A stretch of DNA of 42,857 nt from the IMG/VR virus record IMGVR_UViG_3300009431_000038, positions 1-42,857 of that record; one strand, written 5' to 3'. The stretch comes from a virus. Positions 1-42,857 of the stretch are shown here, piece by piece. The notes under the pieces are model-generated. The model was not told the DNA's origin and did no database searches. It saw nothing but the letters and a program-made list of their open reading frames with translations. The translations under genes and the position numbers were made by a program. Position 1 is the stretch's first letter; the number at the start of each line of letters is the position of its first letter.

Positions 1-21
1 CAATGGTTAGTCTATCCATTG
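1..21. promoter_or_regulatory. Inverted repeat at the left window end, operator candidate
   Basis: CAATGG at 1-6 and CCATTG at 16-21 are perfect inverted arms around a 9-nt loop, upstream of the TTG start at 55. If the window ends join, a TATA-like stretch at 42848-42855 lies just before this repeat. That is the same arrangement as the TATA box and inverted repeat at 7510-7544, so an operator near the transcription start is plausible. Confidence 0.35.
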
Positions 22-54
22 TCTATTGTAACAAATGAAGTGATGTGATATAAA

Positions 55-324
55 TTGAATTATAAAGTGATTATAAAAAGGAAGCCTGAAGAGTTTGCTC
101 ATGCTCTTCAAGTGTTTGGAGAAAGGATTAAGAGTGTTTTTTATGAGCCTTGTGAAGTTGGTGGTAGTTTGACTCATGTAGCGTTGGTTGAGTTATGGCC
201 TGTGGTTAAGACTATTAGAACTCCGATTGGTGATGAGTTACCAATCGCTGAGATGAATGGGTCTTTTGAGAAGGATAGGATTAAAGAGGAGCTAGAGGGT
301 CGAAATAAGAAGGTGAGAGAATGA
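55..324 (+). CDS. Hypothetical protein, first gene of the early operon
   Basis: An 89-residue protein that I do not recognise. It is mixed alpha/beta in character with a charged C-terminal tail. The start is TTG at 55: a stop lies in frame just upstream, the nearby ATG at 35 runs into a stop at once, and a GTGATG ribosome site sits about 9 nt before the TTG. The stop overlaps the next start as ATGA (321-324), so the two genes are translationally coupled. It is the leftmost gene of a chain that runs to the AAA+ ATPase, which points to early expression. Confidence 0.7.
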   Translation: MNYKVIIKRKPEEFAHALQVFGERIKSVFYEPCEVGGSLTHVALVELWPVVKTIRTPIGDELPIAEMNGSFEKDRIKEELEGRNKKVRE

Positions 325-449
325 GTTCTGGATATGCTGATGAGTGTTTCGAATTGATGGTTAAGTTAAAACAAAAACACTTAATAGAAGATTTAAGAGA
401 AATAAAGAGGTTTGCTGAGGATTTAATAGAAGATGGTGCTAAGGAATGA
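321..449 (+). CDS. Small hypothetical helical protein
   Basis: A 42-residue reading frame beginning MSSGYADECFELM and ending EDGAKE. It is charged and probably helical, and I recognise no domain. The start ATG overlaps the preceding stop (ATGA, 321-324), and its own stop overlaps the next start (ATGAC, 446-450). These overlaps on both sides, in a region where every gene is coupled this way, are the main evidence that it is real despite its size. Confidence 0.6.
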   Translation: MSSGYADECFELMVKLKQKHLIEDLREIKRFAEDLIEDGAKE

Positions 450-532
450 CTGAAACAATCAATGGTTATTTGGCTTTGTTCGGTCTTTTTATTAGTTTTT
501 GGTTGTTAACTATTGAAGCGAGGTTACACTAA
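446..532 (+). CDS. Very small single-span membrane protein
   Basis: A 28-residue frame, MTETINGYLALFGLF followed by ISFWLLTIEARLH. Residues 7 to 22 form one hydrophobic segment long enough to cross a membrane. It overlaps the upstream gene by four bases and shares one base with the next start (TAATG, 530-534). The role is unknown. Coupled tiny membrane proteins are common in viral early operons, but this one is short enough that chance cannot be excluded. Confidence 0.45.
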   Translation: MTETINGYLALFGLFISFWLLTIEARLH

Positions 533-672
533 TGACTGATGAAGGATATGTTTGTCGTTGCTGTGGGTTTTACTCCCATAGTTTCGATGACGAAAAGGAT
601 TATGATTGTCCTTACAAGGATGAGCATGGAGAGCATGATTTAAGCATGGTTTGGAGTACTGAGAAGGATTAA
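532..672 (+). CDS. Small zinc-binding protein
   Basis: A 46-residue acidic protein, beginning MTDEGYVCRCCGFYSH. It has a CxCC cluster at residues 8-11, a third cysteine region around residue 30 (DYDCPY) and histidines near the middle, so it probably binds zinc. The ATG at 532 shares a base with the preceding stop. It is too small for a catalytic domain; an adaptor or transcription-related role is possible but not shown by the sequence. Confidence 0.55.
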   Translation: MTDEGYVCRCCGFYSHSFDDEKDYDCPYKDEHGEHDLSMVWSTEKD

Positions 673-698
673 AATAGTTGTGAGGTTAAATAAGTAGT

Positions 699-899
699 AT
701 GAAAGTACAAGATTTAGTAAGGGAGATAAAAAAGTCTTTCCGTTGTGGTTGTGACTTAGCTAGTCTACCTGAGCCTTTGGAGATTAAGGTTAAGTGTCGG
801 GCTTGTGGTAACTTGTTAGTGTTAGTTCCTAAGCCTGAGGTTAAACCTATCAAAGAGGATAAGGTAGAGAAGAAGGTTAAGAGGAAGCGTAAACAATGA
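699..899 (+). CDS. Zinc-ribbon protein with a basic tail
   Basis: A 66-residue protein. Cysteines at about 16 and 18 (RCGCDL) and a CRAC pair at about 33-36 suggest a single zinc ribbon. The last 20 residues are almost all Lys, Arg, Glu and Val, a tail that could contact nucleic acid. It starts with ATG 26 nt after the preceding stop, and its stop overlaps the ATG of the AAA+ ATPase (896-899). A DNA-binding accessory to the ATPase is my inference from the coupling. Confidence 0.6.
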   Translation: MKVQDLVREIKKSFRCGCDLASLPEPLEIKVKCRACGNLLVLVPKPEVKPIKEDKVEKKVKRKRKQ

Positions 900-1768
900 G
901 TTTTTTTAAGAGGAAGCCTAAGGTTTCCTCTAATTCTTTTTATTCTAATACTTTGAATGGTTTATATTATGATGTTCATAAATATCTTGAGTTACTCACA
1001 TTGAAGGATAGTAAAAACACTTCATTAGTTATTCTTGGTCGGGGAGGGTTAGGTAAGACTCATAATATTATCAATCATTTGAGTAAGTTGGGGGTTGAGT
1101 ATGTTTATCTTAATAATTATACTACTTCTCTGGGTTTGTATAATTACTTGAGTGAGCATAAGGATAGTTTAATAGTACTTGATGATGTTGATAGCTTGGT
1201 TAATAATCGCACTGCTATTAGTACCTTGAAGTCTTGCTTGTGGCCTAATAATCTATTGGGTGAGCGTTGGGTAAACTATACTAGCACGAGTAAGAGCGTT
1301 AAGGATAAGAAGTTCTTATTCAGTGGTAAGATGATTATTTTACTTAACGAGTTCCCTAAATCAGTAAGTCTTAGAGCTTTAAGGGACAGGTCTTTATTTG
1401 TTGAATTTGACCTTAATAATAATGATTTATTCAAAATCTATCAAGAATTTGATAAGTCAGGAAAGGAGAGTTTAACTCCTTTTATTAAAAAGTATGGTAA
1501 GGATAATTATAATCTAACTCTTAGGTCTTATTTTAAACTACATGACTTAAAGAATCACTTCCCTAAAGAGTGGGAACGATTAGGAGTTAAGTTATTAGTA
1601 GAAGAAGGAAAGAACTTAAGGATTCAATGGATTGTTAGACGCTTAACTAAGAGTGAATTAAGTGTCAAGGACCAAATAGCTAGGTTTAAGTCTATTACAT
1701 CTATGGATAGAGCTACCTATTTCAGGTATAAGAATAAATTAAAAAGTCGCAAAAAGTCGCAGTTTTAA
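896..1768 (+). CDS. AAA+ ATPase, replication initiator or helicase-loader candidate
   Basis: A 290-residue P-loop ATPase. Walker A is GRGGLGKT at residues 48-55, and Walker B is LIVLDDVDSL at 92-101. A sensor-1-like Asn is at 151 in IILLNEF, and arginines at 160-165 (RALRDR) could act as finger or sensor-2 residues. The last 50 residues (from RRLTKSEL to YFRYKNKLKSR) read like a helix-turn-helix domain. An AAA+ core followed by a DNA-binding domain is typical of initiators of the Orc1/Cdc6 or DnaA kind and of helicase loaders. No primase or nuclease motif is visible. It is followed by a convergent block only 12 nt away. A transposition-type ATPase is an alternative. Confidence 0.65.
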   Translation: MSFFKRKPKVSSNSFYSNTLNGLYYDVHKYLELLTLKDSKNTSLVILGRGGLGKTHNIINHLSKLGVEYVYLNNYTTSLGLYNYLSEHKDSLIVLDDVDSLVNNRTAISTLKSCLWPNNLLGERWVNYTSTSKSVKDKKFLFSGKMIILLNEFPKSVSLRALRDRSLFVEFDLNNNDLFKIYQEFDKSGKESLTPFIKKYGKDNYNLTLRSYFKLHDLKNHFPKEWERLGVKLLVEEGKNLRIQWIVRRLTKSELSVKDQIARFKSITSMDRATYFRYKNKLKSRKKSQF

Positions 1769-1780
1769 GATTATGCTTAT

Positions 1781-2077
1781 TTATTTGAATTTTCGTTGCA
1801 GTACTGCTTCACAATAAGGACAACTCATTTCCCTAACATTTGCTTCAAAGTCTACCCATGAGTTACAGTGTGTGCATTTCCTTCTTACTTTCCCTTCTTT
1901 CTTCTTCAATAACTCTGACTCTAAGAACTCTGCTCTAGCCTTAAGCTTTAAGACTTCTTCTTTCAGTTCTTTAATGTCGTCAGTTTTTGGAATAATCGTT
2001 GGGATTTCAGCTTCATTTTCTATTAATGCGGTTTTTTCCTCTTTTGTATTAACGGGTTTTTTCTTTTCGAATGGCAT
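1781..2077 (-). CDS. Coiled-coil protein with a C-terminal zinc ribbon
   Basis: About 98 residues. The middle is a Lys/Glu-rich heptad-like helix (IKELKEEVLKLKARAEFLESELL). The C-terminal part carries CTHC and CPYC pairs, a classic zinc ribbon. I place the start at ATG 2077, because a GGGGGTGA ribosome site lies 9 nt upstream. The other in-frame ATG at 2086 directly abuts that site. It is the last gene of a four-gene block on the - strand inside the otherwise + strand early region. The function is unknown; oligomerisation through the coil and zinc-mediated binding are inferred. Confidence 0.6.
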   Translation of the reverse strand: MPFEKKKPVNTKEEKTALIENEAEIPTIIPKTDDIKELKEEVLKLKARAEFLESELLKKKEGKVRRKCTHCNSWVDFEANVREMSCPYCEAVLQRKFK

Positions 2078-2078
2078 C

Positions 2079-2447
2079 TTAATCATTCACCCCCACTGTA
2101 CTTTCATCTTTCAGCGTTCGTCTTAATGGTCTTTTGAAGATTGTTATGCCATGTCCTCTTGGGCATTCATAATCAAGCCATTTACTTACAACCATGTATT
2201 GGCCGCCTGTGCCTGGGTACTCTTTTTCTCCGAATTTTAGGAATTTATACTCTCGATTAGCGTATTCTTCATACCCTTTTAATCGGCCCATCCCTTTATC
2301 CTGACTAACGCATGTTTGGCAGATTATTTTATTTTCTTTCTTTGCTTTTTTAGTCCAACTTGCTAGTGTTTTCTCGAATGCCTTTCGGTCTTTCATTCGT
2401 TGTTTAAGATTGTCTATTGGTAGTTGTACTGGATTATCATCTTCCAT
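2079..2447 (-). CDS. Hypothetical protein with two cysteine pairs
   Basis: A 122-residue protein that I do not recognise. The N-terminal half is charged and helical. CQTC at about 43-46 and CPRGHG near 95 could together bind one zinc ion. The C-terminus is basic (FKRPLRRTLKDE). It begins with ATG directly after the stop of the upstream gene and ends 2 nt before the ATG of the next, so it is part of the same transcript. Confidence 0.6.
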   Translation of the reverse strand: MEDDNPVQLPIDNLKQRMKDRKAFEKTLASWTKKAKKENKIICQTCVSQDKGMGRLKGYEEYANREYKFLKFGEKEYPGTGGQYMVVSKWLDYECPRGHGITIFKRPLRRTLKDESTVGVND

Positions 2448-2651
2448 TTATTTCATCTCCTCTATTTTTATTTTAACAGCCCTACTTAGGGCTTCGAATA
2501 ACCATTTAATCTCGTCATACGTGTCTTCAATAGTTATTCCTCTTACGGTTAAGTTATAACTCTTGCTGCCGGGGCTGTTTTGACTGTAGACTCTGATGTT
2601 TACTGTTCGTTCCCCCCATTTTTTCCCTTTATGTTCTGATAACTCAACCAT
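2448..2651 (-). CDS. Small hypothetical protein
   Basis: A 67-residue protein. The first half alternates polar and hydrophobic residues like beta strands (RTVNIRVYSQ, SYNLTVRGI), and the second half is an amphipathic helix (DEIKWLFEALSRAVKIKIEEM). A beta-hairpin plus helix is a common fold for small DNA-binding or inhibitor proteins, but I cannot assign one. It sits between the HNH gene and the 122-residue gene on the same strand with almost no gaps. Confidence 0.55.
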   Translation of the reverse strand: MVELSEHKGKKWGERTVNIRVYSQNSPGSKSYNLTVRGITIEDTYDEIKWLFEALSRAVKIKIEEMK

Positions 2652-2666
2652 ATTAATTCATTTTTA

Positions 2667-2921
2667 TTATTTATTTTTTTGTGGATAATGTATTTTAATA
2701 TGACAATCCCGACAAACAGGACGTAAATATTTAGAATATAATTCCACAAATTTTTTATTAGTGTAGATTCTTGGAGAAGGTAAATCTTCATAAGTTATAT
2801 GATGAAATTCTTTTCTTATCCCACCACATTTGAAACATTTATTTCCTAATATTTCAATAAATTCATTTTTAAACCGAAATACTTCTCTTGATTCTTTTAT
2901 TGTTTTACACCATTCTCCCAT
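2667..2921 (-). CDS. HNH endonuclease
   Basis: An 84-residue stand-alone HNH nuclease. Zinc-binding CFKCGG at about 29-34 pairs with CRDC at about 70-73. The catalytic HH lies in EFHHITYEDL, and the final motif is CHIKIH. The length suits a minimal HNH domain without an extra DNA-recognition module. The ATG at 2921 follows a GGTGGAGTG ribosome site by 8 nt. It leads the reversed four-gene block and has its own promoter in the divergent region. Roles in homing, packaging or nicking are possible; position among early genes argues against the head-module packaging HNH. Confidence 0.75.
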   Translation of the reverse strand: MGEWCKTIKESREVFRFKNEFIEILGNKCFKCGGIRKEFHHITYEDLPSPRIYTNKKFVELYSKYLRPVCRDCHIKIHYPQKNK

Positions 2922-2968
2922 TTATTTTTCACTCCACCAAATAATAAATTATGTCATATTTCCTAAAT

Positions 2969-2985
2969 TAATGCTATAATTTAAG
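2969..2985 (-). promoter_or_regulatory. Promoter region for the reversed early block
   Basis: Read on the - strand, AAATTATAGCATTA lies about 50 nt before the HNH start at 2921. The AT-rich core fits a TATA box that would place transcription start near 2953 and leave a leader of about 30 nt containing the GGTGGAGTG ribosome site. It contains one imperfect copy of the TTATAGCATAA dyad. Confidence 0.5.
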
Positions 2986-3034
2986 CTTTTGGGTGGTTTT
3001 AATATTATTAACGCATTTTCCATGTGAAATTAAC

Positions 3035-3072
3035 GGACATTGTCCTTAAAAAGATTTATAAATATAGCATAA
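3035..3072 (+). promoter_or_regulatory. Promoter for a leaderless gene, with an upstream palindrome
   Basis: TTTATAAATATAGCATAATT starts at 3055 and holds both a TATA box (3055-3062) and a copy of the recurrent dyad. The box centre is 28.5 nt before the ATG at 3087, which has no ribosome site, so the transcript is probably leaderless. Ten bases upstream of the box lies the palindrome GGACA-T-TGTCC (3035-3045). The heptamer ATTAACG occurs at 3007 and 3029, 22 nt apart. Confidence 0.6.
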
Positions 3073-3086
3073 TTCCAACTTTATTG

Positions 3087-3284
3087 ATGATTATATCTAA
3101 AAAATTTGAAATGATTAATACAGGCAAGATGCAATTAATAAAAGAAAAGAATTTTAATTTAGGTAAGCAACTAACTAAAATAATATGTAAAGGACTAGAG
3201 TTAGAAAGAGTTTTAGATGCTTATTGGAAACAACAGGGTTACATTAAAGTTAAAAGTGTATCTTATGAGTGGGTGAAGAAATGA
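3087..3284 (+). CDS. Small hypothetical protein, leaderless
   Basis: A 65-residue basic protein beginning MIISKKFEMINTGKM, with no recognised domain. The frame stays open back to 3024, but a TATA box lies inside that extension. I therefore start at ATG 3087, which matches the expected transcription start. It opens a chain of at least nine small coupled genes that ends with the helicase. Position as first gene behind a strong promoter suggests early expression. A host-interaction role is possible but unsupported. Confidence 0.6.
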   Translation: MIISKKFEMINTGKMQLIKEKNFNLGKQLTKIICKGLELERVLDAYWKQQGYIKVKSVSYEWVKK

Positions 3285-3526
3285 TAACGTCGTTTTGGTT
3301 CCTCAAACACATTAAGGATAAGGAAGACTTGACAAATTACGCGATGAGTGATATGATAACGCCAAAAGAATACAAAGAATTAAAGGCTCAAGCCAAGAAG
3401 TACATTAAGGAGAAAGTTTTTGCTCATGCTAAGTGGAATAAGAAGATGGCTAAGAAATTGTATTGTGTTTATTGTGAAGTATTGGAGCGGGTGAAGGAGA
3501 TTGAAACTCCCGATAATGCTCTATGA
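3281..3526 (+). CDS. Small hypothetical helical protein
   Basis: An 81-residue protein, mostly helical and Lys-rich (MITPKEYKELKAQAKKYIKEKV), with one Cys pair near the C-terminus (YCVYCEVLE). An in-frame GTG exists at 3269, but the GGGTGA site at 3271-3276 favours ATG 3281. The start overlaps the preceding stop. Unrecognised. Confidence 0.6.
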   Translation: MITSFWFLKHIKDKEDLTNYAMSDMITPKEYKELKAQAKKYIKEKVFAHAKWNKKMAKKLYCVYCEVLERVKEIETPDNAL

Positions 3527-3629
3527 TTGTGAGAGGTGTGAATTAGTTCATATGAAAATCTATAAATTCAAGAGTCAATGGTTATGCAAGACTTGCCTGT
3601 ACCTATTTTATGGAGTGATGAGTGAATGA
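3516..3629 (+). CDS. Small zinc-ribbon protein
   Basis: A 37-residue frame beginning MLYDCERCELVHMK, with a second pair CKTC near residue 24. The two CxxC pairs about 16 residues apart form a complete zinc ribbon, which a chance frame would rarely produce. It overlaps the upstream gene by 11 nt, and its stop overlaps the next start as ATGA (3626-3629). The role is unknown; small zinc ribbons are frequent in archaeal viruses and often bind nucleic acid or partner proteins. Confidence 0.6.
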   Translation: MLYDCERCELVHMKIYKFKSQWLCKTCLYLFYGVMSE

Positions 3630-3883
3630 AGAAGTTAAGTGAATTAAATGGGTATAGACTCGAATGTAATACTGAAAAGATAGAGCATTATTATTTAACA
3701 AGGGATTCAACTAATAAGGGTGAGTTTATTAGCCGAAAGGATTTGCGTGATTGGGCAATAGAAATTTATTTAGAAATAAGAAATACTTTAAGGGGTCGTA
3801 AAGACTTGAATTATGATAGAGCTGAAGGTATACAAGAATTTCTAATAAATGCATTTGAATTAACTGAAGAGGATTTAAAATGA
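3626..3883 (+). CDS. Hypothetical protein
   Basis: An 85-residue protein with mixed charge: an N-terminal KLSELNGYRLEC segment, then predicted helices (RKDLRDWAIEIYLEIRNTL) and an acidic end (LTEEDLK). I do not recognise a family. It is coupled to both neighbours by ATGA overlaps, and its ribosome site GAGTGATGAGTGA lies in the preceding frame. The single Cys gives no metal-site signal. Confidence 0.6.
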   Translation: MKKLSELNGYRLECNTEKIEHYYLTRDSTNKGEFISRKDLRDWAIEIYLEIRNTLRGRKDLNYDRAEGIQEFLINAFELTEEDLK

Positions 3884-4074
3884 AAGGTAAAACGAAAGCT
3901 TATTGTGAAGGGATTCGTGATACTAAAGAGCGACTAAAGGAGCAAGCTATTAATGAAATCTTAGTGTTGAGAAATAAGTTAAAGGTTGTGGGTAAGCGTG
4001 AGCAGTTGAGGATAATGACCACTATTGAGTGGATTAAAGGTTTCTTTTTCATTAGGGAGGAAGAAATAATATGA
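3880..4074 (+). CDS. Small basic helical protein
   Basis: A 64-residue protein rich in Lys, Arg and Glu, with a long helix (GIRDTKERLKEQAINEILVLRNKLKVV) and an aromatic C-terminal patch (IKGFFFIREEE). No recognised domain. The ATG overlaps the previous stop, and the stop overlaps the next ATG at 4071. Its helical make-up would suit a protein-protein adaptor, which is inference only. Confidence 0.55.
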   Translation: MKGKTKAYCEGIRDTKERLKEQAINEILVLRNKLKVVGKREQLRIMTTIEWIKGFFFIREEEII

Positions 4075-4247
4075 ACTTTTTTAAAAAAATAAAAATTGAA
4101 ACTTATATTAAAATTTTAAAATGGATGTTAAGAGAAGATAAAAAAAGAATTCCTTTGCTTAAGAAAAGAATAAAGGAAAGTAAAGAGTTATTAAAATTCT
4201 TTGAATCATATTTGAGGGATATAAATGAAAACAAAACTAAAAATTAA
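4071..4247 (+). CDS. Small basic helical protein
   Basis: A 58-residue, Lys-rich and probably fully helical protein beginning MNFFKKIKIETYIKIL. It overlaps the upstream stop (ATATGA) and runs 23 nt into the next gene. The ribosome site GGGAGGAAG lies about 10 nt before the ATG. I do not recognise it. Local composition is very A-rich, so the Lys content may partly reflect base bias. Confidence 0.5.
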   Translation: MNFFKKIKIETYIKILKWMLREDKKRIPLLKKRIKESKELLKFFESYLRDINENKTKN

Positions 4248-4404
4248 ATTAGACAAACTAATAAGAAAACACGCTAGAATTAAATGGTTAGATAGATTAG
4301 GGGTTAATGGATTCGAGAGGCATCCTTACACATGGGAAGATTTTAAGAGAAATCATCCAGAATCAAAAAGATGGATAAAATTGATTGAGGAGTTAATTAA
4401 ATGA
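4225..4404 (+). CDS. Small hypothetical basic protein
   Basis: A 59-residue protein with a very basic N-terminus (MKTKLKIKLDKLIRKHARIKW) and a Trp-containing second half (YTWEDFKRNHPESKRWIKL). The GAGGGAT site 6 nt before the ATG supports this start, and the stop overlaps the next ATG as ATGA (4401-4404). The combination of basic helix and Trp/His residues could bind nucleic acid, but no known motif is visible. Confidence 0.55.
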   Translation: MKTKLKIKLDKLIRKHARIKWLDRLGVNGFERHPYTWEDFKRNHPESKRWIKLIEELIK

Positions 4405-4586
4405 CAGCATCAAAAGTAATTAAAGTATTAAGTAAAGAAATGAAACGATTAGAAAAAAGCTTGAAGAAGATGGATTACGAGCTTACTTGGTGGCGATATA
4501 AAACCGAAGATGATGGTGTAACAGGTAAACTTAAAATAAGTATAAATAAATTGAGGGATAAAAATGGAAGAGCTACCAAAGACTAA
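4401..4586 (+). CDS. Small coiled protein upstream of the helicase
   Basis: A 61-residue protein. The first 30 residues form a Lys-rich helix (VIKVLSKEMKRLEKSLKKM), followed by an aromatic segment (YELTWWRYKTEDD). It overlaps the helicase start by 23 nt, so helicase translation is probably coupled to it. No family is recognised. Its constant coupling to the helicase makes a replication accessory role worth considering. Confidence 0.55.
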   Translation: MTASKVIKVLSKEMKRLEKSLKKMDYELTWWRYKTEDDGVTGKLKISINKLRDKNGRATKD

Positions 4587-6225
4587 CACAGACGTTCCTG
4601 AGGAAGAACGAAAAGAACTAGAAAAGGAATTGAAAGAATCAGTCAAGATAAAAAACACACTCAAAGGAATAGACACCATCCACCCAGCAGGAATGGTCGT
4701 CGAGAACTTTGCGATAGAACCAATCGGAAGCGGTAAGTACATCTATAACATTCATAATCAACTCGGTGAGGCCACAGCCGAAATCAATTATGAAACTAAG
4801 AAATGGTTCATTAAGATAGAAGGAATAGAAGTACCCCTAGACGGCAAACCATTAGATAAAAGTGAATTAGTCTTTAATATGCCAGACAAAGACATTGTTA
4901 ATAAATTAATTAAAGGCAAAATAGAGCCAGTAACTTCCACAGAGCTTTATATTAATACTAAGAATTATTTTAAAAGATTTCTTGATTTGACTGAAGAATG
5001 CTATTATGATGGTTTAACGGTGGCTGCTTTCCAATCATGGTTACTGCCTGTTCTTAACTCTGTATTCTTCACAATGGCTTGTGGAGAGTTTGGAGGGGGG
5101 AAAACAGTTCAAATGAGTACTTTAAAACATGTATGCCGCCATGGTTATCAACCAGACCCAAGTGTTGCCTTCATTGGTCGATGCTTAGACCGATGGAAGG
5201 TTACTCCATTCATTGATGAATTCGATAAACTAGGAGAAAAAGATAATGAATTATACCGAATTGTGAGAACAGCCTATCGAAGAGGGGGGACTTACACTAG
5301 AATGGCTGATAAAGGTCAAAGAGTTGAGTCATTCAATACTTTTGGTATGATTGGCTTCACAGTTCATGGAACGATCGAAGACGCGCTACAAACAAGAAGC
5401 CTTCCATTATACACAACTGTTAATGAAAGGAAAGAATTACCTAAATTGGGCAACGTGCGCAACCACATCGGCAACACCCTTTATAACCAATTTTTTATAT
5501 GGTATATTAGGAATATAGTAGATATATATAATAAGTATGTTGCTCATGTTGCTCATGTTGTTGATATTATAAATAATAATATATACGGTGGCAACGATAG
5601 TGAGTTACTTAGTGTTATACAGTTTGAGTCTGCTGGGAACGGGCAACACGGCAACACGGGCAACCATGAAGGAAGAAATGCAGAACTCCATCAGGTAATT
5701 CTTGAGCTATTGCATTGGATTGGCTTTCTTCGAACGGGCAACGACTTGGGCAACAACATCCTTAAATCAGTTGATAGATTATTAGAATTAAAGAATGAAA
5801 TACGCGAGGAATTGAGGGAAACGGGGGTTAGCGGCATTTTAAGGGATTGGTTAGTAGTTTATTATAAAAAACATAGAATGGACGCGCAATATAGAACTGA
5901 AAATGGATTATTTGTTGGCGCTAATCAAGAGATTTATGATGGATTAACTGCTTACGCTAAGAATAAAGGTTATACTTTTCATATTCCGCCCAGTGAGTAT
6001 CGTGGTTTGATGAGGGATTTTGGTTGGGCTAAAGGTAAGAATGAGCGTAAAATGAGGGTAAGGCTTCAATCAGAGGAGAAAAAAGTTATTCGCTTAGCTT
6101 TTATTTATGATGAGCGTATTCAGCGTAATCTTGGGATTAAGATCGAACCCTTAAAGGAGGAGCGCACTTTTGAGGATTTTTTAGACAAAGGAGTAAATGA
6201 AATTACGGAGGCTGATGATAATTAA
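4564..6225 (+). CDS. Replicative DNA helicase (P-loop, primase-helicase type)
   Basis: A 553-residue protein with the pattern of the helicase half of phage and plasmid primase-helicases. Walker A is GEFGGGKT at 174-181, and Walker B is VTPFIDEFDKL at 213-223. A Gly/Arg segment (AYRRGGTYTRM) follows at 237-247, and a TRSLP arginine-finger-like stretch at 277-281. Residues 1-130 are a separate N-terminal domain with no visible primase motif. Residues 295-397 are a Gly/Asn-rich linker encoded by an origin-like repeat array, and residues 400-525 look like a winged-helix DNA-binding domain. The role would be unwinding viral DNA, perhaps after loading by the AAA+ protein at 896. I am sure of the ATPase and fairly sure of the helicase role. 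Confidence 0.75.
   Translation: MEELPKTNTDVPEEERKELEKELKESVKIKNTLKGIDTIHPAGMVVENFAIEPIGSGKYIYNIHNQLGEATAEINYETKKWFIKIEGIEVPLDGKPLDKSELVFNMPDKDIVNKLIKGKIEPVTSTELYINTKNYFKRFLDLTEECYYDGLTVAAFQSWLLPVLNSVFFTMACGEFGGGKTVQMSTLKHVCRHGYQPDPSVAFIGRCLDRWKVTPFIDEFDKLGEKDNELYRIVRTAYRRGGTYTRMADKGQRVESFNTFGMIGFTVHGTIEDALQTRSLPLYTTVNERKELPKLGNVRNHIGNTLYNQFFIWYIRNIVDIYNKYVAHVAHVVDIINNNIYGGNDSELLSVIQFESAGNGQHGNTGNHEGRNAELHQVILELLHWIGFLRTGNDLGNNILKSVDRLLELKNEIREELRETGVSGILRDWLVVYYKKHRMDAQYRTENGLFVGANQEIYDGLTAYAKNKGYTFHIPPSEYRGLMRDFGWAKGKNERKMRVRLQSEEKKVIRLAFIYDERIQRNLGIKIEPLKEERTFEDFLDKGVNEITEADDN
5446..5756 (+). repeat. GCAAC iteron array flanking AT-rich DNA, candidate replication origin
   Basis: Inside the helicase gene, GGGCAAC occurs at 5448, 5641, 5658, 5736 and 5748. 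The close variants GCGCAAC (5457), CGGCAAC (5469, 5649) and TGGCAAC (5589) share its core. The opposite orientation appears as GTTGCTCAT, repeated twice at 5539-5556. Between the left and right clusters lie stretches that are about 84% A+T (5481-5538) and about 90% A+T (5557-5585). Iterons around an AT-rich unwinding zone are the layout of many origins, and phage lambda places its origin inside the O initiator gene in the same way. Confidence 0.55.
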
Positions 6226-6703
6226 ATATTGTGTTGCTTGCGGTAAAGAAATAAACAAAAATCTAAAGCCATCTCTTTTTAATACAAGAATTTTTTGTTC
6301 ACATGATTGTGCTAATAAGTTTAGGAGTGGTTCAAAACACCCAATGTGGAAGGGTGGAAAGAGTTTAACAGGTAGTAAATATATCTTATTAAGGGCTTCA
6401 TTATTATCAAAAGAAGATAGAGATAAATATGGATCAATGATTACTAAAAAGAATACTATACTTGAACACCGTCTTGTTGCTGCAAAAAAAATAGGAAGAC
6501 CACTAACACAATTTGAGATAGTTCATCATCTTAATGGAGATAAAACAGATAATAGACCTGAAAATTTAATTGTTTTGACTAGAAAGGAACACAATATTGA
6601 GCATTATTTAAAAGAAGGATTATTGGTTTGTCCACAATGTGGTTTTAATTTCAAAGACAAAGGTATGGGGGATCATGATGAGGAAGCCAATGTATCTGGG
6701 TAG
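6197..6703 (+). CDS. HNH homing-type endonuclease
   Basis: A 168-residue protein. The N-terminal zinc knuckle uses CVAC and CSHDC. A HPMWKGG segment follows, as in many phage homing nucleases. The HNH core reads EHRLVAAKKIGRP, then EIVHHLNGDKTDNRPENL and RKEHNIEH. A C-terminal CPQC pair adds a further half-ribbon. Two starts are possible: ATG 6197 (AAAGGAG site, 3-nt spacing) or ATG 6215 (GGAGG site, 3-nt spacing), and the domain begins after both. It overlaps the helicase stop and the next gene, an arrangement typical of a mobile endonuclease wedged into a compact operon. Confidence 0.8.
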   Translation: MKLRRLMIIKYCVACGKEINKNLKPSLFNTRIFCSHDCANKFRSGSKHPMWKGGKSLTGSKYILLRASLLSKEDRDKYGSMITKKNTILEHRLVAAKKIGRPLTQFEIVHHLNGDKTDNRPENLIVLTRKEHNIEHYLKEGLLVCPQCGFNFKDKGMGDHDEEANVSG

Positions 6704-6851
6704 TTTTACTCGCGGCAATTACTGGGTTAGGTGTAAGATATGTAAAGTGGCTCAGCCTAAGGGTAAAGTGATTATTAATTTAAGGATTTGTAAAGAATGT
6801 CTTGCTAAAATAAAGGAAAACAAAACCTTTATAATGAAAGGGAGAGTTTAA
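6675..6851 (+). CDS. Small zinc-ribbon protein
   Basis: A 58-residue protein with CKIC and CKEC pairs about 19 residues apart, forming one zinc ribbon in a basic background (TFIMKGRV end). The frame extends back to 6639, but GGGGGAT just before ATG 6675 makes that the likely start. ATG 6678 is an equal alternative. It begins within the end of the HNH gene in another frame. The function is unknown; it lies between the helicase and the putative ssDNA-binding gene. Confidence 0.6.
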   Translation: MMRKPMYLGSFTRGNYWVRCKICKVAQPKGKVIINLRICKECLAKIKENKTFIMKGRV

Positions 6852-6878
6852 TTATAGCATAAATAACGTGAGGTGATG
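6828..6878 (+). promoter_or_regulatory. Promoter and ribosome site before the 207-residue gene
   Basis: TTTATAAT at 6828-6835 is a good TATA box and would start transcription near 6858, leaving a short leader with the strong GAGGTGATG site at 6870-6878. A perfect copy of the dyad TTATAGCATAA lies at 6852-6862, at the expected transcription start. It could therefore act as an operator here, or itself serve as a second TATA element. Confidence 0.5.
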
Positions 6879-6882
6879 TGTA

Positions 6883-7506
6883 ATGAGTGATGAAGTGATT
6901 CTTGAAAAGTACGAGAAAGTAGACCAATTATCAGCGGGTGGCCGGTATTATCGACTAGTTGAGGCAGCGGAGCCAATAGAGATAACAGTTGATGAGTATC
7001 GAAAGATAGAAGCTAGCGGCAAACAAGCTGATTATGCTTTGAGTAGCACTAACAAAGATGGCCAGACTGGTTACTACTTTGAGATACTAAGTAGTGAAAA
7101 CAAAGTATTAACAGTTAATACTTGGGGTTTGAAGAACGCAGTCGAAGACGTTTTCAGAAAGGCTGGTAAGATAAAAGGTGTAACAATGAAGCTTTCAAGA
7201 CCGAAAAAGGGGAATTATATTGCAGAGGCTACGGCCCCTGCTTCTACTATTAAGGAGATTAAAGATAAAGCATCTGAAATTAAACCAAAGAAGTCTATCT
7301 TTAAGGAGAAGGATAAGAAGTTGCTGGAGAATGAGCAGTTGATCTGGAACTATATGTATGAACAAAAGAGGAGTACTTACACGAATGCAGACATAATACT
7401 CGACCTAGGATTAACAATGATTGAAGCAACTCTATACATAAATAATCTAAAAAATAAAGGCATAATCTATGAGCCAACGAGTGGGAGCTACTCACTGGTG
7501 AAGTAA
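6883..7506 (+). CDS. Putative ssDNA-binding protein with C-terminal winged helix
   Basis: A 207-residue protein. Residues 1-120 are beta-rich with charged and aromatic residues (GRYYRLVEA, TGYYFEIL, GVTMKLSRPKKGNYIAEA), as expected of an OB-like nucleic-acid-binding domain. A charged linker leads to residues 148-207, a clear winged-helix pattern (LIWNYMYEQKR, ATLYINNLKNKGIIYEP). OB fold plus winged helix is the layout of the RPA32 family, so an archaeal-type ssDNA-binding replication protein is my best guess. A transcription regulator is the main alternative. It has its own promoter and a strong ribosome site. Confidence 0.4.
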   Translation: MSDEVILEKYEKVDQLSAGGRYYRLVEAAEPIEITVDEYRKIEASGKQADYALSSTNKDGQTGYYFEILSSENKVLTVNTWGLKNAVEDVFRKAGKIKGVTMKLSRPKKGNYIAEATAPASTIKEIKDKASEIKPKKSIFKEKDKKLLENEQLIWNYMYEQKRSTYTNADIILDLGLTMIEATLYINNLKNKGIIYEPTSGSYSLVK

Positions 7507-7509
7507 AAG

Positions 7510-7548
7510 TTTATATTGCCATAAACATAGATTAATTTATGGCATGCC
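7510..7548 (+). promoter_or_regulatory. Promoter with operator-like inverted repeat
   Basis: TTTATATT at 7510-7517 is centred about 30 nt before ATG 7544, which has no ribosome site, so the gene is probably leaderless. TGCCATAAA (7517-7525) and TTTATGGCA (7536-7544) are perfect 9-bp inverted arms separated by 10 nt. They span the zone from the TATA box to the start codon. A protein bound there would block transcription. Confidence 0.6.
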
Positions 7549-8068
7549 AATACGCAAAAAGAAGAAAGCAAACCAAGAAAAATTAAATGCACTACTCAAA
7601 AGTCTAATGTTTAGCCCAGAAGCATGGGAGAATCGGAAAGTATACACAAGAACAAAATTTTTAGAAATGCTTTACTTAAGAATGAGACGATTAATGGCTA
7701 ACGCGGCTAACGAATTAGTATTAGTCTCACTTTATGGTAAGAAATTTGATGAAAATATTAAGACGCTTGATGAATGGCTTGATGATGATAATATAGATGT
7801 TCAAGCTTTAAGTGGTTTGAAGAATTCTCTTGGTTGTACTTTAATGAATTATACTAATATCATTAATACTCTAGATATGAGAGAGAAAGTGAAAATAGTT
7901 GATCAAAGTATTGAATATATTTACTTGGAGTATGATGCACCTCCTGAATTGAAAGGTTATGGTGAGATGGTTTACGTCTTCCTTGATAAAGAAAGTTATG
8001 AATTAGTCAATGATTCATTAAATCAAATTAAGAAAAATCTTGATAGTGATAATAGTTTGTATATTTAG
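7544..8068 (+). CDS. Hypothetical protein under operator control
   Basis: A 174-residue protein. The first 15 residues are strongly basic (PIRKKKKANQEK), and the remainder is helical with acidic stretches (LDEWLDDDNIDV, LEYDAPPELKG). I find no recognisable catalytic motif. Its promoter carries a perfect inverted repeat, so expression appears tightly regulated, perhaps by a viral or host repressor or by itself. Together with the 49-residue membrane protein that follows, it forms the last + strand transcript. Confidence 0.6.
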   Translation: MPIRKKKKANQEKLNALLKSLMFSPEAWENRKVYTRTKFLEMLYLRMRRLMANAANELVLVSLYGKKFDENIKTLDEWLDDDNIDVQALSGLKNSLGCTLMNYTNIINTLDMREKVKIVDQSIEYIYLEYDAPPELKGYGEMVYVFLDKESYELVNDSLNQIKKNLDSDNSLYI

Positions 8069-8071
8069 AGT

Positions 8072-8221
8072 ATGGGGTTTAAATTAAAAGCTTACGCGAT
8101 TCTTGTATTAGTATGTCTTACATCAATGATTATTGGGCCTTATGAAGATGCTTGGCGTCCATTCGTCTTATTAGCATTTGTATCATTAACACTATTATTA
8201 ATTGAAATAAAAAAGAAATAA
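8072..8221 (+). CDS. Small two-span membrane protein
   Basis: A 49-residue protein with two hydrophobic segments, around residues 8-21 (AILVLVCLTSMIIG) and 31-44 (FVLLAFVSLTLLLI), and a Lys-rich end. It begins 3 nt after the preceding stop. Two short membrane spans with a basic tail fit a small holin-like or signalling protein, but the early-region position gives no clear support for lysis. Its stop codon directly abuts that of the convergent PHP gene. Confidence 0.5.
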   Translation: MGFKLKAYAILVLVCLTSMIIGPYEDAWRPFVLLAFVSLTLLLIEIKKK

Positions 8222-9196
8222 TTATTTGAGAATAAAATGATTAATGAAGAATGCAGGGAACTTAATCCAATAAAGAGGGCTAAGATAATGATAACGAGCT
8301 AGCACGAATCGATTCAATTTAGGCACTCGAAGATAATTAGTAGTGGTTTGATGATTAATAATACAATCATAAATATCAAGCGAGTCATTAATCTTTCGCT
8401 TAGGCACAGTGAAACTAGTGTAACCCATCCCAACATTCTTATCCCAATGACTATCACTACCACCAATATCAGCAGGCCCTTCCTTACCAAATAATATTCT
8501 TAACTTACGGCCAAGATCGCATTGAAACATATTGCTAGAAGTATTAGTAACTTCAATCGCACTTATTCTCCCACCATTCTCATAATACTCAATTATTCTA
8601 TGTTCGTCATAACCACGCCAACTCTTATAATGAGCGGGAACCACAAGCATCCGAACATCACTCAAACCAGAAGGAATGATATAACCATTAATTATTCGAT
8701 CACCACGATTAAACCGTTCCTCAACCTTAATTAATTGCTCCAAACTCATGCCAGTCTTAAAAGTATGACCAAGATACTCAACCTTACGAGCATTCTTTTG
8801 ATTAACCCCGAAAGCGTAAACTAACTTATGCTTAAAGAAGCCAAGTTCAGTGCCATAAATAGGGATAACCGGGTCATAATCATCAATTTCTTTACTGAGT
8901 TTATCATTCAAGTAATCAATACGCTCATCTATCTTTTTGATATTGCCAAGAGAGTTATGGGGGGTCAAAGCTATGATTTTCATCTTAGTAATCGCTGCTC
9001 TCTCGGCAATATCATCAATTAGGCTAATAGCCTCCCCTACCTTTGTGCTATAGGGATTATGAATGTGGATGTGCATGTCGCCACAATAATGTTGTTTAAC
9101 ATTAATCTTAGATTCTAAAACATCATCAACGTTGAAAAAGAATGAAACTGGATTTAACTTCTTTAATTTATGCCTTAATTTCCTGAGATATTCCAT
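8222..9196 (-). CDS. PHP-family metal-dependent phosphoesterase
   Basis: A 324-residue protein with PHP hallmarks: DMHIHIHNP at 40-48, an ALTPHNS segment near 77-83 and GGSDSHW near residue 250, all rich in metal-binding His and Asp. PHP proteins hydrolyse phosphoesters using a metal cluster. Homologues act on histidinol phosphate, nucleotides or sugar phosphates, or proofread DNA. It is the final gene of the glycan cassette, so a sugar-linked phosphodiester is a likely substrate, though this is inferred. The Tyr/Pro-rich C-terminus (about 290-324) is hydrophobic and might attach to membrane. Confidence 0.7.
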   Translation of the reverse strand: MEYLRKLRHKLKKLNPVSFFFNVDDVLESKINVKQHYCGDMHIHIHNPYSTKVGEAISLIDDIAERAAITKMKIIALTPHNSLGNIKKIDERIDYLNDKLSKEIDDYDPVIPIYGTELGFFKHKLVYAFGVNQKNARKVEYLGHTFKTGMSLEQLIKVEERFNRGDRIINGYIIPSGLSDVRMLVVPAHYKSWRGYDEHRIIEYYENGGRISAIEVTNTSSNMFQCDLGRKLRILFGKEGPADIGGSDSHWDKNVGMGYTSFTVPKRKINDSLDIYDCIINHQTTTNYLRVPKLNRFVLARYHYLSPLYWIKFPAFFINHFILK

Positions 9197-9202
9197 CCCA
9201 TA

Positions 9203-10243
9203 TTATATTATGGTCTTTATATGATTTAATAGTTTTCGTGCGCTTTCATCCCAAGTCATGTTCTTTCGGAAGTCTTCACTATTCTTCAAGCCCTTCTCTT
9301 TAGCCTCTTTTTGATGATTAAAGACGTAACGCATCTGCTTCCTTAAAGCCTTAATGTTAGGTGTAAACCAATTAGCTTCTTCATAATAATGCTTTGGTCG
9401 GCCAGTAGCGGGTTTTAATTCACCATCATCTATCAAATAATTATTGCCATTAGCGAGGTATTCTCCTTGACCACCATAACTATTAGCAATCACAGGCAAA
9501 CCACAAGCCCCTGCTTCAAGACAAGGCATGCAGAAAGCATCAGCCTTAGTAGGCATCACAAAACAATCACTAGCCGTGTACAATCCAGGCAACTTATCAT
9601 AAGGCATCACATTATAAGCAGTGATGATCAAAGCGCGTTCCTTCTTCAACTCAAGCTTGGCTATATCATTAGCTATCTTCTGTTCAGGCGCATAAGATGT
9701 ATTAATCTTAGCCACAAACCGAACCTTCTCATCCTTACTGAACTCTTCATTAAAAGCTATTAAAGCCAAATCCAATCCTTTGCGGTCATTAACGCCGTCA
9801 GCCCAGCCTCCAACATATAAGAAAGTAAACACGTCTTTGTTAGCTAATTGTTCATTAGGCTTTGCATCTGGATTAAATAGTTCAGGATCCACTCCATGAG
9901 GCACTATCTTTAACTTATCGGCTGGTACTCCAGCATTAACGAAAGCTTGTTTACTATGTTCACTAGGAGTGAAGATTAACTTAACCTTATCACTGTTAGC
10001 GTTGATAGCCCATCCAGTACTTACTTTATCTCCTTCGAAGACGCCGAACGGACAGAAAGCTTTGAATCGCTTATTCCAGAATAACGGCCAAACATCTGGT
10101 GTCACTATGGCCGTTAATATGTGTTCTTTATCAAAGTCTTTCATCTTTAAGTCACATTGCTTCTCTAATGCTTCAGCTAATTTAGTTGTGTGAACAGAGT
10201 AACCTGTTGCACCTCCTTTATTCCCTATCAAATTAAGTATCAT
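9203..10243 (-). CDS. Glycosyltransferase, GT-B fold (GT4-like)
   Basis: A 346-residue retaining-type glycosyltransferase. The N-terminal Rossmann half starts MILNLIGNKGGATGYSVHT. The linker reads PHGVDPELFNP, and the C-terminal half has the nucleotide-sugar motif in ADAFCMPCLEAGACGLPVI. The usual Glu-x7-Glu pair is altered at the first position, where Asp replaces Glu. ATG 10243 is chosen because GGGTGAGAG lies just upstream and the frame before it overlaps a small coupled gene. It transfers an unknown sugar from a nucleotide donor to the cassette's acceptor glycan. Confidence 0.8.
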   Translation of the reverse strand: MILNLIGNKGGATGYSVHTTKLAEALEKQCDLKMKDFDKEHILTAIVTPDVWPLFWNKRFKAFCPFGVFEGDKVSTGWAINANSDKVKLIFTPSEHSKQAFVNAGVPADKLKIVPHGVDPELFNPDAKPNEQLANKDVFTFLYVGGWADGVNDRKGLDLALIAFNEEFSKDEKVRFVAKINTSYAPEQKIANDIAKLELKKERALIITAYNVMPYDKLPGLYTASDCFVMPTKADAFCMPCLEAGACGLPVIANSYGGQGEYLANGNNYLIDDGELKPATGRPKHYYEEANWFTPNIKALRKQMRYVFNHQKEAKEKGLKNSEDFRKNMTWDESARKLLNHIKTII

Positions 10244-10362
10244 TATTCTCTCACCCACACAGAATCTATTCTTAATCCTTTTAACCATTTAAGTTTAAAC
10301 ATTTTTTTCTTAAATTCTTTTAGTGTCATCTCAGCAGATATTTCTACTACAAAATTTCTCAT
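10243..10362 (-). CDS. Very small coupled basic protein
   Basis: A 39-residue basic protein (MRNFVVEISAEMTLKEF, then a Lys-rich run and an RIDSVWVRE end). The ATG overlaps the preceding GT-A stop (ATGA), and its TAA shares one base with the ATG of the following GT-B enzyme. The coupling and its GGTGA-type site for the downstream gene support translation. The role is unknown; it may mainly serve to couple translation. Confidence 0.45.
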   Translation of the reverse strand: MRNFVVEISAEMTLKEFKKKMFKLKWLKGLRIDSVWVRE

Positions 10363-11186
10363 ACTCCTGGTTCACCTCCATTCTTTTCAAACTGCCACTT
10401 AGCCCATCGCCTAAAATGCTCATCATTCATCCGAACAACTTGAGGGTAATTCTGAATGCGAGCCCCACCACTCAAACAAGGCATGTGAAAAGCCATAGCC
10501 TGAGTCACAGTCTTTAAACTATAACCAGCGTACCTCATCGCGATCGACCAGTGAGTTTCTTCACGAAAACCCGTAACCCCATAATCCAAAGGAAAGTGAC
10601 CAACAGTACTGCTAGCATCTCGCCTAAAAAGCCAACTACTCCTAAGATGATGACTGGGCATAATACTATTAACGTTATAATCAAGTCCTCCATCATCGCC
10701 GAGATAAGTGATGTTACCTTTTTTGTCGTATTTAATTTCATTAAAGACACCTCCTAATACTTTAACATTACGATAATGATTTGGCCCACTCATTAAGGGC
10801 ACTGTCCCCCCTATTCCTCCACATTTATCATCCTTTATTAATTCATCATAAAGCATTTGCAAGTAATCTGGATGAACCCAACTATCATCATCAACTCTCA
10901 ATATTAATGGATTCTGGAATTCATCTTCTCTAATTAATTGATTGCGAGCCTTGCCAATATTGAGTAAACTGAATTTATTACGAATTAATTGGAAGCCATG
11001 ATCTTCATAGACCACTCGCTTAAAGACGTCATCAATGAATTTATACTTTTGAACTGGAGTGCCTCCTCCATCGTCCAATACAACCAAATCCCAATCTTTG
11101 AACGAGCTTGCTAATAAGCTAGATACACAGATAGCTAGCTCTGAAGGACGATCCTTACTACAGATATTAATGCTAATTCTTTTCAT
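10359..11186 (-). CDS. Glycosyltransferase, GT-A fold (GT2-like)
   Basis: About 275 residues from ATG 11186. The N-terminus is typical of GT2 enzymes (MKRISINICSKDRP, then VVLDDGGG). The metal-binding DxD equivalent is DDD at 99-101 in LRVDDDSWVHPDY, and the acceptor-side segment contains GVTGFREETHWS. An inverting transfer from a nucleotide sugar is expected. Upstream codons from 11207 overlap the methyltransferase end and are unlikely to be used. It is coupled to the genes on both sides. Confidence 0.8.
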   Translation of the reverse strand: MKRISINICSKDRPSELAICVSSLLASSFKDWDLVVLDDGGGTPVQKYKFIDDVFKRVVYEDHGFQLIRNKFSLLNIGKARNQLIREDEFQNPLILRVDDDSWVHPDYLQMLYDELIKDDKCGGIGGTVPLMSGPNHYRNVKVLGGVFNEIKYDKKGNITYLGDDGGLDYNVNSIMPSHHLRSSWLFRRDASSTVGHFPLDYGVTGFREETHWSIAMRYAGYSLKTVTQAMAFHMPCLSGGARIQNYPQVVRMNDEHFRRWAKWQFEKNGGEPGV

Positions 11187-11697
11187 ACAAATATAATTGA
11201 TTAGCAAAATGCCAATCAGACGGAACCTCCAATTTTTTTAAACCCTTCTTCTGTAATTCATTCTCCCACCAACTCCTAGATCTCAACGTAACGTGAGTAG
11301 GGTCGACATAAACGTCCTTAAGAGTGATATCACAAATAGATAGTAAGATATAACGCTTAGCGTAATGGACAAGATCGTCCAATACCTCATTAACTTTGTC
11401 TATAGGAACGTGCTCTAATACATCAAAACACAATATTAGATCAAAACGCTTATCATTATCAGGAAGCTCATTACTTAATTTATTAACGGACATACCGTAA
11501 GCATTCTCCACACTCCATTCACTAACATCATAACCATTAGTTGCCACACCATAATAGATCAAGGCATGAGTGAAGAATCCTTGACCACAACCATAATCCA
11601 AGCAAGTCCTTGGCTTCAAATCCTTAACATATTGAAGAGCCAATCGATAATATTTATCCTCAAACTTCCGATCCTTAAAATATTCTTCCTCAAACAT
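11173..11697 (-). CDS. SAM-dependent methyltransferase
   Basis: A 174-residue class I methyltransferase. Motif I is LDYGCGQGFF near 33-42, the acidic ribose-binding end is GYDVSEWSV, and the motif IV region is LILCFDVLEHVP. The DPTHV motif in its C-terminal half also occurs in the adjacent methyltransferase at 11697, so the two may act on related substrates. The short length suggests no extra domain. A sugar O-methyl transfer is the likely role in this glycan context, not proven. Confidence 0.8.
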   Translation of the reverse strand: MFEEEYFKDRKFEDKYYRLALQYVKDLKPRTCLDYGCGQGFFTHALIYYGVATNGYDVSEWSVENAYGMSVNKLSNELPDNDKRFDLILCFDVLEHVPIDKVNEVLDDLVHYAKRYILLSICDITLKDVYVDPTHVTLRSRSWWENELQKKGLKKLEVPSDWHFANQLYLYEKN

Positions 11698-12125
11698 TAT
11701 TTAATCACCTCAAGAATAACATGAAGATTCTTATCAGGACTAGTATCATGCCTTATGAGAAAAGTCTTGAAATGAGGATAACCATAAAGATAACGCCATT
11801 CATCAAAATACAAGAAAGAATTCTTAGTAAAGAACCTGACGTGAGTAGGATCCCTGAATGCTGGTTCGCCAGGAGCCTCCGGGACAAGGATATCAATTTT
11901 AGCTCCTGGCTTACAGACTTTATGAATATCAATCATTAACTGCTCATAACGATTTATGTGCTCCAATATATGATGAGCCACTACATGAGTCACAGTATTC
12001 TCCTTAATCATTGGAGGCAAGCCAAATTCTATATCCCAAAGGATGTCTGGCTTATGAATGATTAACTTATCGATATTAACGAATCCGTTATATTTTTTCT
12101 TGCCACAACCAATATTAATCTTCAT
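11697..12125 (-). CDS. SAM-dependent methyltransferase
   Basis: A 142-residue compact methyltransferase beginning MKINIGCGKKKYNGF, as in predicted SAM-dependent enzymes of polysaccharide clusters. VAHHILEHINRYEQ supplies the motif IV area, and PGAKIDILVPEAPG follows. The start at ATG 12125 has an AGGTGG site 4 nt upstream; GTG 12134 is less likely. DPTHVRFF near the C-terminus matches the neighbouring enzyme. Probably modifies a sugar or lipid-linked glycan. Confidence 0.8.
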   Translation of the reverse strand: MKINIGCGKKKYNGFVNIDKLIIHKPDILWDIEFGLPPMIKENTVTHVVAHHILEHINRYEQLMIDIHKVCKPGAKIDILVPEAPGEPAFRDPTHVRFFTKNSFLYFDEWRYLYGYPHFKTFLIRHDTSPDKNLHVILEVIK

Positions 12126-13234
12126 GGGAACCACCTATACAATGAATCCTTCTCAACACATTGCTCTATTTGTTGATTGTACACTCCGCCAGCACAACGA
12201 GTACACTTACTTAAATTGATGTTATTAACTATTCTTCTATGATCCATACTACCCCAGAAATCATATATCTCGCTCCAATGCTTCATCTTCCATTCCTTCT
12301 GATAACGATGATCAATACAAGTATACCAATAACCATCAGCACAAATCTGTAATAAAAGAGGAGTACTATGACATTTCTTGAATTTAAACGTCCGACCATA
12401 AGTACCGGGATCAACTCGGCTAAAACTCCCATAAACCTTGAACTTATCAGTTTCCTCTCGCTTACATAAAGTCATCTGAAAATCAATATTCTCAACATCA
12501 AACTTAGGCTTCTTATTTTTATAAATCTCTAAACCCTCAACAGCTGCCGGTCGAGCGAAGAAAGTAGGAAAGCCCCATGATTTAGCTGCTTCACAAGCTT
12601 TAAATATTTCCTTCTGATTCTCTTCAGTAATCAAGAATTTATAAGCAAGATCAACTCTTCTAGGTCTTCGTCTACTGCGTTTATAATCAGCCATTAATAA
12701 ATTGACACCATCAAATAATTTCTTAAAAGTTCTTTTATTACTTCTTTTATAATTAATCCAGGTGTTAGGAAAGCCACAATCAAAACTTATTCCGCAGAAC
12801 TCAGTGTACTTAATAATAGCCTCTCTAATCTTCTTCTTATGTAATTGAGTGCCGTTAGTAGAGATACCTACTTGGAAGCCATTTTCATGAGTATACTTAA
12901 TTATATCAGCAAAATCAGGATGCAATGTTGGTTCTCCTCCCCCAGCAAAACAAACACTCATCAAAGACTCAGGCCCATTCCACCAATTATCACGCCAATC
13001 AACTAGCATATCAATAATCTTAAAAACTTCCTTCTTACTTAACTTCAAGCCCATCTTCCAACTACGAGCTGCATTACAGCCACGACAACGCAAGTTACAA
13101 GTAGTAGTTAAATCTATTGTAACGCCTATTGGGGGGTATAGTAATTGACTATTACCTCTTTCCCAAGCAATTATGTTTTCATAATGTTCTATCCAAGTCA
13201 AGCCCTTCAACTGAGAAAAACTATTATAATTCAT
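12122..13234 (-). CDS. Radical SAM enzyme with C-terminal cysteine region
   Basis: A 370-residue protein. The cluster motif CNLRCRGC occupies C46, C50 and C53, binding the 4Fe-4S cluster that cleaves SAM. GGGEPTLHP near 95-103 is the conserved SAM-contacting segment. The C-terminal 100 residues contain further cysteines (CHSTPLLLQICADGYWYTC, then CTRCAGG and EQCVEKD), resembling a SPASM-type region that holds auxiliary clusters. The substrate is unknown; such enzymes modify peptides or sugars. It overlaps the methyltransferases on both sides by 4 nt. Confidence 0.8.
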   Translation of the reverse strand: MNYNSFSQLKGLTWIEHYENIIAWERGNSQLLYPPIGVTIDLTTTCNLRCRGCNAARSWKMGLKLSKKEVFKIIDMLVDWRDNWWNGPESLMSVCFAGGGEPTLHPDFADIIKYTHENGFQVGISTNGTQLHKKKIREAIIKYTEFCGISFDCGFPNTWINYKRSNKRTFKKLFDGVNLLMADYKRSRRRPRRVDLAYKFLITEENQKEIFKACEAAKSWGFPTFFARPAAVEGLEIYKNKKPKFDVENIDFQMTLCKREETDKFKVYGSFSRVDPGTYGRTFKFKKCHSTPLLLQICADGYWYTCIDHRYQKEWKMKHWSEIYDFWGSMDHRRIVNNINLSKCTRCAGGVYNQQIEQCVEKDSLYRWFP

Positions 13235-13758
13235 CGCTTAACACCCCAAGCGAATACATCTTTATTATCACGCTCATACCAAATCTTCTGAGGAACTAAA
13301 CCTTTCATCCATACAGTTAATAAATCCTTGCTAATATTACAATAACATTCACGAGGACCAGGAGTGTGAACATTAGATCCCTCAACATAATGAGGATTCA
13401 TATTAGGAGCGGCAGCCGCAACAATCAATAAACCACCCTTCCTCAAGACCCTAATAGCCTCACTCATGCTCTTATGAGGATGATGATCATGCTCTAACAT
13501 CTCACTACTAACTACCACATCAAAAGACCCATCATCATACTGCAAGTCATTAGCGTTCATTATCATATCAACACCCAAGCCATCAGTAATGTCAATACCA
13601 GTATAATTAATTCCTTCAGGGAAAGCGGCTTTAACTCTAGGCCCACTATAACCATCAGGGTAATCCTCCTTACTGCCAAGCTCTAAAACTCGCGCGTATG
13701 AAGAATCCCAACGCTCATCAATTACTTTCTTAATGAAATCAAATACTGATCTATGCAA
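13231..13758 (-). CDS. SAM-dependent methyltransferase
   Basis: About 175 residues. Motif I is VLELGSKEDYP, then YTGIDITDG, and the motif IV region is DVVVSSEMLEHDHHP, followed by RVLRKGGLLIVA. TTG 13758 is the preferred start, since a CAGGTGAT site lies 4 nt before it; the frame opens as far back as 13806. The His/Asp-rich EHDHHPHK is unusual and might bind metal, as in some sugar methyltransferases. It sits between GT-A and radical SAM genes. Confidence 0.75.
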   Translation of the reverse strand: MHRSVFDFIKKVIDERWDSSYARVLELGSKEDYPDGYSGPRVKAAFPEGINYTGIDITDGLGVDMIMNANDLQYDDGSFDVVVSSEMLEHDHHPHKSMSEAIRVLRKGGLLIVAAAAPNMNPHYVEGSNVHTPGPRECYCNISKDLLTVWMKGLVPQKIWYERDNKDVFAWGVKR

Positions 13759-14533
13759 CCCAATCACCTGCCCGTTCTTTACCAGCGTCTCCCCACTTCT
13801 TTGCAAAATACTCCCAGCCCTTTTTAAGATTACTCTTCATCCGTTCATCACCAAACTGCTCCTTATTAGTCCTACTGCCAATATGATAAATAAAACTGCC
13901 AAGACAAACACCAATCTTCCAACCACGCTTCTGAGCCTCCCAACAATAATCAATATCTTCAACTCCACTGATATAATTCTCATCCAACTTAACTTGCTCC
14001 CATAAACGCTTATTAACTATCACGCAAACAAAACATAAATCAGGAGATGGGATTAAAGCAGGTTTGACGCACTTATGATTAGGGAAGTATTGTAATGATT
14101 GACCCACATAATTAGTAGTGGCTCCAATCAGACCATACTTACTATTACCCCTCATGGTGACGTAAAGATTTAATGCCCAATTAGGAGCGCAGATAGTATC
14201 ATTATTTAATAAGATAACAAAGCCCCCTCTACTAGCCTCAATCCCTCTATTACAAGCGCTGGCAAAACCAATATTATTTGCTTCAACAACTTTAACTCTT
14301 TTCAAATGTGGAAATTTATCATATAAATGATTTTTTATTATTTTTTGCTTAGGTTTAATTTTAATATCTCTTTCAGTACCGAGATGCTTTAACCAATCAA
14401 TCGTTCCATCAGTACTACCATTATCAACAAAAATTAATTCATAAGGAATTGTCATAGTCTTTTGAATAGACTCAACACATTGCTTAGTGAAGTGCAATAA
14501 ATTCCAAGTCGGGATCACAATAGATAAAACCAT
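13751..14533 (-). CDS. Glycosyltransferase, GT-A fold (GT2-like)
   Basis: A 260-residue GT2 enzyme resembling rhamnosyl- or galactosyltransferase-like proteins. It opens MVLSIVIPTWNLLHF, with VDNGSTDGT at about 36-44, NNIGFASACNRGI near 86-98 and LNND at 109-112 as the metal-binding site. GVEDIDYCWEAQKRGW near 185-200 is the catalytic-base segment. The length is typical. It follows another GT2 with a shared base at 14533, indicating sequential sugar additions. Confidence 0.85.
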   Translation of the reverse strand: MVLSIVIPTWNLLHFTKQCVESIQKTMTIPYELIFVDNGSTDGTIDWLKHLGTERDIKIKPKQKIIKNHLYDKFPHLKRVKVVEANNIGFASACNRGIEASRGGFVILLNNDTICAPNWALNLYVTMRGNSKYGLIGATTNYVGQSLQYFPNHKCVKPALIPSPDLCFVCVIVNKRLWEQVKLDENYISGVEDIDYCWEAQKRGWKIGVCLGSFIYHIGSRTNKEQFGDERMKSNLKKGWEYFAKKWGDAGKERAGDWVA

Positions 14534-15240
14534 TAGATATGGAACCTCCGTTTAATACTAGAAGGGTAATCACCCACATAAGGAATGACAGGATAAGAAT
14601 TAAAGAGAATGGACTTATACCACCAATCCAAGAACTCCTTCTTATGAACCTTACTATCCTTAAGATTACTCTCATAAGCCTTAACATGACGCATCATCCG
14701 CTTAGCATGACAGAAATGATAAACCACGACATCTTCAATATCACCAACCATTTTAACACCACTTAAGACAGTATGTTTAGTTGAAGGATAAAAGAGTCTA
14801 TCAGTTCTTTTATAAAAACGCCTCAAAACAGTATGCTTAGGCTTAGTTGAATCAATAAGCCCAAAATTATAAACAAAATGAATCATTGATAAATTATAAC
14901 AATCAAATTCTTTATTCATGTATTCTCTTAATAAATAACCTTTATCACTTAATACTTCATCAGCATCCAACTGAAGTATCCAATCACCAGTAGCATACTT
15001 AAAGAATTGATTCATCTGATCACCAACACTTGAAGGCCACTTATGACGAATTACTTTATAGCGTTTATCAGCCACTTCATCAAGCATCATCATAGTCTCA
15101 TAATCAGCATTATGATCAAGAATAATAATCACTTCATCAGCCAAGTAATCAATAGATTCAAGACTAAGCTTTAGCCAATCAGCTTCGCCAGCCCCAACTA
15201 TATAACAAACACTTATTTTATCCCCACTCTGCTTTTGCAA
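14533..15240 (-). CDS. Glycosyltransferase, GT-A fold (GT2-like)
   Basis: A 235-residue GT2 enzyme of the short kind with a DAD metal-binding motif at 92-94 in LQLDADEVLS. The N-terminus (ISVCYIVGAGEADWL) is the usual nucleotide-binding strand and loop, and LDHNADYET replaces the more common DNGSTD. The C-terminal part is rich in His and Trp (VVVYHFCHAKRMMRHV), as in LPS core-type transferases. It overlaps the radical SAM gene by 23 nt. Confidence 0.8.
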   Translation of the reverse strand: MQKQSGDKISVCYIVGAGEADWLKLSLESIDYLADEVIIILDHNADYETMMMLDEVADKRYKVIRHKWPSSVGDQMNQFFKYATGDWILQLDADEVLSDKGYLLREYMNKEFDCYNLSMIHFVYNFGLIDSTKPKHTVLRRFYKRTDRLFYPSTKHTVLSGVKMVGDIEDVVVYHFCHAKRMMRHVKAYESNLKDSKVHKKEFLDWWYKSILFNSYPVIPYVGDYPSSIKRRFHI

Positions 15241-16453
15241 AACTCATCAACTCCATTAAATCACTCTTACTTAAATGCTCAGTCTCAATAATAGGCTCAG
15301 GCACTTTTTTACCAGCCTGCAAATACTGATCCCAAGGCAACTTCTTATCAAACCTAATACCATAAGATTTAGGATTATGCCAGATATCACTGCCAGGAAA
15401 AGGAGTAAGAAAATAGAAATCAGCAGTATTAACACCACAAGATTTACTGAACTCAATAGTCTTCAAAGCACTCTCTTTAGTCTCGCCAGGCAAGCCAAGA
15501 ATGAAAAAACCCTTAACCCTCATGCCGACTGATCTAGCCCAACCAATAGCTTGCTTATTAATCACTGTGCTCATATTCTTACCAACACGCTTCAACACAA
15601 TATCATCACCACTCTCAACACCAAAAGAGATAACATCACAACCAGCTCGTTTCATATTCTTCAATAAATCCTTATTAACGAAATCAGCGCGGGTAGTGGC
15701 CCTCCAAGAAAGATCATAATCAGTATTCAAATGCATACCCCTGATAGCATCACATAGATCATTGGTTCTTTTCTTACTAGCAGTGAAGACATCATCCTGA
15801 AAGTAAACCCCTTTATAATTATAATCATCCATTAAACTAATAATCTCAAGAACTATATTCTTAATACTACGATAACGAACTGATCGACCATAAACTTGCT
15901 TACTACAATAAGCACAACGATTAGGACAACCACGACTAGTGATCATCGTGGCAGTACGCTTACCATTAATAACCATATTATAATTACGCATATCAATCAA
16001 TTCCCTGGCAGGATAAGGAAAACGATCAAGATTCTCAACTCTGGGAGACTCAAATACTCCTTTATAATTCATATCAATAATCCAATCCAAACACTCCTCT
16101 CCTTCACCAACAATCACCGTGCTAAAACCATGCTTTAAAGGCTCTTTAGGCAAAGCAGATGGATGTGGCCCACCAGCGATTAATAAGAGATCAGGGTAAT
16201 TATGCCTTAATTGCTCGCTTAACTCATAAGCCCTAGTGGCTTGAGGGGTGGTGAAACTAATCCCTATAGCATTACTGCGACTGGCTTGGAAGAAGAGATA
16301 GGATTCATTATTATGATTCATATCCAATAATATTATTTCATAATCATCCCGTTGTTGTAATGCAGCCCCAAGATAACCAATTCCAAGAGGGAATCGGTCT
16401 CCAGCGTTAGCAAGAAAAGGATCCTTTAATGAAACAAGACAAACACGTTTCAT
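15218..16453 (-). CDS. Radical SAM protein with N-terminal cobalamin-binding-like domain
   Basis: A 411-residue protein. Residues 1-130 have the Rossmann-like pattern of B12-binding domains (GIGYLGAALQQR, IAGGPHPSA, VIVGEGE). However, the cobalamin-ligand motif DxHxxG is not evident where DMNHNNE stands, so cofactor binding is uncertain. The radical SAM core carries CPNRCAYC (C176, C180, C183) and GVESGDD. Members of this class perform C- or P-methylation, ring contraction or other radical chemistry on natural products and lipids. A role in building an unusual sugar or lipid anchor is inferred. Confidence 0.8.
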   Translation of the reverse strand: MKRVCLVSLKDPFLANAGDRFPLGIGYLGAALQQRDDYEIILLDMNHNNESYLFFQASRSNAIGISFTTPQATRAYELSEQLRHNYPDLLLIAGGPHPSALPKEPLKHGFSTVIVGEGEECLDWIIDMNYKGVFESPRVENLDRFPYPARELIDMRNYNMVINGKRTATMITSRGCPNRCAYCSKQVYGRSVRYRSIKNIVLEIISLMDDYNYKGVYFQDDVFTASKKRTNDLCDAIRGMHLNTDYDLSWRATTRADFVNKDLLKNMKRAGCDVISFGVESGDDIVLKRVGKNMSTVINKQAIGWARSVGMRVKGFFILGLPGETKESALKTIEFSKSCGVNTADFYFLTPFPGSDIWHNPKSYGIRFDKKLPWDQYLQAGKKVPEPIIETEHLSKSDLMELMSFAKAEWG

Positions 16454-16629
16454 TTTTTCTTCACCTTATTTTTATGATAAAGTACTGCATTCCAATAAAT
16501 TGTTAATAACCATACCGGGATCAATGATATTGAATTAGTATGATTAACTGTATTTAAGCCTAAAACAATGATTATGGGCAACCAAATAGAAATCAATATC
16601 CCAAACTTATCAAAATATCTAAGCTTCAT
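16450..16629 (-). CDS. Small two-span membrane protein
   Basis: A 59-residue protein with hydrophobic spans at about 10-25 (GILISIWLPIIIVLGL) and 35-48 (SLIPVWLLTIYW) and a basic end (YHKNKVKKK). The stop overlaps the radical SAM start (ATGA). The GGTGAAG site precedes ATG 16629. It might anchor the glycan enzymes at the membrane. I do not recognise a family. Confidence 0.55.
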   Translation of the reverse strand: MKLRYFDKFGILISIWLPIIIVLGLNTVNHTNSISLIPVWLLTIYWNAVLYHKNKVKKK

Positions 16630-16635
16630 TTTTCT

Positions 16636-17835
16636 TCACCAATTCATCACCTTCTTCTTAAAAAAATTATCCCAAGTCTTAAATACCACACCCCAATCAT
16701 ACTCCAAAGCCTTACTACGAGCACGCTTACCCTTAACCTTACGAGCCTTATCATCACTAAAAGCATCCAACAAAGCATCAGCAGCCAAACGATGATCAAT
16801 AATAGCCCGATCAACCTCATAAGTACCCATCAACCGAGCAGCAGGCTTAACAAGCCAACCAGTATCACCTAATATCTCAGGCGCAGTAGTATAATCAGTA
16901 GTGATGACCGGAGTACCCGCTAACATTGACTCAACAAAAGGGATACCCCAACCCTCACCACTAGTCCCAAGGAGGAACACATCACCAATATTATACAACT
17001 CATTAACTTCCTCATCAGTAACGCCATGATAAAACTTCATACCAGTCCAGAAAACCTTATCAGCCACTCCAAAACGATTAGCCACACTACGAAGATTAGT
17101 GTGAGCAGCCGGGTCCTCTGGATCACTATTAAATAATAGAATTAAATCCTTCATCTTATCTTTAATCAAACTAAAAGCCCTTAAGTTCTCAGCCAACATC
17201 TTACGACCCTGATTACGAGAATTAATGAAAGCTATCTTCTTATTAGTTAAGTCAGTCTTCTCGCCTTTACAATTAATACAGATATCACTCCACTTCCTTC
17301 TTAATTCAAACTTCTTCTTATCTGGGTGAGGGAAATAAATATTCTTATCGCTGCCTAATGGTATGTAATCAGTCTCTATTCCATACTGATCAGCCACTTG
17401 CTTCTGAGCAAAACGACTATAAGCCACAGGGAAATCAGCCTTCTTTAATACAGCCTCACAACCAGTAGGAAAAGGCACGCCATCACTAGGGAACCACATA
17501 ACAAACTTAGCAGGAGACAAATCCATCCGAAGGATAGGGGGATTAAGCATGAATGTATCACAAGTAACAAAGAATATATCTGGCTTGTACTGATTAATAT
17601 AAGGAACGATCTTATCAATACCGAACTGCATCTTACCGTGCGGCAGTATTGGAAACTTAAAATGATATTTATCAAACTTACTGTCATGTAATGGCTGGCC
17701 AAAATAATGCCAACTGAAATGGGTCAAGTCATATTCTTCTTTATCTTGCAATCGCTTAAAGATATTCTTCATCTGGTTGGCATAGCCAGTAACAGTGAAG
17801 AGAGAATCACTCATCCCAAGAACTTTGATTTTCAT
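16636..17835 (-). CDS. Glycosyltransferase, GT-B fold (GT4-like)
   Basis: A 399-residue glycosyltransferase. It begins MKIKVLGMSDSLFTVTGYANQ, and the donor-binding half contains SGEGWGIPFVESMLAGTPVI, the complete Glu-x7-Glu motif. A CINC pair near 185 is unusual in the family and could be structural. The start has a GAGGGG site 7 nt before the ATG. It is the first glycan gene after the tail genes and overlaps the preceding small gene by 29 nt, which ties the cassette to the late transcript. Confidence 0.85.
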   Translation of the reverse strand: MKIKVLGMSDSLFTVTGYANQMKNIFKRLQDKEEYDLTHFSWHYFGQPLHDSKFDKYHFKFPILPHGKMQFGIDKIVPYINQYKPDIFFVTCDTFMLNPPILRMDLSPAKFVMWFPSDGVPFPTGCEAVLKKADFPVAYSRFAQKQVADQYGIETDYIPLGSDKNIYFPHPDKKKFELRRKWSDICINCKGEKTDLTNKKIAFINSRNQGRKMLAENLRAFSLIKDKMKDLILLFNSDPEDPAAHTNLRSVANRFGVADKVFWTGMKFYHGVTDEEVNELYNIGDVFLLGTSGEGWGIPFVESMLAGTPVITTDYTTAPEILGDTGWLVKPAARLMGTYEVDRAIIDHRLAADALLDAFSDDKARKVKGKRARSKALEYDWGVVFKTWDNFFKKKVMNW

Positions 17836-18022
17836 CCCAACCCCTCAAACCACTAGCCGCGATATACAGAGAACCAGCTCCATAAGCAATCCTCACAACA
17901 GTCCCTTTAGGAAAATACTGTTGGTAGATTGAAGGAATTGAAACGCAGGTATACTCTTTCCCACCATATTCTTTCTGATTAGAATAAACTTTTACTTTAG
18001 CATAACCCAAAGCCATCTTCAT
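17807..18022 (-). CDS. Small hypothetical protein linking tail and glycan genes
   Basis: A 71-residue protein, beta-rich in the first two thirds (YAKVKVYSNQ, YTCVSIPSIYQQYFPKGTVVRIAYGAGSL). The segment PSIYQQYFPKGTVVRIAY is reminiscent of the swapped-hairpin AbrB-like fold, but I cannot confirm this. A weak TATA-like stretch lies about 32 nt before ATG 18022 and no ribosome site is visible, so it may be leaderless. ATG 18016 is an alternative. Confidence 0.5.
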   Translation of the reverse strand: MKMALGYAKVKVYSNQKEYGGKEYTCVSIPSIYQQYFPKGTVVRIAYGAGSLYIAASGLRGWDENQSSWDE

Positions 18023-18052
18023 ATTAATATTAAAGATAGGCTTATGTGGTAT

Positions 18053-18232
18053 TTATTTCTTTCGGTGCTTCAAGTAATTCTCAATCATAGTTAATAAAGG
18101 AGCTAAAGCCAGATAACAAGGATTATTCCCATACAAACTTGCAAGACCAGCAAGAACTACATAAACCATTTGTATCAAACCTTTCTTCAAAGTTAATTTA
18201 AATTCATATTCTGGTTTCTTTTTTTTAGGCAT
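18053..18232 (-). CDS. Holin-like small membrane protein
   Basis: A 59-residue protein with a basic N-terminus (MPKKKKPEYEF), two moderately hydrophobic segments (LIQMVYVVLAGLASLYG and CYLALAPLLTMIENYL) and a basic end (KHRKK). Charged ends with two short spans are the pattern of class II holins, which open the membrane at lysis. Position right after the tail genes fits. The start is ATG 18232 with a GGAGGTGAT site; the upstream TTG lies inside that site. No endolysin gene was recognised next to it. Confidence 0.45.
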   Translation of the reverse strand: MPKKKKPEYEFKLTLKKGLIQMVYVVLAGLASLYGNNPCYLALAPLLTMIENYLKHRKK

Positions 18233-18252
18233 AATTATCACCTCCAAAATTA

Positions 18253-18792
18253 TTAATACTCTATATACTCTATTTTATAACCGAAATCAGCTGCACCAGC
18301 GTCATAATTAACTATCCAAATCTCAATACCCGAATCAAACCTGATTGGATTACTAACTATTTCACTAATCCCACCATTAGCCCAATTATAATGTGCAGCA
18401 TCATCAGCTGTAGCTTTAATAGTTATACCATCAATCTTAATGCCCACTTCTTGCTCACGAGTACTAGATATTAAACCAACACTTAATAAGACACCATCCC
18501 CAGTATAACTTAATGGAACCCCACTAGTCCCAGCGGCCATAGCACCAACATTGAAGCCACTACCAAGCCATTTATACTTCTGAGAACCACCAACCTTAGC
18601 ACCGAAGTCCATAATGTAATCTAGGCCACTAGCCCTAGCACCAGTATAATTAGTATTACTAGGCCAATTCTGTTGACCGCTAGGCATTAAAGGATCATCA
18701 CCAGGATTACTAACCTTCAATAGAGCTAATCCACTCTGAGAGTGAATATTAGCGTCATCAGCTGCCGGGAAAGCCATCATATCAACAGCCAT
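18253..18792 (-). CDS. Putative tail-tip or fibre protein
   Basis: A 179-residue protein rich in Gly, Ser, Ala and Asn with beta-type patterns (GVLLSVGLISSTREQEVGIKIDGITIKA, IWIVNYDAG). No catalytic motifs. Its place at the end of the tail operon and its composition point to a receptor-contact or fibre protein. It starts 1 nt before the stop of its upstream neighbour, so the two are made together. Confidence 0.45.
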   Translation of the reverse strand: MAVDMMAFPAADDANIHSQSGLALLKVSNPGDDPLMPSGQQNWPSNTNYTGARASGLDYIMDFGAKVGGSQKYKWLGSGFNVGAMAAGTSGVPLSYTGDGVLLSVGLISSTREQEVGIKIDGITIKATADDAAHYNWANGGISEIVSNPIRFDSGIEIWIVNYDAGAADFGYKIEYIEY

Positions 18793-18793
18793 C

Positions 18794-19120
18794 TTATGTC
18801 ACACTCCATAAACCACTTGTCACGAAATTATTAGTCCGATAAAGAGTTAATGTCCCGCTAGTATCCTCTCTAACGAATAATCCACTTTTCATAATATTAT
18901 TAGCGTCGCGGTATAAGATAAAGTTTTCTACACTGCCAGTTGTGATATCATACCATGTTCCTGATATAGCAAAATTATTAGCGTTTCGGTGAAAGGTAAT
19001 GCTTCCACTATTAATACTATCTATTCTCTGAAGTTCATCCTCTTCATAATCTTGAATATCATTCCAATTCTCATCAGTTAAGATGTCACTTCCCGCCAAA
19101 ACTACTTTTTCTAATACCAT
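18794..19120 (-). CDS. Small putative tail-fibre protein with internal repeats
   Basis: A 108-residue protein. After an acidic helix (ENWNDIQDYEEDELQRIDSI) it has three similar beta units: ITFHRNANNFAISGTWYDI, FILYRDANNIMKSGLFVRE and LTLYRTNNFVTSGLWSV. The pattern x-x-Y/H-R-x-x-N-x-x-x-S-G-x-W/F recurs about every 32 residues. Short repeats of this kind stack into trimeric fibres in phage tails. The repeat is visible directly; the fibre role is inferred from the neighbours. Confidence 0.5.
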   Translation of the reverse strand: MVLEKVVLAGSDILTDENWNDIQDYEEDELQRIDSINSGSITFHRNANNFAISGTWYDITTGSVENFILYRDANNIMKSGLFVREDTSGTLTLYRTNNFVTSGLWSVT

Positions 19121-19128
19121 ATTTTACC

Positions 19129-19614
19129 TCAAATTGTATAAGTCCACTCCACAGTCATCGCAACAGCAGTTGTTTTAGTTTGAACCCCGAAGGTCTTCCT
19201 AGCATATAATATACCACTATCTGTAGTTGCTGAAGCAGTCTCTAATGTTGCCTCATCAATAGCGTAACCAGTACCAAACAAACCACACTCAGTTAACGGA
19301 CCCAAACCACCACTATTATAAAAATGAGTTGTCCAAGTAATAGTGCTACCAGTCACTTCTCTAGCCACACTCCCAATCAAAGTCCTACCAACACTACCAG
19401 TCGGAGCCTCACTCTGCAAACCACTCATACCAGCAGTAGTAGCCCCACTGCCATAACCAACAGCACAATAACCAGCAGCCGTAGTTAAACCAATAACGTT
19501 AGTCCTAGCACGCCAATTATCAGCCAAATAATTACGACCAAGAGTAACCACTGTATTATGATCATCAACAATTAATTCATCATCCATCCAAACCCTAACT
19601 CTTCCAAAACCCAT
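19129..19614 (-). CDS. Tail-tip protein, paralogue of the next gene
   Basis: A 161-residue beta-rich protein. It shares a layout with the 19616 product: an N-terminal strand pair, a YCAVGYGSG or WCALGTGSE segment, a central arginine-containing strand, then TECGLFGTGY or TEAGLFMTGY, and finally a T-x-x-x-EW or T-x-x-WS ending. They probably arose by tandem duplication and may form a hetero-oligomeric tip or fibre. Threonine and glycine are over-represented. Confidence 0.5.
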   Translation of the reverse strand: MGFGRVRVWMDDELIVDDHNTVVTLGRNYLADNWRARTNVIGLTTAAGYCAVGYGSGATTAGMSGLQSEAPTGSVGRTLIGSVAREVTGSTITWTTHFYNSGGLGPLTECGLFGTGYAIDEATLETASATTDSGILYARKTFGVQTKTTAVAMTVEWTYTI

Positions 19615-19615
19615 A

Positions 19616-20134
19616 TTAATAACTCACACTCCAATCAACCGTTAAACTACTAGATGTATCCTTAGTTATCTGAGCAAAAGTAGCTTTACTGAACATTACT
19701 CCACTACCAGGATGAGAGCCAGCCTTAATTAAACTACCACCACTATCATAACCAGTCATGAATAAACCAGCCTCAGTTATTAAACCACTTCCCTCATCAG
19801 CACTATAAAAAGTACTAATCAATACATCTTGATTAGTCCTGGTAACGCTAGCAGCCTTCTTACGACCAGGATTACCAGCACCACTCACTTCGGTAGTTAA
19901 TTCAACAGCCCATAAATCCTCAGCCTCACTACCAGTCCCCAACGCACACCAAGCACTACCAGTAGTTACCCCCCCAACATTAGCCCTATTATACAATCGA
20001 TCTAATACATGGAAAACTCCTGGCTTGCTAACAAAATTATCATTAGTAACTATACGCTTAACCTCTCCAGTCTTAGCATCACGTAGTGTTAACTTAACTA
20101 CTCCATTTACTCTTCCCTTTTCATTAAAGCTCAT
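19616..20134 (-). CDS. Tail-tip protein, paralogue of its neighbour
   Basis: A 172-residue protein with the same motif order as the 19129 product (WCALGTGSE, ISTFYSADEGSGLITEAGLF, SLTVDWSVSY). Phage proteins of this kind often form the outer part of the tail tip. The start ATG 20134 overlaps the preceding stop (ATGA). The first 40 residues (VNGVVKLTLRDAKTGEVKRIV) form beta strands typical of baseplate-attached fibre proteins. Confidence 0.5.
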   Translation of the reverse strand: MSFNEKGRVNGVVKLTLRDAKTGEVKRIVTNDNFVSKPGVFHVLDRLYNRANVGGVTTGSAWCALGTGSEAEDLWAVELTTEVSGAGNPGRKKAASVTRTNQDVLISTFYSADEGSGLITEAGLFMTGYDSGGSLIKAGSHPGSGVMFSKATFAQITKDTSSSLTVDWSVSY

Positions 20135-20256
20135 GATTCGTCACTTGTTGATATATAATTAGCAGCTTGCTTAAAAAAACCTTTCGGAAGATTGTCTTGA
20201 GCTGCAATCACTAATTTCTTATAATCCTCCATCCTTAATTTAATATATTCAGTCAT
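20131..20256 (-). CDS. Very small helical protein in the tail operon
   Basis: A 41-residue frame, MTEYIKLRMEDYKKLVIAA then QDNLPKGFFKQAANYISTSDES. The GGAGGT site lies 7 nt before the ATG and the stop overlaps the next start, so translation is well supported. It has no recognised family; it could be an accessory or assembly peptide of the tail tip. Confidence 0.55.
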   Translation of the reverse strand: MTEYIKLRMEDYKKLVIAAQDNLPKGFFKQAANYISTSDES

Positions 20257-20268
20257 AATTTACCTCCT

Positions 20269-20613
20269 TTACGTTAATGTTAAAGTTACTTTATCATCTC
20301 CTCCATAATAACTTAATCGACCATAATCAAGCCTTGAAGCCCATAAATCACTTGTTGTGTCCCCTAAGCGGAATAAGATTATTGGGCCAACTGCAGTCTC
20401 AGACAAGTCTTTGCCAAAATCAGTGCTTACTGTAGCAGAGACAGTGCCGGCCTCATCAAGAGTATTAATCACTTTAAAATTAAGAACTGTTGAGCCACTA
20501 ACTTCTTCCCAGATTAATTCATAACGGTCAACGATATCGCCATAAAAAGTCCCCTCAAGATTCTCCATTCGCTGAGTCAAATTAAGCAATACATTCTGAA
20601 CTTCAGTAGCCAT
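20269..20613 (-). CDS. Putative tail-associated protein
   Basis: A 114-residue protein with an N-terminal helix (EVQNVLLNLTQRMENLEGTF) followed by beta-rich sequence (YELIWEEVSGSTVLNFKVIN). A helix plus beta head is usual for fibre or tip-adaptor proteins. It starts directly where the hub gene stops. No specific family. Confidence 0.45.
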   Translation of the reverse strand: MATEVQNVLLNLTQRMENLEGTFYGDIVDRYELIWEEVSGSTVLNFKVINTLDEAGTVSATVSTDFGKDLSETAVGPIILFRLGDTTSDLWASRLDYGRLSYYGGDDKVTLTLT

Positions 20614-21795
20614 TCATAACACCCCCACATTCTCCTTTAACGCTAAAGTAGTGAACCAACCACGATTAGTCCAATCATGACTCACTTCCTCAAGCCTTAA
20701 TTCTTTACCATCATCCCATCCAAAACTAGGGACTTTAATAGTTACGTTAACATTACTACCAGCAGTGAACTCAGTATTCCCTTTAATAATCGCGTCTCCT
20801 TCCCAACGAGGCATTCCTTCTTCCAAAGCTAATTGTTTTGCCTTAACTGTTCCTTGACGTTTAGCCTCATCATAAATCTCGGCATTAGTCTTCAAACCAC
20901 TCCATTGCTTGTAAATATTATCATAAATCTCAGTATGAGTGGCGTAACCCCACTTAAAACCATATTGATTTATTGCCGTACGATTACCACCAGCACAATA
21001 AATACCATCTCCAGTAACATCCTCTCCAGCCTTGACCATAAAAGCAGTATAACGATTAGCGATTGATTGTTCCATATTAATACTAATTATATTAACTCCT
21101 TCCTCTAATTCAGTACTACTAGAAACGCTTGTCTTACGCTCAAAATGAAGCTCTTTATCTCGATCAATATAGAAAACAAAATTACCAACCCCAGTGAAGT
21201 CACCAGTTCTTATCTCATTAATCACTTCATTAGCCCTTTTATTCATATAAGTAAGATTAAATTCACTACCAAGAGTATGATACCAACTCTGGGTTTCACT
21301 GCCAGGATCAACATAAGTAGAATAACCAATATCATCACCAATCGAGTCTCTAGCAACAAACTCTCTTACTATGTGTTTAACTACTTTACCAGACGTGATG
21401 TCACTATCATCGCCTTCACCCCAATTAATAGATGCCCCACTTCGATAACGAAACTGAACAAAATAATCCATTAATTTACGAGAATAATCCATCCCAACTA
21501 ATTCAACAGTCCGACTATTAGAACTAAGCCTATATCTCGTTCCCTCAACAATACCAAACATTAAAACAGTCGGTGAATCACTACCATAACCAGCTTCTAT
21601 CTTAACATTATCACCATAAACAAAACTACCAGCATTCTTACCAGCGGCATTATCAATAGTGAACCTGAACTTCCCAGACTTAGTGTTAACACCCTCATCT
21701 TCACCAAGCTTAGTAACGTCACTAATCAAATAACTGCCAGGATCACTCCTTGCAGGTGAAGGAAAATGATAAATATTAAAATAAGGATTGGCCAT
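20614..21795 (-). CDS. Tail hub protein (gpD/gp27-like)
   Basis: A 393-residue protein. The N-terminal third resembles hub domains (FRFTIDNAAGKNAGSFVYGDNVKIEAGYG, MFGIVEGTRYR, RTVELVGMDYSRKLMDYFV). The middle contains helices (TYMNKRANEVINEI) and FVFYIDRDKELHFERK, typical of the second hub domain. The end is a beta domain (VNVTIKVPSFGW, RLEEVSHDW). It would cap the distal tail and anchor the fibres encoded downstream. I am fairly confident from the pattern and position after the tape measure. Confidence 0.6.
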   Translation of the reverse strand: MANPYFNIYHFPSPARSDPGSYLISDVTKLGEDEGVNTKSGKFRFTIDNAAGKNAGSFVYGDNVKIEAGYGSDSPTVLMFGIVEGTRYRLSSNSRTVELVGMDYSRKLMDYFVQFRYRSGASINWGEGDDSDITSGKVVKHIVREFVARDSIGDDIGYSTYVDPGSETQSWYHTLGSEFNLTYMNKRANEVINEIRTGDFTGVGNFVFYIDRDKELHFERKTSVSSSTELEEGVNIISINMEQSIANRYTAFMVKAGEDVTGDGIYCAGGNRTAINQYGFKWGYATHTEIYDNIYKQWSGLKTNAEIYDEAKRQGTVKAKQLALEEGMPRWEGDAIIKGNTEFTAGSNVNVTIKVPSFGWDDGKELRLEEVSHDWTNRGWFTTLALKENVGVL

Positions 21796-22220
21796 TACAA
21801 CTTTGTCTCCACTAATTGAACTGAATAATCAATAACATTACCAACTTGATCTTCACTTTCAGCATAAGTGTTAGTTCTATTAGCAGTAATTGTTCTAACC
21901 CTAACCCAAGCACCACTACCAGTAGTGAAGCCTTCATCATAAAACCATATATCACTACCAGTCTTACCTAATTGTTCAAGCCCACTAAAGGTAATCGTAT
22001 TGGTAGGAATATTATTCATATCTAGTCGACAATTAACAGTCCACATACGATTGTTAGTACCAAGGAAATCAGCTTCACTATTAGGCCGTGTATTAGCACT
22101 AGGAATCTGAAATAAACCAAGAGCAACATTATCAACATAAGTAACATTATTACCCAATAAATCAAGAATTGTATTATCACTTACACCACTTGACCTTATT
22201 GTTGTTGGACTACCTATCAT
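21795..22220 (-). CDS. Putative distal tail protein
   Basis: A 141-residue beta-rich protein. It contains MWTVNCRLDMNNI and WVRVRTITANRTNTYAESEDQ, then VIDYSVQLVETKL. Lying between tape measure and hub, it matches the usual place of the distal tail protein, which closes the tube and attaches the hub. It is shorter than typical Dit proteins (about 250 residues). A GGAGG ribosome site supports ATG 22220. Confidence 0.5.
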   Translation of the reverse strand: MIGSPTTIRSSGVSDNTILDLLGNNVTYVDNVALGLFQIPSANTRPNSEADFLGTNNRMWTVNCRLDMNNIPTNTITFSGLEQLGKTGSDIWFYDEGFTTGSGAWVRVRTITANRTNTYAESEDQVGNVIDYSVQLVETKL

Positions 22221-22225
22221 ATTTT

Positions 22226-23587
22226 TTAACTACCTCCTAAAGTTAAATTACCATAACTCTTCAATGCGTCAGGAGCCATCTGCCTATCAAGCTCTCCAAG
22301 TATATCGGCTAATATATCCCTAATATAAGCCTTAGAGCCCCCTTCACTGAAACCAGGTAATTGAACATTAAAATTGCCAATATTATTAACAACTCCACCA
22401 CCGCCATAAGGAGCTTCCGCACCTAATCCACCACCAGCGCCTCCCGCACCAGCTCCAGCCCCAACTCCTTGGAATAACTCTGGCAAGAATCCAGCCCCCG
22501 CTCCAGCAGCTTCTTTAGCTGCCGTGGCCCAATCCATAATACCAGCAGTATAACCCTCCTGTCTGGCCGTAAAATCATCAAATATCTCAGTCAAATTCTT
22601 GGTTTCAGTAGCAAACTTAATTGCGTCAAGAGCCGCTTCCTCAGCACCTAATTTAAAACCATCAAAGAATAATCCAATTACCCCTCTAGCCCTCCCCATT
22701 CTCTCAGCCCATTCTTCTTCACCGAAAGCAGCAAATAATGTTTGTAAACCAAGCAGTATTGCATCAACAGCGGTCTTAACAATATTAACCATTGAATCCC
22801 AGATAAACGCGAAACCAACATAAGCTACTTTCCAGAACATGATGAAAGGCCTAATGACTTGATGATTAATGATATCCCAACCAAATTGGAAGGCATTAAC
22901 TAAAGCCATGAAACCCATCCCTATAAGAGCCAAAACATCGATTGTTTTTCCTCGGATATCACCAAAATTAGTTATCCAAGCCACAGCTATTGCGGCGACA
23001 GCTAATACAAGAAGAGCTACGGGATTAGCTATAAACCATATAATTGATTCAGCTATTTTAGAGAGAGATAAAGCTACAACACTGACTAATGAGATCATTC
23101 CTGTTCCAATAAAACCAATTATTCCAGCAAAACCTCCGAAGACTATGATCCATGCCAATACTTCTTTAACGAATGGTACATCAAGGAATTTCTCAAAAGC
23201 AGGGATGACTTCAGTAGTTAAATAATTAATAAAATTGATTAAAGTGGGTGATAAAGCATCAAGAATAGTGAATTTCAATTCCTCCCAAGCAAGAGTGGCA
23301 TCAATAATGGCATTAGATAAGTCAGTATCAACAACGCTAGCCATTCTAAGACTAATACCAATGAATTCTTGACCTTCTGTGAAGAAACCCCTTAATGACT
23401 TGCTAAGAGTCATGAAAAGGAAGCCAACTCCAAGTAATTGAAATTGAATCCTTCTAAAAAAAGATCCAACAGCACTTAATCCTTTTTTAAGACGATCAAG
23501 CCAACTACTTGAGTCCTTAACTCCTTGAGTTAATTGCTTGCCGTCCCAAATGACTTGCAATACTATCCGCTTAACGTTTTCTGCCAT
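22226..23587 (-). CDS. Tail tape-measure protein
   Basis: A 453-residue protein. It has the tape-measure pattern: a charged N-terminus, hydrophobic helices around 50-65 (LGVGFLFMTLSKSL), 145-180 (IIVFGGFAGIIGFIG, ISLVSVVALSLS) and 190-210, long amphipathic helices, then a Gly/Ala-rich section near 375-405 (GAGAGAGGAGGG). Tape-measure length sets tail length at roughly 0.15 nm per residue, so the tail should be about 65 to 70 nm, short for a siphovirus. It follows the chaperone genes as usual. Confidence 0.8.
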   Translation of the reverse strand: MAENVKRIVLQVIWDGKQLTQGVKDSSSWLDRLKKGLSAVGSFFRRIQFQLLGVGFLFMTLSKSLRGFFTEGQEFIGISLRMASVVDTDLSNAIIDATLAWEELKFTILDALSPTLINFINYLTTEVIPAFEKFLDVPFVKEVLAWIIVFGGFAGIIGFIGTGMISLVSVVALSLSKIAESIIWFIANPVALLVLAVAAIAVAWITNFGDIRGKTIDVLALIGMGFMALVNAFQFGWDIINHQVIRPFIMFWKVAYVGFAFIWDSMVNIVKTAVDAILLGLQTLFAAFGEEEWAERMGRARGVIGLFFDGFKLGAEEAALDAIKFATETKNLTEIFDDFTARQEGYTAGIMDWATAAKEAAGAGAGFLPELFQGVGAGAGAGGAGGGLGAEAPYGGGGVVNNIGNFNVQLPGFSEGGSKAYIRDILADILGELDRQMAPDALKSYGNLTLGGS

Positions 23588-23591
23588 AAAT

Positions 23592-23777
23592 TTATCTTCT
23601 CTTATTTATCTCCTTATTCTCTTTAACGATCTCCTTTAATAATAATTCATAAGTGGTTAAAGGCAAGTCCATCACTTCTTCAAGCGTCCATCCGAACTTA
23701 CACATTATCACATACAAATTATGTATTATTACTTTTTCAGGGTCCCGTCTTATCTTAGGGATGAATGGAATAACCAT
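23592..23777 (-). CDS. Putative second tail assembly chaperone
   Basis: A 61-residue helical protein (CKFGWTLEEVMDLPLTTYELLLKEIV) just before the tape measure. The phrase GWTLEEVMDLPLTTYELL is typical of the short chaperone placed there in many siphoviruses. In lambda the second product is made by -1 frameshifting. Here a separate ATG at 23777 follows the upstream stop by 1 nt, so independent translation is more likely. Confidence 0.55.
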   Translation of the reverse strand: MVIPFIPKIRRDPEKVIIHNLYVIMCKFGWTLEEVMDLPLTTYELLLKEIVKENKEINKRR

Positions 23778-23778
23778 A

Positions 23779-24054
23779 TCACTTCAACTTGTTTACTTCC
23801 TCCATGTGCTTACCATATTCTTTGAGGAATCCAACATCAAGTTTCTCGATATCTTCTTCACTAGCCTCCGGGAATGATTTCTTTAATGAAGACATCATTA
23901 AATCATACATCGCTTTAGCCTTCACTTCCTCATTCTTACTATCTAACTTAACGGCTAAAGGTAATTCCTTAACAGTTAATGGGTATATCATTATCTTCCC
24001 ACCGTTAATCATTACTTCCTTGGGCTTATTCATAAACTTCTCTATATTACTCAC
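23779..24054 (-). CDS. Putative tail assembly chaperone
   Basis: A 91-residue protein. The pattern VMINGGKIMIYPLTVKELPLAVKL near the N-terminus followed by acidic helices (KSFPEASEEDIEKLDVGFLKEY) is common in the chaperone that wraps the tape measure before tube growth. Its order (tube, small protein, chaperone, second chaperone, tape measure) is canonical. It overlaps its upstream neighbour by 4 nt. Confidence 0.6.
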   Translation of the reverse strand: MSNIEKFMNKPKEVMINGGKIMIYPLTVKELPLAVKLDSKNEEVKAKAMYDLMMSSLKKSFPEASEEDIEKLDVGFLKEYGKHMEEVNKLK

Positions 24055-24335
24055 AATTTTCCACCTCCAAAAGTTTTAACCATTTCAACAGACTCTTCTA
24101 CTTCAGCCTGCTCTAATGACGCAAGACGCTTCTCTAACTCATCCAAGCGCTTGACCAATGAATTAAACAATTCATTATTCTCAGCGATATCCAATAATAG
24201 AGTGAGGGCAATACTCATCCTGTTACCAGCACGATCCCTAGTCCACTCCCTGAAACGCTTACCTAAATCTGGGGAGACGTCGACTATATGAATATAGCCA
24301 TGTTCATTCTCTGTTAACCCTTTAATTCCCTTCAA
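24051..24335 (-). CDS. Hypothetical coiled-coil protein in the tail module
   Basis: A 94-residue protein. The first half has strands and a helix (GYIHIVDVSPDLGKRFREW). The second is a clear coiled coil (ELFNSLVKRLDELEKRLASLEQAEVEE). It lies between tube and chaperone and is coupled to the latter. The role is unknown; a regulator of tail assembly or a DNA-contact protein are both possible. Confidence 0.5.
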   Translation of the reverse strand: MKGIKGLTENEHGYIHIVDVSPDLGKRFREWTRDRAGNRMSIALTLLLDIAENNELFNSLVKRLDELEKRLASLEQAEVEESVEMVKTFGGGKL

Positions 24336-24346
24336 CTTTGATTCAC

Positions 24347-24874
24347 CTAAGGTAATGGATTTGTCACTCTATCGGATGTGTATTCTGATTTAAACTTTGC
24401 TGGAACACACTTGAAACTTATAGTTTCTTCAATATGAGCATCAACGCCTTGACTTATTTCATGAGCTGTGCTATCAGCATCTTGTAATGTGATTCTTATA
24501 TGAGCACCACTAACATCAAGTCTGTCAACCCATTCGTAGACAGTGTCAACAGGGTTCCTTAATTGATCGCCTATAAAGGCAAAAGGCTCTGCTGAATAAC
24601 TTCCGCCGCCAATTAATTGATCCATTGCTGCATCCTTCTTGACCATCGTGACACTGATCTCATACATTTCTTGTCCTTTACGATATTTATAGAAGTTAGC
24701 TCCGCTACCGAAAGCCCTTACTCCATCAACGTCCCTGCCGCCACCAGTTAACCTAATATCAGTTACTTGGGCAGTGAAACCGCTACCATGCATCCCAGTA
24801 AAGTTATAATCCTCTGTATCCGCTCCACTAATCCATATTGTCCCTTCATCAGCTGACCATATATTCTTTACCAT
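24347..24874 (-). CDS. Putative tail tube protein
   Basis: A 175-residue beta-rich protein. Strand patterns (GTIWISGADTEDYNFTG, AQVTDIRLTGGGRDVDGVRAFG, YEISVTMVKKD) and a single helix fit the tube fold of siphovirus tails. Length and position, before the chaperones and tape measure and after the neck genes, are as expected. The GGAGGATAATG start region is strong, consistent with an abundant product. Confidence 0.6.
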   Translation of the reverse strand: MVKNIWSADEGTIWISGADTEDYNFTGMHGSGFTAQVTDIRLTGGGRDVDGVRAFGSGANFYKYRKGQEMYEISVTMVKKDAAMDQLIGGGSYSAEPFAFIGDQLRNPVDTVYEWVDRLDVSGAHIRITLQDADSTAHEISQGVDAHIEETISFKCVPAKFKSEYTSDRVTNPLP

Positions 24875-24926
24875 TCATTATCCTCCTTACACTTTTTATC
24901 TAATCTTAACATAACCAAATCACATA

Positions 24927-25337
24927 TTATCTCCAATCTTCATTAATGACTACTTCTACTTCCTGATCAAATCTTTTTCCTGCTTCGTCTGCTAACCATT
25001 CCACCATCTCGTTAAAGAATCCTCCTCTTCCTCCATGTCTTTCTGTGTGGATTCTATAACCAGCGATTCCTCCAGGTGGTAATTCATTAATGAAAACATT
25101 ATAAGCAAAACCTCTTGGCGCGTCACTTATCACTTCGCCATGTCCTCTACTAACTCTTTTGCTTTTTATTTTACGGAATAATCTTCCTGTAGCGTACGGA
25201 GCCAAACTCCTGACTTTAAGGAAGCCAAGCACTGTTAAATTATCCACGGTTATATCAGCTACTTTAAATAAGTCATCACTTATTTTACCCATTGCTTGTT
25301 TAGCCTCTACTAATCCGTGCGCGATGATGTCAGGCAT
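24927..25337 (-). CDS. Putative neck or tail completion protein (gp10-like)
   Basis: About 136 residues. A helical N-terminal half and the segment RSLAPYATGRLFRKIKSKRVSRGHGEV match HK97 gp10-like neck proteins, which often carry a conserved P-x-x-TGxLRxSI-like turn. The frame runs upstream to TTG 25349; ATG 25337 is preferred because a coding overlap occurs there. It is located between head-tail connector genes and the tail tube. Confidence 0.6.
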   Translation of the reverse strand: MPDIIAHGLVEAKQAMGKISDDLFKVADITVDNLTVLGFLKVRSLAPYATGRLFRKIKSKRVSRGHGEVISDAPRGFAYNVFINELPPGGIAGYRIHTERHGGRGGFFNEMVEWLADEAGKRFDQEVEVVINEDWR

Positions 25338-25779
25338 ATCGATAATCAAACCTCACTCTAAAGTTTTTTGTATGAATCTTGTCCTTACCAATCACTGACG
25401 TGACAGTTGGTGAAGACACTAATCTACGATTCATTAATCCAAGAGCATCTGTGCCACTCTTTAATTCATAAGCATTCATTGTTTGATAAAGGTGATTGCT
25501 TACGCTTCCAATGTCTGCCATTTTTTTAGCGTAGGCGGTGATGATGTACTCTACAGTACCATCTTTTAATCCATTGCCGAAAGTAATGTTTGATTCTGAC
25601 AGGTCAGGTAGTGAAATAGTCATTAGTGGGAAGCCAGCAAAACCTCTGCGCCCTACATCAGGAAAGGTTGAGTATACTCCGTTAACTGTTGTTCCACTCA
25701 TAGCAGTATTTATTTCATTTCTCAATCTAAGAAATCCATCTGTAAATACGCTTCCACTATTTAGATAACCTGTTGCCAT
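25330..25779 (-). CDS. Putative tail terminator or neck protein
   Basis: A 149-residue protein. It includes GFAGFPLMTISLPDLSES and VEYIITAYAKKMADIGSVSNHLYQ, consistent with the mixed alpha/beta fold of siphovirus tail terminators that join tail to neck. It sits in the usual gene order, but no signature motif is present. Its ATG lies inside a small hairpin, GTTGC-CAT-GCAAC on the + strand. Confidence 0.5.
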   Translation of the reverse strand: MATGYLNSGSVFTDGFLRLRNEINTAMSGTTVNGVYSTFPDVGRRGFAGFPLMTISLPDLSESNITFGNGLKDGTVEYIITAYAKKMADIGSVSNHLYQTMNAYELKSGTDALGLMNRRLVSSPTVTSVIGKDKIHTKNFRVRFDYRYA

Positions 25780-25879
25780 GCAACTATTTTACTCCCTTAA
25801 GCCATGCTTAACATAATATGAGGGTGGCAGTGATGCCTACTCCTCAAGTAATATAATGGTATCCTAGGATTATTAAGGT
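25780..25879 (-). promoter_or_regulatory. Leader with inverted repeats before a neck gene
   Basis: This 100-nt gap has no gene. Read on the - strand it contains a TATA-like CATTATATTA near 25850. TTAAGC-CAT-GCTTAA (25797-25811) and GTTGC-CAT-GCAAC just before 25779 are short inverted repeats. Such gaps are rare in this tightly packed operon, so a secondary promoter or a translational control element is plausible. Confidence 0.35.
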
Positions 25880-26272
25880 TTATGTTTCAGTAAGCTTGTT
25901 TAATATTAATCGGGTGTATATTTCTTCTCCCTCAACCCTGAAGCGATCAATAGTCACGATCTCATAATTCTCATAAGCAGTCTCCACTTTCCAGCCTGTA
26001 CCAAGATCAACACTATTAATTGTTAAACCACTCTTAATATAACCCTTCATTGTTCCCCCAACTCGCTCTCCCATCTCTTCCTTCAATAAATCCTCTTCAG
26101 TGATTGGTTGAACAAAAACTAAGCCACTAGTCCCACTAACATAAGGATTAGCTGCTAAATCACCATATTCATTAGCTGCACTATTTTGAGGTAACATGAA
26201 GAAAACTCCACTTTCACCATAGCTATTAATTACCTCATTATAACTATCCCTTAATTCAGTTGCGAAACTCAT
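25880..26272 (-). CDS. Putative head-tail joining (stopper-like) protein
   Basis: A 130-residue protein. The end (WKVETAYENYEIVTIDRFRVEGEEIYTRLIL) is a beta-rich domain typical of the stopper and head-closure family. The N-terminus is a helix (ATELRDSYNEVINSYG). Its location just downstream of the adaptor agrees. No catalytic motif is present. Confidence 0.5.
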   Translation of the reverse strand: MSFATELRDSYNEVINSYGESGVFFMLPQNSAANEYGDLAANPYVSGTSGLVFVQPITEEDLLKEEMGERVGGTMKGYIKSGLTINSVDLGTGWKVETAYENYEIVTIDRFRVEGEEIYTRLILNKLTET

Positions 26273-26280
26273 CTATTAAT

Positions 26281-26658
26281 TCACTCCGTTTGGTAAAAAG
26301 GAGCGCTGCGGCCAAGAGTATTAAGATTCAATTTAATATTCTGGTTTATAAAATCCATACGCTGGACGTTAGCACTACTCTTCTGACCTTTATTTATCTT
26401 GAAGTCACCAAGGCTTGTGCTAAAATCAACTCCTACTCCTTCCATTGCTCCTAATGTGTAAAATTTACCAAGCTCCCAGAGGATTAACTGATATTGTTGC
26501 GCAACATCATCGTTGTTTATTGTATCGCTAGTCCAGTTCTGAACAAGTATTTTACCAGTCTCAATGTATTGCTGAATACTCCCAGTAGAGATGCTACTAG
26601 GGATATCCAGTATTGCTTGCTCAACCCATGTGGCTATGCTCCCAACTGAGATTGCAAT
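26281..26658 (-). CDS. Head-tail adaptor-like protein with probable ATT start
   Basis: A 125-residue frame with no ATG, GTG or TTG before its conserved part. It reads (M)AISVGSIATWVEQAI, and continues with helices and ILVQNWTSDTINND, then GVDFSTSLGDFKINKG and a final NLNTLGRSAPFYQTE. The mix of a helical adaptor core and this C-terminal extension fits the gp6-type connector that rings the portal. GAGGTGA (26665-26671) lies 6 nt before ATT 26658, and an in-frame stop sits just upstream. The HNH gene overlaps its first 25 nt, so insertion of that element may have removed the original start. Confidence 0.6.
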   Translation of the reverse strand: MAISVGSIATWVEQAILDIPSSISTGSIQQYIETGKILVQNWTSDTINNDDVAQQYQLILWELGKFYTLGAMEGVGVDFSTSLGDFKINKGQKSSANVQRMDFINQNIKLNLNTLGRSAPFYQTE

Positions 26659-27095
26659 AAATCTTCACCTCTTCTTTGTTCATAATGTAATCTAGCGTGT
26701 AATCTTCTTCCCATTACTACTAAATTAATATCTTCGTTGTTTTTAATGTTTCCATCTATATGATGTATCACAAAATCTGGAGTTAAAATAACTTTCCATT
26801 TATTTTTAACAATTTTTCTCGCAATTTTTCCATATTTAATTCTTTCATTCCTTGTCCATTTATTATTTCCTTTCTTAAAACTTCCACTATTTGGCTTCAT
26901 AATTCCTTTAATCCCTTTATTCCATGGTGCAATCCCTTTCTGAGAATTACTCATTTTTCTCAATGTTTCTTCAGAATAAATCCCTTTTTCCCCTTTATTC
27001 CAAGGATTCCTTCCAAATTTCTTTTTTCTCATTAATTCTATCCATTCCTCTGGAACTTTATGTCCTTTCACAAATTTGCCTTTTTCATCTCTCAT
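26634..27095 (-). CDS. HNH homing endonuclease with NUMOD-type repeats
   Basis: A 153-residue protein. The N-terminal part has three NUMOD3-like segments (FGRNPWNKGEKG, GIAPWNKGIKG and SGSFKKGNNKW), which contact DNA in homing nucleases. The HNH core is FVIHHIDGNIKNNEDINLVVM followed by HARLHYEQ. Its stop codon lies within the start of the adaptor gene. It is a mobile gene inside the structural operon, unrelated to the head-tail functions around it. Confidence 0.8.
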   Translation of the reverse strand: MRDEKGKFVKGHKVPEEWIELMRKKKFGRNPWNKGEKGIYSEETLRKMSNSQKGIAPWNKGIKGIMKPNSGSFKKGNNKWTRNERIKYGKIARKIVKNKWKVILTPDFVIHHIDGNIKNNEDINLVVMGRRLHARLHYEQRRGEDLLQSQLGA

Positions 27096-27096
27096 T

Positions 27097-27279
27097 TTAT
27101 TTTTCGTCCTTCGGTAAGGTATTTAATTTATCTTCCAAAAACTTCAAGACTCCTTCAGTCCTGATGATATTGGTGTTAACTTGACTCATTTCTGTTTGTA
27201 ATTGATTAGCTCGCTGTATCTGTAATTTTCTAGCTTCCTTCAAGCTTTGTATTTCATTCAAGATTTCATCTTTATCCAT
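27097..27279 (-). CDS. Small coiled-coil protein
   Basis: A 60-residue fully helical protein (NEIQSLKEARKLQIQRANQLQTEMSQV) with heptad-like spacing, ending FLEDKLNTLPKDEK. GAGGAGG lies about 15 nt before the ATG. It follows a fibre-like block and precedes the HNH gene. A trimerising peptide for the surface proteins upstream is possible but not shown. Confidence 0.5.
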   Translation of the reverse strand: MDKDEILNEIQSLKEARKLQIQRANQLQTEMSQVNTNIIRTEGVLKFLEDKLNTLPKDEK

Positions 27280-27314
27280 ATAATATTATTGTCCTCCTCT
27301 CTTTAAATTATTTC

Positions 27315-27500
27315 TTATTCGCCTTCAAATACTACTTCTTCAACACTTAAGATCCTTTTATCCTTCCCTTCTGGCGGATCCCCTGGTGTTTCACTAAAAT
27401 CATAATCAATTACTTTATTCTCCGCATCAGTTTCATTCTCAGCATCTACTTCTATATGAATGTAGGCATCATAACCAACTTCTATCTTAAAAAGCGTCAT
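27315..27500 (-). CDS. Small beta-rich protein, paralogue of its neighbour
   Basis: A 61-residue acidic protein. Its order (MTLFKIEVGYD, IHIEVDAENETDAENKVIDYDFSETP, ILSVEEV) matches the adjacent 27497 product. The pair is a tandem duplication with strong divergence. It contains no known motif. The location in the capsid-to-neck surface block suggests a virion component. Confidence 0.5.
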   Translation of the reverse strand: MTLFKIEVGYDAYIHIEVDAENETDAENKVIDYDFSETPGDPPEGKDKRILSVEEVVFEGE

Positions 27501-27670
27501 TTTGGGGTTATCTCCTCTATTGTTAATTCTTTACCCATTGGTCTTGAAGCAGGCGTCTGAGAGTAATCATATTCGTATTTAGCTATCACCATTGCTAATC
27601 CTTTATTAGCTGCTTGTACTTTAATCTTAACTGTTCCTTCGTATTTTATTTTAACGTCATATAATGTCAT
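27497..27670 (-). CDS. Small beta-rich protein, paralogue of its neighbour
   Basis: A 57-residue basic counterpart to the gene that follows (MTLYDVKIKYEG, VKIKVQAANKGLAMVIAKYEYDYSQTP, LTIEEIT). One paralogue is acidic and the other basic, so they may pair. Both start codons overlap the previous stop (ATGA), which supports translation. Confidence 0.55.
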   Translation of the reverse strand: MTLYDVKIKYEGTVKIKVQAANKGLAMVIAKYEYDYSQTPASRPMGKELTIEEITPK

Positions 27671-28254
27671 GGTAATTCTCCTTTTTTTGTGTCAGCAAAT
27701 TCCATATCCCTCCAAGCTATCCTATCAGGTTCGGGATTAGCATTAATGTAATCTCTATTTCTTATTTGGAATTTATTCTGAGTCATTGGGATTCTTCTTA
27801 CATCCCTACGATAATGATAAATATCAACATGAGAGCCAGTGAAAGTAACGTTATTATATGCCCAGATATCCATACTACCAACAGAAGCATCAACTAAATT
27901 CCATCGACAATTCTGAACGTCTTCGTATTCATTAACTGCTAAACCAAAATTAAATGGATTAAGACTTAATTGATAACGAAGCAGTGGATTATTTGCTCCA
28001 CTACCACCAATAACTCTAAACCAATCATTCTCATAAAGCATTTGTGGATTAAGATTCATTTTCCTAAAACTCCAAGTGGACTTAAAGTCTCCTTCAACAA
28101 TTAATTCTTTAGCCCTAAAACCCTCAATAAACTTTGCTGAAGCTGCTGCATCAGTAAATAATATTACTTGATTGAAAACTCCTTGATCAAAGCTTCCCCC
28201 ACTATAGGGACGGCTTAGTCTATACTGTGTTTGTAGAATAGGAACAAATCCCAT
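27667..28254 (-). CDS. Hypothetical virion-surface protein
   Basis: A 195-residue protein rich in Asn, Tyr and Phe. Segments such as FRVIGGSGANNPLLRYQLSLNPFNFGLAVNEY and NNVTFTGSHVDIYHYRRD look beta-rich. No catalytic motif. It is encoded in the block between capsid and neck genes, in line with a spike or decoration protein. Several neighbours share the SGAN or GSP turn motifs seen here. Confidence 0.45.
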   Translation of the reverse strand: MGFVPILQTQYRLSRPYSGGSFDQGVFNQVILFTDAAASAKFIEGFRAKELIVEGDFKSTWSFRKMNLNPQMLYENDWFRVIGGSGANNPLLRYQLSLNPFNFGLAVNEYEDVQNCRWNLVDASVGSMDIWAYNNVTFTGSHVDIYHYRRDVRRIPMTQNKFQIRNRDYINANPEPDRIAWRDMEFADTKKGELP

Positions 28255-28255
28255 A

Positions 28256-28528
28256 CTATCTAATCATCTCCTTCAACTTCTTAAATTCTTCTGCGTTCTC
28301 GCATGAATCACAGAAGAATCTTTTACAAAAATCAGGTTTAGTGTTATGAATTGTACACTTATTATCTTTTAAGTAAATACAAGTTGATGGAATAAACATA
28401 CAATTATTTATTACCTTGACTCCTCTCATCTCAAGCATCCTTATTGTTTCATCGTCTAATCCTTTTTCTTTACTTAACATAATCCATTTACAACACTCTC
28501 CACAAATATTACAAGTCATATTACCCAA
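28256..28528 (-). CDS. Cysteine-rich YkgJ-like metal-binding protein
   Basis: A 90-residue protein with CNICGECC at about 6-13, then C-x6-C, CTIH, CKRFFCDSC. The CxxCxxxC plus downstream cysteine pattern is that of the YkgJ family, which binds a zinc or iron-sulfur centre. Its biochemical role in general is little known. A cytoplasmic-type metal protein is unexpected in a virion-surface block. The start may be TTG 28528 (GGAGA site, 3 to 4 nt) or ATG 28519. Confidence 0.65.
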   Translation of the reverse strand: MGNMTCNICGECCKWIMLSKEKGLDDETIRMLEMRGVKVINNCMFIPSTCIYLKDNKCTIHNTKPDFCKRFFCDSCENAEEFKKLKEMIR

Positions 28529-29600
28529 ACGCTCTCCTTAATGATTGTGGCCATAAAATCAAAGTTCCCCCAGCAGGTTCAACTGATAGCTTAGCTCCAC
28601 TCCCTGAATTATAACTAAAGAATAATTCAAGTGAATGCTTAAATGTTTGAATTCCATCACCAAGCATGAAATGAAATGTGCCACTTGGGAAGGCATCATT
28701 CACGACTCTAAATCTTTTCTTGCAAAGTATTTCTGCTGTGTTAGTCTCTAAATCAAAATAAGCATCATTAATAGTAGTATAATCACCTTCAACATTAATT
28801 GGGCCATTAAAGTAATGCCTTGAACCAGCACCGAAAAGAAATCGTTGATTATCATTCTTATATTTAAATTCAATGGTGGGGAAAGTATGCCAATTAGCTG
28901 GAGTAATCAAAAAAGAACCATTAATACTGGGCATATAAAATTGGAAATACTTATTCTGGAATCCTGTCATATCATAAGGATAAATACAAGCTTCATAAGC
29001 AACCCATCGACCACTACCAACTACAGCTCCATTAACAGAAACTACTTCTCCATCATTATGCATCATTTGATTACCAGTCTTAATATCCATATAACCATCA
29101 CATTCAAATTCTCTAGCAATACCTGCTACCGTAAGAAGATTACCACTCATTGTGTAAGCCCCATCCATTCTAAAATGCTGAAAATTAGCAGTTGATGAAC
29201 CATCGGCTTTCATGAAAGCAGGAGAACCAGTAAAATTACACCGGCTAGCGTTACCTGTACCAGCCACCCCAGCAGCAAAAGTACCGCCAGAATACCACCA
29301 ATTACCCTTAAATTCAAGAACAGAACCTAAAGGGGCGCAATAACCAGCTTGCTCCCAGAAATCTCCATAGATAATGCCACCATCATTAATTAATAACATT
29401 TCAGTCATCCCACCACTCAAATTCATATTACGACATTCAATAGGGGTCATCGGCCAACATAAGACATAACCATTACCATCAAACCAGACATCATCACCAC
29501 TAGTCGGCACGCCAATCCCACCAGGACCGCCACTAGTAGCAGCCCAATTACTACCATTATGCCAGTCCATATCCCCTCCAACCCAATATCGCAAAGCCAA
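28521..29600 (-). CDS. Beta-helix-like adhesin or fibre protein
   Basis: A 359-residue protein. It opens MALRYWVGGDMDWHNGSNWA with SGGPGGIGVPTSGDDVWFDG, an N-terminal module widespread in surface-exposed proteins and phage spikes. The rest is repetitive beta strands (ECDGYMDIKTGNQMMHNDGEVVSV) as in beta-helices. TTG 29600 with AGGTGAT 4 nt upstream is the start. A host-surface binding or glycan-binding role is likely from the fold type and position. Confidence 0.55.
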   Translation of the reverse strand: MALRYWVGGDMDWHNGSNWAATSGGPGGIGVPTSGDDVWFDGNGYVLCWPMTPIECRNMNLSGGMTEMLLINDGGIIYGDFWEQAGYCAPLGSVLEFKGNWWYSGGTFAAGVAGTGNASRCNFTGSPAFMKADGSSTANFQHFRMDGAYTMSGNLLTVAGIAREFECDGYMDIKTGNQMMHNDGEVVSVNGAVVGSGRWVAYEACIYPYDMTGFQNKYFQFYMPSINGSFLITPANWHTFPTIEFKYKNDNQRFLFGAGSRHYFNGPINVEGDYTTINDAYFDLETNTAEILCKKRFRVVNDAFPSGTFHFMLGDGIQTFKHSLELFFSYNSGSGAKLSVEPAGGTLILWPQSLRRAFG

Positions 29601-29609
29601 TTAAATCAC

Positions 29610-30200
29610 CTATTGTTTCTTAACCATTAAATCCATCTTAAGACTTAACGTTACTCCTGAACCAAAAATAACCCTGGTATAAGCATTATTTCCAGCTTCA
29701 TTATTAAATAAAGCGAAGCCATTAAATTCAGACACCCTAGCAACTCCCGTCCCGATAGGATAGACTCCGCTAATATTATCCTCCATCGTTGTGGTTGGTG
29801 AGCCAGCAACACTTATTCTGCCAAATTCATTAGGATCAGGGCTACCAAGAACAACAATTAAATCATTAGGGCTTAATTCATTAGGGTTATTAGTAACTAG
29901 ATTAGTATCACTTCCTGTGGTACCTGAAGCAAGTTCTGTGTAAGTAAGTAATCCGTCTGTTCTGATGAAAGCATCTTCTCCAAACATTCTATTACGACTA
30001 TAGAAAGAATAAGTGGCCCACATATCAAAAGAACCTGTGCCAGGATCCTCATCAATATATAATCTGCCTCTAACCAACTCACGGAACTCTCGTTCCATGG
30101 TTATTGTAACATCTTCACCACTACTTGCTGCAAAGTCAAAATCATAATTTAATTCTTCAACCGTATCATAAGGTTTACGATTGTAACTAATACCAGCCAT
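29610..30200 (-). CDS. Hypothetical virion-surface protein
   Basis: A 196-residue beta-rich protein with acidic N-terminal half (EELNYDFDFAASSGEDVTITM) and a charged strand pair (REFRELVRGRLYIDED). GSPDPNEFGRISVAGSPTT repeats a GSP turn. It may form part of the surface fibres with the repeat protein upstream, whose stop overlaps its start. No family was recognised. Confidence 0.45.
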   Translation of the reverse strand: MAGISYNRKPYDTVEELNYDFDFAASSGEDVTITMEREFRELVRGRLYIDEDPGTGSFDMWATYSFYSRNRMFGEDAFIRTDGLLTYTELASGTTGSDTNLVTNNPNELSPNDLIVVLGSPDPNEFGRISVAGSPTTTMEDNISGVYPIGTGVARVSEFNGFALFNNEAGNNAYTRVIFGSGVTLSLKMDLMVKKQ

Positions 30201-31081
30201 TACCTACCTCCCCAGATCCAAATACTGCCAACAGAATCAATATATAATGTGTTAACACTACCAACCTTAAAGTCAGCGCTTAAAGTATCTCCTGCTGAAA
30301 CTATGAATGAATCACTATCAGCTGTAGAGTCAAAGGCTACATAACAACTAACTTGTGGCTTGATGATTAATGTTTTAACAACGCTTGAGAATACATGATC
30401 TGTCGCTGTTGGACTCCCGATAATATCAGTAATTTGTTCATTAGCATCATAGAAAGCTCTCTCGCCACTAACTGGTAAAGGATTAGTGGTAACTGCCATA
30501 GAACCAAGGACTATCCAAGGGTCAGTGGCTTGAAAAACACTTCCAGGATAATGGGTAGGGAAGTTAGTTACTTGTTGGCTTCCAAGCACTATCCAAGGAT
30601 CTGTCCCCTGCCACACCTCGCTACCAGCATAAAGATTAGTCTCGACCTCAAAGACCCCAGAAGGAGTAACACTTAAAGTATCTGTAGGATCAAAAATTAC
30701 TCCAAGGTTTCCACTAACTGGTACAGGATCATTAGTGATTACTACGCTACCAGGGTAAGCTGTAGGAAAATTAGTAACCCTTTGGCTTCCTAATACAATC
30801 CAGGGATCAGTTCCTTGCCATACTTCACTACCTGCATACAAGTTTGTCTCTACTTCAAAAACTCCTGAAGGGGTAACTGATAAAGTATCTGTTGGGTCAA
30901 AAATGACTCCTAAATTACCACTAACTGGCAATGCAGCTCCACTAGCGGTTACAGTAGTGTAAAAAATACCGCTAGGTGTCACGCTAATGTAATCAGCAAC
31001 CGTTACTTCAACTGCTATTGAGCCAGTCACTAATGCTTCTCCGCTGGGGGTAATCTTCAATAAATGCTGTTCAGCACCCAT
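30200..31081 (-). CDS. Repeat protein, probable virion fibre
   Basis: A 293-residue protein made mostly of beta repeats. Two 49-residue units from PVSGNLGVIFDPTDTLSV to WIVLGSQ are identical. Shorter partial copies occur near both ends (DYISVTPSGIF; WIVLGSMAV). The alternating TPSG and FPTxYPGS turns suggest a stacked beta-solenoid or trimeric shaft. The last 60 residues form a different, likely globular end (DSFIVSAGDTLSADFKVGSV). A shaft-plus-tip fibre on the capsid or neck is inferred. Confidence 0.5.
   Translation of the reverse strand: MGAEQHLLKITPSGEALVTGSIAVEVTVADYISVTPSGIFYTTVTASGAALPVSGNLGVIFDPTDTLSVTPSGVFEVETNLYAGSEVWQGTDPWIVLGSQRVTNFPTAYPGSVVITNDPVPVSGNLGVIFDPTDTLSVTPSGVFEVETNLYAGSEVWQGTDPWIVLGSQQVTNFPTHYPGSVFQATDPWIVLGSMAVTTNPLPVSGERAFYDANEQITDIIGSPTATDHVFSSVVKTLIIKPQVSCYVAFDSTADSDSFIVSAGDTLSADFKVGSVNTLYIDSVGSIWIWGGR
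30575..30928 (-). repeat. Two protein-identical coding repeats with diverged DNA
   Basis: The repeats occupy 30782-30928 and 30575-30721, each 147 nt (49 codons). The encoded residues are identical, while by my hand alignment about 30 nucleotide positions differ, including a serine encoded AGT in one copy and TCA in the other. The two copies are separated by 60 nt of less similar sequence. Confidence 0.75.
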
Positions 31082-31092
31082 TATCTGCTCTG

Positions 31093-31461
31093 CTATGTTA
31101 AATCACCTCTAGTGTCTTCTTGGCCATCATATCTTACTAAAAAAATTATTTCGCTATTAGGGCTTCCACTCACTTCGAAAACAATATTATCATATAATGG
31201 GAATCTGGCTGCGTCTATTAATGCTGTTCCTCGTCCATCACACGTTTGTACTCTAGGGAAGTATATTTCACTAACCATCTGTTGAGTTCGTTCAAGTAAC
31301 GTTAATGATGGTTCTTGAGTTGTTACTCTAAAATCTACTGAAACGTTTTCAGGAACGTCAATATAGATTGATTCAAGATAACCAATGATTTCCTCTTCCA
31401 CTTCAGTTCCTATTCCTTTATCGTCGAGTATTATATTAATTTCTTTTTCTTTAAGAACCAT
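31093..31461 (-). CDS. Hypothetical protein
   Basis: A 122-residue protein. Its opening VLKEKEINIILDDKGIGTEVEEE and central segment SVDFRVTTQEPSLTLLERTQQMV are mixed alpha/beta, with RYDGQEDTRGDL at the end. This resembles no enzyme I know. It may be an accessory structural protein. It is directly adjacent to the 87-residue gene (no gap), so the two are co-expressed. Confidence 0.45.
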   Translation of the reverse strand: MVLKEKEINIILDDKGIGTEVEEEIIGYLESIYIDVPENVSVDFRVTTQEPSLTLLERTQQMVSEIYFPRVQTCDGRGTALIDAARFPLYDNIVFEVSGSPNSEIIFLVRYDGQEDTRGDLT

Positions 31462-31725
31462 TTAAGTCACCACAGCACTATTATCTATCTTTTCCAACGA
31501 ACCATCCATTTGCTTAACTGTTTTCTTAATAATCTCACAAGGCTTAATAACTTCATCATCATGATAACATTTAATATATTCAAAACTACTTCGCTCAGGA
31601 CCACGCCCTACAGTGTCATCATTTATATTTACTGTTTTAGCTTCTAATTCAGTTATTGCATCAAAAACTGCAGAAGCATCTGATTTATTATCAAAAAACA
31701 GATTAACTTTAACTTGATATTTCAT
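31462..31725 (-). CDS. Hypothetical protein
   Basis: An 87-residue protein that begins like a ferredoxin-type alpha/beta fold (YQVKVNLFFDNKSDASAVFDAITELEAKTVNIND). It then has RSSFEYIKCYHDDE and a charged helix. The strand-helix-strand order suits a small protein-binding or RNA-binding domain. Its function is unknown. The start overlaps the LamG gene stop by 1 nt. Confidence 0.45.
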   Translation of the reverse strand: MKYQVKVNLFFDNKSDASAVFDAITELEAKTVNINDDTVGRGPERSSFEYIKCYHDDEVIKPCEIIKKTVKQMDGSLEKIDNSAVVT

Positions 31726-32792
31726 TAAACTTCACCTCCATATGATATCAAACTGCCTGCAGCAGCATTAAAACTAGCTTTAATCCAAGCATTAGAACGA
31801 TAAACTTTACTAATTCTTATCTCATCAAGTGTTCCACTTATAGGTCTATCAAGCTCTCCTCTAACATTTCCTATCCTAAAATCATTATCAGAGAATGGCA
31901 TTGCTTTACTAGGGGTATGAGTGTCTTTTTCAATACCATCAATAAATAAGTAATCAGTAGTACGATTAGTTCTTAAAACTGTATGATACCATTGATTTAG
32001 ATTAATCGCTTCATCATAATCATTATCGCCACCAATCACCCAACGTCTAGTATCAGAATCCCTAAGACCAACACCAATGATACCAAAACCAGTGGTTTCT
32101 CCCCAACCAAAAGATTTGTAATCCCAACCATCATACTTTCTTGCATACCACCAGCCCTCAATCGTTAAACCACTATAATCATCAGGGTCTATTGTATTAG
32201 TTAATTCTCCATAATCATTAACTCCATCAAAATTATAAGCGCTTCCTATCTTACCTCCTTGAATGGCTGTAGCGCCCTGATTTGCTCCACTATAATTATT
32301 ATTTGTGCTATCATTATAATTTCCCTCAAGATGCCATACTAACAAATAATCAGCATCCCATACGCTCCCTGCAAAATCACTGCCCGCGGGATTATCAGTA
32401 TTATTATATAACATATCAAACGTTGTATCTTCACTACTTGAAATACTAGGTATTTTAACCCATATCTCAGCATTATTCCCTGCAACATCCCATGAAACTA
32501 TCTCATACTGATAAAATGTACTCTCATCAGTTGAATAAAATCTTATATCACTACCATTAGCGTCAACTTTATTCCAAGAGATATTTGTACTATCTAATTT
32601 AACCAATACCGGGAAATCAGTTAATGTATCATCTATTAATGAACTATCAATCGTTAATTCTCTTTTATTTTTCCAATAACCATCAAGATACCCTGCAGAA
32701 GATACTATTCCTCCACCCCCAATCACTGGCTCACCAAAATTATTCTCACTAATATAAAATCTTCTTGCCCGCTGCGTGTTCTCTTCACTCAT
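31725..32792 (-). CDS. LamG-domain surface protein (DUF2341 plus concanavalin-like)
   Basis: A 355-residue protein. Residues 33-125 match DUF2341 (YWKNKRELTIDSSLIDDTLTDF, SDIRFYSTDESTFYQYEIVSW, FDMLYNNTDNPAGSD). Residues 150-345 are a concanavalin-like LamG fold (LVWHLEGNYNDSTNNNYSG, YNFDGVNDYGEL, DEIRISKVYRSNAWIKASF). Such pairs occur in archaeal and bacterial surface proteins that bind glycans. Between capsid and neck genes it would be a receptor-binding head or neck fibre. No hydrolase motif is visible. Confidence 0.8.
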   Translation of the reverse strand: MSEENTQRARRFYISENNFGEPVIGGGGIVSSAGYLDGYWKNKRELTIDSSLIDDTLTDFPVLVKLDSTNISWNKVDANGSDIRFYSTDESTFYQYEIVSWDVAGNNAEIWVKIPSISSSEDTTFDMLYNNTDNPAGSDFAGSVWDADYLLVWHLEGNYNDSTNNNYSGANQGATAIQGGKIGSAYNFDGVNDYGELTNTIDPDDYSGLTIEGWWYARKYDGWDYKSFGWGETTGFGIIGVGLRDSDTRRWVIGGDNDYDEAINLNQWYHTVLRTNRTTDYLFIDGIEKDTHTPSKAMPFSDNDFRIGNVRGELDRPISGTLDEIRISKVYRSNAWIKASFNAAAGSLISYGGEV

Positions 32793-32935
32793 TTAGCCCT
32801 CACCAATTTAGTACCACAATTAGGGCATACTTTTCCAAGACAGCGACCACTCTTAGCCGCTTCATAACTACAGTCAAGACACTTGCATTTAGTTGCTTTA
32901 GCTGTCCCTATCCATCCGCTTCCCCTACCTGTCAT
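32789..32935 (-). CDS. Small zinc-ribbon protein
   Basis: A 48-residue protein, MTGRGSGWIGTAKATK followed by KCKCLDCSYEAA and VCPNCGTKLVRAK. Two C-x2-C pairs about 19 residues apart form a zinc ribbon, and Lys/Arg residues are common. Its stop overlaps the LamG start (ATGA). The function is unknown; a small ribbon inside a fibre block is odd, and it may be a chaperone or regulator. Confidence 0.6.
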   Translation of the reverse strand: MTGRGSGWIGTAKATKCKCLDCSYEAAKSGRCLGKVCPNCGTKLVRAK

Positions 32936-32944
32936 AATTAATTA

Positions 32945-33469
32945 TTACTCCATCCATTCTACACTAATATTAACACTTGCATCCTTATTAGTATTGTTAT
33001 CAACGAATACTTCTAGTTGCGCGCCGCTAGTCCATGTGTTTGGCTCATCACAGATGAAATTGTGACTACTATTGGCCTTAGTCCATATTCCACTAGCAAT
33101 AAAAATCTCTGCTAGTGCAGTACCGCTAAGACTAACGTGTACGAAGTCATCATCATCAAGCCCACCATAGACAGTCACTCCTTTAAGCCATCTAGTTCCA
33201 TCACTAATCATTGTGCCACTAAAATTAGTTGCTGCAGCTATCCCACTACTATCAATATGAATTCCTTCATACTTAGTAGAGGTTACTTCAGGATAACTCT
33301 TAGTAGCTATGTAATTGCCTGACTGAGTGACGCTAACATAATCAGCTACCGTCACGTCAACATCAATACTGGCGTTAGTAATGTGCATACTACCAGCTCC
33401 GACTTGTGTTGTTTTAAAAACACTGCCGTTAGTAGCGACGTTGTTAACTATCTCTGTTAATCTTCCCAT
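32945..33469 (-). CDS. Putative capsid or neck fibre protein
   Basis: A 174-residue beta-rich protein. VDVTVADYVSVTQSGNYI is close to VEVTVADYISVTPSGIFY in the 30200 repeat protein, so the two share a structural module, perhaps the attachment end. The C-terminus (FICDEPNTWTSGAQLEVFVDNNT) resembles a small jelly-roll. It opens the block behind a separate promoter and a GAGGTGAT site. Confidence 0.5.
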   Translation of the reverse strand: MGRLTEIVNNVATNGSVFKTTQVGAGSMHITNASIDVDVTVADYVSVTQSGNYIATKSYPEVTSTKYEGIHIDSSGIAAATNFSGTMISDGTRWLKGVTVYGGLDDDDFVHVSLSGTALAEIFIASGIWTKANSSHNFICDEPNTWTSGAQLEVFVDNNTNKDASVNISVEWME

Positions 33470-33477
33470 TCCGTTTT

Positions 33478-33552
33478 ATCACCTCTCAGCATATCTTCTT
33501 TTGCCTCCGTAGTTAGAGGTATTTTTTAAATAAAAAAATAAAATAATAAATG
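33478..33552 (-). promoter_or_regulatory. Terminator-like T-tract followed by a promoter
   Basis: On the - strand, T-rich DNA (about 33528-33552) follows the end of the capsid operon, as in archaeal intrinsic termination. It runs into TATTTAAAAAAT (33521-33532), a TATA-like box. A leader of about 20 to 30 nt then leads to GAGGTGAT at 33478-33485 before ATG 33469. This would separate capsid from fibre expression. Confidence 0.5.
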
Positions 33553-33568
33553 TTTTAATTTAAACCCT

Positions 33569-33844
33569 TTAGCCCATCGCGTTCCAAGTAAAATTCTGAC
33601 TAGCACTAGTTGTCTCAACATAAAAGCTTCCTGTACCAACGCTGCCTAATGGAACAACCATTGCTTCATTAGTTTCAGCACTCGTTGCAGTAACAATCGG
33701 CGTACCATCAAAAGCTGTTGGGAATACATACCAGACACTACTGCCTGCTCCTGTAGCCCCACTTCCAGCAATCATTTGTTTACCCCACTCAGTTGTTGGA
33801 CTACCAACACCAATCACGTTTATACCTTTTAATCCGTCTTTCAT
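33569..33844 (-). CDS. Small lectin-like or head-fibre protein
   Basis: A 91-residue protein. The C-terminal half, WYVFPTAFDGTPIVTATSAETNE followed by FYVETTSASQNFTWNAMG, has the pattern of the compact beta domain found at the ends of many phage fibres. The Gly-rich middle may be a linker. The position right after the major capsid gene favours a head-decoration fibre. Confidence 0.6.
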   Translation of the reverse strand: MKDGLKGINVIGVGSPTTEWGKQMIAGSGATGAGSSVWYVFPTAFDGTPIVTATSAETNEAMVVPLGSVGTGSFYVETTSASQNFTWNAMG

Positions 33845-33859
33845 GTTAGTTTGCCTCGC

Positions 33860-34699
33860 TTAAGTGGTTGTTATCTTACAAGTAGCGTTAGCTCTTAATT
33901 GTCTTACTTTTATTCTTTGAGTGGCTGTTGAGCCAGTCATGTCCCCTGTAGTGTCATCGAAGTTACTAACCGTTAGTGGTCTCTTTTCAACAATCATGAA
34001 CGAATGATTCCTGTCAATTATGTAAGCATATTTTGTGTTCATAATATTAGCGCTTACGACATGAACGTCCATGTTGAAGATTCTTCCAATAAGACTCTTG
34101 CTAGGATCACTGATCCCTGCCTTGTCTGCTTCAACGAATGTGTCAATATTTCTTAAATCATTAGCTACTTCTGGTCCAATGTACATATCAGTTGCCTCAT
34201 AGTCATTGTCCTCTAAGTATTGTATTCCCCTTGTGATGTTAGCAATTAATATTGCTGCACCGCCAGTAACAGTATTACCAGCGTTATCCCAAGCGTCACT
34301 AATGATTAAGCTATCTTCATTCTCAGCAAGTCTCTTGGCTGCCGTTCTAACGTTTCGTGGAAGTAAATCAAACTTACCGTCTTCTTGCATTTCATTAGTT
34401 ATTTTAAGTGAAACGCCGTACTTTGTCGGTTTCATGTTGAAAGTTTCATAACTTTCCTCATCAAGTGTTATTTTACTTCCTTCAGCAATCTGATAGACAT
34501 CCATACTGTTAGGAGTCATTAAGTCAACGTCGTAACTTGCGCCTTTGATACCATTGGGTCCTACAACTATTGCGGCTGCACTTCTGCCTATTCTTTTCTT
34601 TTCTGCTTCCTCAATTAATTGGGCGTGAATAGTTCTAGGGATTAATAATTGTCCTTCTATTCCGTCACCGGTTTTTAATAGTTCTTGTACTTTTTTCAT
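33860..34699 (-). CDS. Major capsid protein (HK97 fold)
   Basis: A 279-residue protein. A short N-arm leads to the P-domain and E-loop pattern (ASYDVDLMTPNSMDVYQIAEGSKI), and KYGVSLKITNEMQEDGKFDLLPRNV forms the spine-helix area. Further helices carry TRGIQYLEDND and DMYIGPEVANDL. The A-domain end is FNMDVHVVSANIMNTKYAYIID. The length and position after the protease-scaffold and cement genes support the call. No large N-terminal delta domain exists, because the scaffold is supplied by the 35163 product. Confidence 0.8.
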   Translation of the reverse strand: MKKVQELLKTGDGIEGQLLIPRTIHAQLIEEAEKKRIGRSAAAIVVGPNGIKGASYDVDLMTPNSMDVYQIAEGSKITLDEESYETFNMKPTKYGVSLKITNEMQEDGKFDLLPRNVRTAAKRLAENEDSLIISDAWDNAGNTVTGGAAILIANITRGIQYLEDNDYEATDMYIGPEVANDLRNIDTFVEADKAGISDPSKSLIGRIFNMDVHVVSANIMNTKYAYIIDRNHSFMIVEKRPLTVSNFDDTTGDMTGSTATQRIKVRQLRANATCKITTT

Positions 34700-34713
34700 A
34701 ATTCAATCCTCTC

Positions 34714-35157
34714 CTAAACGTCAAGCCTTACTACAACGCTTGCAGCTAACTCGCTTGCAGCGCTTAAGGCCCTCCCAATTATTGTATGACCACTGCCAAC
34801 AGGTGCGTCAATGACGCCTGCTCCAGCGATATCTGTGCTAACTTTGTAGCCCATCGTTACTCCATTACTTACTTCATCACTTCCAGCTGGTAAGACCATA
34901 ACGCCTTTAGTAACTACTGCGACAGCACCGCTAGCCGCGGTATTCTGTAGAGCAATTCCTGCAACGTTGGCTTTGTCCGCCATTGTTGCTGCTGTGACGA
35001 CTCTTAAGTCGCCCCAAGCCATTACTCCAGAAGTTACTAAGTCATCTGCTCCTGTAGCTGATAGTAATTGTCCTCCGCTGACAGCTTCGTCAGCGATTGC
35101 TGTGTAACTATCGAAGTCAGGTTCTTTTAATAAAAGTTTATCTTGTGTGTAACTCAT
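34714..35157 (-). CDS. Capsid cement protein (DUF2190-like)
   Basis: A 147-residue protein of the capsid-decoration kind. Ala/Gly/Val-rich strands (SGVMAWGDLRVVTAATMADKANVAGIALQN, AVAVVTKGVMVLPAG) form the trimeric beta-tulip-like fold, and HTIIGRALSAASELAASVVVRLDV is a typical ending. These proteins bind and stabilise HK97 capsids. Here it is encoded before the capsid gene, as usual. Confidence 0.7.
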   Translation of the reverse strand: MSYTQDKLLLKEPDFDSYTAIADEAVSGGQLLSATGADDLVTSGVMAWGDLRVVTAATMADKANVAGIALQNTAASGAVAVVTKGVMVLPAGSDEVSNGVTMGYKVSTDIAGAGVIDAPVGSGHTIIGRALSAASELAASVVVRLDV

Positions 35158-35162
35158 CTAAA

Positions 35163-36281
35163 TCACTTCTTCCAGAGATTAGCACCATATCTTGATTTCT
35201 CTAAGACATATTCATCCTTCTTCCCAGTACTTATTTTTTCCTGGGGAGCTTCGGATTTCTTTTCAGGTGCTTCCTCTCCATCCTCCTTATCTTTTTCAGG
35301 TTCTCCTTCCTCTCCATCTTCATCTGCATCGTCACCATCTTCATCTTCTTCTTTGACGCGAGTAAGGCTTTCTTTAATAGCTATTAAGGCTTCTTCAGAC
35401 AATTCACCAACTTTTGCTTCCTTGTCCAATTCCTTTATTTCACTGATTAATTTCTGCCTTTTCTCTTCTTCGATTTTATTAAGAGATTCTTGAGCTTTCT
35501 TAAGAGCTTCATCTTTTGCTTTTAATTCTTCTTTTACTTTTTCCATTTTCTCTTCGAGCTTCTTCATTTTTTCTTCCATCCTTATATCCTCCATTATTTT
35601 TTCTACAATAATGTTATTTTCCTTACCACCTCCATCGAATGCTTCAGTAATGGCTTGCATTATTGTCGCATTAGGGTCTCCTGGAACAGCCACTAGGCTT
35701 AGTTCTAGGAATTCCATTCCTTTAGCAATGAAGTGTGTTTCAGCTTCTCCTTCTCCTTCTACTTTGATTAGGTCCTTGACTTTAGCTCCAACACTAACGT
35801 TAGTTATCCTACCGTCTTGGATCATTTCCTTCGATTTAGAGTCCTTTATTATTCCTCCGAATTGAATTCCTTTATTTTGATAGATTGATTCACTGACTCT
35901 CCCAATGATGCTATCAACTTCGTGTTTATGATCCTTTAGTATTGGCTTACCGACTAGAGATGGTGCTGCTTTCTCAAGCTCTTCACCAATGTACTTGATA
36001 TTGTTCCTAGTTATTGTTTCATTGATTGCTGTGCCTCTGATAACGAAGTCTTTTCGCCTTAAGTTGGCTATTCCTTCTGCTATTATTGGCACTGAATAAT
36101 TAAGTACAACATCTTTCAATGATTCTCTTCCGGGTGCTTTGCCTCCATGCGTTTTCTTCCATGCCGCTACTGCGATAGCGTATATTTCACTATCAGTATA
36201 TGGCTTTTTAGTTCTAGGATTTTTTTTTCCCTTTAGACTCTTCGCAATTTTTTGTCTGAGTCTGTCAAATTCAGGTGGCAT
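35163..36281 (-). CDS. Prohead protease fused to scaffold (XkdF-like)
   Basis: A 372-residue protein with three parts. Residues 1-55 are basic (DRLRQKIAKSLKGKKNPRTKKPYTD, YAIAVAAWKKTHG), similar to segments near phage proteases. Residues 60-210 are a serine-protease-type domain (GKPILKDHKHEVDSIIGRV, GRITNVSVGAK, LELSLVAVPGDPNA). Residues 215-372 are a coiled coil plus a highly acidic tail, a scaffolding pattern, and RYGANLWKK is a likely capsid-contact end. It probably directs assembly and then cleaves itself and the capsid. A TATA box 28 to 30 nt upstream and no ribosome site imply a leaderless message. Confidence 0.75.
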   Translation of the reverse strand: MPPEFDRLRQKIAKSLKGKKNPRTKKPYTDSEIYAIAVAAWKKTHGGKAPGRESLKDVVLNYSVPIIAEGIANLRRKDFVIRGTAINETITRNNIKYIGEELEKAAPSLVGKPILKDHKHEVDSIIGRVSESIYQNKGIQFGGIIKDSKSKEMIQDGRITNVSVGAKVKDLIKVEGEGEAETHFIAKGMEFLELSLVAVPGDPNATIMQAITEAFDGGGKENNIIVEKIMEDIRMEEKMKKLEEKMEKVKEELKAKDEALKKAQESLNKIEEEKRQKLISEIKELDKEAKVGELSEEALIAIKESLTRVKEEDEDGDDADEDGEEGEPEKDKEDGEEAPEKKSEAPQEKISTGKKDEYVLEKSRYGANLWKK

Positions 36282-36289
36282 TAGTTATT

Positions 36290-36347
36290 AATAGCACATT
36301 ATAGCTTTAAATATTTAATCACCGAACAGTAGTAATAATAGCATAAT
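36290..36347 (-). promoter_or_regulatory. Promoter region of the capsid operon with repeated TAGC boxes
   Basis: On the - strand, ATATTTAAAG near 36306-36315 is a TATA-like box centred about 28.5 nt before ATG 36281. The + strand carries AATAGCAC, TTATAGCT and AATAGCATAA at about 36291, 36298 and 36338, relatives of the dyad found at other promoters. The late head genes thus have their own control region. Confidence 0.5.
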
Positions 36348-36356
36348 TTATTAATA

Positions 36357-36635
36357 TTATTTAAGTTTGATATATTGGTAATGTTGGCGGCTTTTGTATA
36401 GGGCTTTTGGCTTTCCACGTTCATCTCGCTGTACTCCTTTGGCCCCATCAATGGCTGCGTCAGTACCCCATTGAGTATTAGCTAATCCTTTAAGCATCAT
36501 TGGGGGTTCATCTATTCTAATGCGGCTTTCTTCATCTAATGCTTTCTTTCCGCTATTACATTCATGGATGACGTCGTCACTAAGGTTATCGTAATATACT
36601 GGTTCCCTGCAATGTGGACACTTCTTCCATCCCAT
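36357..36635 (-). CDS. Zinc-finger protein in the head module
   Basis: A 92-residue protein. CPHC near residue 6 and a later HEC segment form a half zinc site (CPHCREPVYYD, DDVIHECNS). The second half is polar and basic (RDERGKPKALYKSRQHYQYIKLK). It is located between portal and protease. It could be a minor head protein or an assembly factor. Confidence 0.6.
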   Translation of the reverse strand: MGWKKCPHCREPVYYDNLSDDVIHECNSGKKALDEESRIRIDEPPMMLKGLANTQWGTDAAIDGAKGVQRDERGKPKALYKSRQHYQYIKLK

Positions 36636-36637
36636 AA

Positions 36638-36838
36638 TTATTTTTTCTCCTTGTAATTCTTTAATCGTTGTTCTCGTTCATATATTTCTGCTTTCTTCTC
36701 TTCTTCAATCGCTTCTGCCAGGCACTCACCACAAACAAATGTTTTCTCCCCATTAAGTATTGCTCTGATAAGAACCGGTCTCTCTTTACAAACTGGGCAT
36801 AATGGTAATGGCCCTTCAGCGTTTATAACCGTGACAAT
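36638..36838 (-). CDS. Zinc-ribbon protein with probable ATT start
   Basis: A 66-residue frame that contains CPVC and CGEC pairs 27 residues apart and a charged helix (AEAIEEEKKAEIYEREQRLKNY). No ATG, GTG or TTG lies in frame between the upstream stop at 36860 and the first cysteine pair. GAGGGTGG at 36845-36852 is followed after 6 nt by ATT 36838, the same spacing as in the adaptor gene. The ribbon leaves no doubt that the frame is coding. Frameshifting from the portal gene seems less likely, as no slippery sequence is apparent. Confidence 0.6.
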   Translation of the reverse strand: MVTVINAEGPLPLCPVCKERPVLIRAILNGEKTFVCGECLAEAIEEEKKAEIYEREQRLKNYKEKK

Positions 36839-36840
36839 AA

Positions 36841-38187
36841 TTATCCACCCTCTTGTTTTTCAATTAATTTTTCCCAATTATTCATTATATTATGAAATCG
36901 CTCCATGAATTCTTTCTGCTTCTCTGGAGTTGGTTGTTCTGGCTCCTCTTCTCCTGGTTTCGCCTGAGGAGGAAGAATTTCTACATCTACAGCTTCAATA
37001 CCCAATAAATTGAGCATTCGCTGTTCAATGGCTAATTTAGCGCCAGGAGATAGAGGAGTTTTAATTAAATCCATTAGCATTCCTATTTCTCCTTCTGTCT
37101 CGCTTTCCATTCCCCATTCAAATTCAATTTCTTCGTCTTCGCCGAATCCATGCAGGGTCAGTAATCGTTTGAATATTAGTGATTCTATCATGTGTTCTAC
37201 GTTCTCTTGGATTGATTTAATTCTTAGTTGGAATGCTTCCATTTGGGTTCTGGCCAGTCCTTCTGGAATATTTCCTTCACCCATTAGTACTAGTGGCACT
37301 TCTAATCCGAACAGCATTTGTTGTGTGTAATGTTTGGCGTAAGGAGCAAGGTTTAATAGTTTGCCTTCAAAGCCAACAACGTTAATATCAGTGACGTGAT
37401 TAGTAACCCATTCTGTTCTGGCAGTAATATTCTGTAAGTTATTTCCAAAATCTTCTATGTCGCTTGGTTTGGCTGGGTATTCATCACTTCCGATTTTGAT
37501 ATGGACTGGTGAATTAGACTTTCTATCTAATAGTATTGCTGCATTACTCTGCATGTTTAGCAAGTTCTCTGTTATTTTGTAGATGCTGTGGATTATGCTA
37601 TAACCGTATGGTGAGTCACCAACCAAGTTAAATGGGAAGTGAGCCACCTCTTCTTTAGTGAAAGAGTTATTTATTGATTTTGGAACCGCTAAAGCGTATT
37701 GAGTGTAATGCTCTACATTCCCTTTCTCATCTCGTTTGATGAACATGTGCTCTGGATTCAAGACTACTAATTCACTAATATCACTTTTATCAGCTACTAT
37801 CTCAATAAATGAGTTACCATAAACAAGCATGTCCCTCACAACACTCCTCAGTAATAAATCAAAATTTGTTTTCTTCATGAAATCAGTTATTATCTTCTTA
37901 ACTGGTTCTTTAGCAGTTTTAACATGGAATCCTGGTCCGACAGTCATGTCAACAGTTTTATTGATTGCTCCAGCAATCATTGACACTTTAGAATAAATCT
38001 GTCGGTAAAGCATGAAATTAAAGGGGTGTTCTTCGCCAATATTTTCAGGCCATTTCTCTTCCTTCTTAAGAGCTGTTGATTTGCGCGCTTCCTCAGTAAT
38101 AAAGTTAGCATTAAACACTTCTGTGCTGGGGACGAAGACTAACCCTGTACTCTCCTTGAGTGACTTGCTTGATTTTGTTGAAGGCAT
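36841..38187 (-). CDS. Portal protein
   Basis: A 448-residue HK97-type portal. The wing and stem pattern includes LLLRSVVRDMLVYGNSFIEIV, LNPEHMFIKRDEKGNVEHYTQY, EEVAHFPFNLVGDSPYGYS and LLNMQSNAAILLDRKSNSP. The tail-side helix contains LVLMGEGNIPEGLARTQMEAFQ. It forms the dodecameric ring through which DNA enters the head. Its own TATA box at 38212-38220 lies 28.5 nt from the ATG and there is no ribosome site, suggesting leaderless transcription. Confidence 0.85.
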   Translation of the reverse strand: MPSTKSSKSLKESTGLVFVPSTEVFNANFITEEARKSTALKKEEKWPENIGEEHPFNFMLYRQIYSKVSMIAGAINKTVDMTVGPGFHVKTAKEPVKKIITDFMKKTNFDLLLRSVVRDMLVYGNSFIEIVADKSDISELVVLNPEHMFIKRDEKGNVEHYTQYALAVPKSINNSFTKEEVAHFPFNLVGDSPYGYSIIHSIYKITENLLNMQSNAAILLDRKSNSPVHIKIGSDEYPAKPSDIEDFGNNLQNITARTEWVTNHVTDINVVGFEGKLLNLAPYAKHYTQQMLFGLEVPLVLMGEGNIPEGLARTQMEAFQLRIKSIQENVEHMIESLIFKRLLTLHGFGEDEEIEFEWGMESETEGEIGMLMDLIKTPLSPGAKLAIEQRMLNLLGIEAVDVEILPPQAKPGEEEPEQPTPEKQKEFMERFHNIMNNWEKLIEKQEGG

Positions 38188-38211
38188 GATGATGAAATTA
38201 ATTTACGTTAA

Positions 38212-38246
38212 TTATATAATAGTTAGTTCTAGGTTTATAAAATTAC
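38212..38246 (-). promoter_or_regulatory. Portal promoter
   Basis: On the - strand, TATTATATAATT (38211-38222) is centred 28.5 nt before ATG 38187. A second TATA-like TTTTATAAACC lies around 38236-38246, partly in the end of the terminase gene. No ribosome site is present before the ATG. The gap between terminase and portal is 55 nt, unlike the usual overlaps in this operon. Confidence 0.6.
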
Positions 38247-39469
38247 CGAAGGTTGAATCCTGCCACATTCCAGCTGATTGAACCTCCACCAACCTTTAAT
38301 CCCCAACAAGAAAGTGCTAAAGCAATCACTAAATCATCATGATAACCGCTTGGTGCTGAGAATTTAATATTACCGAATTGGGAGTGAGTGTAAGTAAAAC
38401 TAAATAATTCTCCTAATAAATCCTCGTGCTTCGGCAGTTTGATTTTCTCTTGCTCTATCAGTATTGATAAGTTATTAATCAAGTCTTTCTTTGATTTATT
38501 TGTGAACCTAAAGCCTCTTACTAATAATTCTCCATCGCGTAAGTCATCATAGATTGGGTCCCCAAGGCCTGTAGAATCTATTATTATCAAAGCATTATGG
38601 AATTTCTTGGCCACAGTCACTATTCTAGCTTTCTGTAATGTCCAGTCAATAATATTGAATTTATCAACGTAGACTATTTTCCGATCATCAATATCACAAA
38701 CCACTAGGGCAGTGAAGTCTTCATACCTAGCGAGATCAACCCCTAATACGTATCGATGGCCTGACTCAGGCTCCTTCCTTAATATACCTGGGCAAACACA
38801 CTCCCTGATATTACGGAAGACGCTTCCAGCATCCTCAATGAACTCAGCAAGGACCTCCTGCCTGAATACTCGATCAGGTAATGAAGCCTTCATCTCCTTA
38901 AAATCCTCTTCACTTAAATAAGGATTTAATTGAGATGAGAACTGCCAACTCTCGAAATCCTTATCCTCCTTATCCTGGCCTCTCTTCCAAGCTTCATAAA
39001 ACCAATTATAACCCTTCGGTGTAGATATAAAGACTCCTCGACCACTCTTATCCCATAAAGCAGGACGCAGTGCTTCCTCCCAAGCCTCTCGCTTAATCAT
39101 AGCGCACTCATCCATTATAACCCAATCTAATCCTTCTCCACGCAATAAGTCTGGGTTATCAGCTGACTTAAACCAGATTTCTGATCCATTAATTAATTGA
39201 ATGTATCGCTCGCTCTTACTCACTCGACTGATTAATTGCTTAGGTAAGAATTTACGGATCATTCGCCAGAAGATCATTGTCTGACCAAAAACAGGAGCCA
39301 CTATCCAACCAACACACTTACTCTTCAACGTCGCCAAGCGAATAGCCTCGTTAGCAGCGGCCATAGTCTTACCGAAACGACGACCACAAGCTAGTACTCT
39401 GAAACGAGCGTTGCTATTATGGAAAGCTTGTTGTGCTGGGTGAGGCTTATAAGGAATAGTTATTTTCAT
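38243..39469 (-). CDS. terL: Terminase large subunit
   Basis: A 408-residue packaging motor. Walker A is GRRFGKT at 29-35, and Walker B with its catalytic Glu is LDWVIMDECAMI (D120, E121). The coupling motif is STPKG at about 149-153. The RNase H-like nuclease has D245 (LGVDLARYEDFTALV), D298 (LIIIDSTGLGD) and D378-D379 (GYHDDLVIALA). It pumps DNA into the head and cuts it. Size fits the family. It overlaps the epimerase upstream. Confidence 0.95.
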   Translation of the reverse strand: MKITIPYKPHPAQQAFHNSNARFRVLACGRRFGKTMAAANEAIRLATLKSKCVGWIVAPVFGQTMIFWRMIRKFLPKQLISRVSKSERYIQLINGSEIWFKSADNPDLLRGEGLDWVIMDECAMIKREAWEEALRPALWDKSGRGVFISTPKGYNWFYEAWKRGQDKEDKDFESWQFSSQLNPYLSEEDFKEMKASLPDRVFRQEVLAEFIEDAGSVFRNIRECVCPGILRKEPESGHRYVLGVDLARYEDFTALVVCDIDDRKIVYVDKFNIIDWTLQKARIVTVAKKFHNALIIIDSTGLGDPIYDDLRDGELLVRGFRFTNKSKKDLINNLSILIEQEKIKLPKHEDLLGELFSFTYTHSQFGNIKFSAPSGYHDDLVIALALSCWGLKVGGGSISWNVAGFNLR

Positions 39470-40331
39470 CCATCATCATCTCAAGCCCTTCTAATAAATT
39501 AACCTTTGGGTAATAACCAAGATACCGCTGAGCCTTCTTAATATCAAGACAAGAATTCTTCACGTCACCATCCCAAGGCTTACAATTAATTATTTTTGAT
39601 TTTGACTTAGTTAAACGCTTTATCATCTTAGCTAAGTGATTAATAGTGGTGACTACTCCAGTACCAATATTATAAGTTCCTTCAACCTCATCATTCATCG
39701 CTAACAAATTAGCCGTTACTACATCACTGACGTGAATGAAATCCCTAACCTGACCCCCATCACCATTAACTAATAAATCCATACCTTTCAAGGCTCGGCG
39801 TAAAAAAATAGGGATTACTCCTCCACCCTCCAAACCATAAACGTTAGCATACCTTAATGAGACGCTGCTGAAAGGAAAACCAAACCGATCAACCAAGCAG
39901 AGATAATCCTCAACAGTATACTTAGTCATCGCGTAAGGACTAGTTAACTTAATATCACCCTCATTAAGTAATCCAGGCTTATCCTCCAACATAGCACAAG
40001 AGGAAGAAAAGATGAAACGCTTAACCCCATACTCAAGACACTGATTAATCAACTTAATACTACCACCAACGTTAACCCTAAAATAAGAGAGTGAACCATC
40101 AAAACTATCAAGCACAGAAGTTAAAGCCGCAAGATGAAAGACAACTTCATAATCATCATTGAAAGCCCTATTAAGCAACCGAGAGCTCATAATAGTGCCC
40201 TCATAGAATTTAACTCCCTCAACCTCCGGGTCATGAATATCAATAACGCTAACACTATGACCTTCCTTTACTAAAGCTTTAACTAACGCTTTACCAATCA
40301 TGCCAGCACCACCAGTAACCAAAACATTCAT
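39447..40331 (-). CDS. NAD-dependent sugar epimerase/dehydratase (GalE-like)
   Basis: A 294-residue extended short-chain dehydrogenase. TGGAGMIG at 6-13 binds NAD, SSSCA near 109-113 holds the catalytic Ser, and Tyr133-x3-Lys137 is the catalytic pair (SPYAMTK). LRYANVYG and RDFIHVSDV are family signatures. Likely substrates are UDP- or dTDP-sugars: 4-epimerase or dehydratase activity cannot be told apart. ATG 40331 overlaps the previous stop. It could make donors for the glycosyltransferase cassette. Location beside terL is unusual. Confidence 0.85.
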   Translation of the reverse strand: MNVLVTGGAGMIGKALVKALVKEGHSVSVIDIHDPEVEGVKFYEGTIMSSRLLNRAFNDDYEVVFHLAALTSVLDSFDGSLSYFRVNVGGSIKLINQCLEYGVKRFIFSSSCAMLEDKPGLLNEGDIKLTSPYAMTKYTVEDYLCLVDRFGFPFSSVSLRYANVYGLEGGGVIPIFLRRALKGMDLLVNGDGGQVRDFIHVSDVVTANLLAMNDEVEGTYNIGTGVVTTINHLAKMIKRLTKSKSKIINCKPWDGDVKNSCLDIKKAQRYLGYYPKVNLLEGLEMMMDENNYSL

Positions 40332-40441
40332 TGGCAATCCTCTTCCATCAACTCCATAGCCAACTGCTTCAACCGCTCTGCTATATCCTCCAACTCAACA
40401 TACACATCCTTAATCACCGATGGATAAGAACCCTCACTCAT
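40328..40441 (-). CDS. Small acidic coiled-coil protein
   Basis: A 37-residue protein, MSEGSYPSVIKDVYVELEDI then AERLKQLAMELMEEDCQ. It is one amphipathic helix with heptad character. ATGA overlaps on both sides indicate co-translation with the zinc-ribbon gene and the epimerase. No function can be assigned. Confidence 0.55.
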   Translation of the reverse strand: MSEGSYPSVIKDVYVELEDIAERLKQLAMELMEEDCQ

Positions 40442-40821
40442 CTCAAATACCTCTTCTTCAAACCAGACGCTAACTCACAACAATTAATAACCTTCTTAAC
40501 ACGGGAATGCTGATCAGCCGCCTGAACCAAAGGCTCCATCAACCCAATCAATTCATCCCTCATACACTTATACTCAGCATTAGTTAATACCTTCTCGTCC
40601 TTAGCAGTATTCAAATCATAATAATCACTAACCAAATTAAACAATCGCTTCTTATCCTTCTTAGGCAAATCAAGATACTCAACCCTAGATAAGTCAGGAG
40701 ACAAGTCCTGAAGGTACTTACAAGGAGGGCAATAAGTATTCTTATAATTATTCTTAACTTCGACCTCACAATGAGGACATAACCAAATCATTCGCTTCCA
40801 AAAACCCTTCTTAATCCACAT
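40438..40821 (-). CDS. Zinc-ribbon protein
   Basis: About 127 residues from ATG 40821; ATG 40791 is an alternative that begins right at the ribbon (MIWLCPHCEVEVKN). CPHC and CPPC near the N-terminus form the ribbon. The remaining part is helical and charged (YLDLPKKDKKRLFNLVSDYYD). No recognised family. It is in a string of small genes between HTH protein and terminase. Confidence 0.55.
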   Translation of the reverse strand: MWIKKGFWKRMIWLCPHCEVEVKNNYKNTYCPPCKYLQDLSPDLSRVEYLDLPKKDKKRLFNLVSDYYDLNTAKDEKVLTNAEYKCMRDELIGLMEPLVQAADQHSRVKKVINCCELASGLKKRYLR

Positions 40822-41002
40822 AACCACAACCCTCAATAATCAAACTTAACTCACGATTATAAAAAACATAAAAACCCAAAGGACAAGGATACTCCTTATA
40901 ACTTAACTGCTTAATCTTCCACAACTCCTGAAAAGTAAAACCATGACCTAACAATACCTTCTCAAGCAATTCACTCTCAGCATTCAACTCATTAACACTC
41001 AT
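40811..41002 (-). CDS. Small hypothetical protein
   Basis: A 63-residue protein. A helical start (SVNELNAESELLEKVLLGHGF) leads to beta segments (PLGFYVFYNRELSLIIEGCG). It begins at ATG 41002, whose ATGA overlap with the upstream stop is the usual coupling in this operon. Unrecognised. Confidence 0.5.
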   Translation of the reverse strand: MSVNELNAESELLEKVLLGHGFTFQELWKIKQLSYKEYPCPLGFYVFYNRELSLIIEGCGYVD

Positions 41003-41211
41003 ATACACTCAACCCCAGTACCAAGCACAATATGACAAGGAGAACCATTCCACACATAATCATAAGCCACCACATTACCCAACTCAGTACTAATCAAAAA
41101 CTTAGTAGCGTTCAAAGTCTTATAATCAGCGTACGCTGGAATAATTAATGAAGCTATCATTATTAAAATAAATATAGTTAGTATTGTTAACCATTTCTGT
41201 TTAGCCTTCAT
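40999..41211 (-). CDS. Small exported or membrane-anchored protein
   Basis: A 70-residue protein with an N-terminal signal-like segment: basic start (MKAKQKW), a hydrophobic stretch LTILTIFILIMIASLII, and a PAYA site typical for signal cleavage. The small remainder carries two cysteines (SPCHIVLGTGVECI) that could form a disulphide outside the cell. A role at the cell surface such as superinfection exclusion is possible but not shown. Confidence 0.55.
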   Translation of the reverse strand: MKAKQKWLTILTIFILIMIASLIIPAYADYKTLNATKFLISTELGNVVAYDYVWNGSPCHIVLGTGVECI

Positions 41212-41390
41212 TTCTCTTCACCCAACAACTCTTTTAATTCTTTAATTAGTTTAACTACTTGTTTCCTTTTTAAAACAATTCTTTCACCATATTCATAATT
41301 TATCCCTATTTGGATAATTAAACTACCTTTTGGGTTTAGTCCAATTAAATTAAGATAGTATTTTCTTGCTTTATCCCAAAACTTAGTCAT
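41208..41390 (-). CDS. Small basic hypothetical protein
   Basis: A 60-residue protein with a basic, aromatic start (MTKFWDKARKYYLNLIG), beta strands (GSLIIQIGINYEYGERIVL) and a Lys-rich helix. The order could form a small nucleic-acid-binding domain. Overlaps of 4 nt exist with both neighbours. No recognised family. Confidence 0.5.
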   Translation of the reverse strand: MTKFWDKARKYYLNLIGLNPKGSLIIQIGINYEYGERIVLKRKQVVKLIKELKELLGEEK

Positions 41391-41512
41391 GGTTCAACCC
41401 TCTTCAATCTTCTTAGTAATCTTATTGCAGTCTCGTTACCTTCTATTGCTAAACTACCTAAAGCATATCGCCAGTAGTCATAATCCTCTCTGTTTCTTAT
41501 TTTAATAATCAT
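41387..41512 (-). CDS. Very small basic hypothetical protein
   Basis: A 41-residue protein, MIIKIRNREDYDYWRYALG then SLAIEGNETAIRLLRRLKRVEP. It is amphipathic and basic at the C-terminus. ATGA at 41509-41512 couples it to the upstream gene and its stop overlaps the next start. Its role is unknown. Confidence 0.5.
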   Translation of the reverse strand: MIIKIRNREDYDYWRYALGSLAIEGNETAIRLLRRLKRVEP

Positions 41513-41766
41513 TTCTTTCCCCCCTCCAACAAAACCTTAGCAAACAAACGCAACTCATAAACCTCAGGAGTATACTCCTCAAAACCAAGAGGAGGCTTAG
41601 CCTTCTCCAACACCTTAACCCTATTATCTATCCTCTCTACTATCCCTTTAATTGTTGCCTTACGAACATCCTCTCCAAACTCCCTTAAACGCTCAGACTC
41701 AATACTATAAGGATGAATCTTATAATCCCGACAAATCTTCTTTAGTTCTTGCTCAACCAAACTCAT
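41509..41766 (-). CDS. Small hypothetical helical protein
   Basis: An 85-residue protein consisting of several helices (LVEQELKKICRDYKIH, LREFGEDVRKATIKGIVERIDNRVKVLEKA), then an acidic linker and a final helix. No recognisable motif. The overlap with the zinc gene (ATGA) indicates one transcript. Possibly an early-late regulator or a packaging accessory, but there is no direct support. Confidence 0.5.
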   Translation of the reverse strand: MSLVEQELKKICRDYKIHPYSIESERLREFGEDVRKATIKGIVERIDNRVKVLEKAKPPLGFEEYTPEVYELRLFAKVLLEGGKK

Positions 41767-42008
41767 TTACTTCTCACCCTCTCCCGCTTCTTAAGACCCT
41801 TCTTAATAAAATTAACATAATAATCCCTATAACGAGCCTTATTCCGCTGATAATACCTCTTATGATAATTATTCTTATACTCTTCAAAATTATTAAGCCT
41901 ACAATCATTACAAAGCTTCTTAGCATGTTTCTTTAAAACCTTACTACATAAAACACAACACCTTACCCTCTGAATAATAACCCAATACTTCCCTAACCTA
42001 AATTCCAT
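41763..42008 (-). CDS. Basic zinc-binding protein, leaderless
   Basis: An 81-residue protein with CCVLC and CNDC pairs (residues about 15-19 and 32-35) followed by a strongly basic, Tyr-rich tail (NYHKRYYQRNKARYRDYYVNF). The C-terminal segment resembles that of HNH-like phage proteins, but no HNH residues follow. The start is ATG 42008, with TTG 42014 as an alternative. A TATA box centred about 31 nt upstream and no ribosome site suggest a leaderless message. Confidence 0.6.
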   Translation of the reverse strand: MEFRLGKYWVIIQRVRCCVLCSKVLKKHAKKLCNDCRLNNFEEYKNNYHKRYYQRNKARYRDYYVNFIKKGLKKRERVRSK

Positions 42009-42029
42009 ATACAAAAAATAATAAAGGAA

Positions 42030-42043
42030 TTATGCTATAAATA
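42030..42043 (-). promoter_or_regulatory. Promoter of the late small-gene cluster
   Basis: On the - strand, TATTTATA (42036-42043) is a TATA box centred 31.5 nt before ATG 42008. It overlaps a perfect copy of the dyad, TTATGCTATAA on the + strand (42030-42040). Confidence 0.6.
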
Positions 42044-42268
42044 CTTAACGGTAAAACAAACCATTAGACAACAAGTATAATAACAAAAACCATTACACCA
42101 AAAGTATAATCCCAATAGCAAACAATAGAAAAAGATAAGTCTAAACACGACCCATTCACAATTACACAAAAAAATACAAGAGCATCAATATATAGGTGTA
42201 GCATGGGGGGGGTGCTTACTTAGTTGTTATTTGTGTATGGTATGATGTATATGTTATATTATAGTATG
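42044..42268. other. Noncoding region with sharp strand-skew switch and G8 tract
   Basis: No gene is seen in this longest gap. From 42061 to 42180 the + strand counts A 65, C 26, T 20, G 9. From 42201 to 42260 it counts G 19, T 27, A 11, C 3. A run of eight G occurs at 42205-42212. The reversal next to the possible small terminase gene suggests a packaging site, an origin or a noncoding RNA. Confidence 0.4.
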
Positions 42269-42703
42269 TTAGTCTACTAGTATGCCTATCTTCTTTAGTT
42301 TCTTCTCTGCTTCTCTACTATCATCACGTATCCATTGTATGCTTAACTCACGTATGTTCATACTACCTAGCTCATGCGTCAGCATGCCTAGTGATTGAAG
42401 CATCCTTAATCTAGATTCTACTAGTTTGTTAACACTATCAAGTAACCTAATAGAAGGACGTTCCTTATACAAGGTATAGTACTCAGTCAATAACCAAGAT
42501 AGTTGTTCAAAGGCATTACGTACCTCTACTTCAGGCATGAATGATTGCATGAATTCCTTACCTAGTTCTTTGCTTAGTCTGTGTATTGTGTCTTTGTCTC
42601 TTCCTACTTTGTTTGCTATTTGTCTTATTGTTAGTCCTTGTTTTGTGTATTTTATTATTTGTCTTTTTAGGTTTATTATTGTTATGTTGCTTAGTTTTGC
42701 CAT
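42269..42703 (-). CDS. Helix-turn-helix protein, small terminase candidate
   Basis: A 144-residue protein. Residues 7-50 form a helix-turn-helix (TKQGLTIRQIANKVGRDKDTIHRLSKELG). The middle is a helix pair (VRNAFEQLSWLLTEYYTLYKERPS), and IRLLDSVNKLVESRLRMLQSLG is a likely oligomerisation segment. That order, and being upstream of terL in the same direction, suit a small terminase that recognises viral DNA. A transcription regulator is the main alternative, as 3 kb separates it from terL and an inverted repeat lies in its leader. Confidence 0.5.
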   Translation of the reverse strand: MAKLSNITIINLKRQIIKYTKQGLTIRQIANKVGRDKDTIHRLSKELGKEFMQSFMPEVEVRNAFEQLSWLLTEYYTLYKERPSIRLLDSVNKLVESRLRMLQSLGMLTHELGSMNIRELSIQWIRDDSREAEKKLKKIGILVD

Positions 42704-42740
42704 GTCACTATTAGTCCTTTATTTTTCCTTTATTGTCGTT

Positions 42741-42757
42741 GCTTAAATGTTTTAAGC
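42741..42757. promoter_or_regulatory. Inverted repeat in the leader of the HTH gene
   Basis: GCTTAAA and TTTAAGC are perfect 7-bp arms around TGT, 38 nt before the HTH start codon. As the gene encodes a DNA-binding protein, it may be an autoregulatory operator; an RNA hairpin in the leader is also possible. Confidence 0.4.
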
Positions 42758-42795
42758 TTTGCTTGTATGTTTTCGTTGTGTTATTTTTCTTTTAA

Positions 42796-42806
42796 TTATG
42801 CTATGA
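42796..42806 (-). promoter_or_regulatory. Dyad box upstream of the HTH gene
   Basis: TTATGCTATGA on the + strand is a one-mismatch copy of the recurrent dyad, in the orientation used at other leftward promoters. It is about 95 nt before ATG 42703. Confidence 0.4.
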
Positions 42807-42823
42807 TTATGGTTATTTTTTCT

Positions 42824-42846
42824 TTATTAGACTTGTGGTCTAATAA
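42824..42846. repeat. Perfect 9-bp inverted repeat near the right end
   Basis: TTATTAGAC and GTCTAATAA flank TTGTG. It lies between the leftward HTH gene and, if the ends join, the rightward early promoter. It may be an operator for divergent transcription or a terminator-type hairpin. Confidence 0.45.
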
Positions 42847-42857
42847 TATTAATATAG

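Follow-up and report, generated by a model that had tools for sequence, protein, structure and literature searches.

Phage glycosyltransferases modify the capsid and tail tube proteins of the mycobacteriophages Che8, Corndog and Myrna (Freeman et al., 2023, as summarized in PMC12363180). One or a few transferases are involved there, whereas the locus described here combines a conserved frame of genes with radical SAM enzymes and other cargo; the likeness is one of description, and the virus family concerned, which has no isolate, is distinct from the mycobacteriophages. The chloroviruses PBCV-1 (A064R, A061L) and NY-2A (B736L) resemble our locus in encoding both glycosyltransferases and sugar methyltransferases, and in the fusion of the two activities: A064R of PBCV-1 is a GT-GT-methyltransferase fusion that makes part of the capsid glycan (in the parts of PMC9614988 cited here). 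The chlorovirus system, however, is that of a eukaryotic giant virus, its locus is not homologous to ours, and radical SAM enzymes are not reported in the same parts of that paper. In phage ctQWt234 (MW202801), radical SAM, glycosyltransferase and methyltransferase genes lie behind the capsid gene, and phage phiPsal1 has GT4, methyltransferase and GT2 genes in that position; both cassettes lack a B12 radical SAM enzyme and the frame order, and both belong to other virus groups. A preliminary description of our locus held that assembly lines of this completeness are rare among tailed viruses; this was not borne out, as the cassette is regular in its family and has looser analogues in ctQWt234, phiPsal1 and phage TJE1.

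Gene content and setting of the cassette

The window, that is, the whole stretch of DNA analysed, is the 42,857-nt IMG/VR record IMGVR_UViG_3300009431_000038. The cassette occupies positions 8222-17835 on the minus strand, after or beside the tail genes, and makes up 22.4% of the record; the earlier figure of over a fifth of the genome thus holds for the record, in which no terminal repeats were found and which is possibly incomplete. The minus strand also encodes TerL (38243-39469; PF03237, 2e-18), a virus hallmark, the HK97-type major capsid protein (MCP; 33860-34699; PF05065, 4.7e-8), which defines the virus family, and a tail hub-like protein (20614-21795; PF24032, 2e-6; PHROG baseplate hub, 1.6e-5), the upstream neighbour of the cassette. 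As had been described, a gene for a GalE-like NAD-dependent epimerase/dehydratase (39447-40337, minus strand; PF01370, 3.2e-48) adjoins terL; going by its sequence, the product is a possible donor-sugar enzyme, and in many relatives its homologues are located within the cassette.

Searches against Pfam upheld all 11 enzyme assignments of the preliminary description, namely two GT4 (GT-B) and three GT2 (GT-A) glycosyltransferases, three methyltransferases, two radical SAM enzymes and a PHP phosphoesterase. All genes are on the minus strand and tightly packed, neighbours overlapping by 1-56 bases or lying within 6 bases of each other, with the single exception of a 70-base gap. The first frame gene encodes the GT-B glycosyltransferase GT4a (16636-17835; PF00534, 3.8e-15), which is 35-43% identical to its counterparts in four relatives. 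It is followed by a 59-aa ORF with one hydrophobic segment (16450-16629; ORF list and hydropathy scan), for which no counterpart was seen in relatives, and by a radical SAM enzyme with a B12-binding domain (15218-16453; PF04055, 2e-21; PF02310, 2.5e-15) in a variable slot between GT4a and the next frame gene, that of the GT-A glycosyltransferase GT2a (14533-15240; PF00535, 3.2e-13). Of the two tiny proteins mentioned previously, the 59-aa ORF is the one inside the interval; the second (71 aa, 17807-18022) extends across its upstream boundary. Four genes of the interior cargo come after GT2a: a second GT-A glycosyltransferase, GT2b (13751-14533; PF00535, 6.6e-20), the class I methyltransferase MT3 (13231-13806; PF08241, 8.2e-12), a radical SAM enzyme of the SPASM/twitch type (12122-13234; PF04055, 1.8e-12) and the short methyltransferase MT2 (11697-12134; PF08241, weak at 8.6e-4; phrog_6636 methyltransferase, 7.8e-8). 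The SPASM/twitch enzyme aligns over its full length with the radical SAM protein of ctQWt234 (27%), and its C-terminal cysteines align with those of that phage and of one relative, L018. The frame then resumes with the class I methyltransferase MT1 (11173-11697; PF13489, 2.4e-13), the GT-A glycosyltransferase GT2c (10359-11207, start uncertain, listed as TTG; PF00535, 4.1e-13), in which the DDD and REE motifs are invariant at 33-36% identity to four relatives, and the GT-B glycosyltransferase GT4b (9203-10288; PF00534, 8.8e-15), the last frame gene. A PHP-domain phosphoesterase (8222-9196; PF02811, 4.4e-6; HxH and GSDSH motifs), with no counterpart seen in relatives, is cargo at the end of the cassette. 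Catalytic motifs are intact throughout (CX3CX2C in both radical SAM enzymes, DXD-type motifs in the GT2 proteins, glycine motifs in the methyltransferases, HxH/GSDSH in the PHP protein). Among solved structures, the best match of the GT4b profile is the chlorovirus glycosyltransferase B736L, also a full-length match of GT4a, and that of GT2c is GalT1; these matches are weak and may mirror the general GT4 and GT2 folds.

Frame and interior among the relatives

Related loci were found in IMG/VR with alignment-based queries, one set through GT4a (n = 40) and another, chosen independently, through the capsid protein. The MCP has 325 relatives in IMG/VR and no match among 50,697 phage records. The order GT4a, GT2a with MT1, GT2c, GT4b fits all 40 loci fetched with GT4a, as far as each reaches, and GT4b is the last frame gene in every one of the 21 that reach it. 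The capsid-protein set gave a similar picture: each of the six records that reach 40 kb or more has the full set of frame genes, and five of them keep the frame order and four carry a B12 radical SAM gene. MCP, portal and hub were found in the same relative records as the glycosyltransferase genes, and TerL is present in 8 of 12 records checked, including every record longer than 20 kb except W01, the phage comparator of G012. The earlier claim of a virus-encoded glycan assembly line by the tail genes is supported; the same frame, in the same order, is present in dozens of virus records. Judged by these comparisons of sequence, the cassette is a module that is conserved and regularly present in a family of uncultured viruses. 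G002, a candidate for nearest relative (TerL, 39%), was rejected, having no radical SAM genes, no GT2 genes and no capsid match.

What varies is the interior. The slot following GT4a holds a B12 radical SAM gene in 16 loci, a GalE gene in 8 and neither in 14; further along, SPASM radical SAM, methyltransferase and, in relatives, transketolase genes come and go. The window B12 radical SAM enzyme forms one clade with six relatives' enzymes from the same slot (SH-aLRT 99), and an alignment scan of IMG/VR with the SPASM enzyme returned just two weak loci. In eight relatives analysed for domains, and in most GT4a loci, GT2a and MT1 are the N- and C-terminal parts of one fused protein, which implies that the two act consecutively; in the window they are separated by the four inserted genes. 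In many relatives the cassette is oriented independently of the tail genes and converges with them; it need not be co-expressed with the tail.

The B12 radical SAM enzyme

The B12 radical SAM protein has PF02310 (56.8 bits) and PF04055 (77.3 bits) domains and CX3CX2C, GGPH and GEGE motifs, which place it with cobalamin enzymes by motif, and its AF2 model reached a pLDDT of 94.3. The closest fold is that of AprD4 (Z 35.5, rmsd 2.7 over 390 residues, TM 0.80, 23% identity), the radical SAM 1,2-diol dehydratase of apramycin synthesis, whose substrate is a sugar; genuine cobalamin methylases follow. Membership of the AprD4 group was rejected in spite of the shared fold: the window enzyme has CPNRCAYC (CX3CX2C) where AprD4 has CPYPCRFYC, a different cysteine spacing, and the profile alignment with AprD4 leaves the B12 domain unaligned. 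With the cobalamin radical SAM methylases MgmA, TsrM, TokK and CysS, and with OxsB, the overall fold is also shared (Z 21-32) and the profile alignment runs through the B12 domain, but identity is 14-22% and the substrates are unrelated. C-methylation, suggested in the preliminary description, is a possible activity of the predicted B12 radical SAM enzyme. An SDR (GalE-like) gene adjoins the B12 radical SAM gene in several relatives and lies near terL in the window; AprD4 systems have an NADPH-dependent reductase partner, AprD3.

Probable host and possible target of the glycans

Almost no literature on viruses of DPANN archaea was found by obvious phrases. Genomic evidence from the relatives nevertheless suggests that the virus is, as previously proposed, an archaeal one, and that its host probably belongs to this group. 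Two relative contigs were binned with Pacearchaeota, a link given by binning and by one bin, and a related provirus (TerL 2e-25, portal 3e-27, MCP 6e-22, by profile) lies in a DPANN chromosome, on a 421-kb contig of G109, flanked by a proteasome alpha gene and, at its opposite end, an integrase. The capsid profile was run on DPANN genomes, which limits the specificity of the link; spacer-like matches between 20-40 kb of the window and 371 DPANN genomes were AT-rich and partial.

We see about an even chance that the cassette is a virus-family module whose enzymes glycosylate virion proteins in the cytosol, its core being conserved and its trim variable. In the infected cell, GT4a, GT2a with MT1, GT2c and GT4b would draw on the host's nucleotide sugars to make and O-methylate a short glycan, and the exchangeable interior genes (B12 and SPASM radical SAM, GalE, extra GT2 and methyltransferases, transketolase halves, PHP) would choose sugars and trimmings. 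The acceptors would most likely be virion proteins of the adjoining tail, or the capsid; a recognizable protein-linking first transferase was not identified. Particle decoration would then differ with each virus lineage, and may serve adsorption, or hide or vary the particle surface. A hydropathy scan of five cassettes, that of the window and those of four relatives, revealed no flippase-like or multi-pass protein (two hydrophobic segments at most), no oligosaccharyltransferase and none of the features of Gtr-type systems (the multi-pass flippase GtrA and a membrane-bound GT); the same five cassettes have no polymerase or membrane anchor. A tyrosine integrase (PF00589, the one recombinase type covered) was absent from all 12 records, some perhaps incomplete, with a positive control. 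The lack of a flippase-like protein and of a tyrosine integrase favours virion proteins as the target.

Less probable, though the most serious alternative, is modification of the surface of the infected cell, in which the products of the cassette would be attached to lipid-linked glycans or to S-layer-type glycoproteins through the host flippase and oligosaccharyltransferase and would block superinfection or change a receptor; if a virus can use these host proteins, the missing membrane proteins say little. The same kinds of enzymes (B12/SPASM radical SAM, GT4, GT2, GalE, methyltransferases) abound in DPANN cell glycan loci, some with several B12 radical SAM genes, homologues of which (E<=1e-30) occur in 192 of the 371 genomes; comparable genes of Pelagimyophages were also taken by their authors as serving O-chain modification (PMC7029224). 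The cellular loci, however, include proteins of 6-16 hydrophobic segments and nearly always lack GT2c, found in 4 of the 371 genomes and in two of these on contigs with virus genes. The preliminary description proposed to seek the gene order elsewhere; the frame order recurs in dozens of related viruses and is absent from these cellular loci. Seroconversion is typical of temperate phages, and the absence of a tyrosine integrase from the 12 records would speak against it here.

Production of a glycoside for the host, either diffusible or bound to lipid (a small molecule or a modified lipid, for instance), is improbable: AprD4 acts on a small aminoglycoside precursor (PMC5461906) and the lipid enzyme HpnJ is the top NCBIfam match of the B12 enzyme, but none of the conserved genes encodes a scaffold-making enzyme, and in the viral genomes the frame is located at the tail module. 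Hypermodification of the viral DNA with sugars is very improbable; DNA is a possible substrate of phage glycosyltransferases and a C5-cytosine methylase lies next to the cassette in one relative (G004), but that gene is not conserved, the 12 records gave no TET/JBP match (the control being silent as well), and the frame GT4 and GT2 enzymes resemble protein or polysaccharide transferases. A host fragment or misassembly, the refuting condition named in the preliminary description, which near-identical independent contigs covering the structural half of the window and not the cassette (L002, L098) might suggest, was rejected because frame, order and neighbourhood are conserved in many virus records with TerL and MCP.

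Virus-encoded glycosylation, of which mycobacteriophages and giant algal viruses provide known cases, is here a regular trait of a family without isolates, tied to DPANN archaea by genomic evidence. Its frame-plus-cargo layout provides a testable rule for telling core-building from diversity-giving enzymes, and the cassettes offer radical SAM sugar enzymes as small, defined sets. We tentatively propose, at less than even confidence, that in this family of DPANN tailed viruses a fixed glycosylation frame with swapped radical SAM, epimerase and other tailoring genes gives lineage-specific virion sugars through radical, possibly cobalamin-dependent, chemistry, and is thus for the coat of the particle what O-antigen loci are for bacteria. 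Should the glycans be placed on the virion, variation of the particle surface by sugars would extend to archaeal viruses.

Cassette content and a constant gene frame

The window is a 42,857-base virus record from IMG/VR; it has no terminal repeats, and no tRNA genes were found in it. Its cassette (17,835 to 8,222, minus strand) is preceded by tail genes, including one for a hub-like protein (20614-21795), and encodes, in reading order, GT4a, a 59-aa ORF, a B12-type radical SAM enzyme, GT2a, GT2b, MT3, a SPASM-type radical SAM enzyme, MT2, MT1, GT2c, GT4b and PHP (GT, glycosyltransferase; MT, methyltransferase). The genes overlap or are almost in contact, and the catalytic motifs of the enzymes are intact. 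The gene list of the preliminary description was correct, save that only one of its two tiny proteins lies inside the interval. Elsewhere in the window, HNH_3-type (homing-endonuclease-like) genes occur at 6197-6703 and 26634-27095, with related HNH genes in several relatives, and the product of 6883-7506 has a C-terminus weakly matching the archaeal MCM winged-helix domain (E 5e-4).

So that sampling would not favour the radical SAM gene, IMG/VR was searched with the major capsid protein (33860-34699); 325 relatives were found and 80 kept, six of which measure at least 40 kb (G386-G391), besides the previously known G014. Homologues of the frame genes GT4a, GT2a, MT1, GT2c and GT4b were present in all six, and in frame order in five; in the exception, G389, the GT2a+MT1 gene is displaced by 27 kb. 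A B12 radical SAM gene occurs in four of the six, and in the G386 cassette the frame genes stand alone, with no radical SAM gene. None of the 40 loci in a GT4a scan contradicts the order, and GT4b is the final frame gene in all 21 loci that show it. The slot after GT4a holds the B12 radical SAM gene (16 loci), GalE (8) or neither (14), or is cut off (2); these loci are mutually related, and the counts represent non-independent events.

In most relatives, GT2a and MT1 are halves of a single protein of about 420 residues; they are separate in G386, in loci L255, L256 and L284, and in the window, where GT2b, MT3, the SPASM radical SAM enzyme and MT2 lie between them. Activities fused elsewhere would usually act consecutively on one substrate. 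According to PMC9614988, chlorovirus A064R, a single chain with two rhamnosyltransferases and a methyltransferase acting on the viral capsid glycan, provides a tested precedent for such a fusion.

Interior genes beyond the window's set include GalE, further radical SAM and GT2 genes (G014, G005) and transketolase-like genes, which are unusual for viruses (G014, L090 15330-16803, two half-genes; G005, L084 2017-2682). In a quick tree, the window's B12 radical SAM protein and those encoded in the same slot of relatives make up a single supported clade (SH-aLRT 99), and the deeper-lying ones of G388 and G391 fall outside it; the pattern is consistent with a long-standing resident gene and several that came later. 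The cassette adjoins the tail module at its 3′ end. In the window and G386 both run in one direction, and in G007, G014, G387, G388, G390, G391 and G393 the cassette converges on the tail module; the records G004 and G005, if circular, would have it between tail and terL. Another, more distant virus group (G010-G013; L029, L032, L037, L062) has the same enzyme families in a different order, with SPASM-like radical SAM, B12 radical SAM, (GalE), GT4b and GT4a directly upstream of TerL. A GalE-like epimerase gene adjoins terL in the window (38243-40337) and in the divergent virus G002 (L005 8943-11127), which is without radical SAM and GT2 genes.

Predicted chemistry and glycan target

The AlphaFold2 model of the B12 enzyme is good (pLDDT 94.3), and its closest solved structure is AprD4 (Z 35.5), a radical SAM enzyme that dehydrates a sugar diol, followed by CysS, MgmA, OxsB and TsrM (Z 28-32). 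However, the window's profile aligns with cobalamin enzymes through the B12 domain, whereas with AprD4 it aligns only from the radical SAM domain onward, and the cysteine spacing differs. The enzyme may thus catalyse C-methylation or, as a second option, dehydration or deoxygenation.

DPANN cell glycan loci hold the same enzyme types as the viral cassettes, as would be expected if the cassette modified the host surface. These cell loci, however, also encode proteins with 6-16 hydrophobic segments, whereas no protein with more than two was found in the viral cassettes scanned (window and four relatives); moreover, 12 records of the family yielded no tyrosine integrase, and we regard modification of the host surface as the less likely reading. 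Because of these two absences, and because the solved matches of GT4b and GT4a include chlorovirus B736L (its own acceptor unsettled) and the best one of GT2c is GalT1, we prefer cytosolic glycosylation of virion proteins, to which we give about an even chance. PMC12363180 describes such glycosylation as demonstrated for mycobacteriophages.

Virus origin and host

A scan of IMG/VR with a B12 radical SAM alignment gave 60 loci, the best of which also hold the remaining cassette genes in local searches. Four whole records (G004, G005, G007, G014) encode TerL, a related portal and capsid proteins with 47-56% identity to the window's, and their cassettes read GT4a, B12 radical SAM, GT2a+MT1, variable genes, GT2c, GT4b. 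The gene-order comparison proposed in the preliminary description thus recovered the same frame, and the misassembled host fragment it had considered is excluded. In three relatives terL is split into two ORFs (G007, L088; G387, L221; G015:C14, L191), which suggests introns, inteins or assembly errors.

Searched against cell genomes, the capsid alignment had a single match, in a Candidatus Pacearchaeota bin; the complete cassette, together with tail genes, is found on a second contig of this bin. The capsid profile, searched within the phylum of this bin alone, matched seven of 371 genomes. One of the seven, the DPANN cell genome G109, has a provirus inside a 421-kb contig, with a proteasome alpha subunit gene on one side and an integrase gene on the other; the provirus holds, in order, related genes for TerL, portal, protease/scaffold and capsid protein. 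Together, this family-level evidence points to DPANN archaea as hosts. A spacer search of 371 DPANN genomes with the 20-40 kb part of the window gave AT-rich partial matches and no usable spacer match. The G109 provirus region (C2, 212-250 kb; L186, L187) also holds MCM-like, Cdc6-like, CARF-HTH and ParB genes, with a DndB-type gene and an integrase as its neighbours.

Glycosylation encoded by viruses has precedents, as does the presence of radical SAM genes among the glycan genes of phages. A limited check of the open literature found no description of a DPANN-linked virus family whose glycosylation frame is fixed and whose radical SAM and epimerase cargo is exchangeable.
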